Source: Flavobacterium aestivum (GTDB lineage Bacteria; Bacteroidota; Bacteroidia; Flavobacteriales; Flavobacteriaceae). From it: a stretch of 64,000 nt of DNA. Under the pieces are notes generated by a model, which saw only the letters and a list, made by a program, of their open reading frames with translations, was not told where the DNA came from and did no database searches. Shown here one piece after another: positions 1 to 64,000 of this stretch. A program made the position numbers and the translations under genes. Each line of letters starts with the position of its first letter. The first letter of the stretch is position 1. The DNA is taken from positions 2,976,001 through 3,040,000 of the forward strand of contig NZ_CP113977.2 in the NCBI RefSeq assembly GCF_026870175.2, read 5' to 3'.

Positions 1-2469
1 ACCAGCTTTCCACTTAGGAGTAAGGTCGGCATTGGCAGAAATCATGATTGAATTTCCGATTATCTTTTTCTCTCTATTGTTGTTTCCATAAGTAAGAGAA
101 TAGGCAAAAGTCATATCCCATGGCAATTTTGCTCTAAAAAACTCGGATATTTTATCTTCTCCATTCTCATCATCAAATTGACTTTTTCTAACATTTCCTA
201 CGTCAATATCAGAACCAAATAAATCATCACCTCTTCCTCCGTTTCTAAGATTTTGAGAGTTCTTTTCCTTTTTTTCTCCTTTATTATTAATAGAATAATT
301 CATGGTCAGATTCGCACTGGTCATTCTAAATAAGCTTCCGCCATTATCAATGTTATAGATGTTAATTCTTTTTCCATTGTTGTCAATAGCATATGGGTCT
401 AATGTGGCGCCAAAATTGGCAGACAATTTATTATCGAAAAATTGAGTTCCACCACTAACTCTTACAGGAGACCAGGCAAGTTCTTTGGCGTCAAAATTAT
501 AGCTGGTAGACAAGTTTAAATTGTTTAGCAGCATAATTTTTTTAGGTTCCGTTTTTGTGCTGTCTCTGTCTTTGACTTTTGCCTCAAATGTGTTACTAAG
601 ATTTATTCCTAAAAAGTTTGAACTATTCATACCCGGAGAACCATAAATTCCTCCTTCAAAACGAGTATAATCTTTTTGCATGGTTCCGCTTGCATCTGTA
701 GCATAGGTGTCATAGTATTTTTCAAAACTAGGAGTGTAACTATGTGAAATCGACGGACGCATTACGTGTCGGATGGATTGTATTTTTTTGTCGTTGCCAA
801 AATTAAATGTACCGTATATGGTTGTTCCTAAACTTGTAGATGATGAATAAGTTCTAAATGCATCAAAACCTTTTACGTCAGTAGTTACAACAGTATTTAG
901 CAGATCATCATATCTTTTATTGATGGTTTTAAAGTACCAAACTTCTTGATAGTTTAAAGAAGAACTTACACTAAAATATTTAAACACTTTAAAGTTAGTG
1001 CTTAACGGAATAGAGTGTTGGAAACCTATATCAGCATTTCTAAACATTTCAGGTTTAAAAAACAATGAGTCGGTAGTTTTAAAACTGTTTTTTCCGTTCA
1101 AATTATATTGCAAGTTAATGTTTTTGATTATACCTTTTTTGGCACCATCATTCGATGCAAACGGATACATACGATCAATACTAAACTGCAATGTAGGCAG
1201 TGTCATGTTGATTTCTTTGGTTTGCGTATTTTGTGAGTGCGTTGCTGTTAGCGATATTCTACTTTCAGGGATTGAATGGAATACGGTGCTATAAGAGATA
1301 GAAGAACTCAAAGTGTTGTTCAAAGAAGAACCAACATTGATTTGATTTATGGTTTTCTTGAAGTATTCACTACTACCAAGGTTCACGGATGCTGAAAACG
1401 TAGAATTTGGATTCGCTTTTGAATCTTGAGAATGTGACCATTGAATATTGTATATTTTGGTCTTCGAATAATCAGGATATCCTCTTTCGCTGACAATGTT
1501 ATTCTCAAATCGAATGTTTATGTTTCCTTGAAAATGATATCTGTTAGCATAAGAAGATTGAGCCGCTAAACCATAACTTCCATTGGTGTAATAATCTCCT
1601 GTTAATGCCAAATTGTAATAATCACTTAGAGCAAAATAATACCCTCCGTTTTGAAGAGAAAATCCTTTAGTGTTAGAATTGTTATATGAAGGGAGAATAA
1701 TTCCCGAAGTACTTGTCTCTTTTGAAAGAGGAAAATAAGCAAACGGAAGAAATAATGGGGTAGGAACATCAGCAATTACCATGTTGGTAAATCCAGTTAC
1801 GATTTTTTTTCCAGGGGTGAATTTAATCTTATTAGTCTGAAAATAATATTCAGGATTATCGATATCCTTTGCGGTTGTAAATCGGGCGCCTTTTAAGAAA
1901 TATACAGAGTCATTTTCTTTTTTGGTGATAGCAGCTTTTACATTAAATTCTCCTTGATTGGTTCTTGAATTCCAAATAAGAGCTTTTTTGGTTTTGAAAT
2001 TAAAACGAATAGAGTCTGGCTCAATAACATTATTACCCTGCTTGAAATTTGGAAATTGTGTGTAATTCCCCGTAGAATCTTTTATTCTTCCAGCATAAAC
2101 TTCATTTTTATCATAATCCATAACAATTATACCCGATTTTAATTCTACATCTTGGTAGTATAATTCGGATTTGTCGTACAGGGTGATGAGTTTTTTCTTC
2201 TGATCTATTTTGACATAGTTTTCAGCTTTGTACCTAACTTTACCGTCAAGAACTCCTTTTTTTACTTTGACAGTATCTAATCTTACTGTGTCTTTTTTTA
2301 CATCAGTAACAGATTCTTCAATACTGTTTTTAGTATTAGGAGACTTAACTTCTTGTTTCTTAGAAGGTAGTGGCGTTTGTTTCTTTTTTATATCCTGAGA
2401 ATATAAATTACTAGATCCTATTGATAGGAAAATTGATAGTAAAACGATATTAAATAAGTTTGTATGCAA
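1..2469 (-). CDS. LptD-like LPS assembly outer-membrane protein (3' end missing)
   Basis: The reverse strand is open from the left edge to about 2520 and reads as a secreted outer-membrane protein: signal peptide ending near NLYSQD, an OstA-like domain (about residues 70-230, with YYQDVELKSG and ADVPTPLFLPFAYFPL), then a long Ser/Asn/Tyr-rich beta-barrel. This order fits the Bacteroidota LptD family, which inserts lipopolysaccharide into the outer leaflet. The 823 visible codons reach the edge, so the C-terminus is missing. I chose the TTG at 2469 (MHTNLFNIVLLSIF...). A TAATTTTG promoter box at 2525-2518 would put the transcript start downstream of the other candidate TTG at 2520. The gene is divergent from the amidase. 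Family assignment is good; the start is inferred. Confidence 0.85.
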   Translation of the reverse strand, partial: MHTNLFNIVLLSIFLSIGSSNLYSQDIKKKQTPLPSKKQEVKSPNTKNSIEESVTDVKKDTVRLDTVKVKKGVLDGKVRYKAENYVKIDQKKKLITLYDKSELYYQDVELKSGIIVMDYDKNEVYAGRIKDSTGNYTQFPNFKQGNNVIEPDSIRFNFKTKKALIWNSRTNQGEFNVKAAITKKENDSVYFLKGARFTTAKDIDNPEYYFQTNKIKFTPGKKIVTGFTNMVIADVPTPLFLPFAYFPLSKETSTSGIILPSYNNSNTKGFSLQNGGYYFALSDYYNLALTGDYYTNGSYGLAAQSSYANRYHFQGNINIRFENNIVSERGYPDYSKTKIYNIQWSHSQDSKANPNSTFSASVNLGSSEYFKKTINQINVGSSLNNTLSSSISYSTVFHSIPESRISLTATHSQNTQTKEINMTLPTLQFSIDRMYPFASNDGAKKGIIKNINLQYNLNGKNSFKTTDSLFFKPEMFRNADIGFQHSIPLSTNFKVFKYFSVSSSLNYQEVWYFKTINKRYDDLLNTVVTTDVKGFDAFRTYSSSTSLGTTIYGTFNFGNDKKIQSIRHVMRPSISHSYTPSFEKYYDTYATDASGTMQKDYTRFEGGIYGSPGMNSSNFLGINLSNTFEAKVKDRDSTKTEPKKIMLLNNLNLSTSYNFDAKELAWSPVRVSGGTQFFDNKLSANFGATLDPYAIDNNGKRINIYNIDNGGSLFRMTSANLTMNYSINNKGEKKEKNSQNLRNGGRGDDLFGSDIDVGNVRKSQFDDENGEDKISEFFRAKLPWDMTFAYSLTYGNNNREKKIIGNSIMISANADLTPKWKAG

Positions 2470-2517
2470 AGGTTTAAATGCTATTTTTGTAAATTGTAGG
2501 CTTGCGTATTCGTGGGT

Positions 2518-2525
2518 CAAAATTA
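2518..2525 (-). promoter_or_regulatory. -7 promoter box of the lptD-like gene
   Basis: TAATTTTG on the minus strand matches the Bacteroidota -7 consensus TAnnTTTG. A TTTTTG lies 15 nt upstream, slightly closer than usual. The box argues for the TTG start at 2469 rather than 2520. Confidence 0.5.
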
Positions 2526-2599
2526 CATATAAATTTTTGTCAAAAATAATCAATTGGTAAATTTATAACGGAAGTCTTATAATTAAATAACACTATTGG

Positions 2600-3736
2600 A
2601 TGTATAAATTAAATAAAATAAAAATTGCATTAACATTTTTAATAGTAATTATGTCTACTGATTCTTATAGTCAGTTCGGTAATTTTAAAGTGACTTTGGA
2701 TGCCGGACACGGGGATCATGACTTTGGAGCTGTTTATAGCGGAAGAGTTGAAAAAAATATTGCTTTGGCAATAGTTTTAAAAGTAGGTAAGATTTTAGAG
2801 GCATATCCTAAAATAGATGTTATATATACTCGAAAGACAGATGTTTTTATCGGTTTGATAGAAAGAGCCAATATAGCCAATAGAGCAGATGCCAATATTT
2901 TTGTGTCAATACATTGTAATGCAAACAAAAATACTGCTGCAGACGGAACAGAAACCTATGTTATGGGTATGAATAAGATTGCATCAAATCTTGAAGCTGC
3001 GAAACAAGAGAACTCTGTAATCACAATGGAGAAAGATTATAAACAAAAATATGAAGGTTTTGATCCTAATTCTCCAGAAACAATGATTGGTATGACTTTA
3101 ATGCAAGAAGAGTATCTGGAAAACAGTATTTCATTGGCAAGTAAAGTAGAAGATGCTTTTGGAAAATTAGGTAAAAAGTTAAGACATGGCGGTGTAAAGC
3201 AAGCTCCTTTTATGGTACTACATAAAGCTTATATGCCTAGGGTATTAATAGAAACTGGATTTGTGTCTAATCCTGTTGAGGGAGAATTATTAAATTCCGA
3301 ATCTGGTCAGGATGAAATCGCGAGAGCAATTGCAGATGCAATTATCAGTTATAAACTAGAATATTTTGGAGATGGGGGGAATGAGACTTTAGAAGAAAAG
3401 CCTTCTCAAAAATTAATGGAAAGTAAAAATAAAACGAACGATTCTTCAGAAACTAATACTCCAATTATAAAAAAAGACACTTTAGGGGCTGTTTATAAAG
3501 TTCAATTATCAGCCAGCAAAAAAAATATAGCTTTGTTACCTAAAAACTTTAAGGGGTTGAAAAATGTTTCAATGGTCTATGAAGATAAGATTTATAAATA
3601 TTTTTTTGGTGAAACAACAGATTATGCAGAAGCAAAAAATCAATTAATGGAGGCTAAATCGAAAGGTTATGATTCAGCTTTTTTAGTTGCACTTAGAAAT
3701 GGAAAAAAAATAAGCATACAGGAAGCGATTAAATAA
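2600..3736 (+). CDS. N-acetylmuramoyl-L-alanine amidase (Amidase_3)
   Basis: A periplasmic zinc amidase that cleaves the amide between MurNAc and L-Ala in peptidoglycan, used in cell separation and wall turnover. A signal peptide covers residues 1-24 (ends SYSQ). The catalytic domain spans about 29-235. Zinc ligands are visible as His37 (DAGHGD), Glu51 (VEKN) and His105 (SIHCNA), and the conserved Glu lies in LIETGFVSN. A low-complexity Lys/Thr/Ser linker leads to a C-terminal segment (about 295-378, starting YKVQLSAS) that resembles a SPOR domain, which would target septal glycan. The MCE gene follows 56 bp downstream. The enzyme class is clear; SPOR identity is by appearance only. Confidence 0.93.
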   Translation: MYKLNKIKIALTFLIVIMSTDSYSQFGNFKVTLDAGHGDHDFGAVYSGRVEKNIALAIVLKVGKILEAYPKIDVIYTRKTDVFIGLIERANIANRADANIFVSIHCNANKNTAADGTETYVMGMNKIASNLEAAKQENSVITMEKDYKQKYEGFDPNSPETMIGMTLMQEEYLENSISLASKVEDAFGKLGKKLRHGGVKQAPFMVLHKAYMPRVLIETGFVSNPVEGELLNSESGQDEIARAIADAIISYKLEYFGDGGNETLEEKPSQKLMESKNKTNDSSETNTPIIKKDTLGAVYKVQLSASKKNIALLPKNFKGLKNVSMVYEDKIYKYFFGETTDYAEAKNQLMEAKSKGYDSAFLVALRNGKKISIQEAIK

Positions 3737-3792
3737 TAATTACAATTTCGAATATTTTATATTAGATTTGCAAAAAAATAAAGACATAAATT

Positions 3793-4752
3793 TTGAAAAT
3801 TACAAGAGAAATTAAAACTGCAATTTTAGTACTTACTTCAATTTTATTATTCATTTGGGGTTACAGTTTTCTAAAGGGTAAAGACCTTTTTAATAATTAT
3901 AAAACATTTTTTGTTGAGTATTCAAATGTTGAAGGATTAGCACCTTCAGCTCCAGTAACTATAAATGGATTAGTTGTTGGTAAGGTTAGAGCAATAACAA
4001 TTAGTGAGAAAGGGAATCTATTGGTAGAATTACAATTAAGCACCGATTTTCCTATTTCAAAATCAAGTACAGCCACACTATATGACGGAAGTCTTATAGG
4101 CGGGAAACAGGTAGCTATTCATCCTAATTTTAAAGACAAAGTTGTTGCTGAAAATGGAGATTATCTGGTTGGTGAGATAGAAGCAGGTTTGATGACTTCA
4201 TTGGGAGACAAGGCAGCACCAGTTATTGCTAAAGTAGAGAAATTGATGGCTAGTGCAGATCAATTAATTACAAGCTTTAATACAGTTCTTGATGCCAAAG
4301 GTCAAGCTGATTTAAAAAAGAGCTTAGCAGAACTTAGCGCAACTATGGAGCAATTTCATAAAGTAGCTGAGGGTGCGAATGTGATTTTGGATGAAAACAA
4401 AGGACAATTAAAAGGAGTAGTTTCTAATTTTAATAAAGTTTCTAATAATTTCGTTAAGATTTCAGATTCATTGAATAAAGCTGATTTAGGACAAACAGTT
4501 AAAAATTTGAATACAACATTAAACAAAGTTGATGGTTTAATGAAAGGTATAGAATCTGGAAAAGGGACTATGGGTAAAATGATGAAGGACGACGCCTTAT
4601 ATGCAAACCTGGAAAAAACTTCCAAAGAGTTGGAATTGCTTTTACAGGATGTTAGATTAAATCCAACACGATATGTAAATGTTTCTGTTTTTGGAAAGAA
4701 AAACAAACCATATGTTGCTCCAAACGATTCTATAACAAAAGTAAAAAACTAG
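3793..4752 (+). CDS. MCE/MlaD-family lipid transport protein
   Basis: An inner-membrane anchored MCE protein of the type that binds lipids in the periplasm and moves phospholipids between membranes. One N-terminal membrane segment (about 8-25, TAILVLTSILLFIWGYSF) is followed by the MCE domain (about 38-115, with the NVEGLAPSAPVTINGLVVGKV signature). A helical, heptad-rich tail (about 150-300) probably forms the oligomeric tube. The start codon is TTG at 3793, and MKITREIK is a good n-region. No MlaE/MlaF partners are nearby, as is common for these stand-alone flavobacterial genes. It sits 3 nt before the Fe-S protein gene and may be co-transcribed with it. Confidence 0.88.
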   Translation: MKITREIKTAILVLTSILLFIWGYSFLKGKDLFNNYKTFFVEYSNVEGLAPSAPVTINGLVVGKVRAITISEKGNLLVELQLSTDFPISKSSTATLYDGSLIGGKQVAIHPNFKDKVVAENGDYLVGEIEAGLMTSLGDKAAPVIAKVEKLMASADQLITSFNTVLDAKGQADLKKSLAELSATMEQFHKVAEGANVILDENKGQLKGVVSNFNKVSNNFVKISDSLNKADLGQTVKNLNTTLNKVDGLMKGIESGKGTMGKMMKDDALYANLEKTSKELELLLQDVRLNPTRYVNVSVFGKKNKPYVAPNDSITKVKN

Positions 4753-4755
4753 TAT

Positions 4756-6090
4756 ATGAGTTATCTTAGTAGTATATTATTTGCCATAATATTGATTATT
4801 GGATTCGGGTATTTTTATTCAAATGTAAAAAAAATCATTAGGAATATAAATCTGGGTACTGATGTAGATCGTAAAGATAATGCAAAGGCACGTTGGAGAA
4901 ATATGGCTATGATTGCTCTTGGGCAATCTAAAATGGTAAAAAGACCCGTAGCAGGGATACTTCACATAATAGTTTATATTGGATTTGTTATTATCAATAT
5001 TGAATTATTAGAGATCATCATTGATGGTCTGTTTGGAACTCATAGAATTTTTGCTCCTATCGGAGTTGTATATGATGTTTTAATAGGTTCTTTTGAGATA
5101 CTGGCTTTTTTAGTATTATTTGCGGTTAGTGTATTTTTGATAAGAAGAAATATAGTTAAACTAAGAAGATTTATTCATTCAGACTTGAAAGGTTGGCCAA
5201 AGAGTGATGCTAATTACATTTTGTATTTTGAAATCACTTTGATGACTTTGTTTTTATTAATGAATGCTTCTGATTTGCATTTACAAAATGTTCCTGGAGG
5301 ATTCTCTCATTTTATAAAAGCAGGTTCATTTCCTGTAAGCCAATTTATTGCACCAGTTTTCAACGGTATGTCTAATGAGTTAGTCATGATGCTAAATGAA
5401 GGCTTTTGGTGGTTGCATATTGTAGGGATTTTGGTTTTTATGAATTATTTATATTTTTCTAAGCACCTACATATCTTATTGGCTTTCCCAAATACGTATT
5501 TTGCTAATTTAAAACCTCAAGGACAATTTGATAATTTAGCTTCTGTAACTGCTGAAGTAAAATTAATGATGGATCCGAATGCTGATCCTTTTGCAGCAGC
5601 GCCAGTTTCTGAAAATGAAGCCCCAAGTAAATTTGGTGCGAGCGATGTTCAGGATTTAAACTGGGTTCAGTTATTAAATGCTTATACCTGTACAGAATGC
5701 GGTCGTTGTACTTCTTCTTGTCCAGCCAATCAAACAGGTAAAAAATTGTCTCCTCGTAAAATTATGATGGATACCAGAGATAGATTGGAAGAAGTAGGTA
5801 AAAACATCGATGCCAATAAAGGTGTTTTTGTACCGGATAATAAATCATTATTAAACGATTATATTACTCCAGAAGAATTATGGGCTTGTACGTCTTGCAA
5901 CGCTTGTGTAGAAGAATGCCCAGTAAATATTAGTCCACTTTCTATCATCATGGATATGAGACGTTATCTGGTTATGGAGCAAAGTGCTGCACCAATGCCT
6001 TTAAATGCGATGATGACTAATATTGAGAATAATGGAGCACCATGGCAATACAGTCAGCAAGATCGTTTGAATTGGAAAGACGAAAATTAG
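4756..6090 (+). CDS. Membrane-bound 4Fe-4S protein (HdrD/GlcF-type electron transfer)
   Basis: A membrane iron-sulfur protein. Several hydrophobic segments fill residues 1-250 (about 5-25, 70-95, 115-135, 155-175, 220-240), resembling the nitrate-reductase gamma/heterodisulfide-reductase membrane subunit. A soluble C-terminal domain carries two ferredoxin motifs, CTECGRCTSSCP (about 314-325) and CTSCNACVEECP (about 378-389), each able to bind a [4Fe-4S] cluster. The next gene encodes the partner CCG-domain protein, so the pair may pass electrons between the quinone pool and a cytosolic substrate. That substrate cannot be read from the sequence. Confidence 0.85.
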   Translation: MSYLSSILFAIILIIGFGYFYSNVKKIIRNINLGTDVDRKDNAKARWRNMAMIALGQSKMVKRPVAGILHIIVYIGFVIINIELLEIIIDGLFGTHRIFAPIGVVYDVLIGSFEILAFLVLFAVSVFLIRRNIVKLRRFIHSDLKGWPKSDANYILYFEITLMTLFLLMNASDLHLQNVPGGFSHFIKAGSFPVSQFIAPVFNGMSNELVMMLNEGFWWLHIVGILVFMNYLYFSKHLHILLAFPNTYFANLKPQGQFDNLASVTAEVKLMMDPNADPFAAAPVSENEAPSKFGASDVQDLNWVQLLNAYTCTECGRCTSSCPANQTGKKLSPRKIMMDTRDRLEEVGKNIDANKGVFVPDNKSLLNDYITPEELWACTSCNACVEECPVNISPLSIIMDMRRYLVMEQSAAPMPLNAMMTNIENNGAPWQYSQQDRLNWKDEN

Positions 6091-6176
6091 TTTCTTTCAA
6101 ATTTGTTTTAATTAAAAAAATATAAAATACACGCAAATTGAGGCTCTTGCCTTTGTTGTAAAAAAATATAAAAGTT

Positions 6177-6968
6177 ATGTCAGAAAATTTAGTTGTGCCA
6201 ACAATGGCCGAAATGCTAGCCCAAGGAAAACAACCAGAAGTTTTATTTTGGGTAGGTTGTGCAGGAAGTTTTGACGATAGAGCAAAGAAAATAACAAAAG
6301 CATTTGTGCGAATTCTAAATCGTGCCAATGTTTCTTTTGCTGTTTTAGGTACAGAAGAAAGTTGTACTGGAGATCCGGCAAAAAGAGCAGGAAATGAATT
6401 TTTGTTTCAAATGCAAGCGATGATGAATATCGAAGTGCTAAATGCTTATGAAGCCAAAAAAATTGTTACTGCTTGTCCGCATTGTTTTAATACTTTGAAA
6501 AATGAATACCCTGAATTGGGAGGACATTATGAAGTAGTGCATCATACAGAATTTCTTAAATCATTATTAGACTCAGGTCGTTTAACGATTGAGGGAGGAC
6601 AATTTAAAGGAAAACGAATTACTTTCCATGATCCTTGTTATTTAGGTAGAGCGAATAATGTATATGAGGCCCCAAGAGATTTAATTCAGAAACTGGATGC
6701 TGAATTGATCGAAATGAAACGATCAAAAGCTAACGGTTTATGTTGTGGAGCTGGAGGTGCACAAATGTTTAAAGATGCTGAACCAGGTAATAAAGAAATC
6801 AATGTTGAAAGAACAGAAGATGCTTTAGAAACAAAACCAGATATTATTGCAGCAGGTTGCCCATTTTGTAACACCATGATGACAGACGGTGTTAAAAATA
6901 AAGAAAGAGAAGGCGATGTTAAAGTAATGGATGTAGCCGAATTGATTGCCAACGCTCAGGATTTGTAA
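6177..6968 (+). CDS. CCG-domain Fe-S protein (HdrB/LutA-like)
   Basis: A soluble cysteine-rich protein with two CCG-type repeats, the fold of heterodisulfide reductase subunit B and lactate/glycolate oxidase subunits. Visible elements are WVGCAGSFDDR near residue 25, TACPHCFNT near 99-107, FHDPCYLGR near 150, LCCGAGG near 187 and AAGCPFCNTM near 227. These cysteines usually bind an unusual [4Fe-4S] cluster. It lies 86 bp after the membrane 4Fe-4S gene and 2 nt before the PAP2 gene. Together the two Fe-S proteins look like a split GlcF/HdrD module without a visible dehydrogenase. Confidence 0.87.
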   Translation: MSENLVVPTMAEMLAQGKQPEVLFWVGCAGSFDDRAKKITKAFVRILNRANVSFAVLGTEESCTGDPAKRAGNEFLFQMQAMMNIEVLNAYEAKKIVTACPHCFNTLKNEYPELGGHYEVVHHTEFLKSLLDSGRLTIEGGQFKGKRITFHDPCYLGRANNVYEAPRDLIQKLDAELIEMKRSKANGLCCGAGGAQMFKDAEPGNKEINVERTEDALETKPDIIAAGCPFCNTMMTDGVKNKEREGDVKVMDVAELIANAQDL

Positions 6969-6970
6969 AA

Positions 6971-7750
6971 ATGGCGATAAGAAAATTTGTTTTACTAATG
7001 TTATTGCCGGTATGGGGTTCCTTATTTGCACAAACAACATCTAAAATAAATTTTCAAGATTCAATAGTTCATGATTCGAGTGCCGCTAAACAATTAAAGT
7101 TTAATGTCAAGCAATTAATACTTCCAGTTACTTTTATAGGGTTTGGAGCAATTGGAATCAATAGTGACCAATTGAAAAAGCTGAACTCTGAAATCAGTGA
7201 AGAAGTCACAGAGCACATCGATAAGCGAATAACAATTGATGATTTTCTACAATACGCTCCAGCAGCTTCAGTTTATGCTTTAGGCGCTTTTGGAGTTGAA
7301 GGAAAAAATAATCTTAAAGATAAATCGATTATTCTTGGTACTTCCTTTTTGATAATGACTACAGTTGTTACAGGATTAAAAGTTGTTACTAAAGTTGAAA
7401 GACCAGATCTTACAAGCAATAATTCTTTTCCATCAGGACATACGGCAACGGCCTTTATGGGAGCCGAATTTCTATATCAGGAATATAAAGATGTCTCTAT
7501 TTGGTATGGAGTTTCAGGATATGCTATAGCCACTTTTACAGGAGCATTTAGAATGTATAATAATCGGCATTGGCTCACAGATGTAGTTGCAGGTGCAGGA
7601 ATCGGAATACTGAGTGCGAAAGCGGGGTATTGGTTGTTTCCAACAGTAAATAAATTATTCACATCAAAAAGTAATCCAAACAAGAAATCTGCGTTTATTC
7701 CTTATTATGACGGAAAGCAAGTAGGGTTTGGATATATTTCTTCTTTTTAA
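6971..7750 (+). CDS. PAP2-family phosphatase, periplasmic
   Basis: A type 2 phosphatidic acid phosphatase-like enzyme. A signal peptide or first membrane helix covers residues 1-20 (ends SLFAQ). The three PAP2 motifs are present: KVVTKVERP (about 136-144), SFPSGHTA (about 151-158) and an RHWLTD motif (about 195-200). Likely substrates are lipid phosphates such as undecaprenyl pyrophosphate or lipid A phosphates, but specificity is not readable. It starts 2 nt after the CCG protein gene, so the two are probably translationally linked. Confidence 0.88.
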   Translation: MAIRKFVLLMLLPVWGSLFAQTTSKINFQDSIVHDSSAAKQLKFNVKQLILPVTFIGFGAIGINSDQLKKLNSEISEEVTEHIDKRITIDDFLQYAPAASVYALGAFGVEGKNNLKDKSIILGTSFLIMTTVVTGLKVVTKVERPDLTSNNSFPSGHTATAFMGAEFLYQEYKDVSIWYGVSGYAIATFTGAFRMYNNRHWLTDVVAGAGIGILSAKAGYWLFPTVNKLFTSKSNPNKKSAFIPYYDGKQVGFGYISSF

Positions 7751-7751
7751 G

Positions 7752-7822
7752 TGAAAATTCGAAAGTCGAAAGTCAAAAGACAAGGAGTAAAAATCTAAAT
7801 TCAAAAATCTAAAATAACAATA
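7752..7822 (+). repeat. Simple word-like repeat between genes
   Basis: Short imperfect repeats, CGAAAGTCGAAAGTCAAAAG and then AAATCTAAATTCAAAAATCTAAAAT, fill the whole gap. They resemble the other simple repeats at gene borders in this window. Confidence 0.5.
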
Positions 7823-7824
7823 TC

Positions 7825-8307
7825 ATGTACGTTCCTTTTGAAAATTTACCGGACGAATCCAGAATTTGGATTTATCAATCGAATAGAAAATTTTCGGATG
7901 ATGAATTTTCTGAAATCGAAACTGATTTGAAATCGTTTCTTAACGAATGGGCAGCTCATGGAAGTAGCCTGGAATCTTCTTGTTTGTTGAAATACAATCG
8001 ATTTATTATAATCGCAGTAAATCAGGAAGTGCAAGCAGCAACAGGTTGTTCTATTGATTCATCAGTTGAGTTTATCCAAAGCTTAGAGAAAAAATACAAT
8101 GTAGATTTATTGGATAAAATGAATGTGACCTTCAAGCTAGGAGAACACATCGCACACAAACCATTGATTGATTTCAAGAAAATGGTAAAAGATAAAGCCG
8201 TTACCGAAAATACAATAGTCTTTAATAATTTGGTTAACAATATAGAAGAATTCAAAGAATCTTGGGAAGTTCCCGCTATGGATAGTTGGCATAGTCGATT
8301 TTTTTAA
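7825..8307 (+). CDS. Conserved Bacteroidota protein of unknown function (160 aa)
   Basis: A soluble acidic protein of 160 residues, with no signal peptide and no membrane segment. From memory, relatives in Flavobacterium genomes carry the label 'ABC transporter ATPase', but there is no Walker A (GxxxxGKT), signature or Walker B motif here, so that name is not supported. Visible features are the N-terminal MYVPFENLPDESRIWIYQS, a Cys-containing core (AATGCSID) and the C-terminal end WHSRFF. It lies between two PAP2 genes. I do not assign a function. Confidence 0.75.
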   Translation: MYVPFENLPDESRIWIYQSNRKFSDDEFSEIETDLKSFLNEWAAHGSSLESSCLLKYNRFIIIAVNQEVQAATGCSIDSSVEFIQSLEKKYNVDLLDKMNVTFKLGEHIAHKPLIDFKKMVKDKAVTENTIVFNNLVNNIEEFKESWEVPAMDSWHSRFF

Positions 8308-8326
8308 ACTAATTTATAAAATCAAT

Positions 8327-8941
8327 ATGTCTAAAATTATTTCCCTTTTTGCATTGTTTTTTTGTTTTTCAATTTCTAATGCTCAAAATTCTGATATAGA
8401 TCTTTTAAAAAAAATAAATCTAAACAGAAATACTAATCTCGAATCAACAATGATTGGGATTACTAATAGTGCTTTGCCGGTGAGTATTGGTACACCTGTA
8501 ATTATTTATACAGTTGGATTAATAGAAAAAGATAGTGTCACAAAGAAAAAAGCAATTTTTATAGGGGAATCTTTGGCAGCATCAGCATTTATTTCTTTTG
8601 CCTTAAAAAAAATTACAAAAAGGGAAAGACCCTATGTAACCTATCCAGAAATAGATAATGTTACAGAGGAATCAAGCTATTCTTTTCCTTCAGCTCATAC
8701 TTCATCAGCTTTTGCTACAGCAACATCATTAAGTATGGCTTATCCAAAATGGTATGTAATTGCTCCATCTTTCTTGTGGGCAGGTGCTGTAGGATATTCA
8801 CGTATGTACTTGGGAGTACATTATCCTACCGATGTTCTGGCAGGTGCAATTGTGGGTAGTGGTTCGGCTTTTTTGTGTTATAAATTGAATAAATGGATTA
8901 ATAAAAAGAGATCTCCACATCAAAAAAAGCTTTGGGAGTAA
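8327..8941 (+). CDS. PAP2-family phosphatase (second copy)
   Basis: A second PAP2 enzyme, shorter than the first (204 aa). A signal peptide covers 1-19 (ends SNAQ). Motifs are KKITKRERP (about 95-103), SFPSAHTSS (about 122-130, with Ala in place of Gly in PSGH) and SRMYLGVHYPTD (about 158-169). Membrane-spanning helices lie between the motifs. It starts 19 nt after the 160-aa unknown, and the three genes from 6971 may form one transcript. The close relative nearby suggests related but divergent substrates; identity is low, so this is not a recent duplication. Confidence 0.87.
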   Translation: MSKIISLFALFFCFSISNAQNSDIDLLKKINLNRNTNLESTMIGITNSALPVSIGTPVIIYTVGLIEKDSVTKKKAIFIGESLAASAFISFALKKITKRERPYVTYPEIDNVTEESSYSFPSAHTSSAFATATSLSMAYPKWYVIAPSFLWAGAVGYSRMYLGVHYPTDVLAGAIVGSGSAFLCYKLNKWINKKRSPHQKKLWE

Positions 8942-8992
8942 TTCTTTATTAAAACTTAAAGGCTTTTCGTTATTTTTTCAAAAAATATACTT

Positions 8993-9000
8993 TAAATTTG
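8993..9000 (+). promoter_or_regulatory. -7 promoter box of the metal efflux operon
   Basis: TAAATTTG matches TAnnTTTG and lies 28 nt before the TTG start of the small Cys-rich gene. No clear TTG lies at -33. It probably drives the operon 9029-15124. Confidence 0.5.
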
Positions 9001-9028
9001 CTACTATCATAATCCTATTTCTGTATTC

Positions 9029-9346
9029 TTGAAATATACTAGTATTATATTATCTTTTATTTTTCTCTTGCTTTCTTGTTTGCCATGTGCAGATAGGGAA
9101 GGGAATACTTCATCACAGACACTTGTAGAAAAAAGTAGTTTAGAGCATAATCAGCATAGCGATACTTGTTCACCGTTTTGTATTTGCAATTGTTGCAGTT
9201 CACAAGTTTTTGCCTTCGATAACACAGTTTGTACTCTTAATTTTGTTGTTATCAAAAAGATGGTAGAAAACAAAATACCTGAATACAAATCGATTTTTAT
9301 TTCGAATTTCTTCGGAAGTATTTGGCAACCCCCTCAGATAGTATAA
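9029..9346 (+). CDS. Small exported Cys/His-rich protein of a metal efflux operon (DUF6660-like)
   Basis: A 105-residue protein with a hydrophobic leader (about 1-20), a possible lipobox-like LLSCLPC, and a short His/Cys-rich stretch (CSPFCICNCCSS at about 47-58) suited to binding soft metals. Small proteins of this kind occur upstream of CzcA/CusA pumps in Bacteroidota and are grouped as DUF6660. I recall that family from its size and ICNCC motif and could not search for it. The start is TTG at 9029. It is followed by a 108-bp hairpin-rich gap and then the RND pump. A periplasmic metal chaperone or sensor role is inference. Confidence 0.7.
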   Translation: MKYTSIILSFIFLLLSCLPCADREGNTSSQTLVEKSSLEHNQHSDTCSPFCICNCCSSQVFAFDNTVCTLNFVVIKKMVENKIPEYKSIFISNFFGSIWQPPQIV

Positions 9347-9352
9347 TGAAAA

Positions 9353-9427
9353 CCTGACTCCAACAGTTTTGGAGATCAGGATAGAGAGTTGTGGCTTCAC
9401 CACAAAATAAAATGACCCTTCTAGGTC
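9353..9427 (+). promoter_or_regulatory. Three-hairpin intergenic element ahead of the RND pump gene
   Basis: Three short stems follow one another: CCTGA/CTCCAA paired with TTGGAG/TCAGG (9353-9380, one bulge), TTGTGG/CCACAA with a 5-nt loop (9389-9405), and GACC/GGTC (9414-9427). No U-tract follows, so a simple terminator is unlikely. The element may tune or process the mRNA between the small protein and the pump. Confidence 0.45.
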
Positions 9428-9454
9428 TGATTTCTCATTCATTATATTAAAAAA

Positions 9455-12400
9455 ATGATACATAAAATCATTAATTTTTCAGTAAATAACAAACTGATTA
9501 CAGGAGTTCTGTTATCCATATTTATTATGTTTGGTGTCTATTCATTCACACAATTAAGTGTAGATGCATTGCCGGATGTGACTAATAATCAGGTGCAAGT
9601 GATAACGACTGCGCCAAATCTTGCTACTCAAGAAGTAGAACAATTTATAACTTATCCATTAGAAACGGAATTTAAATCATTGTCGGATATGGTTGAATTA
9701 CGAAGCACAAGTCGTTCAGGTTTGTCAGTAATTACAATTGTGTTCAAAGACAATGTACCCGTAAATATTGCTCGCCAACGTGTTGATGAAAAAATACAAA
9801 TGGCTGCGGATAATATTCCGAAACAATATGGCATGCCCGAATTATTGCCTCCAACAACCGGACTTGGAGAAATTTTTCAATACGTATTGGTTCCTGAAAA
9901 AGGATACGAAGACAAATACAATCTAACTGAACTAAGAACAATACAAGATTGGATTGTTAGACGCCAATTGTTAGGAACTGTTGGAGTTGTCGATGTAAGT
10001 AGTTTTGGTGGAAAGCTAAAACAATATGAGGTTTCGGTAAAGCCAGAACGTTTGGCTGCCAATAATCTTACGCTTATAGATGTATTTGATGCTTTACAAA
10101 GCAACAACGAAAACACGGGAGGCAGTTACATCGATAAAGGTCCCAATATCTATTTTATTCGCGGAGAAGGACTGATTCAGAATATTGATGATATTAACAA
10201 TGTTGTAGTAAAGAACAGTTCGGGAGTTCCTATTTTGATAAAAGACATTGCCGAAGTTAAATTTGGATTTGCACCTCGTTATGGAGCAATGACCAGAAAC
10301 GGAAAAGGCGAAACGGTTGGTGGTGTTGTTTTGATGCAAAAAGGGGAAAATGCCGTTAGAGTGATCGAACGGGTAAAAGAAAGAATACAGTCAATAGAAA
10401 AAGCATTGCCAAAAGGTGTAAAAATTGATGTTTTTGTAGACAGAACCAAACTTATTGAGAAAACAGTTAGCACCGTTTCTACCAATTTAATGGAAGGAGC
10501 ATTGATTGTAGTTTTAGTTTTAGTATTGTTTTTAGGTAGTTTGCGAGCAGGTTTAATTGTGGCTTCAGTTATTCCTTTGGCTATGCTTTTCGCCATAATC
10601 ATAATGAATCTCTTTGGGTTGAGTGCGAATTTGATGAGTATGGGAGCTTTAGATTTTGGATTAATAGTAGATGGAGCCGTAATTGTAGTCGAAGCCACTT
10701 TGCATATTTTTTCTAAACACTATAAGAACAATGTTCTTTCTCAAAACAAAATGGACCATGAAGTAATAAAAAGTTCATCAAAAATTATGAGTAGTGCCAT
10801 TTTTGGACAAATCATAATCTTGATTGTTTATATTCCTTTGTTTGTGTTAAGTGGTGTAGAGGGCAAAATGTTTATGCCAATGGCACAAACGGTAAGTTTT
10901 GCAATCCTTGGTGCATTACTGCTTTCGCTTACTTACGTTCCTTGGGCCAGCAGTATATTTTTAAGCAAAAAGGTGAGTGAAGGACCTAATTTTACGGACA
11001 GATTTATCAATAAATTAAACAATTGGTATCAACCAATTTTGGTAATTGCGCTAGAAAAGAAAAAAGCGGTTATCGGGATTGCAGTTTCTTTATTCATACT
11101 CTCATTATTCATTTTTAATTCATTGGGAGGCGAATTTATTCCTGAATTAGACGAAGGTGATTTTGCCATGAATTACACCATTAGACAGGGAAGTAGTTTG
11201 CCACAAAGTATTCAGGTTGGTACACAATTAGAAAAATTGGCACTTGAATTTCCAGAAGTAAAAGAAGTAGTTAGTAAAATAGGTACCAGCGAAATTCCAA
11301 CAGACCCAATGCCGATAGAAAGTGCTGATATAATCATGGTTCTGAAAGATAAAAAGGATTGGACAACAGCCGACAATAAAGAAGAGTTGGCCGAGAAAAT
11401 GAACGAAAAATTAAGTCAAATTCCAGGTTGTAATTTATCGTTTGAACAACCTATACAAATGCGATTTAATGAATTGATTGCGGGGGTAAAATCGGATATT
11501 GCCATAAAAATATTTGGTGATAATTTGGATAAATTATTTTCGGAAGCAAATAAAGCTGTCCCCATTATCCGTGGAATTGATGGTTTGACTGATATAAAGG
11601 TTGAACAAGTGACAGGAATGCCACAATTGGTCGTAAAATACAACCGAAACAAAATAGCACAATATGGTTTGAATATTGCCGAAGTAAATCGGATTTTAAA
11701 TACCGCTTATGCTGGAGGAACAACAGGAGTAGTGTATGAAGGGGAACGCAAATTTGATTTGGTAGTTCGTATTCCTAAAAATAGCGATACGGATATTGAT
11801 GCTTTAAAATCATTATTGATTCCAACACCACGAGGAAATCAAATTCCGTTGAATGAAGTAGCGGAAATCGCTTTTAAAACCGCACCATCACAAATAAGTC
11901 GTGAAGAAGCACAACGAAGAATTGTGATTGAAGCCAATGTACGTGGGCGAGATGTAGAAAGTGTAGTTTTGGAAATTCAAAAGAAATTGGATGCAAAACT
12001 AAAACTACCCGAAGGTTATTTTATAAAATATGGTGGGCAATTTCAAAATCTTCAAGAAGCTAAAGGAAGATTGTTATTAGCAGTTCCTGTAGCGCTTTTG
12101 CTCATTTTCTTTTTACTCTTTTTGTCGTTCCGTTCACTCAAGGAAGCAACAATAATTTTCTCGGCAATTCCTTTGGCCTCAATTGGTGGTGTTATTGCTT
12201 TATGGGTTAGGGGAATGAACTTCAGTATTTCGGCAGGAGTTGGTTTTATAGCCCTTTTTGGTGTAGCTGTTCTTAACGGTATTGTGTTAATCAGCTATTA
12301 CAATCAATTAAGAGACGAAGGAGAAGAGGATTTACTGCAACGCATTTATAAAGGAAGCAGCGCCAGATTAAGACCTATTTTGGCGACAGCCACAGTAGCT

Positions 12401-12577
12401 TCATTAGGTTTCTTGCCTATGGCTTTGAGCACAAGTGCAGGTTCTGAAGTTCAAAAACCCTTAGCAACTGTAGTAATTGGAGGATTATTGACTTCAACAT
12501 TGTTGACTCTATTTGTTTTACCTGTTCTATATTATTTAGTTATGAGGGTGAAAAGGGCTGTAGGCAGTAAGCAGTAG
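9455..12577 (+). CDS. Heavy-metal efflux RND transporter, CzcA/CusA family
   Basis: The inner-membrane proton-driven pump of a tripartite metal exporter (1040 aa, normal family length). N-terminal helix 1 is followed by a periplasmic porter domain, helices 2-6, a second porter domain and helices 8-12. The helix-4 signature DFGLIVDGAVIVVE (about 399-412) is typical of the heavy-metal (HME) subfamily, with Asp residues for the proton relay. The pump should work with the downstream TolC-like channel and CzcB-like adaptor. The exported ion (Co/Zn/Cd versus Cu/Ag) cannot be told, though the Zn/Cd-type ATPase downstream favours divalent metals. The last codons (AVGSKQ and stop) lie in a GCAGTA-type simple repeat at 12560-12583. 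Confidence 0.93.
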   Translation: MIHKIINFSVNNKLITGVLLSIFIMFGVYSFTQLSVDALPDVTNNQVQVITTAPNLATQEVEQFITYPLETEFKSLSDMVELRSTSRSGLSVITIVFKDNVPVNIARQRVDEKIQMAADNIPKQYGMPELLPPTTGLGEIFQYVLVPEKGYEDKYNLTELRTIQDWIVRRQLLGTVGVVDVSSFGGKLKQYEVSVKPERLAANNLTLIDVFDALQSNNENTGGSYIDKGPNIYFIRGEGLIQNIDDINNVVVKNSSGVPILIKDIAEVKFGFAPRYGAMTRNGKGETVGGVVLMQKGENAVRVIERVKERIQSIEKALPKGVKIDVFVDRTKLIEKTVSTVSTNLMEGALIVVLVLVLFLGSLRAGLIVASVIPLAMLFAIIIMNLFGLSANLMSMGALDFGLIVDGAVIVVEATLHIFSKHYKNNVLSQNKMDHEVIKSSSKIMSSAIFGQIIILIVYIPLFVLSGVEGKMFMPMAQTVSFAILGALLLSLTYVPWASSIFLSKKVSEGPNFTDRFINKLNNWYQPILVIALEKKKAVIGIAVSLFILSLFIFNSLGGEFIPELDEGDFAMNYTIRQGSSLPQSIQVGTQLEKLALEFPEVKEVVSKIGTSEIPTDPMPIESADIIMVLKDKKDWTTADNKEELAEKMNEKLSQIPGCNLSFEQPIQMRFNELIAGVKSDIAIKIFGDNLDKLFSEANKAVPIIRGIDGLTDIKVEQVTGMPQLVVKYNRNKIAQYGLNIAEVNRILNTAYAGGTTGVVYEGERKFDLVVRIPKNSDTDIDALKSLLIPTPRGNQIPLNEVAEIAFKTAPSQISREEAQRRIVIEANVRGRDVESVVLEIQKKLDAKLKLPEGYFIKYGGQFQNLQEAKGRLLLAVPVALLLIFFLLFLSFRSLKEATIIFSAIPLASIGGVIALWVRGMNFSISAGVGFIALFGVAVLNGIVLISYYNQLRDEGEEDLLQRIYKGSSARLRPILATATVASLGFLPMALSTSAGSEVQKPLATVVIGGLLTSTLLTLFVLPVLYYLVMRVKRAVGSKQ

Positions 12578-12586
12578 GCAGTTGGC
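12560..12586 (+). repeat. GTAGGCAGTAAGCAGTAGGCAGT simple repeat overlapping the pump stop codon
   Basis: Copies of (G)CAGTA(A/G)G run from inside the last codons of the RND gene through its TAG stop and into the gap. The repeat therefore supplies the pump's C-terminal VGSKQ. Confidence 0.65.
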
Positions 12587-12709
12587 GAAACCCGAAATGT
12601 AAAAAAAACAAAAGTCAATATTCAAATGACAGATAATTAATGACGAAATAATTTAAAATATTGTAAATAAGTGTTTTAAATTTCAAAGAATCAACAGTAC
12701 AAATATTAA

Positions 12710-13963
12710 ATGATGAAAAACTTAAATAATAAAAACATAAAGGAAAATTGTAGAGAGCAGATTTTATTTTTTGCCCTTTGCCGTTTGAATTCAATTGCCT
12801 TTTGCCTTTTGCTCTTTGCCTTTTGTCCTTCGATAAATGCGCAGACTTTTACTTTGCAAAACGCATTGGATTTGGCTACCAAAAACTACCCAACGATGCA
12901 ACAGGCAACTTTGCAAACGGAGCAACAACAGGCATTAACAAAAACAGCTACTATTCTGGATCCATTTAATATCAATAGTAATTTGGGGCAAATAAACAGT
13001 AAATTGTTTGATTATAATGTGGGAGTGGCCCAAGGGTTTAAATTATCGAATAAAGCGGATAGAAATCTTTTGAACCAAAATGTAAACGTAGCAAAATCCT
13101 TTGAAGCGGTTACCAAAAGCGAATTGATTAAGAACGTTTCAAGTGCTTATTTCTTTTGGATTTATAATGTGCAGCAGTATAATTTGTTACTTGAAATAGA
13201 TACAATTTTTGCTGAATATGAAAAGTATGCTGACAAGAAATTTCAAGTGGGAGAGAGCAATAAACTCGAAAAAATCAGCTCTGCCTTACAGCGTAAAGAT
13301 TTAAAAATGCAATTGGCAGAGGCCAACACTCAAGTGTCATTTTATTTGACAGAATTGCAAAAATGGACAAGAAACAGCACCAATTATCAAGCTCCAACAA
13401 AATATGAAGCATTGCCGGAAATTAATTTAAGCGATAGTACATTGGTTAAAAACCATCCGATTTTACAGCTTTTGCAACAGCAAATTATTGCAAAAGAGTT
13501 AGCTATAAAATCAGAAAAAGCTAAGGCAAATCCATCATTCAATTTGGGAGTTAATGCGCAAAGTTTAGACAAGGAAAATCCGTTTTATTTTGGGAGCGTA
13601 GGTGTTAATATTCCATTATTCAGAAATGGAATTCAGGCAAAAACACAAGTGGCTAAATTAGAAACCGAAATTGCTAAAAAAGAATTGGAGAAATCGCAAC
13701 AGGAATTGGCAACTATTTATTTGCAGCAATATCAGCTTCAAAAACAATATTTGGAACAACTCAATTATTATAAAACAGAGGGAATTCCTATGGCGGAAAC
13801 CATTGTCAATTCGGCACAGCGGCTATACAAATCAGGAGATATTGGTTATATTGAATATACCCAAAACCTGAAAGATGCTAACAAAATTAAAAATGATTAT
13901 TTGACGGTAATGAACAATTACAATCAAACGATAATCAATATTCAATATTTATTAAATAAATAA
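12710..13963 (+). CDS. TolC/CzcC-like outer-membrane efflux channel
   Basis: The outer-membrane factor of the metal efflux system (417 aa). An OEP-type helical domain runs from TFTLQNALDLATKNYPTMQQA (about 47) to the C-terminus, with Gln/Leu/Lys-rich coiled-coil helices. It is shorter than two-repeat proteins, but related CzcC homologues vary in length. The signal peptide is odd: residues about 20-42 (FFALCRLN...FAFCPSINAQ) are encoded by a TTTTGCC-type simple repeat at 12769-12830. The start at 12710 gives an unusually long hydrophilic n-region, and no better downstream ATG precedes the hydrophobic core. The adaptor gene follows 9 nt later. Confidence 0.87.
   Translation: MMKNLNNKNIKENCREQILFFALCRLNSIAFCLLLFAFCPSINAQTFTLQNALDLATKNYPTMQQATLQTEQQQALTKTATILDPFNINSNLGQINSKLFDYNVGVAQGFKLSNKADRNLLNQNVNVAKSFEAVTKSELIKNVSSAYFFWIYNVQQYNLLLEIDTIFAEYEKYADKKFQVGESNKLEKISSALQRKDLKMQLAEANTQVSFYLTELQKWTRNSTNYQAPTKYEALPEINLSDSTLVKNHPILQLLQQQIIAKELAIKSEKAKANPSFNLGVNAQSLDKENPFYFGSVGVNIPLFRNGIQAKTQVAKLETEIAKKELEKSQQELATIYLQQYQLQKQYLEQLNYYKTEGIPMAETIVNSAQRLYKSGDIGYIEYTQNLKDANKIKNDYLTVMNNYNQTIINIQYLLNK
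12769..12830 (+). repeat. TTTTGCC-type simple repeat inside the channel signal peptide
   Basis: Imperfect copies of TTTGCC(C/T)TTTGCC occur within the coding sequence. In this frame they read Phe/Ala/Leu/Cys, which makes a hydrophobic signal-peptide core. Confidence 0.65.
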
Positions 13964-13972
13964 AATACATCG

Positions 13973-15124
13973 ATGAAAAATTATATAACAATCATACTCT
14001 TTTTATTTCTTGGTTTAACCTCTTGCAAAAATAATTCAAGTGAAGAGGCTTCTACAAACGATTCAAAGGAGGCAGTAGAAAAATCTGTGGTAACTTTTAC
14101 AGATGAACAAATAAAAGCCATCGATTTACAGTTGGGTAATTTTGAAAACAAAAACCTGACTACAACACTAAAAATTAACGGTAAATTATCGCTGCCGCCA
14201 CAGTATCAAGCACAAGTAAGCATCTTGACGGGTGGAGTTGTAAAAAATATTTTGGTTCAGGAAGGGGAGTTTGTATCGGCTGGAAAAACCTTGGCAACTA
14301 TTGTAAATACTGAAGTGATACAACTACAACAGGATTATTTAGAAAATAATGCCAATCTTAATTATTTGGAAAAAGAATACCAACGCCAAAAAGAGTTAAG
14401 AGATGATAATATCAATGCAGGTAAAACCTATCAGCAAGCACAAAGGGAGCTGCAAATTGCACAGGCCAAAAAAGAAACATTGCGCTCTAAATTGACTCAA
14501 TTGGGCATCAACGCAAGTAAGCTAACATCAAAAAATATTGCTTCAAGTATTGCAATTTCGGCACCAATAAGCGGATATGTTCAGCATATTAATTTAAGTA
14601 TGGGAAAATATGCTGATGCTAATGCGGTACTGTTTGAAATTATTGATAACCGATTTTTACATTTGGATTTGAAAGTATTTGAGAAAGATATCCACAAAAT
14701 AAAAATAGGGCAGTCAATTACATTTAGTGACGCAAATGACGTTTCTCATACACATCCTGCCAAAATCTATGCTATCAACAAAGCATTCGAACCTAACGAG
14801 CAAGCGGTATTGGTACATGCCAAAATAAACGAAACTACCGAGACTCTCTTGCCGGGAATGTATGTAGAGGCGCGAGTAAAAATTGATAATAATAACACAA
14901 CAGCCTTGCCAACAGAAGCTATAGTGAATAATGGTAACGATCATTTTATTTTTATTTCAACAGGGAAAAATACGTTTAAAGAAATAAAAGTGAATACTGG
15001 TACCACAGATTTGGGCTTTACAGAAGTTAAGACAATTGATAAAGTTCCAGCCGATGCCAAAGTGGTAATCAAAGGGGCTTATTATTTATTGTCTGAATTA
15101 ACAAAAGGAAGTGGAGAAGAGTAA
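13973..15124 (+). CDS. RND efflux periplasmic adaptor lipoprotein, CzcB/CusB family
   Basis: The membrane-fusion protein linking the RND pump to the outer-membrane channel (383 aa). A lipoprotein signal with lipobox LTSC (Cys at about 18) is followed by a barrel-sandwich half (about 75-110, ILVQEGEFVSAGKTLATI), an alpha-hairpin (about 115-180), a second lipoyl half (about 190-210, ISAPISGYVQHI), a beta-barrel domain and a membrane-proximal domain. A His pair (SHTHP near 260) may contact metal. The gene order is small Cys-rich protein, pump, channel, adaptor. The ATPase gene follows after 62 bp. Confidence 0.9.
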   Translation: MKNYITIILFLFLGLTSCKNNSSEEASTNDSKEAVEKSVVTFTDEQIKAIDLQLGNFENKNLTTTLKINGKLSLPPQYQAQVSILTGGVVKNILVQEGEFVSAGKTLATIVNTEVIQLQQDYLENNANLNYLEKEYQRQKELRDDNINAGKTYQQAQRELQIAQAKKETLRSKLTQLGINASKLTSKNIASSIAISAPISGYVQHINLSMGKYADANAVLFEIIDNRFLHLDLKVFEKDIHKIKIGQSITFSDANDVSHTHPAKIYAINKAFEPNEQAVLVHAKINETTETLLPGMYVEARVKIDNNNTTALPTEAIVNNGNDHFIFISTGKNTFKEIKVNTGTTDLGFTEVKTIDKVPADAKVVIKGAYYLLSELTKGSGEE

Positions 15125-15186
15125 AACAACTTGATTTACAGTGGTTACTATTGGATATATGCTTAATTTTGATATAAATTAATATA

Positions 15187-17187
15187 ATGGATACTACTTT
15201 TAAAAATACTAAAAATAGTAAATTGAATAAGCCAAATGGTTGTTGTTCCAGTCACAGTGAGGATTTACATTCCGATGATGATGGACATAGCCATGACCAT
15301 GATCATTCACATGAACATGGTACTGGCAGTAAATTTCAAATGTTTTTTCCAGCGGTAGTTTCCTTTTGTTTGCTGCTGATCGGTATTGCTTTTGATCATT
15401 ATTTTCCTCAAACATGGTTTACGGGTTGGGTTCGAATTGCGTGGTATAGTATTGCTTACATTCCTGTTGGTTTTCCTGTTCTGAAAGAAGCGTTTGAAAG
15501 TTTTAGAAAAGGAAGCTTATTTTCGGAGTTTTTTTTGATGTCAATCGCGACTATCGGTGCATTTGGTATTGGGCAGTTTCCCGAAGGTGTAGCGGTCATG
15601 TTGTTTTATAGTATTGGAGAGATATTTCAAGGTCTGGCCGTTCAAAGAGCCAAGTCGAACATTAAATTATTATTGGATCAAAGACCGGATTCGGCTACCG
15701 TTTTGGAGGGAAATAAAACCGTTCTGAAAAAGGCATCCGAAATTGCTATTGGAACAATCATTCAATTAAAACCAGGCGAGAAATTAGCCCTGGATGGAAA
15801 ATTACTATCTGAAAGTGCTACTTTTAATACTGCGGCTCTAACTGGTGAAAGTAAGCCAGATACAAAAAAAAAGAATGAAACTGTTTTGGCAGGAATGATT
15901 AATCTAAATACTGTTGCTGATGTCGAAGTTACTACAGCTTATACCGATAGTAAACTTTCTAAAATCCTAAAAATGGTGCAGGAAGCAACAGCCAAAAAAG
16001 CACCAACCGAATTGTTTATCCGAAAGTTTGCTAAAATATATACGCCAATCGTAGTGTATCTAGCAATGGCAATTTGTTTGCTGCCTATGTTTTTCGTTTC
16101 TAATTATGTGTTTAGTCATTGGTTGTATCGAGCATTGGTATTCTTGGTGGTTTCCTGTCCATGTGCATTGGTGATTTCTATCCCGTTGGGGTATTTTGGA
16201 GGAATTGGAGCTGCGAGTAAAAATGGAATATTATTCAAAGGTTCTAATTTTCTGGATATAATGACAGCTATACAAGTAGTGGTTATGGACAAAACCGGAA
16301 CGTTGACCAAAGGTGTTTTCAAAGTTCAAAAAGTAGTGCCGGTAGGAATTCCAGAAGAAGATCTGGTACAATATACAGCAGCTTTAGAATCAAAATCGAC
16401 CCATCCGGTAGGAACTGCGATTGTTGAATATTCTAAATCATTGAATGAAAATCTAAAAGTTACTGATGTAGAAGAAATTGCAGGTCATGGACTTAAAGGG
16501 AAAATTAACGGCAAAGAAGTAATTGTGGGGAATGCAAAGTTGATGCAGCAGTTCAATATCAATTATGATTTAGAAATTGATGATTCGCCATTTACCATTA
16601 TAATTGTTGCTATTGATAAGGTGTATTCAGGCTATTTTTTAATAGCTGATGAAATCAAAGAAGATGCGAAAGATGCAATTCAGAGTTTGCATAAAATAAA
16701 TGTCAAAACTGTCATGCTATCGGGCGATAAACAGGCAGTTGTAAAAGCGGTTGCAAAAGAGTTGAATATCGATTTGGCTTACGGTGATTTATTGCCGGAA
16801 AACAAAGCAGAAAAGGTAGAAGCATTAAAATCACAAAATCAGAAAGTAGCTTTTGTAGGTGATGGAGTAAATGATGCTCCGGTCATAGCTCTTGCTGATG
16901 CAGGTATTGCCATGGGCGGATTAGGAAGTGATGCAACTATTGAAACTGCAGATATTGTCATTCAGAATGACCAACCCAGAAAGATTTACACGGCAATAAA
17001 CATAGGGAAACAAACCAAAAAAATCGTGTGGCAAAATATCACTATGGCATTCGTTGTGAAAGCAGTTGTTTTAATTCTTGGGGCAGGAGGTTTGGCTACA
17101 ATGTGGGAAGCTGTTTTTGCCGATGTTGGAGTTGCGTTGTTAGCAATTTTGAATGCGGTTCGGATTCAGAGAATGAAGTTTGAATAG
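15187..17187 (+). CDS. P1B-type metal-exporting ATPase (Zn/Cd/Co class)
   Basis: An inner-membrane heavy-metal ATPase (666 aa). It has no classic HMA domain. Instead the N-terminus has a Cys pair (NGCCSS) and a His/Asp-rich stretch (about 22-45), likely a soft zinc site. Then come membrane helices, the actuator loop (TGESKP near 221), the metal-site helix SCPCALVIS (CPC at about 324-326), the phosphorylation motif DKTGTLTKG (Asp about 367), an HP motif (STHPVG near 405), and the hinge MLSGDK and GDGVNDAPV. A CPC with ALVIS fits the Zn/Cd-type subgroup rather than the Cu type. It acts with the RND operon upstream: the ATPase moves metal to the periplasm and the RND pump takes it out of the cell. 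Confidence 0.93.
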   Translation: MDTTFKNTKNSKLNKPNGCCSSHSEDLHSDDDGHSHDHDHSHEHGTGSKFQMFFPAVVSFCLLLIGIAFDHYFPQTWFTGWVRIAWYSIAYIPVGFPVLKEAFESFRKGSLFSEFFLMSIATIGAFGIGQFPEGVAVMLFYSIGEIFQGLAVQRAKSNIKLLLDQRPDSATVLEGNKTVLKKASEIAIGTIIQLKPGEKLALDGKLLSESATFNTAALTGESKPDTKKKNETVLAGMINLNTVADVEVTTAYTDSKLSKILKMVQEATAKKAPTELFIRKFAKIYTPIVVYLAMAICLLPMFFVSNYVFSHWLYRALVFLVVSCPCALVISIPLGYFGGIGAASKNGILFKGSNFLDIMTAIQVVVMDKTGTLTKGVFKVQKVVPVGIPEEDLVQYTAALESKSTHPVGTAIVEYSKSLNENLKVTDVEEIAGHGLKGKINGKEVIVGNAKLMQQFNINYDLEIDDSPFTIIIVAIDKVYSGYFLIADEIKEDAKDAIQSLHKINVKTVMLSGDKQAVVKAVAKELNIDLAYGDLLPENKAEKVEALKSQNQKVAFVGDGVNDAPVIALADAGIAMGGLGSDATIETADIVIQNDQPRKIYTAINIGKQTKKIVWQNITMAFVVKAVVLILGAGGLATMWEAVFADVGVALLAILNAVRIQRMKFE

Positions 17188-17259
17188 ATAAAAATTAACT
17201 TTTTTTTTATAATAATCTACATCGAATCTTCTTATTTTCGTTGCACTTAAAAATCATAC

Positions 17260-18393
17260 ATGAAAATAGCAATTGTTTGTTATCCAACATTTGGAGGAAG
17301 TGGCGTAGTTGCTACAGAATTAGGTTTAGAATTGGCTAGACGTGGTCACGAAATACACTTCATTACCTACAGTCAGCCCGTACGTTTAGCATTATTAAAC
17401 CCGAATGTACATTATCACGAAGTTATTGTTCCAGAATATCCACTTTTTCATTTTCAGCCGTATGAATTGGCTTTATCCAGTAAACTGGTAGATATGGTGA
17501 AATTGCATAAAATAGAACTACTGCATGTTCATTATGCTATTCCACATGCTTATGCGGGTTATATGGCCAAACAAATGCTGAAAGATGAAGGAATTGATAT
17601 CCCAATGGTAACAACCCTTCACGGAACCGATATTACACTTGTTGGTAACCATCCGTTTTACAAACCAGCAGTGACTTTTAGTATCAATAAATCGGATTTT
17701 GTGACTTCGGTTTCTCAAAGTTTGAAAGATGATACACTGAAGTTATTCAATATAAAAAATGAGATTCTGGTGATTCCTAATTTCATCGAATTGGACAAAA
17801 ATAAATACGATCCTACGGTTCCTTGTAGACGTTCAGTTATCGCAAATCCAGAGGAAAGGGTAATTACGCATATTAGTAATTTTAGAAAAGTAAAACGAAT
17901 TCCGGATATCATTAAAATATTTTACAAAGTTCAAAAAGAAATTCCTGCCAAATTAATGATGGTAGGAGATGGCCCCGAAAAAGAAAAGGCCGAAAAAATG
18001 TGTAGAAAGTTAGGGATACAGGATAAAGTGATCTTTTTCGGAAACAGTAGCGAAATAGACAGAATTTTAGGTCTTACCGATTTATTTATTCTACCATCAG
18101 AAACGGAAAGTTTTGGATTAGCGGCACTCGAAGCAATGGCTTGTGGAGTTCCTGTTATATCAAGTAATTCGGGTGGTTTACCTGAAGTAAATTTTGAAGG
18201 AGTCTCTGGGTATTTAAGTAATGTAGGGGATATTGATGAAATGTCCCAAAATGCGCTTAAAATACTAAAAGAAGATAGTGTTTTGAACGAATTTAAAAAG
18301 AATGCCTTACATGTAGCCGAGAAATTTGATATAAAAAACATTCTGCCGATATATGAAGATTTGTATAATAAAGCCATAAATAAATACAAATAG
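17260..18393 (+). CDS. bshA: N-acetyl-alpha-D-glucosaminyl L-malate synthase BshA
   Basis: A GT4 glycosyltransferase that joins GlcNAc from UDP-GlcNAc to L-malate, the first step of bacillithiol synthesis. N-terminal features typical of BshA are CYPTFGGSGVVATELG (about 7-22), RGHEIHFITY and HVHYAIPHAYAGYMA (about 94-108). The nucleotide-sugar half has SNFRKVKR (about 206) and the EX7E-type motif ESFGLAALEA (about 285-294). Length (377 aa) is normal for the family. It lies 72 bp after the metal ATPase gene on the same strand. Bacillithiol buffers zinc and other thiophilic metals, so the closeness may be functional, but a separate promoter is possible. A hairpin terminator follows. Confidence 0.95.
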   Translation: MKIAIVCYPTFGGSGVVATELGLELARRGHEIHFITYSQPVRLALLNPNVHYHEVIVPEYPLFHFQPYELALSSKLVDMVKLHKIELLHVHYAIPHAYAGYMAKQMLKDEGIDIPMVTTLHGTDITLVGNHPFYKPAVTFSINKSDFVTSVSQSLKDDTLKLFNIKNEILVIPNFIELDKNKYDPTVPCRRSVIANPEERVITHISNFRKVKRIPDIIKIFYKVQKEIPAKLMMVGDGPEKEKAEKMCRKLGIQDKVIFFGNSSEIDRILGLTDLFILPSETESFGLAALEAMACGVPVISSNSGGLPEVNFEGVSGYLSNVGDIDEMSQNALKILKEDSVLNEFKKNALHVAEKFDIKNILPIYEDLYNKAINKYK

Positions 18394-18400
18394 GTTAAAA

Positions 18401-18440
18401 AAAAAATCCATCTTTAGAATTAATTAAAGATGGATTTTTT
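18401..18440. terminator. Bidirectional terminator between bshA and the beta-barrel gene
   Basis: An A-tract and ATCCATCTTTA pair with TAAAGATGGAT and a T-tract around a short AT loop. A and T runs on both sides suit both convergent genes. Confidence 0.88.
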
Positions 18441-18941
18441 TTAGAATTTATATCGTATTGCCACACCTGCATTAAAACCGAAATTATCTTTCTCGAAACT
18501 ATTAAAAACGTATTCGGGTCTTCCGTCTAGAGAGAGCTGAATTGGGACGCCCTTGATGTGATATTCGACTCCGATATCTCCAGTGGCAACCATAAAAAAA
18601 CCATTGTCATTTGCGTAGGGATTGTCATAATCATTATCTGTATTCCAGGTACCGAATCCGCCGCCGCCGCCAGTATACCAATATAATCCCTTTTCTATAT
18701 TCCAATACCACTGATAAATTCCAAACAACTTAAAGGCTTCGGTGTGATTACTGCTACTCCAACCAGTGTTAAGCTCTAACCGATTTTTGGGAGATAACAT
18801 TCGTTGGTAGGTTATTTCTACTTCTAAACCATAATGGTTTCCAAATCGCACTCCAATAGTATTTTCCGAAATATTTTCTTGAGCTTGAGCTGAAAATACT
18901 AATCCTATTACCATAAATAAACAGAAGCTAATTTTTTTCAT
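18441..18941 (-). CDS. Small outer-membrane beta-barrel protein of unknown role
   Basis: A 166-aa exported protein. The signal peptide covers about 1-20 (ends SAQAQ), then alternating aromatic/polar strands follow (GVRFGNHYGLEVEITYQRML, WYTGGGGGFGTW), ending in AIRYKF with a terminal Phe typical of outer-membrane barrels. The size fits an eight-stranded OmpA/OmpW-like barrel. No function can be assigned. It is convergent with bshA, sharing the terminator, and is not obviously linked to the GH97 gene upstream because of a 300-bp repeat-rich gap. Confidence 0.78.
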   Translation of the reverse strand: MKKISFCLFMVIGLVFSAQAQENISENTIGVRFGNHYGLEVEITYQRMLSPKNRLELNTGWSSSNHTEAFKLFGIYQWYWNIEKGLYWYTGGGGGFGTWNTDNDYDNPYANDNGFFMVATGDIGVEYHIKGVPIQLSLDGRPEYVFNSFEKDNFGFNAGVAIRYKF

Positions 18942-19243
18942 AATTAGATAGTATTTGTTTTGATGAAATATAGTATCGTAAGGAAATGTTTATATGTAAA
19001 TATAAGAAAATAAAATGATTGATATTCAGATTTTTACATCAATAATTCAAGAATAAATTAAGGTTTTCTATTTCCTTTCACTCTTTCCTTTCCACTTTCC
19101 ACTTTTCACTTTTCACTTTTCACATCTCACCTTATCACATTTCACCTTATCACATTTCACCTTATCACATTTCACCTTATCACATTTCACTTTCCACATT
19201 TCACTTTTTTACCTTTCACCTTTCACTTTTCACATTTCACATT
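18942..19243. repeat. Repeat-rich gap with 15-bp tandem CACATTTCACCTTAT units
   Basis: From about 19068 to 19250 the plus strand is almost all pyrimidine plus A. At its centre is a 15-bp tandem array: a CACATCTCACCTTAT variant (19121-19135), three perfect CACATTTCACCTTAT copies (19136-19180) and a fifth diverged copy to 19195. TTTCAC/TTCCAC words flank it. The stop codon of the GH97 gene (TGA, 19246-19244 on the minus strand) lies inside the repeat tract. The AT-rich stretch 18942-19067 would hold the promoter of the beta-barrel gene. Confidence 0.85.
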
Positions 19244-21358
19244 TCACTTTTTTTCTTTTATGGAAATAGCTACACCACCACTAGCAGCAAGTGGTTGTTT
19301 TAGTTTTGTTTTATTATTAATGATTATTTTGCGGATAGTATAGGATTGTGGTTTGTTAAGATAATGGGCTTCTTTGTCGTCTTCATAAATAATAGCATTA
19401 TATGATTTCCCTTTGGGTAAAAAACTAAAATCAATCATAGCCGTTCTCGGATTTTCATCAGTGATACCACCAACAAACCATTCTTGTTTGCCTTTTGCTT
19501 TTCGGGCAATGGTAATATAATCTCCCGGTTCAGCTTCTAGTATATAAGAGTTGTCCCAATCTAATGCTACATCCTTGATGAATTGAAAAGCATCTTTAAA
19601 GCGCATATAATTTTCGGGCAAGTCGGCAGCCATTTGCAAAGGACTGTACATTGTTACATACAAGGCCAATTGTTTTGTAAGAGTTGAACTCAATTTATTT
19701 TTCATTGTTCCATAAACCGACAAATCTCCTTGAAAAATTCCCGGAGTATAATCCATGGGACCACCCATTAATCGGGTAAAGGGTAGAATTGTAGTATGAT
19801 CTGGATTATTACCTCCAAAAGATTCAAATTCTGTTCCGCGTGCGGATTCCTGAGCAAACCAATTCGGATACGTTCGGCTTAATCCCGTTGGTCTAACAGC
19901 TTCATGGGAATCAACCATGATATGGTGTTTTGCGGCTTCTTGTGCTACATAAGTATAATGGTTTACCATCGTCTGACCGTCATGATGCTCTCCTCGTGGA
20001 ATAATTGGACCTACATAACCCGTTTTCACAGCATTATAGTTGTTGTCATCCATAAAACGAAAAGCGTCGTTTAATTGTCTTTCGTATTCGGCAGTAGATG
20101 ATGTGGTTTCGTGATGCATAATTATCTTAACACCATTTTGAGCTGCATATTGACTCAACTCTTTGACATCAAAATCAGGATATGATTTTGTGAAACTGTA
20201 AATACGCTCTTTTTTGAAAGCGGTATTGTCTTCCCAACCTTCATTCCAACCTTCAACCAATACGGCATCAAAACCATTGGCAGCTGCAAAATCTATATAT
20301 TCCTTGACATGTTTTGTATTTGCGCCATGAGTACCATTTGGTTTTAGTTTAGTAAAATCGGTTTTACCAATCACAATATCCTGATTGTTAGAATAAGCCC
20401 ATGTAGATCCTTTTCCTATAAAATATTCCCACCAAACCCCAACGTATTTTACGGGTTTTATCCAAGAGGTATCCTCAAAAGCACAGGGTTCGTTTAGATT
20501 TAATATAAGTTTAGAAGCAAGGATATCTCTGGCATCATCACTAACAACTATAGTTCTCCAAGGAGTATGACTACCAGTTTGAATATACCCTTTGTTGCCC
20601 ACAGCATCTGGTGTGAGGTGAGAGCTGGCGGTAAATGTTTTGTCGTCAATGTTCAGAAACATAGCAGGATAATTACTCAGTGAAGCTTCGTGAATGTTGA
20701 TGTATAGCCCATCCTCGGTTTTCATCATTAGGGGAGTTTGTACCGCTAAGTTTTTTATAGGTGATTGCGCAGCTAAGGATTCCTTTGAGGCTTCTTTTAT
20801 GAGTTTGGATATTTCGGATATTTTAGATGTGGTGTATTTGTATTCGTTGGTGTCATAATCCCCAGGTATCCAGAAAGTTTTATGATCGCCAGCCAAATTA
20901 AATTCACTGGTTTCTTCTTGAATAATGAAATGACGCAGATTGTCCTGTACGGGAAATTCGTAGCGAAATCCTAGTCCATCATCAAATAAGCGGAAGTACA
21001 ATGTCATTTTCCATTGACTTTTGTTTTGAGTGAGATGCACAATCATTTCATTATAATGATTGTTTATGGTTTTTTGTTCACCTAAAACAGGTTCCCAGGT
21101 ATTGTTTTCTGTATGAAAGGTCGTCTCTGTAATTTTAAAGTTTTCATTGAATGAAATATTGGGCTTTATGACAAATCCCATTTTACTTTCCTTAATAACT
21201 TCCTTTTGCTTATAACTTAAGGAGTAGGAGGGAGTTCCATTAGTATTTAAATTGAATTTTAGATTTAAGTTGCCATTAGGTGATTTTAATTCTTGTGCAT
21301 CTACTATTGATATAAAAGCAAAAAAATAGAAATAGATTAAGAAATTGTTTTTCATCAT
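19244..21358 (-). CDS. GH97 alpha-glucosidase, SusB-like
   Basis: A secreted GH97 glycosidase (704 aa, signal peptide about 1-21, ends VDAQ). The order is an N-terminal beta-sandwich (ELKSPNGNLNLKF to about 270), a TIM-barrel (LVEGWNEGWEDN near 365, IMHHET near 415, HEAVRPTGLSRTYPNW near 485, GTEFESFGGNN near 511) and a C-terminal beta-domain. The HHET Glu, the absence of the acidic nucleophile residue after AVKTGYVG and close resemblance to SusB place it in the inverting alpha-glucosidase group. It is divergent from the LacI gene and has an operator at its promoter, so it belongs to the glycan locus. A role in removing glucose caps from N-glycans is speculation; starch or oligoglucoside use is equally possible. 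Confidence 0.92.
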   Translation of the reverse strand: MMKNNFLIYFYFFAFISIVDAQELKSPNGNLNLKFNLNTNGTPSYSLSYKQKEVIKESKMGFVIKPNISFNENFKITETTFHTENNTWEPVLGEQKTINNHYNEMIVHLTQNKSQWKMTLYFRLFDDGLGFRYEFPVQDNLRHFIIQEETSEFNLAGDHKTFWIPGDYDTNEYKYTTSKISEISKLIKEASKESLAAQSPIKNLAVQTPLMMKTEDGLYINIHEASLSNYPAMFLNIDDKTFTASSHLTPDAVGNKGYIQTGSHTPWRTIVVSDDARDILASKLILNLNEPCAFEDTSWIKPVKYVGVWWEYFIGKGSTWAYSNNQDIVIGKTDFTKLKPNGTHGANTKHVKEYIDFAAANGFDAVLVEGWNEGWEDNTAFKKERIYSFTKSYPDFDVKELSQYAAQNGVKIIMHHETTSSTAEYERQLNDAFRFMDDNNYNAVKTGYVGPIIPRGEHHDGQTMVNHYTYVAQEAAKHHIMVDSHEAVRPTGLSRTYPNWFAQESARGTEFESFGGNNPDHTTILPFTRLMGGPMDYTPGIFQGDLSVYGTMKNKLSSTLTKQLALYVTMYSPLQMAADLPENYMRFKDAFQFIKDVALDWDNSYILEAEPGDYITIARKAKGKQEWFVGGITDENPRTAMIDFSFLPKGKSYNAIIYEDDKEAHYLNKPQSYTIRKIIINNKTKLKQPLAASGGVAISIKEKK

Positions 21359-21520
21359 GTGTATAGTTTCTAATTGATAATAGTTTTGGTTGGTTGTATG
21401 AAGCGAGTATTTGATGACTGTTTGTATTTATTAGAATTATACAATTCTGTTAAGAAGCCATCATAATGAGATAGTTTTTAGAGCTAAAACCCCTTTTGAT
21501 TGAGAAGAGATATATTTTTA

Positions 21521-21534
21521 CTAAATCGATTTAG
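21521..21534. promoter_or_regulatory. LacI-type operator at the GH97 promoter
   Basis: The perfect 14-bp palindrome CTAAATCGATTTAG has the central CG typical of LacI-family operators. On the minus strand it follows the TATATTTG box (21542-21535) directly, so a bound repressor would cover the transcription start. Confidence 0.8.
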
Positions 21535-21542
21535 CAAATATA
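21535..21542 (-). promoter_or_regulatory. -7 promoter box of the GH97 gene
   Basis: TATATTTG on the minus strand fits TAnnTTTG and abuts the operator. It implies a 5' UTR of about 165 nt. Confidence 0.6.
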
Positions 21543-21753
21543 TCAAAAAATGTTTATGCTGGATATTTTTAATTTAGTCCCATATTATTGAATACTTTTT
21601 TAAAAAAGTAATTTCCTATTAATCTTAAAGTTAAAATTTAATATAGGCTTCAGAATTCTTCTTTTTAAAGAAAAAATAAGCTGAATTATGTATTTAATCG
21701 ATAAAATTGGTATTTCGTCGAAAAAGTTTTAAAATGATTAAAATAACAGACTC

Positions 21754-21767
21754 CTAAATCGATTTAG
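21754..21767. promoter_or_regulatory. LacI-type operator at the lacI promoter
   Basis: Perfect CTAAATCGATTTAG lies 13 nt before the TATATTTG box at 21781-21788, over the -33 region. This position suggests autorepression. Confidence 0.8.
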
Positions 21768-21780
21768 TAAAACTTTTTTA

Positions 21781-21788
21781 TATATTTG
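21781..21788 (+). promoter_or_regulatory. -7 promoter box of the lacI-type gene
   Basis: TATATTTG fits TAnnTTTG and lies about 130 nt before the start codon. Confidence 0.55.
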
Positions 21789-21915
21789 CTTTGCTAAGAA
21801 ATAGTTAAATAATCATAAAGCTAAGCTAAATTATTTGATGACTGCAGATGAAATTGGTAAAAGCCAATAATATCATACAAGCTAAGTTTATTCTGAAACA
21901 ATAAAAAATCAACAC

Positions 21916-22926
21916 ATGAAAAAGATCACAATGAAAGATATTGCGTCGAAAGCCGAAGTCTCGGTTTCAACTGTTTCATTTGTGTTGAATAATATTGGTG
22001 AGAAAATGGGAATTAGCGCCACAGTCATAAATAAAGTTTTGGCAGTGGCTCAAGAGCTAAATTATAGACCTAATATGATTGCCAGTAGCCTTAGAACTGG
22101 AGAAACCAGATCTATTGGTTTAATCATAGAGGATATATCCAACCAATTCTTTTCTGATTTGGCAAAAGTTGTAGAAGATGAAGCCAGAAATTTAAATTAC
22201 CGCGTTTTTTATTGTAGTACAGGAGGGGATGATCAGCGTGCAGACGAACTGGTAAGCAGTCTTTTGCAAGCTAATGTAGACGGTTTTATTATTGCTCCTA
22301 CCGAAAAATTAGAGAAGACTATCGATAATCTTCTAAAAATGCAAGTGCCGGTAGTGTTGATAGACAGATACTTTCCTGATCAATTGGTAAGCAGCGTGGT
22401 GATGGATAATTACGAAGGTGCTTATTCTGCTACCAAAAAAATGATGGATTCTGGTTGTCGGAATATTGCAGTTGTGAATGTAAATTCTGGAATGATCCAA
22501 ATGAAATTAAGGGAATCAGGATATCAGGATGCACTGAAAGAGAACGGCATTTATGATGAATCACTGATAGTTCAAATTAATTTTAAGGATAGCGAAGAAG
22601 ACAAAATAAAAGCAATCACGGAATTATTAAAAAATCACCCTCAAGTTGATGGGATATTATTTTTATCAAATTATTTAGGACTTTGTGGGTTACAGGCATT
22701 TCGTCAATTAGGAATCAATATACCAAGTGATATATCGGTTATTAGTTTTGACGATCATGATAGTTTCAGATTGCACACACCTTCGATATCGGTTATTTCA
22801 CAGCCAATAGCAGCTATGGCCAAAAAAGCAATAGATATGCTTGTTAGCCAAATGACAACGGGGAAACATTCAGATATTGAAAAAGTCATACTAAAAGGGG
22901 ATTTTGTAGAAAGAGAATCTGTCTGA
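21916..22926 (+). CDS. LacI-family transcriptional regulator of the glycan locus
   Basis: A sugar-responsive repressor (336 aa). The N-terminal helix-turn-helix and hinge helix occupy about 1-60 (TMKDIASKAEVSVSTVSFVLNN, then NYRPNMIASSLRTGETRSIG). A periplasmic-binding-protein-like effector domain follows (about 63-330; VLIDRYFP, DGILFLSN, VISFDDHD). Four palindromes with the consensus CTAAATCGATTTAG near GH97, this gene and susC are its likely targets, and one sits on its own promoter. The inducer is probably a mannose-, GlcNAc- or glucose-containing sugar, but this is not readable. LacI control of a SusC/D locus is less usual than HTCS, SusR or ECF-sigma control in gut Bacteroides. Confidence 0.92.
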   Translation: MKKITMKDIASKAEVSVSTVSFVLNNIGEKMGISATVINKVLAVAQELNYRPNMIASSLRTGETRSIGLIIEDISNQFFSDLAKVVEDEARNLNYRVFYCSTGGDDQRADELVSSLLQANVDGFIIAPTEKLEKTIDNLLKMQVPVVLIDRYFPDQLVSSVVMDNYEGAYSATKKMMDSGCRNIAVVNVNSGMIQMKLRESGYQDALKENGIYDESLIVQINFKDSEEDKIKAITELLKNHPQVDGILFLSNYLGLCGLQAFRQLGINIPSDISVISFDDHDSFRLHTPSISVISQPIAAMAKKAIDMLVSQMTTGKHSDIEKVILKGDFVERESV

Positions 22927-22948
22927 CAGTATTTTTTTATAGCATTTG

Positions 22949-22962
22949 CTAAAACGATTTAG
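22949..22962. promoter_or_regulatory. LacI-type operator upstream of susC (distal, one mismatch)
   Basis: CTAAAACGATTTAG differs by one base from the perfect palindrome and lies 22 bp after the lacI stop and 76 bp before the next operator. Two sites could allow looping. Confidence 0.7.
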
Positions 22963-23038
22963 CTGTTCTGTGGTGCAAAAGAAGATTATACGCATTTTTA
23001 AAAGTGAGTCTAGTAAGACATTTTTTTTAGGCTGATTA

Positions 23039-23052
23039 CTAAATCGATTTAG
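23039..23052. promoter_or_regulatory. LacI-type operator upstream of susC (proximal)
   Basis: Perfect CTAAATCGATTTAG within the longer palindrome TACTAAATCGATTTAGTA, about 160 bp before the susC start. Confidence 0.8.
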
Positions 23053-23209
23053 TAAAATTTAAAAGTATTTAGAATTTATTGAAGAAACAATAAGGATTGC
23101 GTTAATGAAATCAAGATTAAGATAAAAATTAGGAATAGTTTGATTGAAAGTACAAGTCATTATTTATGCAAATATTAACCAAAACAAACCTCTATGAATT
23201 AGAACATCT

Positions 23210-26200
23210 ATGAAAAACAACCAAAAACAAATGAACAATAAAACTTATGAAAAACAAAAACTTATGAAACAAATATTATTAGTATTGGGACTGATATTGT
23301 TGGGAAGTTTTGGAGCAGTTGCACAAAACAGACCAGTATCAGGAGTAATTATGGATACAGAAAATAAAGCAATAAGTTCTGCTACCATTAAAGTAAAAGG
23401 GAAATCAATAAGTGTGGTAACGGATGCAGATGGTAAATTTGAAATCAAGGTTCCAGCTGGAGAAGTTACTCTATCCATCTCTTCTGTTGGTTATATCGCA
23501 AAAGCAGTTAAAGTTGCTCAAGAGGATACTAAGGTAACTGTTGTTTTAGCACCATCTGTAGAAAGTTTGAAGGATGTAGTGGTTACCTCGTTTGGGGTGA
23601 AAAAACAAAAGAAAGCTTTAGGATACGCAGTTGGAGAAATAAAAGGTGATGAACTGACAAAAAATAAAGAAATTAACTTAGGAAATGCCCTTCAGGGTAA
23701 AATTGCCGGGGTAAATGTTTCTGCACCAGTTACGGGTCCATCAGGTTCAAGCCGCGTTGTAATTCGTGGAGCGACTTCAGCTTCTGGACTTAACCAACCT
23801 TTGTATGTTGTTGATGGTATTCCTATTGATAACAGCCAACAAGGAAATGCCGGAATGTGGGGTGGAGCTGATAAAGGAGATGGTATGTCATCATTCAATC
23901 CTGATGATATTGCTTCTTTGTCTGTGTTAAAGGGTAGTGCTGCCTCTGCACTTTATGGATATAGAGGTTCTAATGGGGTTATCTTGATTACAACTAAAAA
24001 AGGAAAAGGTGGTAAAGGAATTGGAGTAGATTTCAGTACAAACTCTACTTTTAATACGCCAGCAAATCTTTTGAAATGGCAAGACCAATATGGAGCGGGA
24101 GCACCGGTAAATGGAGTTCCTACAAGATTTTCAGATCTACAAGAACTTAGAGATAGCTACTATTTTGCTTGGGGTGATAAATACGACGGGACAAACTCTC
24201 TTTCTATAGATGGGCAAAATCGTCCTTATAAAGCTTATGGGAAGGATAATGTTAATAAATTTTATAGAACAGGATATTCTTTCTCTAACACTTTGGCAGT
24301 ATCTGGAGGTAGTGATGCAACCAATTTCAGATTGTCATTCGGAAACACAAAAGACGAGTCAATCATGCCGGGAACCAATTTCGGAAGAAACAACTTTGCT
24401 TTGAATTTTAATTCAACACCAAATGAAAAAATAAGTGTTGAAGCTAATGCGCAATATATTACAGAGAAAAGTCATAACAGACCTTACTTGAATGACTCTC
24501 CTAGAAATGCATCTTTCCCAGTTACTTTTATGACTCCGGGAACAGACATCAGATGGTTAAATAATCCGTATGATGAAAATGGAGGTGAATCAGATTATTT
24601 AGGAGCGAATGTGTATCATACAAACCCATATTTTGCAGCTGCTGAAACCTTAAATGAAGATTTAAGAAAACGTTTTATTGGTTCTGCTAAATTGAACTAT
24701 AATATCACAGAGAAATTGTATGCCAAAGCGGTTATTGGTGTTGATGATATTAATTACGAATATACTGAAATTGAGCCTACAGGAATTAACTATAACCCAG
24801 GTGGATCTATCGAAAACAGAATTGAAAATCGTTCAGAGATTAACGGATCTGCATATTTAGGATATAAAGGAAATTTAGCCAAAGACTTTTCATTGGATGC
24901 ATTTGTTGGGGCAAACCGTCAGCATAACAGATTTAGTGGTCTGAAAATAAAAGGAAACAATTTTATAGTTCCATTTGAATATTTTTATGGAAACACTATG
25001 CCGGATAAATCAGAGGTATTGTTTTCTGAAAGCGAGGTTAACTCTCTTTTCTATTCAGCCGATTTGGGATACAAAAATTATTTATTTCTTAGTTTAACAG
25101 GTCGTGAAGATTGGTTCTCTACTTTAGATCCATCTAATAACAGTACTTTTTATCCTTCTGTGAGTTCAAGTTTTATTTACTCAGAAGTGATTGATTTACC
25201 AAAATGGATGTCATATGGTAAGATAAGAGCAGGTTGGGGTAACGTAGGAGGAGCATTGCCGGATGCATATGCATTAGCTTTGACTTATTCTGCTCCAGAT
25301 GGACAAACAGATGCATTAGGACAACCAATTTTGGGAGTAAACGGAGAAACGGTTCCTAACAAAAACTTGCAACCTTATAATGTAAGTACTATTGAGTTTG
25401 GTTTCGAAAATACATTTTTCAATAATAGAATTAGCACAGACTTGACTTTCTATAGCAAGAGAACGACCAACGACATCACAGATGCGGATATCTCTCAATC
25501 ATCTGGTTATAGAACTACCAAAATCAATGTGGGTGAAATCCTAAACAAAGGGGTAGAGTTTGCCATTAATGCAAAAGCTGTGAAAACAGATAATTTTACA
25601 TGGAATGTTGGTTATAATTTTGCTTATAATAATAGTGAAGTAATCAATTTATCAGATCAAATAAAAACTAAATCACTAGAAGGTAACAGAGATTCAAGAG
25701 CTTCTGTGGTTTTAGAGAAAGGACAACCTTTTGGGGTAATCAAAGCTTATGATTATTTAAGAGATGCCAACGGGAATATCGTAATCGGTTCTAATGGTAA
25801 ATTCATGAGAGGAGATTTAATAATTGCAGGACAAGGTGTTGCTCCAACTTCTATGGGACTTTCAAATGATTTCTCATATAAAAACATTACACTTTCTGTT
25901 TTTGTAGACGCTAAATTTGGAGGCGAAATTTATTCAGCTACAAACCAATTGGGAACTCGTTATGGATTATCAGAGGATACACTTCCAGGACGTGAGGGAG
26001 GAATTGCTGTAACAGGTAAAGATCCTAATGGTAATCCGGTAAATACACAAGTTTCTGCTTATGATTACTGGAGAAGCTATAGTGATGTAACCTCTAATTT
26101 TGTTTATGATGCTGACTTTGTAAAACTTAGAGCAGTATCTTTAAGCTATAACTTCCCAAAATCTGCTTTTGCAAATTCTCCATTTCAATCAGTTAGTTTA

Positions 26201-26353
26201 GCTTTTTCTGCTCATAATTTATGGACAATTTATAGTGCAACGCCAAATATTGACCCAGAGTCAAATTACTCTAATAGTAATGCTCAAGGGCTTGAGAGAG
26301 CTTCTATGCCTTTGACAAGAAACTACGGTTTAACGCTTAATGTCAAATTCTAA
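23210..26353 (+). CDS. SusC/RagA TonB-dependent outer-membrane glycan transporter
   Basis: The large outer-membrane barrel of a SusC/SusD pair (1047 aa). A signal peptide is best seen from Met19 (MKQILLVLG...GAVAQ), so the true start may be 23264 rather than 23210. Next come a carboxypeptidase-like D2 domain (about 38-115, VSGVIMDTENKAISSATI), a TonB box-like DVVVTSFG (about 123-130), the SusC plug with LQGKIAGVNV and PLYVVDGIPI, and a 22-strand type barrel ending LTLNVKF. It should import the trimmed glycan through TonB-powered transport together with the SusD 16 bp downstream. Operators of the LacI regulator lie upstream. Confidence 0.95.
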   Translation: MKNNQKQMNNKTYEKQKLMKQILLVLGLILLGSFGAVAQNRPVSGVIMDTENKAISSATIKVKGKSISVVTDADGKFEIKVPAGEVTLSISSVGYIAKAVKVAQEDTKVTVVLAPSVESLKDVVVTSFGVKKQKKALGYAVGEIKGDELTKNKEINLGNALQGKIAGVNVSAPVTGPSGSSRVVIRGATSASGLNQPLYVVDGIPIDNSQQGNAGMWGGADKGDGMSSFNPDDIASLSVLKGSAASALYGYRGSNGVILITTKKGKGGKGIGVDFSTNSTFNTPANLLKWQDQYGAGAPVNGVPTRFSDLQELRDSYYFAWGDKYDGTNSLSIDGQNRPYKAYGKDNVNKFYRTGYSFSNTLAVSGGSDATNFRLSFGNTKDESIMPGTNFGRNNFALNFNSTPNEKISVEANAQYITEKSHNRPYLNDSPRNASFPVTFMTPGTDIRWLNNPYDENGGESDYLGANVYHTNPYFAAAETLNEDLRKRFIGSAKLNYNITEKLYAKAVIGVDDINYEYTEIEPTGINYNPGGSIENRIENRSEINGSAYLGYKGNLAKDFSLDAFVGANRQHNRFSGLKIKGNNFIVPFEYFYGNTMPDKSEVLFSESEVNSLFYSADLGYKNYLFLSLTGREDWFSTLDPSNNSTFYPSVSSSFIYSEVIDLPKWMSYGKIRAGWGNVGGALPDAYALALTYSAPDGQTDALGQPILGVNGETVPNKNLQPYNVSTIEFGFENTFFNNRISTDLTFYSKRTTNDITDADISQSSGYRTTKINVGEILNKGVEFAINAKAVKTDNFTWNVGYNFAYNNSEVINLSDQIKTKSLEGNRDSRASVVLEKGQPFGVIKAYDYLRDANGNIVIGSNGKFMRGDLIIAGQGVAPTSMGLSNDFSYKNITLSVFVDAKFGGEIYSATNQLGTRYGLSEDTLPGREGGIAVTGKDPNGNPVNTQVSAYDYWRSYSDVTSNFVYDADFVKLRAVSLSYNFPKSAFANSPFQSVSLAFSAHNLWTIYSATPNIDPESNYSNSNAQGLERASMPLTRNYGLTLNVKF

Positions 26354-26369
26354 TTATAAAAATTGAAAG

Positions 26370-27884
26370 ATGAAAAATAAATATATAAAACTATTTTGTA
26401 TCGCAATAGTTAGTGCAGTGACATTGACTTCATGTGATAGCGGATTCGAGGAATTGAATACTAATCCAAACGCTTTATCAAAACCAGCAACAAAATCTAT
26501 GTTTACGCTTGCTGAAATATATATGGATGGACAAGATTATTCTAATACCAGAGGAAACAATGCTTATGCAGCCCAAATGGTTCAGCATTTTGCTTCATTG
26601 GGAGGACCAGGTTCAAAATACAGTTATTCATCTGAGTATTCAGCTTCTTTGTTTGGAGAATCATATGGTAAAGGATTGAATCAGATTTTCCAATTGATGT
26701 CAGTTTTACCAAACACACCAGAGAATACAAATATGATTCAGGCTTGTAGAATTATGAAGGTATTCTTGTTTCAAAAATTGACGGATACTTATGGAGAAGT
26801 TCCTTATTTTGAAGCTGGTAAAGGGTATAATGGAAATATTTTTGCTCCAAAATACGACACTCAGGAAGTAATCTACAACGATCTTTTAAAAGAGTTGGAT
26901 GAAGCTGGTGATGCATTAGATGTTAACAAGGGTTTTGTGGGTAACGCAGATTTGTTTTACCAAAGTGATGTTACTAAATGGAAAAAATTAGCCAACTCAT
27001 TAATGCTAAGAGTAGCTATGCGTTTGTCTAAAGTAGATCCTGCTAAATCAAAACAATTTGTAGAAAAAGCTTTTGCAAAAGGTGTTTTTAGTTCAAATGC
27101 TGAAAGTTTAGTATTGAAACATGAAGCTAATCCACAAGGGGTAAAAACAAACCCAATAACTTCATCTTGGGTTAGAAATGACTTGAATGCAGGTGATGGA
27201 AATACAAAATACAGCAAAACTTTTATTGATTTGCTAAAAAACACCAATGACCCTCGTTTGAGAATTTATGCTAAATTAGAAGCTACAGGAGACAACAATC
27301 CAGCGAGTCAACAAGGGCTAGCCAATGATGCAAAAGAGTTTCCAGGCGGAGACAAAAAAAAGTTCTCAGATCCTAACACATCTACAGTATTGCGTCTAGA
27401 TGCACCAACATTAATTATGTCTTATGCAGAGGTTCAATTCTTGTTGGCAGAAGCTGCATTAAAAGGTTGGAATGTTTCTGGAACGGCACAACAACATTAT
27501 GAAGATGGGGTAAAAGGAGCAATGGGAATTCTAACCATTTTTGGAGACAAAGTGCCTGCTGTTTCATTATCAGAGTACAATACTTACATGACAGCTAATC
27601 CTTTTAAAGCTTCAGGAACAAATGCCGAAAAGTTGGAACAAATTATAACTCAAAAATGGATTGTTTTGTTGTTTAATGGTTTCGAGGCATATTCAGAGTG
27701 GAGAAGAACAGGATATCCTGTTTTAGTTCCTGTTAATGATCCTTCTGGAGAAACTAACGGGACAATTCCAAGAAGATTAATTTATGATCAGTCAGAATTA
27801 ATAACAAATGCAGCCAACTATAAGGAAGCTGTACAACGCCAAGGTTTAGACTTAATGACAACCAGAATTTGGTGGGATAAATAA
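26370..27884 (+). CDS. SusD/RagB-like glycan-binding surface lipoprotein
   Basis: The cell-surface partner of the upstream SusC (504 aa). The lipoprotein signal ends in LTSCDSGFEELNTNPN (Cys at about 22), the typical start of SusD-like_2 proteins. TPR-like helices and the C-terminal WRRTGYPVL motif (about 448) fit the family. It would bind the glycan at the surface and close like a lid over SusC. The pair is followed by a strong hairpin, so it forms a separate transcript from the enzyme genes. Confidence 0.93.
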   Translation: MKNKYIKLFCIAIVSAVTLTSCDSGFEELNTNPNALSKPATKSMFTLAEIYMDGQDYSNTRGNNAYAAQMVQHFASLGGPGSKYSYSSEYSASLFGESYGKGLNQIFQLMSVLPNTPENTNMIQACRIMKVFLFQKLTDTYGEVPYFEAGKGYNGNIFAPKYDTQEVIYNDLLKELDEAGDALDVNKGFVGNADLFYQSDVTKWKKLANSLMLRVAMRLSKVDPAKSKQFVEKAFAKGVFSSNAESLVLKHEANPQGVKTNPITSSWVRNDLNAGDGNTKYSKTFIDLLKNTNDPRLRIYAKLEATGDNNPASQQGLANDAKEFPGGDKKKFSDPNTSTVLRLDAPTLIMSYAEVQFLLAEAALKGWNVSGTAQQHYEDGVKGAMGILTIFGDKVPAVSLSEYNTYMTANPFKASGTNAEKLEQIITQKWIVLLFNGFEAYSEWRRTGYPVLVPVNDPSGETNGTIPRRLIYDQSELITNAANYKEAVQRQGLDLMTTRIWWDK

Positions 27885-27908
27885 ATCATTCATGGTATAA
27901 TGGATGTG

Positions 27909-27945
27909 AAGCAAGTCCGGGAGTATTGGTATTCCCGGTTTGCTT
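27909..27945 (+). terminator. Hairpin after susCD
   Basis: AAGCAA..CCGGGA pairs with TCCCGG.TTGCTT around a 10-nt loop, GC-rich in an AT-rich gap. Only a short TTTATAA follows, so it may be a terminator or a 3'-end stabiliser. Confidence 0.7.
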
Positions 27946-28049
27946 TATAAATACTTGAATTTTATCAAAGAAAAAGACTTAGTATAACAGCAGAGTTGCA
28001 GTATTTTATTGGTTCTTTCGCAATAGCTATATTGCTGAAACAAGTAGTA

Positions 28050-28072
28050 AAATTGATTTTGTAAATCAATTT
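28050..28072. promoter_or_regulatory. 10-bp inverted repeat upstream of the GH2 promoter
   Basis: AAATTGATTT and AAATCAATTT separated by TGT. It lies about 58 bp before the -33 element and is shaped like an activator or repressor site. It has no central CG and does not match the LacI-type operator. Confidence 0.45.
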
Positions 28073-28129
28073 GGTATTTCTAGAGTTAGGTTTCTTAAAA
28101 TAAAAATTCAATCATTATTTATAATCCAA

Positions 28130-28159
28130 TTGCATGTAAATAGCCCACATATAATTTTG
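28130..28159 (+). promoter_or_regulatory. Consensus promoter of the mannosidase operon
   Basis: TTG (28130-28132), 19-nt spacer, TAATTTTG (28152-28159): an exact Bacteroidota promoter pattern. It would give a 5' UTR of about 107 nt before the GH2 gene. Confidence 0.7.
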
Positions 28160-28272
28160 TTACTATTTTAAAATACTTGGAATAGTGTTGAAAGTCAATA
28201 CGATAAAAGTTTAAATTAGAGTAAAAATGAAAAGCATAGCTTGTAGTTTGTAAATAATAAAAAACAAAGAAA

Positions 28273-30282
28273 ATGAATCTAATAAAGTCACACTCCCTTC
28301 TTTTCGGATCTTTATCATTGCTTATTGGTTTCATAAACGGACGTTCAGATAACAGTCAGAACATTTCTATTGAAATCAATAAAGGTTGGCAATTTCATCA
28401 AGTAAATCAAAGCGACTGGCATCCTGCAACTGTACCTGGAGAAGTGCACACAGATTTATTGAAAAACAAAATGATACCAGACCCTTTTTATCGTGATAAT
28501 GAGAAAAAGTTGGTATGGATAGAAAAGAAAGACTGGGAGTATAAGACTACTTTTGAAGTTGCTCAAAAGATATTAGATAAAAAAAATAGCAAATTGGTTT
28601 TTGATGGTCTGGATACATACGCCACGGTATATTTGAACGATAAGCAAATACTAAAGACTGATAATATGTTCCGTCAGTGGAGTGCTGATGTAAAACCTTA
28701 TTTGAAAGAAGGAAAAAATGAATTGAGAGTAGTCTTTAAATCTGCCCAAAACGTAGTAGACTCACTTGCTAAAAAAGATTTACCGTATGTGATTCCAGAT
28801 AATCCAAGAGCTTATGTGCGCAAAGCCCAATATCATTTTGGTTGGGATTGGGGACCAAAATTTACTACATGCGGAATTTGGAAATCAGTTAGATTAGAAG
28901 TATTCAACGAAACAGCAATAGAAAAGGAATATAAGGCACCACACCAATACGAGCTGGTACAAGAAGCTGATAATGTCGGCAAATCATTTTATTTCAAAAT
29001 AGATGGTAAGCCCGTTTACATGAAAGGGGCAAATTATATACCATCGGATGCATTCCTTTCCAGAGTAACCCATGCAGAATATGATAAAGTGATTGCTACC
29101 GCCAAAGATGCGAATATGAACATGCTTCGAGTTTGGGGAGGCGGAATCTACGAGAGTGATTACTTCTATGATTTATGTGATAAAAACGGAATTTATGTAT
29201 GGCAGGATTTTATGTTTGCCGGCACGATGGTTCCTGGCGATAAACACTTTTTTGATAATGTAAGGGAAGAAGTAAAATACCAAGTAAAGCGTTTGCGTCA
29301 CCATCCTTCAATTGTAGTTTGGTGTGGAAACAATGAAATAGATGAAGCTTTCAAAAACTGGGGATGGCAAAAAACATTCAAAATAGATAAAAAGGATTCT
29401 ATCCGATTATGGAATGATTATAAAAGATTATTTCAGGATAGTATTCCAAAGTGGGTAAAAGAGGTAGATCCGCATCGACCTTACGTGAGTAGTTCACCTT
29501 TATTGGGTTGGGGAAAACCACAAAGCATTACCGAAGGCGACAGTCATTATTGGGGAACTTGGTGGGGATTGGAAGATATAGAAGTTACCCAAAAGAAAAC
29601 CGGTCGCTTTGTGAGTGAATACGGAATGCAGGCAATGCCTAATTATTCTACCACCGAAAGAATCACAATTGAAGAGGATAGACATTTGTATTCGGATGTG
29701 TTAAAAGCACACCAAAAAGCAGGTAAAGGATTTAATAAATTGAATTCGTATTTGCAGCGCTATTTCAAAGACACCACCAATGTCAAAACATGGTCTGTAA
29801 AAGATTATACGTATCTCACGCAGTGCTTACAATATTATTCTTTTAAAAACATAATAGGAATACATCGTTCAAAAGCGCCTTATAATATGGGAACCATTTT
29901 GTGGCAACTCAATGATTGTTGGCCAGTGGCTAGTTGGAGTATTACCGATTACTACAATCGCCAACCCAAAGCAGCTTGGTATGCTGTAAAAGAAGCGTAT
30001 AGAGATGATGTAAAACCGGTAGTAGATTTGACCCGCCCAATAAATTTGAAGTTAGAAAATCCTAAAATCAAATTTAAACTGGATGGACAAAAAATAGTTC
30101 TTAAAGCTGATAAAGATGCCAAATATGTTTGGATAGACATCAAAGGATATACAGGAAGGTTGAGTGATAACTATTTTGATTTGAAAGCAGGACAGGAAAA
30201 GACCATTAGTATAGAAAGTCAGATTGCAAACCCAAGTATCACAATCACATCTTTGTATGAAGTTTTAAATAGGAATAAATAG
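28273..30282 (+). CDS. GH2 beta-mannosidase-like enzyme, shortened internally
   Basis: It should release the beta-mannose of the N-glycan core or other beta-mannosides. The N-terminal jelly-roll (about 30-210, INKGWQFHQVN, WDWGPKFTTCGIWK) is followed almost at once (about 218-232) by the start of the TIM barrel (SFYFKIDGKPVYMKGANYIPSD). The catalytic residues are kept: acid/base in WCGNNE (Glu about 354) and nucleophile in FVSEYG (Glu about 449). Family members are about 850 aa; this is 669. The roughly 100-aa Ig-like domain before the barrel and a similar domain after it (after KEAYRDDVKPV, about 575) appear absent, both in frame. The last about 80 residues match the C-terminal domain. Activity is uncertain. 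It is the first gene of the enzyme operon. Confidence 0.88.
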   Translation: MNLIKSHSLLFGSLSLLIGFINGRSDNSQNISIEINKGWQFHQVNQSDWHPATVPGEVHTDLLKNKMIPDPFYRDNEKKLVWIEKKDWEYKTTFEVAQKILDKKNSKLVFDGLDTYATVYLNDKQILKTDNMFRQWSADVKPYLKEGKNELRVVFKSAQNVVDSLAKKDLPYVIPDNPRAYVRKAQYHFGWDWGPKFTTCGIWKSVRLEVFNETAIEKEYKAPHQYELVQEADNVGKSFYFKIDGKPVYMKGANYIPSDAFLSRVTHAEYDKVIATAKDANMNMLRVWGGGIYESDYFYDLCDKNGIYVWQDFMFAGTMVPGDKHFFDNVREEVKYQVKRLRHHPSIVVWCGNNEIDEAFKNWGWQKTFKIDKKDSIRLWNDYKRLFQDSIPKWVKEVDPHRPYVSSSPLLGWGKPQSITEGDSHYWGTWWGLEDIEVTQKKTGRFVSEYGMQAMPNYSTTERITIEEDRHLYSDVLKAHQKAGKGFNKLNSYLQRYFKDTTNVKTWSVKDYTYLTQCLQYYSFKNIIGIHRSKAPYNMGTILWQLNDCWPVASWSITDYYNRQPKAAWYAVKEAYRDDVKPVVDLTRPINLKLENPKIKFKLDGQKIVLKADKDAKYVWIDIKGYTGRLSDNYFDLKAGQEKTISIESQIANPSITITSLYEVLNRNK

Positions 30283-30333
30283 AATGTAATATCTAAATAC
30301 ATTTTTGGAAGAAAATAAAAAAATAAGGAGAAG

Positions 30334-32601
30334 ATGGAATTTAAAAAAATATTTTTTGCAGTAGCCTTACTCAGTACATCATTGCATACTTTATCTATCT
30401 ATTCACAAGGAAAGACAAAGCAACAATCTAAAACAGGATACACACAATATGTAAATCCATATATCGGATCGGGAGGTCACGGACATATTTTTGTTGGAGC
30501 GAATGTTCCTTTTAGTGCAGTACAGTTGGGACCATCAACAATTTTTGAGGGTTGGGATTGGTGCAGTGCCTATAATTATTCCAGTAACACCATTTTAGGA
30601 TTTACGCATACCCATTTGAGTGGAACAGGAATTGGTGATCTTAATGATATTCTGCTTTTACCAGTTACTGGAAAAGTACCATTGAAAAAAGCAACAAAAG
30701 AAGATGTAAGCGGATACGGTTCTACATTTTCGCATGCAAATGAGGTGGTAAAACCGGGCTACTACAGTGTTAATTTAGACCGATATAATGTAAAAGCAGA
30801 ACTGACAACAACTGAGAGAGTTGGTTTTCATAAATACACTTTTAATTCAAAAGAAGAGGCCCACATATTGTTAGACTTAGCAGATGGAGTGGGATGGGAT
30901 AGCCCGAAGGAAACTTTCATTAAAAAAACGGGAAACAGAACTTTGGTCGGATATAGACATTCTAAGGGATGGGCTGCAGATCAGCGTTTGTTTTTTGCCA
31001 TAGAATTTTCGGAAGACATTTCAAACCTTGCATTGTATGACAGTACAAAAGTGGTGACAGGAATTGAAGGCAAGGGTTTAAAAATGAAAGCAGTGCTTGA
31101 CTTTGCAACTAAATCCAATAAAGTGATTATGGCAAAAGTGGGACTTTCTCCAGTGAGTTATGAAAATGCTTTGGCCAACATAAAAACCGAAATTGCTCAT
31201 TGGGATTTTGCCAAAACTGTTCAACAAGCCGATGCTAAATGGAATAAAGCTTTGAGCAAAATCGACATTAAAGGAGATGCTGATACCAAAACTATTTTTT
31301 ATACCTCTTTCTATCACACCATGTTTGCGCCTTCCATTTTTAATGATGCCAATGGAGATTACAGAGGAACTGATAAAAAAGTATATAAAAATGCAGGATT
31401 TGTAAACTACACCACTTTCTCTTTGTGGGATACTTACCGTGCTTTGCATCCGCTATATACGATCACACAGGAAGATAAAATCAATGATATTGTCAAGACC
31501 TTTTTAGCAATTTATCAGCAACAAGGAAGATTACCAGTTTGGCATTTGATGGGGAATGAAACGGATTGTATGAACGGAAATCATTCTATAGCTGTTATTG
31601 TTGATGCCTATTTTAAGGGCTATAGAAATTATGATGTAGCATTGGCATTCGAAGCAATTAAGACTACAGCCATGCAAAAACGTGCCGGTTTAGATTATGT
31701 ACAGCAATTGCAATATATACCGGCAGATAGCCAACTGGAAACGGTTGCCAATGCTTTGGAATATGCAATTGACGATTGGTGTATTGCAAAAATGGCTAAG
31801 GATTTGAATAAAATGGAGGACTATGCTTATTTCTCAAAAAGAGCCGAATTGTACAAACAGTATTTTGATAAAAACAGTGGATTTATGCGAGGAAAATTGA
31901 AAAACGGACAATGGCGCGAGCCTTTCAATCCGCTATCCTCTTCCCATAGAAAAGACGATTATGTAGAGGGAAATGCTTGGCAATATACTTGGCTTGTACC
32001 GCAAGATCCTTACGGTTTGATAGAATTGTTTGGAGGAGATGATAAGTTCGTCGAAAAATTTGATCAATTATTTAAAATTAAAGAAAAAGTAGCGGGAGAG
32101 GAAGCCTCGCCAGATATTAGTGGTTTGATTGGTCAATATGCACAAGGCAATGAGCCAAGTCACCATATCCCTTATCTGTATGCATATGTAGGGCAACCAT
32201 GGAAAACAGCTGAGATTGTCCGTGAAGTTTTTGATAAATTCTATACCACCAAGACAGATGGAATTTGTGGTAATGAAGATGTCGGGCAAATGTCTGCTTG
32301 GTATGTCTTGTCATCAATGGGATTCTATGCCGTAAATCCTGCCAATGGTATTTATGTTATGGGAAGCCCAGCAGTCAATGAAGCAACAATTCATTATAAA
32401 GAGAATGTTTCTTTCAAGATAGTGGCAATAGACAACAGTGTAGCCAATAAATACATTCAAAAAATAGAGTACAACGGAAAACCTTATACAAAATCATACA
32501 TAACTCATGACATGATTGTAAAAGGAGGTGAGTTAAAATTATATATGGGAAGTCAGCCTTCACAAACATTTGGAGTAAAAAAAGAAGACAGACCTTTGTA
32601 G
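30334..32601 (+). CDS. GH92 alpha-mannosidase (alpha-1,2 type motif)
   Basis: A Ca2+-dependent inverting exo-alpha-mannosidase (755 aa). The signal peptide covers about 1-25. An N-terminal beta-sandwich (YVNPYIGSGGHGHIFVGANVP at about 35) and an (alpha/alpha)6 domain follow. The VWHLMGNETDCMNGNH motif (about 401-416) has the catalytic acid Glu and the preceding His/Met pattern seen in alpha-1,2-mannosidases of the family. GNEDVGQMSAWYV (about 646) has the catalytic base Asp. It would trim terminal alpha-1,2-mannose from high-mannose glycans. It lies 51 bp after GH2 and 74 bp before a second GH92. Confidence 0.93.
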   Translation: MEFKKIFFAVALLSTSLHTLSIYSQGKTKQQSKTGYTQYVNPYIGSGGHGHIFVGANVPFSAVQLGPSTIFEGWDWCSAYNYSSNTILGFTHTHLSGTGIGDLNDILLLPVTGKVPLKKATKEDVSGYGSTFSHANEVVKPGYYSVNLDRYNVKAELTTTERVGFHKYTFNSKEEAHILLDLADGVGWDSPKETFIKKTGNRTLVGYRHSKGWAADQRLFFAIEFSEDISNLALYDSTKVVTGIEGKGLKMKAVLDFATKSNKVIMAKVGLSPVSYENALANIKTEIAHWDFAKTVQQADAKWNKALSKIDIKGDADTKTIFYTSFYHTMFAPSIFNDANGDYRGTDKKVYKNAGFVNYTTFSLWDTYRALHPLYTITQEDKINDIVKTFLAIYQQQGRLPVWHLMGNETDCMNGNHSIAVIVDAYFKGYRNYDVALAFEAIKTTAMQKRAGLDYVQQLQYIPADSQLETVANALEYAIDDWCIAKMAKDLNKMEDYAYFSKRAELYKQYFDKNSGFMRGKLKNGQWREPFNPLSSSHRKDDYVEGNAWQYTWLVPQDPYGLIELFGGDDKFVEKFDQLFKIKEKVAGEEASPDISGLIGQYAQGNEPSHHIPYLYAYVGQPWKTAEIVREVFDKFYTTKTDGICGNEDVGQMSAWYVLSSMGFYAVNPANGIYVMGSPAVNEATIHYKENVSFKIVAIDNSVANKYIQKIEYNGKPYTKSYITHDMIVKGGELKLYMGSQPSQTFGVKKEDRPL

Positions 32602-32675
32602 ATTAAATTTTAATTACAATTTATTAATTAATAATAATTTGTGATAGTATATCTAAAGTATAAATAAAAGTTACA

Positions 32676-34964
32676 ATGAGAAATAAGTGGATAATTATTT
32701 GGGGATTATGCCTTGTAGTTTTAGCTGTCAAAGCTCAGAATAAAACAGGAAGCCCCGTCGATTATGTAAACCCTTTGATGGGAACACAATCGGTGCACAG
32801 TCTTTCAAACGGGAATACCTATCCAGCGATTTCACGTCCTTGGGGAATGAATTTTTGGACACCACAAACCGGAAAAATGGGTGACGGTTGGATGTATACC
32901 TACACAGCCGAGAAAATAAGAGGTTTTAGACAAACACATCAACCTTCTCCATGGATAAATGATTACGGACAGTTTTCGATCATGCCAGTTACAGGTAAAT
33001 TAGCTTTTACAGAAGAGGATAGAGCCAGTTGGTTTAGCCATAAATCAGAGACAGTAAAGCCGTACTATTACAGCGTTTATCTTGCAGATTATGACGTAAC
33101 CACTGAGATGACCGCAACGGAACGAGCAGCTCATTTTCAATTTACTTTTCCGGAAAATGAACAGTCTTCGATCGTTATTGATGCATTCGACAAAGGCTCT
33201 TATGTAAAAATTATTCCGTCAGAAAACAAAATAATTGGCTATACAACACGCAATAGTGGTAGTGTACCACAAAATTTCAAGAACTATTTTGTAATTGTAT
33301 TTGATAAGCCTTTTGCTTTGAGTCAGACTTGGCAGGGCAAAACTTTGGAGAAAGAAAAATTGGAAATGTCGTCGGATCATGCTGGAGCCATTATTGGGTT
33401 TAAAACCAAAAAAGGAGAAAAGATTAACGTGAAGGTAGCTTCTTCATTTATAAGCTTTGAACAGGCAGAGTTGAATTTGGAACATGAATTAGGAACTGCT
33501 TCTTTTGAGCAAACTGTTGCTGAATCCAAAAAAGAATGGAATAAAGTATTAGCAAAAGTTACTGTTGAGGGCGGAACAGACGAACAAATGCAGACTTTTT
33601 ATTCTTGTCTTTATCGAACTGCCTGTTTTCCGCAAAAACTGTATGAAGTAGACTCGAACGGGAAAATTGTTCATTACAGTCCGCATAATGGGCAAGTTTT
33701 GCCAGGATATATGTTTGCGGGTACCGGTTTTTGGGATACGTTCCGAGCATTGTATCCTATGCTAAATTTATTTTATCCTTCTATAAATAAAGAAATGCAA
33801 GAAGGTTTGATAAATGTCTATAAAGAAGGTGGTTTTCTACCAGAATGGTCAAGTCCTGGATTTAGAGATTGCATGGTCGGAAACAATTCAGCTTCAGTAG
33901 TTGCAGATGCTTATCTTAAAGGAGTACAAGTACAGGATATTCAAACATTATATGCTGCTCTTTTGAAAGGAGCAAACAACGAAGGGCCAAATGCCACAGG
34001 AAGAAAAGGAGCAGCTTTTTATAACAAATTGGGTTATGTGCCAAATGACGTTGGGATTAATGAAAGTGCGGCAAGAACCCTGGAATATGCTTATGATGAT
34101 TTTACTATTTGGCAACTGGCAAAAGCTCTAAAAAGACCAAAGAAGGAAATTGATTTATACGAAAAACGTATGATGAATTATAAGTTGCTTTTTAATCCGT
34201 CTTTTAATTTGATGAGCGGAAAAAGCAAAGACGGTAAATTCTCATCTTCATTCAATCCATTCAAATGGGGTGGAGATTTTACGGAAGGTAACAGTTGGCA
34301 TTATAGCTGGAGTGTGTTTCATGACATACAGGGATTGGTTAACTTAATGGGAGGACAAAAGCAATTTGTATCTAAATTGGATGAAGTTTTTACTTTACCA
34401 CCAGTTTTTGATGATAGTTATTACGGTTCAGTTATCCACGAAATAAGAGAAATGCAAATTATGAACATGGGACAATATGCGCATGGGAATCAGCCAATTC
34501 AGCACATGATTTATTTATACAATTATGCTGGAGAACCATGGAAAACACAATATTGGTCTAGAGAAGTGATGAATCGTTTGTACAAGCCTACACCAGATGG
34601 TTATTGCGGAGATGAAGATAACGGACAAACATCGGCTTGGTATGTTTTCTCCGCTTTAGGATTCTATCCTGTTTGTCCGGGAACGGATGAATATGTTTTG
34701 GGAGCGCCATTATTTAAAAAAGCAACAGTTGATTTAGAAAACGGAAAACAGATTGTCATTAAAGCCGAAAATAATTCGGCTAATAATAAATACGTTCAGG
34801 AGTTAAAATGGAATCAAACGTCATATAACAAAAACTATATCAATCATTTCGAATTATTGAAAGGAGCAGAGCTAGATTTTGATATGATGACAACTCCAAA
34901 TAAAAACAGAGGAAATTCATCAGAGAGCTACCCTTATTCGTATTCAACACAGAAAAATAAATAA
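32676..34964 (+). CDS. GH92 alpha-mannosidase paralogue with non-canonical acid motif
   Basis: A second GH92 (762 aa, signal peptide about 1-20, ends VKAQ). The fold elements match the first: YVNPLMGTQSVHSLSNGNTYP, FWDTFRALYPM and GDEDNGQTSAWYVFSALGFYP with the base Asp (about 645). Where the first enzyme has GNETDCM, this one reads PGFRDCMVGNNS (about 394), so the usual catalytic acid Glu is missing and the segment is one residue shorter. Known GH92 subgroups with changed acid positions act on other linkages or on mannose-phosphate. Its linkage target is therefore probably not alpha-1,2. Cell location is likely periplasm or surface. Confidence 0.92.
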   Translation: MRNKWIIIWGLCLVVLAVKAQNKTGSPVDYVNPLMGTQSVHSLSNGNTYPAISRPWGMNFWTPQTGKMGDGWMYTYTAEKIRGFRQTHQPSPWINDYGQFSIMPVTGKLAFTEEDRASWFSHKSETVKPYYYSVYLADYDVTTEMTATERAAHFQFTFPENEQSSIVIDAFDKGSYVKIIPSENKIIGYTTRNSGSVPQNFKNYFVIVFDKPFALSQTWQGKTLEKEKLEMSSDHAGAIIGFKTKKGEKINVKVASSFISFEQAELNLEHELGTASFEQTVAESKKEWNKVLAKVTVEGGTDEQMQTFYSCLYRTACFPQKLYEVDSNGKIVHYSPHNGQVLPGYMFAGTGFWDTFRALYPMLNLFYPSINKEMQEGLINVYKEGGFLPEWSSPGFRDCMVGNNSASVVADAYLKGVQVQDIQTLYAALLKGANNEGPNATGRKGAAFYNKLGYVPNDVGINESAARTLEYAYDDFTIWQLAKALKRPKKEIDLYEKRMMNYKLLFNPSFNLMSGKSKDGKFSSSFNPFKWGGDFTEGNSWHYSWSVFHDIQGLVNLMGGQKQFVSKLDEVFTLPPVFDDSYYGSVIHEIREMQIMNMGQYAHGNQPIQHMIYLYNYAGEPWKTQYWSREVMNRLYKPTPDGYCGDEDNGQTSAWYVFSALGFYPVCPGTDEYVLGAPLFKKATVDLENGKQIVIKAENNSANNKYVQELKWNQTSYNKNYINHFELLKGAELDFDMMTTPNKNRGNSSESYPYSYSTQKNK

Positions 34965-35037
34965 ACACGGATTTCAGGAATTTTCAGGAATTCAATTTTT
35001 TGAAAATTAATGTAACAGGTGTCACAAACTAAAAACG

Positions 35038-36501
35038 ATGCAAACACGTAGAAAATTTATAAAAAACACAGGAATTTTTTCGGCAGGAGTTCTTGCTTTG
35101 CAAACAGATGCATTTGCTTTAAATACGGATTCAGTTTTTAATTTACAGCAAAAAGACTTCGTGAGTCAACGCCCGCCTTTGGCACAAAGGAAATTCACAA
35201 GTAAAGCCATTGAAGATGCTATTGTTCGTATCAAAAAGCAAATTGCAAACCCGGAATTAGCATGGCTATTCGAAAACTGTTTTCCAAATACTTTAGATAC
35301 CACTGTAGACTTTGAGGTTATTGATGGCAAACCAGATACTTATGTCATTACGGGAGATATAGATGCCATGTGGCTTCGTGACAGTACTGCACAGATTTGG
35401 CCTTATATACCTTTTGTAAAAGAAGATAAAAAACTGGGAGAGCTTGTAAAAGGAGTGATTAATCGCCAAACGAAATGTATCCTACTAGATCCTTATGCAA
35501 ATGCTTTTTATAAAGATTTTAATCAGGTGAGCGAATGGAAGAATGATTTGACTAAAATGAAACCGGGTATTCATGAACGCAAATGGGAAATTGATAGTTT
35601 GTGTTACCCAATCAGGTTAGCACACGGCTATTGGAAAGAAACCGGAGATATCAGTATGTTCGACAATGATTGGAAAGCCGCAATGAATCTAGTCTTGCAA
35701 ACATTCAAGGAGCAACAAAGATGGACAAATAAAGGGCCATACACTTTTCAGCGCAATACAGCTTGGGCTACAGACGGAGTGCCATTGTCCGGATATGGTT
35801 ACCCTGTAAAACCTTGCGGATTAATTGTTTCAACTTTCCGCCCGAGCGATGATAGCACACTTTTTGGTTATCTGATTCCGAGTAATATGTTTGCTATAGA
35901 GGTATTGGGGTATTTAATTGAGATGTTCTCAACCCCAGTCTTAAAAGATGATGCTATAGTTGCTAAAGCAAAAGAACTTCAAGAACAAGTACAAAAAGGA
36001 TTGAAAGAAAACGGAATCATCACGCATCCAAAATTTGGAGAAATAATTGCATTTGAAGTAAACGGTTACGGAAGTTTTCATTTTATGGATGACGCCAATG
36101 TTCCTTCGCTATTGTCATTACCATATTTAGGAGCGGTAAAACCAGATAGTCCATTGTATTTGAATACAAGAAAAGTAGTGCTTTCAGAAAACAATCCGTT
36201 TTTTTATAAAGGAAAAGCAGCCGAAGGAATTGGTGGACCACACACTGGAGCCGACACGATTTGGCCAATGAGTATCATTCTTAGAGCGATTACGAGTGTA
36301 GATGAAAATGAGATTAAATACTGCATAGGGATATTAAAGAAAACCCACGCAGATACTGGATTTATGCATGAATCTTTTCATAAAGACGATGCCAGGCAGT
36401 TTACCCGCAAATGGTTTGCTTGGGCAAATACTTTGTTTGGGGAAATGATTGTTCAAACCAGTATAAAACATCCTCAAATATTAAAAGATAAAAATATTTA
36501 A
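35038..36501 (+). CDS. GH125 exo-alpha-1,6-mannosidase
   Basis: A metal-independent inverting exo-alpha-1,6-mannosidase (487 aa), formerly DUF1237. The N-terminus QTRRKFIKNTGIFSAGVLAL looks like a Tat signal. Family blocks visible are DIDAMWLRDSTAQIWPYI (about 113-130), YQRNTAWATDG-like FQRNTAWATDGVPL (about 237-250) and GGPHTGADTIWPM (about 399-411). It would remove the alpha-1,6 mannose left after GH92 trimming, leaving the Man-GlcNAc2 core. It lies in the operon between GH92 and GH18. Confidence 0.93.
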   Translation: MQTRRKFIKNTGIFSAGVLALQTDAFALNTDSVFNLQQKDFVSQRPPLAQRKFTSKAIEDAIVRIKKQIANPELAWLFENCFPNTLDTTVDFEVIDGKPDTYVITGDIDAMWLRDSTAQIWPYIPFVKEDKKLGELVKGVINRQTKCILLDPYANAFYKDFNQVSEWKNDLTKMKPGIHERKWEIDSLCYPIRLAHGYWKETGDISMFDNDWKAAMNLVLQTFKEQQRWTNKGPYTFQRNTAWATDGVPLSGYGYPVKPCGLIVSTFRPSDDSTLFGYLIPSNMFAIEVLGYLIEMFSTPVLKDDAIVAKAKELQEQVQKGLKENGIITHPKFGEIIAFEVNGYGSFHFMDDANVPSLLSLPYLGAVKPDSPLYLNTRKVVLSENNPFFYKGKAAEGIGGPHTGADTIWPMSIILRAITSVDENEIKYCIGILKKTHADTGFMHESFHKDDARQFTRKWFAWANTLFGEMIVQTSIKHPQILKDKNI

Positions 36502-36530
36502 ATTCTCTTTTTAATTTAAAATCTAACCCA

Positions 36531-37622
36531 ATGACCAGAAGTATAAAATTTATCTTGTTGGCGCTTTTAACGGTTTGCTATGCAAATGCACAAAAAGCTA
36601 AAAATCTGGATATCATAGCCTATTACACAGGAGATGATAAATTGATAAATGAATTTGAGGTAAATAAATTGACCCATATCATTTATAGTTTTTGTCATTT
36701 GAAGGAAGGAAAATTAAATGTTGATACTTCAAAAGATTCTCTAGCGATTAAATATCTAGTCTCATTAAAATCAAAAAATCCACAATTAAAAGTAATGCTA
36801 TCATTAGGAGGCTGGAGCGGATGTGCTCCGTGTTCAGAAGCGTTTTCCACTCCAAAAGGGCGGGAAGTTTTTGCCCAATCGGTAAAAGAAGTGAATGATT
36901 ATTTCAAATGTGATGGATTAGATTTAGATTGGGAATATCCAACAATAGAAGGATATCCAGGGCATTTATTCCAAGCTGCAGATAAAGGAAATTTTACGGA
37001 ACTGATAAAAATACTTCGCAAAACATTAGGCAATAAAAATGAATTAAGCTTTGCTGCAGGCGGGTTCCAGAAATATTTAGACGAATCGGTCGAGTGGAAA
37101 AAAATAATGCCATTGGTAAATCGGGTCAATATTATGAGTTACGATTTAGTAAACGGTTATTCAAAAGTTACAGGTCATCACACCCCATTGTATAGTACCA
37201 AAAAAGATGAAGAATCTACAGATAAAGCGGTGTCCTATTTGCTGAGCATGGGGATACCAGCAAATAAGTTAGTTATCGGCGCCGCTTTTTATACCCGTAA
37301 TTGGAAAGAAGTTTCTAATACAAACAAAGGATTGTACCAATCGGGAGAACCAACAGCCAGTGTAGATTTCAAGAATTTTTCCAGCACTTTTCTGCCATCA
37401 AACGGTTGGGAATATTTTTGGGACAAGAAAGCAATGGCTCCCTATTGGTATAACGAAAAGGAAAAAATATTTGCCACCGGCGATGATATCACTTCAGTAA
37501 AAGCCAAAACGTCTTATGCCATAAAAAACAAACTGGGAGGTATTATGTTTTGGGAGCTTGTTTTAGATAGTCCTCAAAATGGTATGGTAGATGCAATATA
37601 TCAGCTAAAAACAGCAAAATAG
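36531..37622 (+). CDS. Secreted GH18 glycosidase (endo-beta-N-acetylglucosaminidase or chitinase)
   Basis: A retaining GH18 enzyme acting by substrate-assisted catalysis (363 aa). The signal peptide covers about 1-20 (ends ANAQ). The barrel shows VMLSLGGWSG (about 87-96) and the catalytic DGLDLDWEYP (about 126-135, Glu the acid). In this operon the expected reaction is cutting the chitobiose core GlcNAc-GlcNAc of N-glycans, as in EndoF-type enzymes, but plain chitinases share the motif, so activity is inferred from context. It lies 29 bp after GH125 and is probably the last gene of the enzyme transcript; the ROK gene is 187 bp away. Confidence 0.88.
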   Translation: MTRSIKFILLALLTVCYANAQKAKNLDIIAYYTGDDKLINEFEVNKLTHIIYSFCHLKEGKLNVDTSKDSLAIKYLVSLKSKNPQLKVMLSLGGWSGCAPCSEAFSTPKGREVFAQSVKEVNDYFKCDGLDLDWEYPTIEGYPGHLFQAADKGNFTELIKILRKTLGNKNELSFAAGGFQKYLDESVEWKKIMPLVNRVNIMSYDLVNGYSKVTGHHTPLYSTKKDEESTDKAVSYLLSMGIPANKLVIGAAFYTRNWKEVSNTNKGLYQSGEPTASVDFKNFSSTFLPSNGWEYFWDKKAMAPYWYNEKEKIFATGDDITSVKAKTSYAIKNKLGGIMFWELVLDSPQNGMVDAIYQLKTAK

Positions 37623-37809
37623 TTTATCACAAAGAATAGAGATGAAAGATTGTAAATTATGAATTTACAGAAGTCTTATTGCATCAAAAATATTGATTAA
37701 TACAATAAATAAGTAAATATAATAGGTTACTAATTAAGGATTAAATATGAATTATTTATAGTATTACTATAAGTGAAAATATTGCCTTAATTGACAATGA
37801 ATAAGCAAA

Positions 37810-38709
37810 ATGAAAAAAGTATATGCTATTGGAATGGATGTAGGAGGAAGTCATATTACTTCTGCAATTGTAGATGTTACAAACATGGAAGTTTTAGAAT
37901 CTTCAATACATAAAGAATGTTTTGATTCGAATTTATCTGTGAACGAGGTTATGGATTTTTGGGAAAAATCAATTCGTCTTTCCTTGATTAAATCAGAAGT
38001 TGAAGAAGTAAAAGGAATAACGGTTTGTTTCCCTGGACCATTTGATTATGAAAATGGTATTTCTATGATTAAAGGGCAGGATAAATATGAGAATTTTTAT
38101 GGTTTAAATATTAGCGATTTGCTTAGGGAAAGACTTAGTTTTTCGAATGATTTTAATATTTTTTTCGAAAATGATGCCGTTTGTTTTGGTAAAGGTGAAG
38201 TGTATAAAGATAAAATGAATCTTTCCAAAAAGGTAATGGCAATCACATTAGGAACAGGATTAGGTTCTTGTTTTATAGATAAAGGAGCATCTATCAGTTC
38301 GGGTATTCTTGTGCCAACAGATGGTGAAATCTGGAATCTTCCTTTTAAAAACGGTATTGCAGAAGATTATGTGTCTTTGCGAGGGCTTCTATCGAAATAT
38401 TTTGCCTTGAGCGGAATTCAACTAGAAAACGGATTAGAGCTATACGACCGTGCAATAGCTGAAGATAAAGACGCACTACAAGTATTTGAAGAAATGGGGG
38501 AGGATTTGGCTGAAATTGTCATTCCTTGTTTGAAAAAGTTTTCTGCGGAGCATTTTATAATTGGCGGGAAAATTGCTAATTCTAGTGCTTTATTCTTACC
38601 CACTTTCAATAAAAAAATCAAGGAAGCAGGGTGTGAAATCGGTATTCAGGTTTCCAGTGACAATGAAGATGCGGCATTGCTAGGAGCGGCGAGTATGCTT
38701 TCTTTTTAA
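37810..38709 (+). CDS. ROK-family sugar kinase lacking the zinc motif
   Basis: A cytoplasmic sugar kinase of the ROK family (299 aa). The ATP-binding start GMDVGGSHITSAIVD (about 8-22), FENDAVCFGKGE (about 119-130, with the catalytic Asp) and TLGTGLGSCFID (about 147-158) are present. The usual CxCGxxGC zinc knuckle after GEI is replaced by WNLPFKNGIAEDYVS, with no cysteine. It has no helix-turn-helix, so it is an enzyme rather than a NagC-type repressor. The substrate is likely mannose or GlcNAc freed by the neighbouring hydrolases. Confidence 0.87.
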   Translation: MKKVYAIGMDVGGSHITSAIVDVTNMEVLESSIHKECFDSNLSVNEVMDFWEKSIRLSLIKSEVEEVKGITVCFPGPFDYENGISMIKGQDKYENFYGLNISDLLRERLSFSNDFNIFFENDAVCFGKGEVYKDKMNLSKKVMAITLGTGLGSCFIDKGASISSGILVPTDGEIWNLPFKNGIAEDYVSLRGLLSKYFALSGIQLENGLELYDRAIAEDKDALQVFEEMGEDLAEIVIPCLKKFSAEHFIIGGKIANSSALFLPTFNKKIKEAGCEIGIQVSSDNEDAALLGAASMLSF

Positions 38710-38998
38710 GATTGAAAGACACTAAGTTGCTAAGATTTGAGTAGACAATCTTTAAATATTTTGTGGAGCTTGATTTTATGTTTTAAAGTTTAGAAAAAGC
38801 CTTAAACTTTTTAACTTAAAAATCTTAGAGCCTTAGCAACTTAGTTGCTTAGCCACTTAAACAAACAACCATATAAGAAACAGTAAGGGTATATAATATA
38901 ATTTTGCTGCAATAAAACTAAAAAATGTGCTTATATGTCTTATATGGTTTAAATTTATACAATTGATTTTTAGAATATTGCCTTAATAATAAGAGAAT
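38710..38998. repeat. Word-like repeats (CTAAGTTGCTAAG / CTTAGCAACTTAG) and 11-bp inverted repeat
   Basis: CACTAAGTTGCTAAGATTT at 38719-38737 and CTTAGAGCCTTAGCAACTTAGTTGCTTAGCC near 38824-38853 form loose inverted copies. AACCATATAAG (38867-38877) and CTTATATGGTT (38939-38949) are perfect inverted repeats flanking a TAATTTTG promoter box (38899-38906) for the glycosylasparaginase gene. Confidence 0.6.
38899..38906 (+). promoter_or_regulatory. -7 promoter box of the glycosylasparaginase gene
   Basis: TAATTTTG fits TAnnTTTG. No clear -33 TTG. The 5' UTR would be about 85 nt. Confidence 0.45.
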
Positions 38999-40000
38999 AT
39001 GACAAACAGAAGAAATTTTATAAAGACAGCCACCATTGCATCAGTAGCAGTGGCTTTAAATTCATTCAAAGCTGAAGCTGAAGAGAATGAATTACCGGCT
39101 ATCAAAAAAAGTGTTAGAAAACCGATTGTTCTATCAACTTGGCGTTTTGGAATTCAAGCGAATGAAGCTGCCTGGAATGTGCTAAAAAACAATGGGCGTG
39201 CTTTAGACGCCGTTGAGGCGGGAGTCAAAATCCCAGAAGGCGATCCGGAAGAAAGAAGTGTAGGCTATGGCGGACGACCAGATCGAGATGGGCGAGTAAC
39301 ACTGGATGCTTGTATCATGGACGAATTATCTAATATTGGTTCAGTAGGCTGTTTAGAATTTATAAAGCATCCTATTTCTGTTGCTCGAGCCGTAATGGAA
39401 AAAACACCACATGTAATGTTGGTAGGTGAAGGGGCATTGAGTTTTGCCTTAACACAAGGATTCAAAAAAGAAAATTTGTTGACCAAAGAATCTGAAAAAG
39501 AATGGAAAGAATGGCTTAAAACAAGCCAGTATAAACCAATAGCAAATATAGAAAACCACGATACGATTGGGATGATAGCTTTGGATACAAACGGAAATCT
39601 ATCAGGAGCTTGTACCACAAGCGGTATGGCTTTCAAAATGCACGGTCGTTTAGGAGATTCTCCTATAATTGGTGCAGGTTTGTATGTAGATAATGAGGTT
39701 GGTGCTGCAACAGCCACGGGACACGGAGAGGAAGTTATTAGGATTTCCGGATCAAATTTGGTTGTAGAGCTGATGCGACAAGGTCATTCTCCCCAAAAAG
39801 CTTGTGAAGAAGCTGTAGCTCGAATTGTAAAACTGATGAATAACCGAAAAAAGAACCTGAAAGATATACAAGTTGGTTTTATAGCTCTAAATAAAGAAGG
39901 CGAATACGGTTCCTATTGTGTTCAGGGCGGTTTTAATTATGCTGTTTGTGATGCAACTGGAAATCGATTAATCGATGCAGAATATTTTTTGAAAAGCTAG
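38999..40000 (+). CDS. Glycosylasparaginase (N4-(beta-N-acetylglucosaminyl)-L-asparaginase)
   Basis: An Ntn-hydrolase that splits the GlcNAc-Asn bond left after protein and glycan have been digested (333 aa). The N-terminus TNRRNFIKTATIASVAVAL is a Tat-like export signal. Autocleavage should occur before Thr189 in NHDTIGMIALD, giving alpha and beta chains. The beta-chain blocks CTTSGMAFKMHGRLGDSPIIGAGLYVD and ATGHGEEVIR are typical of the family. The related enzyme of Elizabethkingia (Flavobacterium) meningosepticum is the model bacterial member. Its position after GH2/GH92/GH125/GH18 is the strongest sign that the locus targets N-glycoproteins. Confidence 0.93.
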   Translation: MTNRRNFIKTATIASVAVALNSFKAEAEENELPAIKKSVRKPIVLSTWRFGIQANEAAWNVLKNNGRALDAVEAGVKIPEGDPEERSVGYGGRPDRDGRVTLDACIMDELSNIGSVGCLEFIKHPISVARAVMEKTPHVMLVGEGALSFALTQGFKKENLLTKESEKEWKEWLKTSQYKPIANIENHDTIGMIALDTNGNLSGACTTSGMAFKMHGRLGDSPIIGAGLYVDNEVGAATATGHGEEVIRISGSNLVVELMRQGHSPQKACEEAVARIVKLMNNRKKNLKDIQVGFIALNKEGEYGSYCVQGGFNYAVCDATGNRLIDAEYFLKS

Positions 40001-40028
40001 ATCAAAGGAATAGCGATATGTGTAAATT

Positions 40029-40700
40029 ATGAATAATAAGAATCTTGAAATTGCCTGTTTCAATGCTGAATCAGCAGTAATTGCACAGCAAAATGGAGCA
40101 GACCGAGTGGAACTTTGTGCCAATATGCTGGAAGGTGGTACCACACCAGATTTTGAACTCGCTCGTAAAGTCCGTGCTGAATTAAGTATAAAAATGAATG
40201 TGATGATTCGCCCCAGAGGAGGCAATTTCGTTTATACTGATGCTGAATTTGAACAGATGAAATCTGAAATTGAGCAATTTAAAACTATCAATGTAGATGG
40301 ATTCGTTTTCGGAATCTTAAATAATGATAATAGTTTTGATTTAGAAAGAAATAAAGAATTAGTGAATCTTGCCAGTCCAATTCCCTGTACTTTTCATCGT
40401 GCCTTCGATGTTGTTTCTGATGTATACCAATCATTGGAGTTGTTAATCGATTGCAGATTTCAAACGGTATTGACTTCAGGACAAGGTGAAAATGTGGTCG
40501 AAGGAATTGAAGTTTTACAAACTTTGGTAGAAAAAGCCAATGGAAGAATTGTGGTTATGCCCGGTGGTGGATTGCGCTCTACAAATATCAGGATGTTAGA
40601 TCAAAAAGTAAATGCATCTTATTACCATTCTTCAGCGATTACTGATTCTACTGAAATAACAAATGGAGATGAAGTTAAAAACATCAAAAGTTATTTGTAA
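40029..40700 (+). CDS. cutC: CutC-family protein
   Basis: A cytoplasmic TIM-barrel protein of the CutC family (223 aa). Family blocks are LEIACFNAESAVIAQQNGADRVELCANM (about 5-32), NVMIRPRGGNFVY (about 57-69), FHRAFDV (about 118-124) and VMPGGGLR (about 176-183). CutC was named for copper homeostasis in E. coli, but its biochemical role is unsettled. Here it starts 28 bp after glycosylasparaginase, in a glycan operon and far from the metal island. A role in sugar or amino-sugar metabolism is as likely as a copper role; this is inference from context. Confidence 0.9.
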   Translation: MNNKNLEIACFNAESAVIAQQNGADRVELCANMLEGGTTPDFELARKVRAELSIKMNVMIRPRGGNFVYTDAEFEQMKSEIEQFKTINVDGFVFGILNNDNSFDLERNKELVNLASPIPCTFHRAFDVVSDVYQSLELLIDCRFQTVLTSGQGENVVEGIEVLQTLVEKANGRIVVMPGGGLRSTNIRMLDQKVNASYYHSSAITDSTEITNGDEVKNIKSYL

Positions 40701-40855
40701 TAAAGAGCATTGCCTAAATGAGTTTAAAATATTGATATGATTTTAATTTAATACAATGCTGTTAGAATCTTAAAATCAAAAAAAAATGATTTACTTCTCT
40801 TTGAAAAAGGCAATAGATTAACTGAAAATGCAAAATATTACTAGTTTATAATTTT

Positions 40856-40882
40856 TTGTTTACTTCTTAAAACTTACATTTG
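40856..40882 (+). promoter_or_regulatory. Promoter of aroC
   Basis: TTG (40856-40858), 16-nt spacer, TACATTTG (40875-40882), fitting TAnnTTTG. aroC starts about 18 nt downstream of the box, so its leader is short. Confidence 0.55.
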
Positions 40883-40899
40883 CCTAAAATTATAAAACA

Positions 40900-41961
40900 A
40901 TGGCAGGAAATAGCTACGGAACACTATATAGAGTAACCACTTTTGGAGAATCACATGGAGAAGCATTAGGCGGAATCATTGATGGTTGTCCGTCTGGAAT
41001 TCAACTGGATTTGGATGCCATTCAATTCGAAATGTCTAGAAGAAAGCCTGGTCAATCTGCAATAGTAACCCAAAGAAAAGAACCAGATGATGTTCAATTT
41101 TTATCGGGAATTTTTGAAGGAAAAACGACAGGAACACCAATTGGTTTTATTATTCCAAATACCAATCAAAAATCAGACGATTACTCCCATATAAAAGATA
41201 ATTATAGACCAAGTCATGCCGATTATGTGTATGAAAAAAAATACGGTGTACGTGATTACCGAGGCGGAGGAAGAAGTTCAGCACGTGAAACTGCAAGTAG
41301 AGTTGTGGCAGGTGCAATAGCAAAACAAATGTTGCCTGAAATTAAAATAAATGCATACGTTTCTTCGGTTGGACCAATATTTTTAGAAAAACCATACCAA
41401 GAACTTGACTTCTCCAAAACAGAAAATAATCCAGTTCGTTGCCCAGATGAAGAATCAGCTGTGCTTATGGAAGATTATATTCGCGAAATTCGTAAAGAAG
41501 GAGATACAGTAGGAGGAACCGTTACTTGCGTGATTCAAAATGTGCCTATTGGTTTGGGAGAACCGGTATTTGATAAATTGCATGCCGAATTAGGAAAAGC
41601 AATGTTATCGATCAACGCAGTAAAAGGATTTGAATTCGGAAGCGGATTTTGTGGTTCTAAAATGAAAGGGAGTGAACACAATGATTTATACAATCCTGAC
41701 GGAACTACAAAAACAAACCTTTCTGGAGGAATTCAAGGAGGAATCAGCAACGGAATGGATATCTATTTCCGTGTTGCTTTCAAGCCGGTTGCAACAATCA
41801 TGCAAAAACAAGAATCATTAGACAATAAAGGGAATATTACTGAAATGACAGGAAAAGGACGTCATGATCCATGTGTAGTTCCTCGTGCGGTGCCTATTGT
41901 TGAGGCAATGGCTGCTATTGTTTTGGCTGATTTTTATCTTATAAACAAAACGTATTTATAG
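40900..41961 (+). CDS. aroC: Chorismate synthase
   Basis: It converts 5-enolpyruvylshikimate-3-phosphate to chorismate, the last step of the shikimate pathway, using reduced FMN. All three family signatures are visible: [18 protein letters not shown] (about 16-33), [20 protein letters not shown] (about 124-143) and [17 protein letters not shown] (about 323-339). Length (353 aa) is normal for the monofunctional enzyme. It stands alone with its own promoter, directly after the glycan locus. Confidence 0.98.
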
Positions 41962-41989
41962 TTAAAAAACACTTTAGAAAAAAAGCATA

Positions 41990-42018
41990 CTCAATATTTT
42001 GACGAGCTAAATATTGAG
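41990..42018. promoter_or_regulatory. Hairpin in the leader of the dicarboxylate symporter gene
   Basis: CTCAATATTT and AAATATTGAG form a perfect 10-bp stem with a 9-nt loop, ending 22 nt before the ATG. No U-tract follows, so it is more likely an operator or leader hairpin than a terminator. Confidence 0.5.
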
Positions 42019-42040
42019 ACTTAATCTTGAAATTAATTTA

Positions 42041-43315
42041 ATGAATACAACCACGACCACAAAACCATCTTTTTTTAAAGGCCTTACAGGTCAGATTTTA
42101 ATTGCGATGCTCTTAGGAGCGGTATTAGGAGTAATTATTCACAATACTGTTTCAGCTGAGGGGGCTTTAGAATTTAGCACTAAAATAAAAATGCTGGCCA
42201 CTATTTTCATTCGATTAGTTCAAATGATTATTTCCCCATTAGTATTTACAACTTTGGTAGTTGGAATTGCAAAATTAGGAGACATAAAAGCAGTTGGTAG
42301 AATTGGAGGGAAAGCGTTAGGATGGTTTTTTACCGCTTCTTTCATTTCATTACTGATCGGAATGTTGTATGTAAATTTATTGCAACCAGGAGTTGGATTA
42401 AATTTATCAAATGTAGATTTAGCAACAGCTTCAGATGTTACAACAAAAACACAAAGTTTATCTTTCGAAAATTTCATAGAACACATTGTACCAAAGAGTA
42501 TTTTTGAAGCGATGGCAACCAATGAGATTTTACAAATTGTGATATTCTCTATATTCTTCGGTCTAGCAGCAGCCTCATTAGGAGATCAAGCAAAACCAGT
42601 AACTGACTTTTTGGATAGAACTTCACACATTGTTTTAAAAATGGTGAATTTCGTAATGAAGTTTGCCCCAATAGGTGTATTTGGAGCCATTTCGGGTGTG
42701 TTTGCTGTAAGAGATTTTCAAGAATTGGCAATTACATATTTTAAATTCTTTGGTTCCTTCCTAGTAGGGATTAGCACACTTTGGGTAGTGTTAATTTTAG
42801 TAGGATACCTATTTTTAGGACAAAGAATGAAAAAATTATTGCAGCATATCGTAAGCCCATTGATAATTGCTTTTGGAACAACCAGTTCTGAGGCAGTTTT
42901 TCCTAAGCTTACAGAAGAGTTAGAAAACTTTGGAGTAAAAGATAAAATTGTTTCTTTTATGTTGCCATTAGGATATTCTTTCAACCTTGACGGAAGTATG
43001 ATGTATATGACTTTTGCAGGGATTTTTATTGCCCAGGCATATGGAATACATTTAGATTATCCTACCCAATTTACTATGCTTTTTGTTTTGATGCTAACGA
43101 GTAAAGGAATCGCAGGTGTGCCAAGAGCAAGTTTGGTTGTTGTTGCGGCTACTTGTGGGATGTTTAAAATACCAATTGAAGGAATAGCATTGATTTTGCC
43201 AATTGACCATTTTTGTGATATGTTTAGAAGCGCAACAAATGTTTTAGGAAATGCATTGGCTACATCTGTAGTTGGAAAATGGGAAGATGAAAAAGAGAAT
43301 TCAATTGCTAAATAA
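42041..43315 (+). CDS. Dicarboxylate/amino acid:cation symporter (DAACS family)
   Basis: An inner-membrane Na+/H+-coupled carrier for C4-dicarboxylates or glutamate/aspartate (424 aa from this ATG). About eight helices and two re-entrant loops are expected. The serine-rich hairpin TTSSEAVFPKL (about 287-297) and the helix-7 NLDGSMMYM motif (about 317-325, the family's NMDGT/NLDG block) are visible. I chose ATG 42041; a TTG at 42014 would add nine residues but falls inside a leader hairpin. A terminator follows at 43388. Confidence 0.93.
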   Translation: MNTTTTTKPSFFKGLTGQILIAMLLGAVLGVIIHNTVSAEGALEFSTKIKMLATIFIRLVQMIISPLVFTTLVVGIAKLGDIKAVGRIGGKALGWFFTASFISLLIGMLYVNLLQPGVGLNLSNVDLATASDVTTKTQSLSFENFIEHIVPKSIFEAMATNEILQIVIFSIFFGLAAASLGDQAKPVTDFLDRTSHIVLKMVNFVMKFAPIGVFGAISGVFAVRDFQELAITYFKFFGSFLVGISTLWVVLILVGYLFLGQRMKKLLQHIVSPLIIAFGTTSSEAVFPKLTEELENFGVKDKIVSFMLPLGYSFNLDGSMMYMTFAGIFIAQAYGIHLDYPTQFTMLFVLMLTSKGIAGVPRASLVVVAATCGMFKIPIEGIALILPIDHFCDMFRSATNVLGNALATSVVGKWEDEKENSIAK

Positions 43316-43387
43316 AACAACAAATTTTAATGCAATAAATTAAAATTTAGGATAGGATTCTTTATCAGGATTTTAAAAATAATAAAG

Positions 43388-43425
43388 ACAGTTACTCAAT
43401 TTTTTGGGTAGCTGTTTTTTTATTT
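43388..43425 (+). terminator. Rho-independent terminator after the symporter gene
   Basis: ACAGTTACTCAA pairs with TTGGGTAGCTGT (with two G-U pairs), followed by a T-run. Confidence 0.8.
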
Positions 43426-43510
43426 TAGATAAAATATTTCTTCCTAATTTAGGAAGTGATTTTTTTTGTAATATACTTAAGGAAAAGCTTTTAAAGTTTA
43501 TTTTTAAGTG

Positions 43511-43518
43511 TATATTTG
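43511..43518 (+). promoter_or_regulatory. -7 promoter box of the hybrid kinase gene
   Basis: TATATTTG fits TAnnTTTG. It overlaps the TTG codon at 43516, which argues for the ATG at 43537 as the true start. Confidence 0.45.
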
Positions 43519-43536
43519 AAAAAACATTTGCTATTT

Positions 43537-45744
43537 ATGGCTTTCACAAGAATAGTTATACTGGTTACTTTATTATTAAATTTCTTAGGAAGCACCCTGT
43601 TAGGACAAACCCAATCGTCAACTAAGAAAGACATTGATAAGTTAATTTATAAAGCATCAAAATTACGTGAATCCGGTAATTTTGAAAAGTCTTTATTGAT
43701 TACAAGAATTGCATTGCGTAAAGCTATATTTATAAAAAATAACGAACTTATTGCTAAGAATTATAATGTTGTCGCTTCAAATTATAATGAATTAATGGAA
43801 TTTGATAAAGCCATATTTTATTATAACAAAGCCCTAATCTTTGCCAATTTGACTTCGAATGATTCCATAAAGGAAAGAATCAATAATAACTTGGGGAATA
43901 TGTATTGCTTTGAAAAAAAGAAATACGAGAAAGGAATTGAATTTTATAAAAAAGCATTAGAATATAGCAAAGCAATCCCTGATTCATCTCAAATGGCATT
44001 GACTAATCTCAATATCACTTGGGCCTATTTTGATATTGGCCGCTTTAGAAATGGTAAGTATAATTTAGATTTTTTAAATAGATTCCATAATAAGCATGAG
44101 GATAGTTCTACCATTGTAATTCGTAAAATGCTTAACGGCATGTATTACAGCTATAGTAAGGAAAATGATAAGGCAGATAAGTATTTTCTTGAGGCAATTA
44201 AAATAGGGCAAGAGCAAAATAATAAATCAGATTTGTCATATGCCCATCTGGAATATTCTAAGTTTTTATTAAAGCAGAAGGCGTATAAAGAAGCTTATGA
44301 GAATTTATCTCTTTATAATAGGTTAACTGAGGAAATGTTTGCCGAAGTAAAATCTGTTAAAGCTAACATTGCAGGTGTTAATTTTGAATTGGATGAATAC
44401 AAAAGAGCGATTGATAAAATAGAAAGTGAAAAATATTTGCAATATAAAAGCCTTAAAAAATCAAGGCTAATCGTATTGCTTTTTGTAATAGTTTTGTTTG
44501 TATTGTTGCTTTTTCTCAACTCTTTAATTAAAAATAACAAATACAGAAGAAAATCAAATTTAGATTTGATGCATGCCAATAAAGAGTTGATAATTGCCAA
44601 TAAAAAAGCCGAAGAATTATCACATCTTAAAACACAATTTGTATCTACAATAAGCCATGAGCTTAGAACCCCTTTATATGGAGTAGTTGGTATTACTGAT
44701 TTACTTCTGGAAGAACATCAAGAACTTGCAACAAGCCCACATTTGAATTCCTTAAAATTCTCGGCAAGGTATTTGTTGTCATTGGTGAATGATATTCTTC
44801 AAATTAACAAAATGGACGAAAATAAAATTGTGCTGGAGCGTTTAACCTTCAATATATTGGATGAATTGAATATGATAAAAAATTCACTTTCGTTCATCGC
44901 CCAAAAGAACAAAAATACCATCTACATAGATGTAGATCCTACCATTCCAGAAAGTTTGATAGGTGATAAATTAAGGTTTGCACAAATCTTTATGAATTTA
45001 GTGAGTAACGCATTGAAATTCACTAATAATGGAGAGGTTTGGATAGTTGTCAAACAAACAAAAATAAAAGGGAATATACATACACTGGAATTTAGTGTAG
45101 AAGATAACGGAATAGGTATTGCCCCAATAGATAAAGATAAAATTTTTGATAAGTTTGTTCAGGTCGGAAGAAAAGAAATAGATTATCAAGGTACAGGTCT
45201 TGGTTTATCAATCGTTAAAAGATTATTAGAACTATTTGGCAGTACTATATCAGTAGAGAGTGAGCTGGGTAAAGGAACTGTTTTTAGATTTGCTATTGAT
45301 TTTGAATACGATAAAGTAAAAGCAACCGAGATTATCAATGATATAGATATTAATTTAACTTTTGGTCAGACATTCAATGTACTTATTGTTGAAGACAATC
45401 TAATAAATCAGGTTATTACAAAAAAGACCATTGAAAGGAATAATTATTCGTGTACCGTTGTAGAAGATGGTTATGCAGCTTTAGAAATTTTAAATACAGA
45501 GGTATTTGATGTTATTTTGATGGATATCAATATGCCTTTAATTAATGGTTTTGAAACTTCAAGACGGATTAGGCAAAACGGAATCGAAACGCCAATTATT
45601 GCTTTAACAGCCTTTGACAAAAATGAGATCACTGAGGAGGCAATTGCTGCAGGAATGAATGATATTATTGTAAAACCTTTTGAACCACTACAGTTATTTA
45701 AAATTATAAACTGCCTTATACAAAATGCAAAAAGCGTTGTCTAA
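43537..45744 (+). CDS. TPR-containing hybrid sensor histidine kinase
   Basis: A membrane hybrid kinase (735 aa from this ATG). The signal peptide (about 1-24, ends LLGQTQ) is followed by periplasmic TPR-like repeats (about 35-250; FDKAIFYYNKAL, YEKGIEFYKKALEY), a short coiled coil and one membrane helix (about 310-330). The HisKA domain has SHELRTP (His about 374). HATPase has LVSNALKFTNNG and EDNGIGIAP. The C-terminal receiver has LMDINMP (Asp about 664). No DNA-binding output or partner regulator is encoded nearby, so it is an orphan. A TTG at 43516 could add seven residues (MKKHLLF). The stimulus is unknown. Confidence 0.88.
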   Translation: MAFTRIVILVTLLLNFLGSTLLGQTQSSTKKDIDKLIYKASKLRESGNFEKSLLITRIALRKAIFIKNNELIAKNYNVVASNYNELMEFDKAIFYYNKALIFANLTSNDSIKERINNNLGNMYCFEKKKYEKGIEFYKKALEYSKAIPDSSQMALTNLNITWAYFDIGRFRNGKYNLDFLNRFHNKHEDSSTIVIRKMLNGMYYSYSKENDKADKYFLEAIKIGQEQNNKSDLSYAHLEYSKFLLKQKAYKEAYENLSLYNRLTEEMFAEVKSVKANIAGVNFELDEYKRAIDKIESEKYLQYKSLKKSRLIVLLFVIVLFVLLLFLNSLIKNNKYRRKSNLDLMHANKELIIANKKAEELSHLKTQFVSTISHELRTPLYGVVGITDLLLEEHQELATSPHLNSLKFSARYLLSLVNDILQINKMDENKIVLERLTFNILDELNMIKNSLSFIAQKNKNTIYIDVDPTIPESLIGDKLRFAQIFMNLVSNALKFTNNGEVWIVVKQTKIKGNIHTLEFSVEDNGIGIAPIDKDKIFDKFVQVGRKEIDYQGTGLGLSIVKRLLELFGSTISVESELGKGTVFRFAIDFEYDKVKATEIINDIDINLTFGQTFNVLIVEDNLINQVITKKTIERNNYSCTVVEDGYAALEILNTEVFDVILMDINMPLINGFETSRRIRQNGIETPIIALTAFDKNEITEEAIAAGMNDIIVKPFEPLQLFKIINCLIQNAKSVV

Positions 45745-45756
45745 ACAACGCTTTTT
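45729..45756. terminator. Terminator hairpin containing the kinase stop codon in its loop
   Basis: AAAAAGCGTTGT-CTAA-ACAACGCTTTTT. The kinase TAA (45742-45744) is in the 4-nt loop. A and T tracts on both sides suit both the kinase and the convergent hsp20 gene. Confidence 0.85.
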
Positions 45757-45808
45757 AATTTTCTTGTAAATCCTTACTTGATTGATGATACTGCGTGATT
45801 TACTATTT

Positions 45809-46276
45809 TTATTTTACTGGAATAGCTTTCAATGATTTGTTTCTTTCTACACTTTTTTTAGTAATGCTAACATCAAGAATACCATCTTTATAAGTGGCTT
45901 CTATTTTGTTTTCATCTGCGTTTTCAGGTAGATTGAATGATCTGTAAAAAGATTGATAGTTAAATTCTTTTCGAACATAATTATCTTTTTTATTTGTTTC
46001 TTCTTTTTTCTCTTCTTTTTCAGCGGAAACAATAAGCATATTATTGTCTACTTCGATTTTAAAATCTTCTTTTTTTAAACCTGGAGCCGCTAATTCAATT
46101 TCGAATTTAGTTTCGGTCTCTTTCAAGTTCACTGATGGTAAATTTACTCCTATAGAAGGAATACTTCTATCTGCCCAATCAGAAATGTCTCTAGTGAAAA
46201 AATCTTCAAATAGAGGATTAACCAATTTGCTTACCACAGTTGGGAACATACCATCTCTTTTAATTAATGAGTCCAT
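45809..46276 (-). CDS. Small heat shock protein, Hsp20 family
   Basis: An ATP-independent holdase chaperone (155 aa). The alpha-crystallin domain spans about 45-145: VNLPSVNLKETETKFEIELAAPGL, the FNYQSFYRSFNLPENADENKI block and the end of the core AEYKDGIL-type ATYKDGILDVSITKK. A charged Glu/Lys loop is in the middle. The C-terminal AIPVK supplies an I-x-V-like anchor for oligomer assembly. A minus-strand TAAATTTG box at 46320-46313 lies about 37 nt before the start. No CIRCE-like repeat is visible. Confidence 0.95.
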   Translation of the reverse strand: MDSLIKRDGMFPTVVSKLVNPLFEDFFTRDISDWADRSIPSIGVNLPSVNLKETETKFEIELAAPGLKKEDFKIEVDNNMLIVSAEKEEKKEETNKKDNYVRKEFNYQSFYRSFNLPENADENKIEATYKDGILDVSITKKSVERNKSLKAIPVK

Positions 46277-46312
46277 GATATGATTATTTTAGAGTTAATC
46301 GTTTTGCTATTA

Positions 46313-46320
46313 CAAATTTA
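46313..46320 (-). promoter_or_regulatory. -7 promoter box of hsp20
   Basis: TAAATTTG on the minus strand fits TAnnTTTG; no TTG at the normal -33 spacing was seen. Confidence 0.45.
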
Positions 46321-46356
46321 CGATGCAAATCGCTGTTTTGTATTGTGTTATATAAT

Positions 46357-46397
46357 AAAAAACACTTTTTAACTCAAGGTTAAAAAGTGTTTTTTTA
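46357..46397 (-). terminator. Terminator of the RNA helicase gene
   Basis: AAAAACACTTTTTAAC pairs with GTTAAAAAGTGTTTTT around a short loop. It separates the helicase from hsp20 downstream on the same strand. Confidence 0.82.
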
Positions 46398-46422
46398 CAT
46401 TTTAAATTCAACAGAAAATGGT

Positions 46423-47673
46423 TTAATACCAACGTTTTTTGTTTTGTTTAGAAGCGTTAGATTTTCTGGATTTATGTGCTCCACCACTTCTATTTGAGTT
46501 TTTTTGTGGGGTTTGAGTTTTTTCAGGACTTCCTGAATGCCAAGGATAAGGATGATCGCTTACGGTTTGAACATCCACTTTTATTAGTTTCTGAATATCT
46601 TTCCAGTAAACATGCTCGTCTTTACTGCAAAACGAAATTGCAATTCCGCCATTTCCTGCACGACCAGTTCTACCAATTCTATGAACATAAGTTTCAGGAA
46701 TATTAGGCAAATCAAAATTGATGACAAAAGGCAATTGATCAATATCTATCCCTCGAGCAGCAATATCAGTTGCTACAAGTACACCAACCTCTTTGTTTTT
46801 AAAGGCGTCAAGTACGCGTTGTCTTGCATTTTGTGATTTATCACCATGTATAGCTTCGGCAGGAATATTGTTTTTTCTTAATGCTTTTACCACATTATCG
46901 GCACCATGCTTTGTTCTTGAAAATACAAGGACATTAGATAGATTGTCATTTTTAATCAAATGATATAATAAGTTTCTTTTTTCTCCCTTTTCAACAAAAT
47001 AAATACGCTGCTCTACATTTTCTGCTGTTGATGATACAGGTGAAACCGTCACAGTTTCTGGATCTGTAAGGAACATTTCGGCCAATTCTCTAATAGCGAT
47101 TGGCATAGTTGCAGAAAACAAAAGCGTTTGTCTGTTTCTTGGTGTAAGTTTTACAATTTTTTTTACATCATTTACAAATCCCATGTCAAGCATTTGGTCA
47201 GCTTCATCAAGAACTAATGTATGTAAGTGATTAAGGTCTATAAATCCTTGCTTGTGCAAGTCAAGAAGTCTTCCTGGTGTTGCAATTACTACATCGACGC
47301 CATTTTTAAGAGCGTCAACCTGTGGGTTTTGAGAAACTCCTCCAAAAAGAGTTAGTTGTGTTAAATTAGTATACTTTCCGTAAGTATCAAAGCTTTGTCC
47401 AATTTGAACAGCTAATTCTCTGGTTGGAGTAACCACGAGCGCACGAACTACTTTAGTTTTTTTTGAAGAACCTACTATTCGGTGTAATTGATGAATGATC
47501 GGAATGGCAAAAGCAGCAGTTTTTCCTGTTCCAGTTTGTGCACAACCCACCAAATCTTTTCCAGCCAATATAACTGGAATAGATTGTTCCTGAATGGGAG
47601 TTGCTTGTGTATAGCCTTCTTCAAATACGGCTCTTTGTATACTTTTTGAAAGTGATAAATCTTCGAATAACAT
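46423..47673 (-). CDS. DEAD-box RNA helicase, RhlE-like
   Basis: An ATP-dependent RNA helicase (416 aa). The motifs in order are: Q motif with PIQEQSIP (about 22-29), AQTGTGKT (about 40-47), PTRELA (about 82-87), TPGR, DEAD (about 155-158), SAT, and in the second lobe VLVATDIAARGID and HRIGRTGR. The C-terminal tail is basic and short (SRKSNASKQNKKRWY), which suits non-specific RNA binding. It is likely to act in ribosome assembly or cold adaptation. It stands alone between a simple-repeat gap and its terminator. Confidence 0.94.
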   Translation of the reverse strand: MLFEDLSLSKSIQRAVFEEGYTQATPIQEQSIPVILAGKDLVGCAQTGTGKTAAFAIPIIHQLHRIVGSSKKTKVVRALVVTPTRELAVQIGQSFDTYGKYTNLTQLTLFGGVSQNPQVDALKNGVDVVIATPGRLLDLHKQGFIDLNHLHTLVLDEADQMLDMGFVNDVKKIVKLTPRNRQTLLFSATMPIAIRELAEMFLTDPETVTVSPVSSTAENVEQRIYFVEKGEKRNLLYHLIKNDNLSNVLVFSRTKHGADNVVKALRKNNIPAEAIHGDKSQNARQRVLDAFKNKEVGVLVATDIAARGIDIDQLPFVINFDLPNIPETYVHRIGRTGRAGNGGIAISFCSKDEHVYWKDIQKLIKVDVQTVSDHPYPWHSGSPEKTQTPQKNSNRSGGAHKSRKSNASKQNKKRWY

Positions 47674-47739
47674 ATTGTTTGTATTAAATATCTTGTATTA
47701 AGTACAGAGATAAGGGCACAAAGATAGTGTTATTATTCT

Positions 47740-47890
47740 TAGTTACTAAGTTTCTTAGATTCTTAGACTTTAAGATTAAAAGATTAAAAGATTAAAAGAT
47801 TAAAAGATTAAAAGATTAAAAGATTAAAAGATTAAAAGATTAAGGGTTTCAATTTTTCAATCATTCAATCATTCAATTTTTTAATTAACT
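47740..47890. repeat. 8-bp tandem array AGATTAAA plus flanking word repeats
   Basis: Eight perfect AGATTAAA units at 47773-47836 and one variant to 47844. CTTAGTTACTAAGTTTCTTAGATTCTTAG-type words precede it and TCATTCAA copies (about 47859-47876) follow. The array lies between two minus-strand genes, helicase and hutG. Confidence 0.9.
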
Positions 47891-47895
47891 TAGTA

Positions 47896-48936
47896 CTATA
47901 CTGTAATTGAATTTTGTGCTTTCATAAAATCAGTAACCAAGTATCCTATAAGTTTTCCAATTAAATGATTGTTTTTCTCTTCGCCTAAATCGGGTGCGCC
48001 TTCACAAATATGAAGGTAGGTTGCGTTTTTATTTTTACCAAAATAAGAAACAAACTGGCGGAGTTCTTCAATAGAAAAACCACTTAAAGTCATGGCACTA
48101 CTGGCAATATTCGGAATAGCATCAAGATCGATTTCTATACCGTAACTGTCATTTTTTATAAACTCCAGAGCATTAACCATTTCTTGATTGAAGTTTTTTT
48201 CTTTTCTTATGTTTACGCTATCATAAGTATTGTATCGAACTCGATCTTCGATTTTTTTTATGATATCCAAAACACTTTTAGAAGTGTAATTTTCATGTAA
48301 CCCGAAAATAAAATATTTTTTCAGAAAGCCTTCTTCATATGCATATGAAAATCCGTTTCCACTATGACGGCCTTCAAGAATTCTAAAGTCAGAATGGGCA
48401 TCAAAATTTATTGCATTTATTGCTTTTCCTTTTGCTAGGGCAGATCCTTTAATATTTCCGTAGGCATTATTATGACCTCCACCTATTACTATAGGAATTT
48501 TTCCGGCTTGAACAATTTTGAATATTATATGGGAAACTTCTTTGTCGATTTTTACAACCAATTGACTTAATTTAGAACGATCATCAACATCGTTAAAGTC
48601 TAAATTTTCTACTTCTTTCATTTCCTGGCTCACGTCAAGCTGACCTAAAATGATAATTTGATTGCCTTTGGAGAAACGATTGTGCTGAATATTTGCGATA
48701 CTTTTTATGGCACTTGCCCAAGCAGATGCTGCTCCAGGGCGTCCGAAATTGGCTCTAACTCCAATATCTTCAGGGATTCCAAACAAAACATATTTTGCTT
48801 CACTAGATTTTATGAAGGCAATAGGATCAGTATTTTTAGGAATTGTAAGCATTTTTTCGCCAAACTTAATTTCACCACTTCTGTGATTGGTAATTTTAGC
48901 GAGGTCGTTAATACTGAATGTGATAAGTTTTTCCAT
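47896..48936 (-). CDS. hutG: Formimidoylglutamase-like arginase-family hydrolase
   Basis: A binuclear manganese hydrolase of the arginase/agmatinase family (346 aa from this start). Metal-binding blocks are GGGHNNAYGN (about 144-153), NFDAHSDFR (about 165-173) and EIDLDAIPN (about 274-282). With hutI 1.1 kb away, the best call is the histidine-degradation step from formimidoylglutamate to glutamate and formamide. I chose ATG 48936 (MEKLITFSIND). Upstream in-frame codons to 49023 have poor coding character and cross the divergent promoter. hutH and hutU are not in the window. Confidence 0.88.
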   Translation of the reverse strand: MEKLITFSINDLAKITNHRSGEIKFGEKMLTIPKNTDPIAFIKSSEAKYVLFGIPEDIGVRANFGRPGAASAWASAIKSIANIQHNRFSKGNQIIILGQLDVSQEMKEVENLDFNDVDDRSKLSQLVVKIDKEVSHIIFKIVQAGKIPIVIGGGHNNAYGNIKGSALAKGKAINAINFDAHSDFRILEGRHSGNGFSYAYEEGFLKKYFIFGLHENYTSKSVLDIIKKIEDRVRYNTYDSVNIRKEKNFNQEMVNALEFIKNDSYGIEIDLDAIPNIASSAMTLSGFSIEELRQFVSYFGKNKNATYLHICEGAPDLGEEKNNHLIGKLIGYLVTDFMKAQNSITV

Positions 48937-48950
48937 AAAAAAATATTTGC

Positions 48951-49000
48951 CAAAAATAATATAATTGTACATACTTACGTTATATATATTATTAAATTTG
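48951..49000. promoter_or_regulatory. Divergent promoter boxes between hutG and the coiled-coil gene
   Basis: Minus strand TATTTTTG (48958-48951) for hutG and plus strand TAAATTTG (48993-49000) for the membrane coiled-coil gene. Both fit TAnnTTTG. Confidence 0.5.
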
Positions 49001-49021
49001 TATAAACAATTATATTTTAAC

Positions 49022-49897
49022 ATGGAAAATCAAAAGAGTAATTCGAGTCTAAAGGCTGTTATAGCGGTTTTAGCTATTTTATTAGTAGGAAGTTTAGTTT
49101 ATATTTTTAAAATGTCTTCAGAAGTAGAAACAGTTCATTCAGAAATTACAAAAACAAGTTCTGAAAAAGAATCAGTAATGAAAGACTTACAGGACTTAAA
49201 AGCAACTTATGACGCTGCAATTGCAGAAAACACATCTATGTCTGAGGAGTTAATCCAAGAAAGAGATAAAGTTGTAAAGTTGATGGATGATCTTAAAAAG
49301 TCACAAGGGGATGTTTCAAAATTCAGAAGCCAAATGCAAACTCTTCAAGGTAACATGAAAGTTTTGATGGCTGAAAATGAAGGATTGAAAAAACAAAATA
49401 CAACTTTGACTACTCAACGTGACAGTACTGTTGTTGTTTTAGGTCAAGCACAAAAATTCAATGAAGTATTAGTAGGTCAAAATGAAGACTTAGCTAAAAC
49501 AGTTGAAAAAGGGTCTAAATTGTCAATTTTAAATTTACAAACTGCAGCTTATAAATTAAAAAGTTCAGGAAAAGAAATTGCTACAGATAAAGCGAGTAGA
49601 GCTAATGTTCTTAAAATAAGCTTTACTATTGCTGAAAACTCTATTGCAAAATCAGGAGATAAAGACTATTATGTACAAGTGATTGACAGTAAAAATAATG
49701 TTTTGGGTGATTCTAAAACTATTACTTTTGGAGATAAAGAATTGAAGTACAGCTTTATTTCTAGTGTGAAATACGAAAATAAAACGGTTCAAGTTTCACA
49801 AGATTTAGCAGGTAAAGATTTCGCAAAAGGATTGTATACCGTAAATGTATTTGATAAAGATCAAATGGTTTCTACAACAAGTTTTTCATTGAGATAA
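49022..49897 (+). CDS. Single-pass membrane protein with long coiled coil, unknown function
   Basis: A 291-aa protein. A short basic cytoplasmic N-terminus (MENQKSNSSLK) leads to one membrane helix (about 12-30). A long heptad-rich coiled coil follows (about 35-165; Glu/Lys/Ser/Thr-rich, with QMQTLQGNMKVL and LKKQNTTLTTQRDS). The C-terminal globular part (about 175-291) is rich in beta strands (YYVQVIDSKNNVLGDSKTI) and ends in SFSLR. ATG 49022 is the start; an upstream TTG would only add promoter sequence. It may span from the inner membrane into the periplasm. I do not recognise a named family beyond a flavobacterial conserved protein. Confidence 0.8.
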   Translation: MENQKSNSSLKAVIAVLAILLVGSLVYIFKMSSEVETVHSEITKTSSEKESVMKDLQDLKATYDAAIAENTSMSEELIQERDKVVKLMDDLKKSQGDVSKFRSQMQTLQGNMKVLMAENEGLKKQNTTLTTQRDSTVVVLGQAQKFNEVLVGQNEDLAKTVEKGSKLSILNLQTAAYKLKSSGKEIATDKASRANVLKISFTIAENSIAKSGDKDYYVQVIDSKNNVLGDSKTITFGDKELKYSFISSVKYENKTVQVSQDLAGKDFAKGLYTVNVFDKDQMVSTTSFSLR

Positions 49898-49926
49898 GAA
49901 AATGAAGTAATTAGACAATTTGTCAA

Positions 49927-49959
49927 AAAAAAGAGGAGCTAATTGGCTCCTCTTTTTTT
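49927..49959 (+). terminator. Terminator after the coiled-coil gene
   Basis: AAAAAAGAGGAGC pairs with GCTCCTCTTTTTT around TAATTG, with a T-run. Strong rho-independent type. Confidence 0.92.
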
Positions 49960-50017
49960 GCGCATAATTTTAAAAGATTTTATTCTAATTATTATGCTGT
50001 AAAAATGTATTTAAAAT

Positions 50018-50045
50018 AAAAAAGGAACTGTATGTTCCTTTTTTA
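50018..50045 (-). terminator. Terminator after hutI
   Basis: AAAAAAGGAAC and GTTCCTTTTTT around TGTAT, directly after the hutI stop on the minus strand. The symmetry allows use in both directions. Confidence 0.85.
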
Positions 50046-51284
50046 TTATTTTAAAATTGTACCATTAATGATAATTGTATCGATTAAATTACTACCAAAT
50101 GCATACGGCAATTGATAATAAGAAGGAATTGGTTTTGTTATGATAAGATTGGCTTTTTTTCCAATTGTAATACTTCCGTGAGTGTTGGAAATCCCTATGG
50201 CATAAGCACCATTTATTGTAGCAGCATTTATGGCTTCTTCTGGAGTCATTTTCATTTTAATGCAAGCAGTAGCAACTACAAAATTCATATTTCCAGATGG
50301 AGTAGAGCCAGGGTTATAGTCTGTTGCAAGAGCCAAAGGCAAACCTTCGGCAATCATTTCTCTAGCTGGGGTGTATGGAATACTCAAAAAATACGAACAT
50401 GATGGTAAAGCCACTGGCATAGTTTCGGTATTTTTTAAGGACTGTATGTCTTCCGGTTTCATTACTTCGAGATGGTCTACAGAAAGCGCATTGTATTTTA
50501 TTCCAGCTTGAATTCCGCCAATAGAGTTGAATTGATTAACATGGATTTTTGGCTTTAAGCCAAATTCTATCCCTGCTTTCATAATTTGTTCTGTCTCTTC
50601 AACAGTAAAATAACCAGTTTCGCAAAATACATCAATAAAATCGGCTAATTTATTTTTAGCAATTTCAGGAAGCATTTCATTTATAATGCAATCGATATAT
50701 CCTTTTTTATTGTCTTTATAAGCAATAGGGAAGGCGTGTGCACCAAGAAAAGTAGCTTTTATGGTTATTGGATAGTTTTGTGATAACTGCTGAATTACTT
50801 TAAGCATTTTGAGTTCACCTTCAACAGTGAGTCCATAACCTGATTTAATTTCAACAGCTCCGGTTCCTAATTGCATTACTTCTTCAAGACGTGCTTTCGA
50901 TTGCTCGTAAATTTCTTCTTGAGAAGTTTCGTTGAGTTTTTTGGCTGAATTTAAAATTCCACCACCACGATTAGCAATTTCTTCATACGTCATTCCGTTT
51001 ATACGATCTACGAATTCTTGTTCGCGATTGCCTGCGTAAACAATGTGAGTATGACTATCACACCAAGAAGGAAGGATGATTTTTCCAGTGGCGTCAATAG
51101 TATTATCTGCGGTAATTTTTGGCAAATTATCCATTGATCCAAAATCAGTAATTAGATCGTCTTGGAGTAATAAATAAGCATTCTTTAGTGTTGGGAGCAC
51201 CGCCATATCGGCACCTGAAACTTTTAGAATCGAAGTTTCCCGAATTTGAAGCAGCTCCTTTATATTAACGATTAATGTTGTCAT
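50046..51284 (-). CDS. hutI: Imidazolonepropionase
   Basis: A zinc/iron amidohydrolase of histidine degradation, converting 4-imidazolone-5-propionate to N-formimidoyl-glutamate (412 aa). The metal site CDSHTHIVYAGNR (about 74-86) and the active-site loops EIKSGYGLTVEGELKML (about 146-162), KIHVNQFNSIGG (about 241-252) and ALATDYNPGSTPSGN (about 316-330) are typical. It starts 7 nt after the stop of the glutaminyl cyclase gene, so the two are likely co-transcribed. hutG, the next pathway step, lies downstream on the same strand. Confidence 0.96.
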   Translation of the reverse strand: MTTLIVNIKELLQIRETSILKVSGADMAVLPTLKNAYLLLQDDLITDFGSMDNLPKITADNTIDATGKIILPSWCDSHTHIVYAGNREQEFVDRINGMTYEEIANRGGGILNSAKKLNETSQEEIYEQSKARLEEVMQLGTGAVEIKSGYGLTVEGELKMLKVIQQLSQNYPITIKATFLGAHAFPIAYKDNKKGYIDCIINEMLPEIAKNKLADFIDVFCETGYFTVEETEQIMKAGIEFGLKPKIHVNQFNSIGGIQAGIKYNALSVDHLEVMKPEDIQSLKNTETMPVALPSCSYFLSIPYTPAREMIAEGLPLALATDYNPGSTPSGNMNFVVATACIKMKMTPEEAINAATINGAYAIGISNTHGSITIGKKANLIITKPIPSYYQLPYAFGSNLIDTIIINGTILK

Positions 51285-51291
51285 TTTATAT

Positions 51292-52341
51292 TTATTCAGA
51301 AACTGTTATTTCAAACATTTTATCCCAATTTTTACCAGTAACAAAAATGGTTTTAGTTTTTGGGTTGTATGCAATTCCGTTTAAGACATCATCTGGAGTT
51401 ACTTTTACTAATTTACGTAAACCGGACATGTCTAGAATTCCTTCTACAGCTCCGTTGTTTGGGTTTACTACTGCAATTGCATCTTTTGTCCAAACATTAG
51501 TATAAATTTTACCATTAATCCATTCTAACTCATTGATGGCTTTAATTTTGGAATCTCCAGAATATACATTGATATAGTCTATCATTTTTTGTGTTTTGGG
51601 ATCCATTCTCCAAATTTTTTCTGTTTTATCCGTTTGGTAAATGTATTTTCCATCATTGGTCATTCCCCATCCTTCGATATCTTTATCGTAAGCGAATTTT
51701 TTTTCCAATTTCAGAGTTTTTGCATCATATATGAAGCCTGTTTTTTCTTGCCATGTCAATTGGTATAATTTATCGTTTACAAAGGTAATTCCCTCACCAA
51801 AATATTGAGGTTCCAAATCTATCTGTTTATATATTTTTCCGGTTTTATAATCGTATTTTCTAAAATAAGAATCTCCTTTTTGTCCTGTGCTTTCGAATAG
51901 GGTGTCATTGTGAAACTCTAATCCTTCAGTAAATGAAGCAGTATCGTGCGGATAGGTATTTACAATTTTATATTTTAATAATTTTGGTTGCACATTCGAA
52001 ACCAATTCTATCCTAGCAGTTGCTGTAGAGTTTTCTCCGCCAAAATAAACCAGTGCTTTCAGGTATTGGTAACCTAGTTTTTGGTCTTTCAATTCAAAAT
52101 TCAATTTCTCTAAACCTTTTTCTGAACCTACTTTTTTATCGTTTACATAGTAGATTATACTATCTACTGTTTTAGAATTTGGGTTCAAAACTCCCAAGGA
52201 AAGGGCGTCTTCTGATAGATATTGGGACTTATAATTAGAATTATCGAAGGTAAATATAGAATTTTCACCTTTTTTTGTGGCTTCGCAATTTACTAAAGTG
52301 ATTCCTAATAAAATGGTTAGTAGGAAGTTATAATTTTTCAT
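51292..52341 (-). CDS. Glutaminyl-peptide cyclotransferase (plant/bacterial type), lipoprotein
   Basis: It converts N-terminal Gln of exported proteins or peptides to pyroglutamate (349 aa). A lipoprotein signal ends in LVNC (Cys about 19). A small N-terminal beta domain (to about 115) precedes a five-bladed propeller of the glutamine cyclotransferase family (TYPHDTASFTEGLEFHND at about 130, ESTGQKGDS, YFGEGITFVNDKLYQLTW, NELEWINGKIYTNVW). In Bacteroidota many secreted proteins have Gln after the signal peptidase site, as in several proteins of this window, so surface maturation is a plausible role. A divergent promoter faces the SRP RNA. Confidence 0.9.
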   Translation of the reverse strand: MKNYNFLLTILLGITLVNCEATKKGENSIFTFDNSNYKSQYLSEDALSLGVLNPNSKTVDSIIYYVNDKKVGSEKGLEKLNFELKDQKLGYQYLKALVYFGGENSTATARIELVSNVQPKLLKYKIVNTYPHDTASFTEGLEFHNDTLFESTGQKGDSYFRKYDYKTGKIYKQIDLEPQYFGEGITFVNDKLYQLTWQEKTGFIYDAKTLKLEKKFAYDKDIEGWGMTNDGKYIYQTDKTEKIWRMDPKTQKMIDYINVYSGDSKIKAINELEWINGKIYTNVWTKDAIAVVNPNNGAVEGILDMSGLRKLVKVTPDDVLNGIAYNPKTKTIFVTGKNWDKMFEITVSE

Positions 52342-52361
52342 AGTTTTAATATTTTAAAAAG

Positions 52362-52392
52362 CCAATATACAACGATAATTTTAAGGTACAAA
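52362..52392 (-). promoter_or_regulatory. Promoter of the glutaminyl cyclase-hutI operon
   Basis: On the minus strand TTTG (52392-52389), 19-nt spacer, TATATTGG (52369-52362), one base off TAnnTTTG. Confidence 0.55.
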
Positions 52393-52396
52393 GGAC

Positions 52397-52426
52397 TTGC
52401 ACAAATATAAAAAGGTTGTATATTTG
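52397..52426 (+). promoter_or_regulatory. Consensus promoter of the SRP RNA gene
   Basis: TTG (52397-52399), 19-nt spacer, TATATTTG (52419-52426): an exact Bacteroidota promoter. The RNA stem begins about 5 nt later. Confidence 0.8.
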
Positions 52427-52430
52427 CACC

Positions 52431-52523
52431 GGCAAGTCCTACACGACCAGCTCCTGCAGACTCCCCCAGGATGGGAACATAGCAAGGGTACGTGGTTGAG
52501 CGGTGCGATGTAGGTCGCTTGCC
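52431..52523 (+). ncRNA. ffs: Small signal recognition particle RNA (4.5S type)
   Basis: A compact RNA closed by GGCAAG/CTTGCC and CCTACA/TGTAGG stems. The apical domain-IV region has CCCAGGATGGGAACATAGCAAGGGTA, i.e. a GGAA-type tetraloop with the conserved AGCA...GGGT side that binds Ffh. It has an exact upstream promoter and a hairpin downstream, and no reading frame. The length of about 93 nt fits bacterial small SRP RNA without an Alu domain. The RNA guides Ffh and FtsY for co-translational membrane targeting. Confidence 0.93.
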
Positions 52524-52548
52524 ATTTTTAAAGAATTATAAGAAAAGT

Positions 52549-52575
52549 AGTCTTCCTTCGGGAGGATTTTTTTAT
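52549..52575 (+). terminator. Terminator of the SRP RNA
   Basis: AGTCTTCC-TTCG-GGAGGAT followed by a T-run; UUCG tetraloop with one G-U pair. Confidence 0.85.
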
Positions 52576-52603
52576 TTTTACCCAATGCTAATTAAGCAGA
52601 AGA

Positions 52604-52778
52604 TAAAAGTAAGAAGATAGAAGTAAGGAGACAGAAGTAAGAAGATAGAAGTAAGAAGATAGAAGTAAGAAGATAGAAGTAAGAAGATAGAAGTAAGAAG
52701 ATAGAAGTAAGAAGATAGAAGTAAGATGGCAGAAGACAGAATTCAAAACTCATAATTTATAATTCATAACTCATAATA
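52604..52778 (+). repeat. 14-bp tandem array AGAAGTAAGAAGAT and following word repeat
   Basis: Six perfect AGAAGTAAGAAGAT units at 52633-52716, with diverged units on each side (52604-52632, 52717-52735), purine-only apart from T. AACTCATAATTTATAATTCATAACTCATAAT follows up to the ATG of the SDR gene, so the array occupies that gene's leader or promoter region. Confidence 0.92.
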
Positions 52779-53582
52779 ATGAATAAAGTAGTACTAATTA
52801 CGGGAGGATCTTCAGGAATAGGGAAGTCCATAGGAGAATTTTTGCATCATAAAGGATTTGTGGTGTATGGTACAAGTAGAAATCCGGAACGTATTCTTAA
52901 TTCAGTATTTCCTTTAATAGCTTTAGATGTTAGGGATGCAGCATCTATTCAATCGGCTGTTGCCAAAGTTATAACAACATCAGGAAGACTAGATGTAGTA
53001 ATCAATAATGCCGGTGTTGGTATCACTGGACCTTTGGAAGAAATTCCGATGTCTGAAATTAAAAATAACTTCGAAACCAATTTTTTTGGACCTATTGAAG
53101 TGATGAAAGCCGCATTACCACAAATGCGTGCACAACAATCGGGATTAATTATTAATGTAACCTCAATTGCGGGTTACATGGGTTTACCGTATAGAAGTAT
53201 TTATTCAGCATCTAAAGGAGCTTTAGAATTAATTACCGAAGCATTGAGAATGGAAGTGAAGTCTTTTGGTATACAAATTACCAACATTGCTCCAGGTGAT
53301 TTTGCAACAAACATTGCTGCTGGGCGTTTTCATGCGCCTGTCATAAAAGGGTCTGCTTATGAAGTGCCTTATGGAAACAACCTGAAAACGATGGATGAAC
53401 ATGTTGATAGCGGAAGTAATCCCAATGAAATGGCTGAAGCTGTTTATGCAGTTATCCAAAATTCAAGCCCAAAAATTCACTATAAAGTTGGTGCTTTTAT
53501 GCAAAAGTTCTCTATTGTACTTAAGAGGGTTCTGCCAGATAAAGTATATGAAAAAATGCTTATGAACCATTATAAGCTTTAG
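52779..53582 (+). CDS. Short-chain dehydrogenase/reductase
   Basis: An NAD(P)-dependent classical SDR (267 aa). The Rossmann motif is GGSSGIGKSIG (about 8-18), then NNAGVG (about 79-84) and the catalytic YSASK (Tyr about 146, Lys about 150) with a Ser about 13 residues before. TSRNP near 34-38 suggests preference for NADPH, but this is weak. The substrate is unknown; there is no pathway context. A tandem repeat fills the region before the start. Confidence 0.92.
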   Translation: MNKVVLITGGSSGIGKSIGEFLHHKGFVVYGTSRNPERILNSVFPLIALDVRDAASIQSAVAKVITTSGRLDVVINNAGVGITGPLEEIPMSEIKNNFETNFFGPIEVMKAALPQMRAQQSGLIINVTSIAGYMGLPYRSIYSASKGALELITEALRMEVKSFGIQITNIAPGDFATNIAAGRFHAPVIKGSAYEVPYGNNLKTMDEHVDSGSNPNEMAEAVYAVIQNSSPKIHYKVGAFMQKFSIVLKRVLPDKVYEKMLMNHYKL

Positions 53583-53632
53583 TAATTCAAAAAGGGGGAT
53601 TTGATAAGGAGCATATTATTTTGAAATTGCAA

Positions 53633-53661
53633 TTGTTATTGATATTGATTTCGTAATTTTG
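53633..53661 (+). promoter_or_regulatory. Consensus promoter of the transaldolase gene
   Basis: TTG (53633-53635), 18-nt spacer, TAATTTTG (53654-53661). Confidence 0.7.
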
Positions 53662-53701
53662 CACCTAATTTTTTGAACACACAATTAAATATAAATATAT
53701 T

Positions 53702-54358
53702 ATGAAATTTTTTATTGACACTGCTAATTTAGCTCAAATTAAAGAAGCACAAGCATTAGGCGTTTTAGACGGAGTAACGACTAATCCATCTTTGATGGCT
53801 AAAGAAGGAATTACAGGAAAAAACAACATTTTGAAACATTATGTTGATATCTGTAATTTGGTTGATGGTGATGTAAGTGCTGAAGTAAACGCGCTAGATT
53901 ACGATGGAATGATTAGAGAAGGTGAAGAATTAGCAGATTTACACGAGCAAATCGTTGTAAAATTACCAATGACTAAAGAAGGGGTAATGGCTGCCAAATA
54001 TTTTTCAGATAAAGATATTAAAACTAATGTAACTTTAGTATTCTCTGCTGGTCAAGCTTTATTGGCTGCTAAAGCAGGTGCTACTTACGTTTCTCCATTC
54101 ATTGGACGTTTAGATGATATTTCAACTGATGGATTGGCTTTGATTGAAGAAATTAGAGAAATCTACGATAACTATGGTTATGAAACTCAAATTCTTGCAG
54201 CTTCTGTTCGTCATACAATGCATATTGTAAACTGTGCAAAAATTGGTGCCGATGTTATGACTGGACCTTTATCTGCTATTTCTGGTTTATTGAAACACCC
54301 ATTAACAGATATTGGATTGGCTCAGTTTGTTGCTGATTTCGAGAAAGGAAACAAATAG
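53702..54358 (+). CDS. tal: Transaldolase, small TalC type
   Basis: It transfers a dihydroxyacetone unit between sugar phosphates in the pentose phosphate pathway (218 aa, compact decameric class). The Schiff-base Lys is Lys87 (VVKLPMT). Two positions separate transaldolase from fructose-6-phosphate aldolase in this class: Glu61 (SAEV, where FSA has Gln) and Phe133 (SPFIGR, where FSA has Tyr). Both are of the transaldolase type here, so an 'fsa' label would be less apt. It has its own consensus promoter. Its TAG stop is the start of a 20-bp inverted repeat shared with the convergent permease gene. Confidence 0.94.
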
Positions 54359-54598
54359 ATTTTAGATTGCAGATTTCTAATTTTAGATTTTAGATTCAGA
54401 ATTTAGAATTTAGATTTTCGATATAAATAAAACTCCCATTATGCATAGCAAAATGGGAGTTTTTGTTTGTATCAATTCTAGTAATTTCTGTTTTAGCTTA
54501 TCTAAAATGTTAAGTATAAATCTAATAGATTTTAGATTTTCGATATAAATAAAATTTCCACTTAAATCAGAAATCTAAAATCTGCAATCTAAAATCTT
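54357..54598. repeat. 20-bp inverted repeat and 23-bp direct repeat between convergent genes
   Basis: AGATTTTAGATTGCAGATTT at 54357-54376 is repeated in perfect inverted form at 54597-54578. A direct repeat TTAGATTTTCGATATAAATAAAA is at 54410-54432 and 54532-54554. The arms touch the stop codons of both flanking genes. The rest is TTTAGATTT words plus a terminator. Confidence 0.88.
54429..54464. terminator. Bidirectional terminator between transaldolase and permease genes
   Basis: AAAACTCCCATT and AATGGGAGTTTT around an 11-nt loop, with T-run. Confidence 0.9.
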
Positions 54599-56036
54599 AA
54601 TGCCCTCCAGATATTTTTTGGTCAAAATTGATTCCATGTGCTTTTAGAATTGCACTTACTTTCCAAGCATAAAATGCTAAATAAGCAAAGCAAATGATAC
54701 CCACGATATAGCTATTTTGTATTCCGATGATCTCTGCAATTTTACCTTGAAAAACACTAACAAAACCACCACCCATAATCATCATAATCAGGAAGCTACT
54801 TCCTTGGCTAGTGTGTTTTCCTAATCCGCTTACTGCCAAAGTAAAGATACAAGGCCATAAGGTACTACAAAATAAACCTACACTTGTAAAGGCATATACA
54901 CTCACCATTCCTTGAGTAAACATTCCGATACCTAAAGCTACTATTCCTAATAAAGAAAATATAAGTAACATTCTGGCTGGATTTCCTTTACTGGCCATAT
55001 CAGCAGCAATTAATACCAGAATTACTAATCCGTAGATATAAAAAGGAGTTAAATCATGTTTTGCTATTGCATTAACAGCTAAGAAAACACCAAATGCTAA
55101 ATATGGAGCAATGAAACGTAGAATTTTTTGTAAACTCATATTTTCTGTAAAAGCTTCAATAGCCCCAGTCCAACGGCCAATCATTAAACTTGCCCAATAT
55201 AACGATATGTATGGAGCTACATCTTTAGTCAAAAATCCTAATTTACTTTCCATATAGGCAGGCAAATTACTTGCTGTAGATACTTCGACACCAACATATA
55301 AAAATATAGCAATCATTCCCATTACTAATTGTGGGTATTGCAAGGCTGATGTTTTTACTGTTATTTTATCATGAGAATCATCTTCTTCAATTAGTTCTGG
55401 TCGTTCTGGTAATGATGAAAATTTTAATAAAATCGCCACTACTAAAAAAGCAAATCCTAGCACTAGGTATGGAATTTTAACGCTTTCTATATTTGCATCC
55501 GGATTAGCATTTGCACTTGATCCGAAAATAGCAAAACTTACAATTAGCGGACCAATTGTAGTTCCTAAATTATTGATACCTCCTGCTAATGTTAGACGTT
55601 GTGAACCGGTTTTGATTGGTCCTAAAGCAATTGCCAATGGGTTTGCCACGGTTTGTTGCAATGAAAATCCTAAACCAACTATAAAAAGACCTGCTAGCAT
55701 TAATTGAAAAGATCCTGTATTGGCTGCCGGATAAAACAAAAGTGTACCTAATGCAGAAATAAGCAAACCTAGTGATAATCCATTTTTGTATCCAATTTTG
55801 TTCACTAAATCCTCTTTTATTAAAACAGAAACTCCCATATAAATAAGAGAACCAACTGTGTATGCAATATAGAATGCAAAAGCTACTAATTGACTTTCGC
55901 CTTGTGTTAAATCAAATGCTTTTTTGAAAACTGGTATTAGAATGTCATTACTTGCAGCTACAAATCCCCAAAAAAAGAATACTATAACTAGAGGAATAAA
56001 TTGACCCCATTTGGTCTGTGAATTTTCTGAACTCAT
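54597..56036 (-). CDS. FHS-family sugar permease (MFS)
   Basis: A 12-14 helix major facilitator transporter of the fucose/galactose/glucose:H+ symporter group (479 aa). Family marks are FFFWGFVAASNDILIP (about 19-34) with the helix-1 Asn-Asp pair, GLGFSLQQTVANPLAIALGP (about 120-140) and RLTLAGGINNLGTTIGP. A hydrophilic loop (about 210-225) lies between the halves. The substrate is a hexose or deoxyhexose and cannot be narrowed. A second FHS permease lies upstream on the same strand, separated by a terminator, so the two are independent transcripts. Confidence 0.9.
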   Translation of the reverse strand: MSSENSQTKWGQFIPLVIVFFFWGFVAASNDILIPVFKKAFDLTQGESQLVAFAFYIAYTVGSLIYMGVSVLIKEDLVNKIGYKNGLSLGLLISALGTLLFYPAANTGSFQLMLAGLFIVGLGFSLQQTVANPLAIALGPIKTGSQRLTLAGGINNLGTTIGPLIVSFAIFGSSANANPDANIESVKIPYLVLGFAFLVVAILLKFSSLPERPELIEEDDSHDKITVKTSALQYPQLVMGMIAIFLYVGVEVSTASNLPAYMESKLGFLTKDVAPYISLYWASLMIGRWTGAIEAFTENMSLQKILRFIAPYLAFGVFLAVNAIAKHDLTPFYIYGLVILVLIAADMASKGNPARMLLIFSLLGIVALGIGMFTQGMVSVYAFTSVGLFCSTLWPCIFTLAVSGLGKHTSQGSSFLIMMIMGGGFVSVFQGKIAEIIGIQNSYIVGIICFAYLAFYAWKVSAILKAHGINFDQKISGGH

Positions 56037-56222
56037 GATTTAAAATTTAATTTTTTTAGTTAATAATTTGTTGTTTTTTTGCTGCAAGGCTGTAAATATA
56101 TTTGTTAGGAATTTCTAAAAAAAATTATCTGTTATAATTTTTTTGACTTTTATATGAACGACATTATTTCTTCAACCAAGGGAGTTTTTGTCAAAGAAAA
56201 TTATAAAATTGGACTCAAAAAA

Positions 56223-56256
56223 AAAGCTTATTTCGGATGCTAGCGAAATAAGCTTT
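56223..56256 (-). terminator. Terminator of the second permease gene
   Basis: AAAGCTTATTTCG and CGAAATAAGCTTT with an 8-nt loop. On the minus strand a run of T follows (TTTTTTTTGAG). Confidence 0.88.
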
Positions 56257-56288
56257 AGTTTTATTTTTGGGTTAAGTTTTTTCTTTTT

Positions 56289-57632
56289 TTAGAATTCACT
56301 TATTTTTTCAAGTTGCACAGCTGACTTTTCTGCAATAGTTTTTTTTAGGGTTTTACCAACTTTATGCCCAGATATTGCAAAATATAAAATGTACAAATAG
56401 CAAGGAAGTATAGAAACATAAAACGCAATATGAAAAGGAATACCTAATCCGCCATGTGATGGTAGGTCACTTAAAAAACCATATATTAACGGCCAAATTG
56501 CGCCACCTGCAATACCCATAATCATAATAGCCGAACCAGTTTTAGTAAATTTTCCTAAATGGCTAATTCCAAGTGGGAAGATTGCCGGCCACATCAAAGA
56601 GTTTGATAATCCCAGTAAGGCAATAAATACAACCGAAAGCTGAGAACTTGCGGTTAAAAAAGCCAATGTGCAAAATACAATTCCTAAAATGGCACAAATG
56701 CGTAATGCTTTTTGTTGTGATATATATTTTGGGATTGTGAAAATCCCCGTTATATAACCTATTAACATACTGAATAAAGTCAAAGAAGTTAGGTATTTGG
56801 CAGAATCGGGGGCAATTCCCAAGGCTTTTCCGTAAACTCCAATTATATCTCCAGCCATAACTTCAGCAGCTACATAAACAAAGATGCAAATTGCTCCAAG
56901 AAATAAATGAGGAAATTGAAAAATAGATTTATGCTTTATAACTTCTCCTTTGGTTTCATCTATTATATCTTCTTCAACTTCAATTTCTGGCAAGTAGGTG
57001 TATTTTACCAGTATGGCAAATGCGCAGAAAACTATGGCGAGAACGATATATGGAGTATTTACTCTAGACAAAACTTCTGCTAATATATTTTCTTTTTCAA
57101 TTCCTGTAGCATCTGCAATCTTTTTCTCGATCTCGGCTGCATTTTTTAAGAAAATAGTACCCATAATCACTGGTACAATCATACCTGCAAATTTGTTGCA
57201 GATGCCCGCAATACTAATGCGTTTTGCTGCGCTTTCTATTGGCCCAATGATTGTTAAGTAAGGATTAGCAGCTGTTTGTAATAAAGCTAAGGCGGCACCT
57301 TGAATAAAAATACCGGCTAAGAATAGGGGAAATGAACGTGCTTGTGCCGCTGGAATGAAAATCAATGAACCCAGTCCTAAGATTAGTAAGCCAAAAATAA
57401 TTCCATTTTTGAACCCTATTTTTTTTAAAATCCATGATGAAGGCAATGCCAAAAAGAAATAGGCGATATAAGAAGCGAAGGTTACAAAAAACGCTTGAGT
57501 GTTTGATAAACCAAATGATAACTTAAAAAAGGGTATCAGTGTTCCGTTAGCCCAAGTTACAAATCCGAAGATAAAAAATAAGGATGCAATGATAATGAGC
57601 GGGGTTCTTGCAGTATGGTTGGTTTGATTCAT
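56289..57632 (-). CDS. FHS-family sugar permease (MFS), NagP/FucP-like
   Basis: A second FHS symporter (447 aa, 12 helices expected). The start has FIFGFVTWANGTLIPFFKLSF (about 18-38), and helix 4-5 has GAALALLQTAANPYLTIIGP (about 112-131) and RISIAGICNKFAGMIVP. The WANGTL motif and the ANPYL block resemble L-fucose and N-acetylglucosamine permeases. A GlcNAc role would fit the glycan enzymes 20 kb upstream, but this is inference. A 14-bp palindrome lies about 230 bp before its start. Confidence 0.9.
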   Translation of the reverse strand: MNQTNHTARTPLIIIASLFFIFGFVTWANGTLIPFFKLSFGLSNTQAFFVTFASYIAYFFLALPSSWILKKIGFKNGIIFGLLILGLGSLIFIPAAQARSFPLFLAGIFIQGAALALLQTAANPYLTIIGPIESAAKRISIAGICNKFAGMIVPVIMGTIFLKNAAEIEKKIADATGIEKENILAEVLSRVNTPYIVLAIVFCAFAILVKYTYLPEIEVEEDIIDETKGEVIKHKSIFQFPHLFLGAICIFVYVAAEVMAGDIIGVYGKALGIAPDSAKYLTSLTLFSMLIGYITGIFTIPKYISQQKALRICAILGIVFCTLAFLTASSQLSVVFIALLGLSNSLMWPAIFPLGISHLGKFTKTGSAIMIMGIAGGAIWPLIYGFLSDLPSHGGLGIPFHIAFYVSILPCYLYILYFAISGHKVGKTLKKTIAEKSAVQLEKISEF

Positions 57633-58272
57633 TTTGGTTTTTTTATTGGTTAATGGTTCGGGTTAGTAATATGCAATTGGTTATAGTGTTAGATGAAACT
57701 CAATATTAACTTATTGGATATGTGTTATTTGTCTTTTTGTTGTTTCTGTTTTATTTATGAAAAACAACTGTTATGTCTTTTCAATAATTGCTTTTTAAAA
57801 GTTATCTAATCACGAAACTATGGATTAAAATATTGTTAAGCAAGAAAAACCAATAAAAATGTGTTCGAACACACTTAATGTGTGAAAAATGATATTTTAT
57901 TCTTATAAAAACTAAAATATTTTAATACTGTAAAAAGCTTAAAATTATAGTCGGTTTATAATAATCAGTTTTACTATTTAGAGGATAGAATGAAAAGATT
58001 GCTAGAATAGCATCTTAATAAAATTGGAAGTTTTGGCAAGAATGAACCTTTTTTGATTTTAACTGCATTTTCATTGAAAATTTCCTTGCTCAGATTTTAA
58101 TATTCAGTCATAATCACGGTTCAAAATTAAATATTAAATTCTCAAAAGGGTTTTTCTGTAAAATTCAACTAAATTACTGTTGTAATTAATTGGTTTTTAA
58201 TGATTTGCGTTTTATTTTTTAATAGTTTTGATGTTGCAATAAAAAAACAAGGAAATTTATAATTGAATTTTT
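57633..58272. other. 640-bp gap with no gene; holds a 14-bp palindrome
   Basis: AT-rich, with no reading frame of coding character on either strand. The only clear structure is TGTGTTCGAACACA at 57860-57873, followed by TGTGTG at 57880-57885. It lies upstream of the NagP-like gene and downstream of the LytTR regulator gene. Confidence 0.65.
57860..57873. promoter_or_regulatory. Perfect palindrome TGTGTTCGAACACA
   Basis: A 14-bp palindrome with a central CG, shaped like a dimeric regulator site, 228 bp before the permease start codon. No regulator is assigned. Confidence 0.5.
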
Positions 58273-58974
58273 TTATTCGAGTATTCTAATTTTTACATCC
58301 TTACTATAATTTCTTCCAATAGGAATAGTGTAGGAGTGTATATGAATTCGATTGCCTTCTATTGATTTTACTTTATCTAATGCAATCGTGTAAGATTTGT
58401 GAATTCTCATAAATCTATCAGCTGGCATTTCTTCTGTCAATGATGTCAAAGACTTGTGTGTAATATAAGTTTTATCAGTAGTTACCACTTTGATGTATTC
58501 TTTCATTCCTTCTATAAAAAGAATTTCATCAATATTTATTTTAACCATTTTTTTATCTACTTTGATAAAAATATGAGGTTCAATACGATGATTATCAATC
58601 TTAATATTATTTTTTAGATTAAAATCGGCTTCAATTTTATGAATAGATTTAATGAATCGTGGCAAAGGAATTGGTTTTACCAAATAGTCAAGAACCTCCA
58701 GATCATAACTTTCTGCAGCAAATTCCCTAAAAGCGGTAGTAATAATTATTCGAGCCTTTTTTTCGAGAAGACTAATTAACTCAAATCCAGTCATCATTGG
58801 CATATTGATGTCTAGAAAAACAACATCAGTACTATTGGTATTTATAAATTCGAGTCCTTCCAATGGATTGTTAAATGTACCTATTACTTCAAAATCTGAA
58901 AAATTTTCAAAATAATTGAGCAATACTTTTATAGCCAATGGTTCGTCGTCAATAAGCACACATTTAATCTTCAT
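58273..58974 (-). CDS. LytTR-family response regulator
   Basis: A two-component output protein (233 aa). The receiver domain (about 1-120) has the acidic pair DDEP, the phosphorylated Asp in VFLDINMPM (about 54) and Lys in YLVKPIP (about 105). The LytTR DNA-binding domain (about 135-233) has HIFIKVDKKMVKINIDEILFIEG and FMRIHKSYTIAL. The start overlaps the end of the kinase gene by 11 nt, so the two are translated together. The divergent SusC gene is the nearest likely target. Confidence 0.95.
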   Translation of the reverse strand: MKIKCVLIDDEPLAIKVLLNYFENFSDFEVIGTFNNPLEGLEFINTNSTDVVFLDINMPMMTGFELISLLEKKARIIITTAFREFAAESYDLEVLDYLVKPIPLPRFIKSIHKIEADFNLKNNIKIDNHRIEPHIFIKVDKKMVKINIDEILFIEGMKEYIKVVTTDKTYITHKSLTSLTEEMPADRFMRIHKSYTIALDKVKSIEGNRIHIHSYTIPIGRNYSKDVKIRILE

Positions 58975-60004
58975 TGTATAATGGTATTTGTAAAGTAATG
59001 ATGTAAAAATTAAATTTTACGCTTTGAATTAGATTAAAATTATTTTTAAAAATTAGTTTTAATCTTTTTTTGGTATTAGTTAAACCTATTCCTTTTTTAC
59101 TCTTTTTTATTTGTGAAAATACAAAATTATTTAATATTTCAAATTCAAGCATACCGTTTCGTATCCTAATGTTTATTTTAATTTTGAGCCTTTCATTATT
59201 TACACCACCATGTTTAAACGCATTTTCTATTAGAGAAATGAATAATAAAGGAGGAACTTTGACCGTATCTATGTCAGACTCAAGATTTATTCTTACCTCA
59301 ACATTTTCAAAGCGGAGTTTTTCAATTTCAATATAATTTTGAATATAGTCTATTTCCTTTATCAATGGTACAAACTTAGATCCTTCTATATCGTATAATA
59401 CATATTCCATCAAATTGGATAGTTTTATAATTACATCAGGAACTTTGTCTGATGATTCTAGTGACAAGGCATATAAATTATTTAAGGTATTGAAAAAGAA
59501 ATGAGGCTGAATCTGGTTTTTCAAATATTTTAATTTGATTTTATTCTGATTTTCCATTATAGCCCTGTTTCTTTCTCTTTCTTTTAGCCAGGTTAGCATA
59601 AGATAGATAGAAGTGGCAATTGCTAAAACGTATATTTCCCCAATACAAACTGCTACAATGTGGTTTATATCAAAAGGATGATAATCTCTATTGGCTTCCG
59701 GCCAAATATTTTTTGATATAATAAAATAGGTTAAACCTGTTTTTAAAACATAGACAACTAATAAGCTAAAAAACAGTGATGTAGTGTATTTTAAATATTT
59801 ACTTTCAAGTATGTATTTTGGTCCAAGTACATATATATTAAAGTATACTAAAGGAATGTGCAAACTGAATTCGATCAAGTTTGATTTAAAGGAATACCCA
59901 TAATCATTAAAATAGGCACCCCAACGCAAAAAGTTAAGTAAAAAATAGACTCCCCAAAACCATAAATGATATTGAATTTTAATATCAAGATTTAATTTTT
60001 TCAT
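58964..60004 (-). CDS. LytS-like sensor histidine kinase
   Basis: A membrane kinase of the His_kinase (LytS/YehU) family (346 aa). Four membrane helices fill about 10-145. A short coiled coil leads to the phospho-acceptor QIQPHFFFNTLNNLYALS (His about 169). A degenerate ATPase domain follows, with the N box LFISLIENAFKHG and KGIGLTNTKKRL. It has no periplasmic sensor domain of size. The response regulator follows with an 11-nt overlap. The susC gene is divergent, 281 bp away. Confidence 0.94.
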   Translation of the reverse strand: MKKLNLDIKIQYHLWFWGVYFLLNFLRWGAYFNDYGYSFKSNLIEFSLHIPLVYFNIYVLGPKYILESKYLKYTTSLFFSLLVVYVLKTGLTYFIISKNIWPEANRDYHPFDINHIVAVCIGEIYVLAIATSIYLMLTWLKERERNRAIMENQNKIKLKYLKNQIQPHFFFNTLNNLYALSLESSDKVPDVIIKLSNLMEYVLYDIEGSKFVPLIKEIDYIQNYIEIEKLRFENVEVRINLESDIDTVKVPPLLFISLIENAFKHGGVNNERLKIKINIRIRNGMLEFEILNNFVFSQIKKSKKGIGLTNTKKRLKLIFKNNFNLIQSVKFNFYIITLQIPLYNED

Positions 60005-60285
60005 TTTTGGACTTTTAAGCGATACAATGGAATTAGAAATCTATAATCAATTAAGCACTCGAATTATTTTACTGCAACATTAAACAATTTGTGCTTATTA
60101 ATGGAATTATATCGCTTAAAAAGTTAAAAAAATCCTAAAACTTATCCAGAAAACGTTTTCGGAAAACGCTTTGTAGTTCAAATTCTGTCGTTTGTTTAAA
60201 AAACATTGTTGTTGGTATAATTTTTTTTTTTAGAAAACACCTTCCGTCTAAATTTACAGTATAACTAACAAAAAACAATTTAAAA
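60005..60285. promoter_or_regulatory. Divergent regulatory region between lytS-like and susC genes
   Basis: It holds a 16-bp inverted repeat with one mismatch, TTTTAAGCGATACAAT (60013-60028) and ATTATATCGCTTAAAA (60107-60122). It also holds a tandem operator-like pair, GAAAACGTTTTC (60149-60160, perfect palindrome) and GAAAACGCTTTG (60162-60173). A long T-run lies near 60221-60231. No gene is seen. Confidence 0.65.
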
Positions 60286-63200
60286 ATGAAAAAAATTTTT
60301 CTAATCGTAATGGTTGTTATTACCGCGCAAGTCTCTCTTGCTCAGGTAAAAACAATCAAGGGTTTTATCTCTGATGCAAAGGGCGCCCCACTACCTGCAG
60401 CAAATATTAATGTAAAAGGGACGAAGAATGGAGCATCTACAAGTTTTGACGGAACTTTTGCTATCGACGCAAAAGTTGGGGAAACTTTGGTGATTTCGTA
60501 CATGGGATATGAAACCAAAAGCGTTGTTGTAGGAGAATCTGGAACGGTTAATGTTCAATTAGCAGAAGCTGCTTCTACAACTTTGACAGAAGTTGTTGTG
60601 ACTTCATTGGGTATCAAAAAATCCAGAAAATCTTTGACTTATTCTGCACAAGAATTAAAAGGAGAGGAGCTAGTTAGAGCAAAAGACCCTAACCTTATGA
60701 ATACGATTGCCGGTAAAATTGCCGGGGTTGCAGTAACTAAAAGTGCTGGTGGTACTGGAGGTTCTACAAAAGTTACTATACGAGGAAACTCATCTACTAC
60801 AAATAACAACCCATTATATGTTGTTGATGGAGTTCCAATGCTGAATATATCTTCTATACAACCAAACGATTCATTTGGTTCTACTCAAGGTGGTAACCGT
60901 GATGGAGGAGATGTAATAGGATTATTAAATCCAGATGATTTTGAAGGGATGACAGTACTTAAGGGTGCTTCTGCAACTGCTTTGTATGGTAGTCAAGGTG
61001 CTAGAGGAGTTGTTTTATTAACTTCTAAAAAAGCTAAAGAAGGAGTTTCTACTTTCAGAGTTTCTTCTAATACAACAGTAGAAACGGCAGCTTATTTGCC
61101 TAAATTTCAAACCTCATACATCGCTAAACCAGGAGCTGATGAGTCATGGGGAGCTGCACAAAGTACACCAGATCACACAAGAGACTTTTTTGATACAGGA
61201 GTAACTCAAATATCTTCTTTTAGTTTCTCTACAGGTTCTTCAAATTCTGCTACTAATATATCGTATGCCAATACTTCTGCCAATGGAGTATTACCAACTA
61301 ATAAATTGAGCAAGAATAACTTTAGCATTAGACAAATGGGTAAATTTTTCGGAGATAAATTGACTGTTAATGCTAATGCAAATTATACTTCACAATATGT
61401 AACCAACAGACCAACTAGTGGTTTGTATTTTAACCCGCTTACAGGTCTTTACTTAATGCCAAGAGGTAATGATTTCGAATATTATAAAAATAATTTCGAA
61501 AAGTTTGATCCTGCCAGAAATATGATGGTTCAAAATTGGATGACTGACAGAGATATTGAACAAAACCCGTATTGGGGATTGAACCGTAATAAATCTAAAG
61601 ATGGCAATCAATATATGAATGGATCTGTTGGATTGAATTACAAAGTCAATAACTGGCTATCTGTTGGATCCAGATATAATTATGATAGAGTTACTTCAGA
61701 ATTTGATAAACAAATTTACGCTTCTACTCAAGGAACATTGTCTCACGCAAATGGTAGATATATCAATATTACTGACGTGAGTACTCAAAATTATGGTGAT
61801 TTAATTGCTACCATCAATACTAAAATTACTGATGATCTTACCTTTTTTGCAAACGTAGGTACCAGTTTTACAAAAACATCAATCAATGATGAAACCGTTT
61901 TAGATTCTGATCCATCAGGTTTAGGGATTACAAACTGGTTTACACTTCATAATTTTAATTCAAATACAGGTAATTATCAAAATTACGGATTCCGTAGAGA
62001 GCAACAATCCATTTTTGCAGCAGCAACTTTTGGTTACAAAAATATGTTGTATCTAGATGTTACAGGACGCAATGATTGGTCTTCTACATTGGCGAATACA
62101 GGTAATATGTCTTTCTTTTATCCATCAGTAGGTGTTACAGCACTTTTGAGTGAAATGATAAAAATGCCAGAATCAATTTCATTTGCCAAAGTTCGTGCTT
62201 CATATGCACAAGTAGGTAATGACGTTCCAGCGTTTTACACATCACCAACATCTGTATATGTAGCAACAAATCCACAGAACATCAATCCAACAGTTGGACC
62301 AAGACCTGGTACAAATTTGAAACCTGAAAGCCAAGATTCTTATGAGTTAGGTACAGAATGGAGATTTGCAAATAATAGATTCGGAATAGAATTAACGTAC
62401 TATAATAACAAAACCAAAGATCAATTGCTTACCATTCCTGCTCCGGCTACAAACCCAGAAGGATACCAAAATTATGCTTACAATGGTGGTGTGATTAAAA
62501 ATAATGGTTTTGAAGTATTATTGAATGCCAGAATTATTGATAATGATAAGTTTAAATGGGACGCAACGGTAAACTATTCAAAAAACAACAATGAGGTTTC
62601 AGGATTACCAGAAGAATTAGGAGGATCAGTTATTTTGACTCAACCGGGTGTAAACAGTTATAGATATTCATTAATTAATGGTCGTCCGTTTGGAGTTATT
62701 GAAGGGATAAACTTTAAGAAAGATACTCAGGGTAGAATTTTACTGAATGAAGATGGTTCATTCCAAAAAACGGAATTTGAAGAGGTAGGAAATGCGAATC
62801 CGGATTTTATGTTAGGATTTACTAACTCATTCAAATACGATAATTTCTTCTTGAACTTCACCATTGATGGACGTTTTGGAGGAGATGTAATGAGCTTGAC
62901 TGAAGCTGTAAATGATCAATTTGGTGTTTCAAGAACAACTGGAGATGCTAGAGCTGCTGGAGGTGTAGATGTTAATGCAGTTTATGCTCCGGGAACTACA
63001 AAAGCAGGACAGGCTTATGCAGGAAAATATGATGCTGAAAGTTACTATAGCCAAGTAGGAGGTAGAGCTGGTATAACAGGAGAGTATGTTTATGATGCTA
63101 CAAATGTGAGCTTAAGAGAATTGGCTATTGGATATACATTTGATATTAAAAACAGTAAAATTTTCAAAGCAGCTAATTTATCATTAGTAGGTAGAAATTT

Positions 63201-63333
63201 ATTCTTTTTCTATAAAGACGCACCATTTGACCCAAATATTTCTTTGAGTACAGGTAATGGTTTACAAGGGATTGATGTATATGCAGCGCCATCTACAAGA
63301 AGTATCGGTCTTAATTTAAATGTAACTTTCTAA
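60286..63333 (+). CDS. SusC/RagA TonB-dependent outer-membrane transporter (second locus)
   Basis: A 1015-aa SusC homologue. The signal peptide covers about 1-20 (ends SLAQ). The carboxypeptidase-like domain is at about 23-100 ([23 protein letters not shown]), the TonB box-like [10 protein letters not shown] at about 101-110, the plug has [16 protein letters not shown] and [10 protein letters not shown], and the barrel ends IGLNLNVTF. It pairs with the SusD-like gene 12 bp downstream. The substrate is unknown. Nearby sugar permeases and the LytS/LytTR pair suggest a second carbohydrate uptake unit. Confidence 0.95.
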
Positions 63334-63345
63334 TATTATATCATC

Positions 63346-64000
63346 ATGATACTAAATAAAATAAAAACAACTGCTATATGTGCTTCTTTGTTAGCAGCAG
63401 TAAGTTGTACAAGCGATTTCAACGAAACGAATACGAACCCGACTGGGATTACTGCGAAGGATCTTGAGCAAGATTTTAACCATGTAAGAGTTCCTTTTAC
63501 CACCGTGTTTACGGGGATTTTCAATACAACACACTGGAAATACCAATTGCAACAAAACCTAAATGCTGATATATGGTCTGGTTATATGGCTACTCCAACA
63601 CCTTTTAAAGGAGCTGCAGGAGATAACTCAAATTATAACTATGTTGATGGGTGGAATGGTTTTATCTGGAGTTTGCCTTACACAGACGTAATGGCAAATA
63701 CGCTTAAAATCGAGCAAAGAACCAAAGGGAAATACGATCAGTTTTATGCTATTTCATTGATTTTGAAAGTAGAAGGAATGCATAGGGTTACAGATGTATT
63801 TGGACCAATTGTATATTCTCAATTCGGGACTACAAATGCTACAATCCCTTATGATTCACAAGAAGAAGTATATACTAAAATGTTTTCTGAACTTGATTTT
63901 GCAGTAGCTGAATTAACTAAAAGAGTAAACGCAGGAGAGGCTTCAACTTTTGTGAGTACAGATATGAGTGCTTATGGAGGTGATTACAAAAAATGGGTGA
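63346..64000 (+). CDS. SusD/RagB-like lipoprotein (3' end beyond the window)
   Basis: Open from ATG 63346 to the right edge (218 codons visible). The lipoprotein signal ends in LAAVSCTSDFNETNTNPTG (Cys about 18), matching SusD-like_2 proteins and similar to the first SusD. Visible blocks include WNGFIWSLPYTDVMAN and a TPR-like LILKVEGMHRVTDVFGPIVYS. It lies 12 bp after susC. The C-terminal half is missing, so no more can be said about the ligand. Confidence 0.9.
   Translation, partial: MILNKIKTTAICASLLAAVSCTSDFNETNTNPTGITAKDLEQDFNHVRVPFTTVFTGIFNTTHWKYQLQQNLNADIWSGYMATPTPFKGAAGDNSNYNYVDGWNGFIWSLPYTDVMANTLKIEQRTKGKYDQFYAISLILKVEGMHRVTDVFGPIVYSQFGTTNATIPYDSQEEVYTKMFSELDFAVAELTKRVNAGEASTFVSTDMSAYGGDYKKWV

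Follow-up and report, generated by a model that had tools for sequence, protein, structure and literature searches.

Which regulator controls the mannosidase locus of the window, as we call the whole stretch of 64,000 nucleotides that was analysed, and by what sites it acts is the question raised by a lacI gene placed between GH97 and susC and flanked by copies of a short palindrome. An earlier note on this DNA had proposed a LacI regulon defined by four operators and had regarded LacI control as a departure from the HTCS, SusR and ECF schemes usual for such loci. The first part of this proposal was supported by a genome scan, and by 80 relative loci and 150 genomes that tie the motif to the lacI clade, whereas the second part proved to be overstated. 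The most probable reading, to which we give a probability of about 0.8, is that the locus forms a local, autoregulated regulon under a LacI-family repressor, directed at high-mannose N-glycans and induced by mannose, mannose-6-phosphate or a mannoside. This model rests on the sites, their positions, their conservation, their co-occurrence with the regulator and their uniqueness in the genome.

Adjacent susC and susD genes accompanied by glycoside hydrolases characterize the region as a SusC/SusD polysaccharide utilisation locus (Table 1). The families GH92, GH125, GH18 and GH2 and an asparaginase of the type found here are the feature set of a high-mannose N-glycan utilisation locus, and all of them are present. 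As judged from the families, this content fits the degradation of high-mannose N-glycans as far as their linkage to asparagine. In the GH2 protein (669 aa), only about 37 residues separate the N-terminal sugar-binding match from the TIM-barrel match, and the middle domain is apparently missing; an assembly error is unlikely, because relatives hold a form of similar length at 73-75% identity. At 58273-63333, a second susC-like gene lies near two open frames, one resembling a sensor kinase and the other a response regulator of the LytTR type, and this gene is probably under separate control.

Table 1. Predicted operators, predicted -7 boxes and genes of the locus, in window positions.
Feature	Position	Strand	Remarks
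Operator 1	21521..21534	.	CTAAATCGATTTAG, exact; spans predicted +1 of GH97
Operator 2	21754..21767	.	CTAAATCGATTTAG, exact palindrome; spans -33 of lacI (putative autoregulation)
Operator 3	22949..22962	.	CTAAAACGATTTAG, one mismatch to CTAAATCGATTTAG; lacI-susC gap
Operator 4	23039..23052	.	CTAAATCGATTTAG, exact; lacI-susC gap
Predicted -7 box of GH97	21535..21542	-	TATATTTG; from the sequence and the TAnnTTTG consensus
Predicted -7 box of lacI	21781..21788	+	TATATTTG; 13 nt after operator 2
GH97, SusB-like alpha-glucosidase	19244..21358	-	
lacI, LacI-family regulator (HTH + sugar-binding domain)	21916..22926	+	
susC-like TonB-dependent receptor	23210..26353	+	
susD-like lipoprotein	26370..27884	+	
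GH2, beta-mannosidase type (Ig_mannosidase domain)	28273..30282	+	
GH92 (alpha-mannosidase family)	30334..32601	+	
GH92 (alpha-mannosidase family)	32676..34964	+	
GH125 (alpha-mannosidase family)	35038..36501	+	
GH18 family	36531..37622	+	putative regulon member, from gene order
ROK-family sugar kinase	37810..38709	+	putative regulon member, from gene order
Asparaginase_2 family, probable glycosylasparaginase (specific name putative)	38999..40000	+	putative regulon member, from gene order
CutC family	40029..40700	+	putative regulon member, from gene order

A motif scan of the window returned the three perfect copies and the single-mismatch copy of the palindrome that had been described before, along with the 76-bp gap reported between the susC-side pair (90 bp start to start). 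No further copy had been noticed in the window, and this also held, as the remaining three matches all carry three mismatches. When up to three mismatches to CTAAATCGATTTAG were allowed, the window gave 7 matches against a shuffle mean of 6.36; the signal is therefore confined to the copies with no or one mismatch. The positions of the copies were compared with predicted promoters, using the start-site map of Flavobacterium psychrophilum, in which TAnnTTTG is the consensus between -12 and -5 (PMC9723704). The GH97 operator directly follows the -7 box and covers about -4 to +10 relative to the predicted start. Its earlier description as lying over the start of GH97 is thus right for the predicted transcription start and wrong for the start codon, which is found 163 bp further at 21358. 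The placement of an operator over the -33 of lacI was borne out, since it spans about -39 to -26 relative to the TATATTTG box of that gene.

The arrangement of sites was then followed in relatives of the locus, obtained by scanning genome contigs for LacI relatives. The best 80 of 119 stretches (58-68% identical) were used, of which 78 are named Flavobacterium and 2 come from one [Flexibacter] record; some genomes give two loci. The F. johnsoniae CI04 record, L036, is among those that carry the ortholog. In all but three of the 80 loci (77; the exceptions are L064, L082 and L089), the first 180 bp 3' of lacI include a site with at most two mismatches (85 sites), and 5' of lacI such a site is present in 51 (53 sites), which together with the operator over -33 in the window marks a putative autoregulatory site. 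It was not recognised in the other 29 loci, some of them shortened by contig ends. In the control with the sequences read backwards, a copy at up to one mismatch occurred in 0/80 loci. At the GH97 promoter the site is exact in all 25 loci that have GH97 upstream, and TAnnTTT[AG] directly abuts it in each of them (TAnnTTTG in 18). The lacI-side site, exact in the window, is mostly CAAAATCGTTTTAG or CTAAAACGATTTTG in relatives (two mismatches), and at 50 of the 53 such sites TAnnTTTG comes 14-17 nt later, compared with 13 nt in the window. Many sites sit inside a wider TTACTAAATCGATTTAGTAA.

The gene content around these sites is also largely shared. Homologs of GH2/GH92/GH125 with more than 50% identity are encoded downstream in 67/80 loci, and a close mannosidase homolog is absent downstream in 13. 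A phosphomannose isomerase gene stands just 5' of lacI in 31 of the 80 loci (two recognised by Pfam, the others by BLAST to one of those), and in L030, L043, L064 and L068 the isomerase gene is itself immediately preceded by a site. The signal suggested by this arrangement is mannose metabolism. However, the lone phosphomannose isomerase gene of the present genome is located elsewhere and has no site, which weakens the link to mannose in this genome.

The following account of DNA binding, of LacI as a dimer, of repression in preference to activation, of inducer and substrate, and of the reach of the operon is inferred. When the inducer is absent, a LacI dimer would occupy the CTAAATCGATTTAG operators and block RNA polymerase. 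At GH97 the protein would lie on the transcription start immediately downstream of the -7 box, and at lacI it would cover the -33 region, resulting in autoregulation. At susC, LacI bound to the two sites of the lacI-susC gap would hold down susCD-GH2-GH92-GH92-GH125, and repression would probably extend on through GH18-ROK-asparaginase-CutC. Mannose, mannose-6-phosphate or a small mannoside derived from high-mannose N-glycans may then bind the sugar domain, and repression would be lifted. The operators over the GH97 start point and over the -33 of lacI argue for repression. Moreover, the distance from operator to susC start varies widely, and fixed-spacing activation is therefore less likely than repression.

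The susC promoter is the place where a different role of LacI has to be weighed. The protein may be a dual regulator, which represses GH97 and lacI and activates or loops at susC, whose promoter would then lie nearer the start codon; we consider this unlikely. It would agree with the lack of a TAnnTTTG -7 box in the 283-bp lacI-susC gap and with a T-rich element nearer the susC start, conserved in an alignment of 57 such gaps, one from the window and 56 taken from the 80 loci by the criteria of a susC above 70% identity and a gap below 420 bp. This element could be the real promoter of susC, and the operators would then be located upstream of it. The pairing of the sites in the window also speaks for a dual role, as does a second site (up to three mismatches) 64-69 bp after the first in 19/80 relative loci. 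In most loci, however, no second site was recognised near this distance, and the window has a spacing of 90 bp, so that looping by constant spacing was rejected as not supported. Among relatives, the operator-to-susC-start distance (starts called mechanically) ranges from 31 to 733 bp, most values falling between about 100 and 300 bp, and is likewise unlike that of a fixed-spacing activator. A search for RNA hairpins in two window stretches around the lacI-susC gap gave folds no better than those of shuffled sequences (z -0.28 and 0.23). The stretch after lacI in the relative L072 folds somewhat better than shuffles (z -1.83, with 10/200 shuffles as good) and is possibly a lacI terminator.

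Repression by the product of the neighbouring lacI gene, the reading preferred here, also requires that this protein is the owner of the sites. The regulator is a LacI-family transcription factor, with PF00356 and PF13377 above cut-offs, and the closest solved chains are the LacI-family regulators RbsR, CcpA and PurR. The motifs VSxxTVSFV in its DNA-reading helix and SLRTG in its hinge are invariant across the clade, for which 53 distinct HTH sequences were compared. The site has the form of a LacI-family operator, as it is an even palindrome with a central CG that is conserved in relatives; such palindromes and autoregulation are typical of this family (PMC4052901). The association was examined in 150 genomes of the genus, where an ortholog was defined by E at most 1e-90 and the motif as the four-variant CTAAAWCGWTTTAG. 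The ortholog was found in 25 genomes and the motif in 43. The motif is present in 24/25 genomes with the ortholog (the exception is G114) and in 19/125 without it. The corresponding Fisher p of 4e-15, uncorrected for relatedness, is only a guide, because the genomes are related. In genomes with the ortholog there are more sites (41) than matches to the reversed pattern (18), which is not so in the 125 genomes without it (27 against 71), and 38 of the 41 sites are no further than 4 kb from lacI.

Sites in the 19 genomes without the ortholog indicate that the motif is not private to it. More distant LacI proteins, with E of 1e-30 or below, are found in 18 of these genomes, and by coordinates at least 8 genomes (G010, G015, G065, G072, G083, G106, G111 and G153) have a site within about 500 bp of such a LacI gene, so that the half-site is common to a wider LacI group. 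These related sites in genomes that lack the ortholog would be expected if another regulator, for example a LacI paralog, owned the sites and the neighbourhood of lacI were coincidental. This explanation is nevertheless very improbable, given the tracking of the ortholog by the site in all but one of the 25 genomes and the surroundings of the other three LacI genes of this genome. The 15-18 kb stretches around those genes have no site within two mismatches, and the scanned gaps beside them, including the lacI-susC gap of L119, contain no 14-bp central-CG palindrome with at most one mismatched pair.

Across the genome (4,580,707 b, 4.58 Mb), CTAAATCGATTTAG was found at 3 exact places, all of them in the locus and within 1.6 kb, and at 2 one-mismatch places, the second of which, at 3865130, falls within a 1,559-aa open frame. 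With 0 exact copies outside the locus, the genome-wide scan that had been suggested as a check revealed no motif common across unrelated promoters. A dinucleotide Markov model built on the window predicts 0.0005 exact copies per 64 kb and 0.035 per genome. At up to two mismatches there is no wider excess, with 37 places against 71 for the reversed-pattern control, and over all 150 genomes the 68 sites of CTAAAWCGWTTTAG do not exceed the 89 of the reversed pattern. An excess at 2-3 mismatches was therefore rejected, counts in both the window and the genome being equal to or below controls, and the claim is restricted to the four good sites; the evidence is where the motif sits, not its frequency. 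That the copies reflect chance or a common genomic repeat is a negligible possibility, because, although neither the looser matches nor the four-variant motif outnumber their controls, three exact copies stand so close together against the small number expected, and the sites are conserved at the same places in relatives. Of the 33 places with two or fewer mismatches that lie outside the locus, 14 were inspected; 7 are in open frames and 7 are intergenic. Four of these intergenic places belong to one array of near-regular copies, namely four CTAAAGCAATTTAG copies in 90-91-bp steps at G000:C1:806227-806512 (L112), which is apparently unrelated to the regulon.

An N-glycan cluster of Xanthomonas has a LacI-type regulator. 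Within the present genome, 3 of the 4 LacI-family genes adjoin susC-like genes (neighbours assigned by resemblance, not scanned). In L119 (own genome, 328000-346000), a susC-like gene is divergent from another LacI gene, and by resemblance the locus is starch/maltose-like. These neighbours, together with precedents in PMC3878776 and PMC5306329, are the reason why the view of LacI control as a departure was found to be overstated. In Bacteroides thetaiotaomicron, four LacI-family sugar regulators (KdgR, UxaR, UxmR and UxuR) are described, and ManR (BT2103), of the GntR family, runs a SusC/SusD alpha-mannoside operon (PMC3878776); a lacI gene also appears by name in a figure legend on a xylan locus of Gramella (PMC5306329). 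Among the matches listed in a search of open-licence literature by titles and abstract starts, no description of a LacI regulon of a Flavobacterium mannosidase locus was found.

The regulon resembles the local LacI-family sugar regulons of PMC4052901 in its two-domain protein, even palindrome with central CG, autoregulation, sugar catabolic targets and promoter-near sites. That study treats the Bacteroides phylum as one taxonomic group, and its main text has no word beginning with Flavobacter; relative to the regulons it describes, the operator sequence and gene set reported here are a property of this Flavobacterium clade. The likeness to ManR lies in the coupling of mannose metabolism to an alpha-mannosidase SusC/SusD operon, but ManR is a GntR-family protein, whereas the regulator here belongs to the LacI and not to the GntR family (PMC3878776). 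With KdgR, UxaR, UxmR and UxuR it shares LacI-family control of sugar catabolism in Bacteroidota, although these are assigned to uronate pathways, not mannosides (PMC3878776). The HTCS_Man alpha-mannan loci of B. thetaiotaomicron are alike in their mannosidases and SusC/SusD transport but use membrane-anchored hybrid two-component sensors instead of a LacI protein (PMC3878776).

The model would provide a widespread environmental genus with a compact regulon for the use of high-mannose glycans, and the motif and the regulator together mark likely targets in the 80 loci. LacI proteins are commonly found beside SusC/SusD genes in this genome, and they therefore merit attention next to the better-known membrane sensors. 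A broader proposal, tentative and unlikely to hold in full, is that a Flavobacterium-wide LacI family, including a branch at 35-39% identity with CTAAAACGTTTTAG, shares an operator vocabulary for mannosides and N-glycans. Operator quality would then be graded by target (exact at GH97; at lacI weaker in relatives and exact here), and the paired susC sites would serve looping or a dual repressor-activator switch.

Several observations concern LacI genes outside the locus. In the distant branch (L153, L155, L156 and L160), CTAAAACGTTTTAG occurs near lacI or neighbour genes, and L160 additionally carries CTAAATCGTTTTAG; several of the neighbours are ROK-kinase-like or GH125-like (by resemblance, not scanned). 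An exact motif copy at position 3495 of L151 (G017:C12) is on a contig separate from that of lacI, upstream of a 1,052-aa open frame, SusC-like by look and not scanned, which is a possible second regulon target in G017. The LacI paralogs in L080-L083 and L085-L090 (58-63% identity) stand beside different susC or susCD genes, and CTAAAACGATATAG is found 3' of lacI in L080, L083, L085, L086 and L087. The neighbours of these paralogs, which include GH20 and GH3 in L080 and a fucosidase, an M28 peptidase, an asparaginase homolog and a ROK homolog in L085, suggest a complex-N-glycan counterpart.
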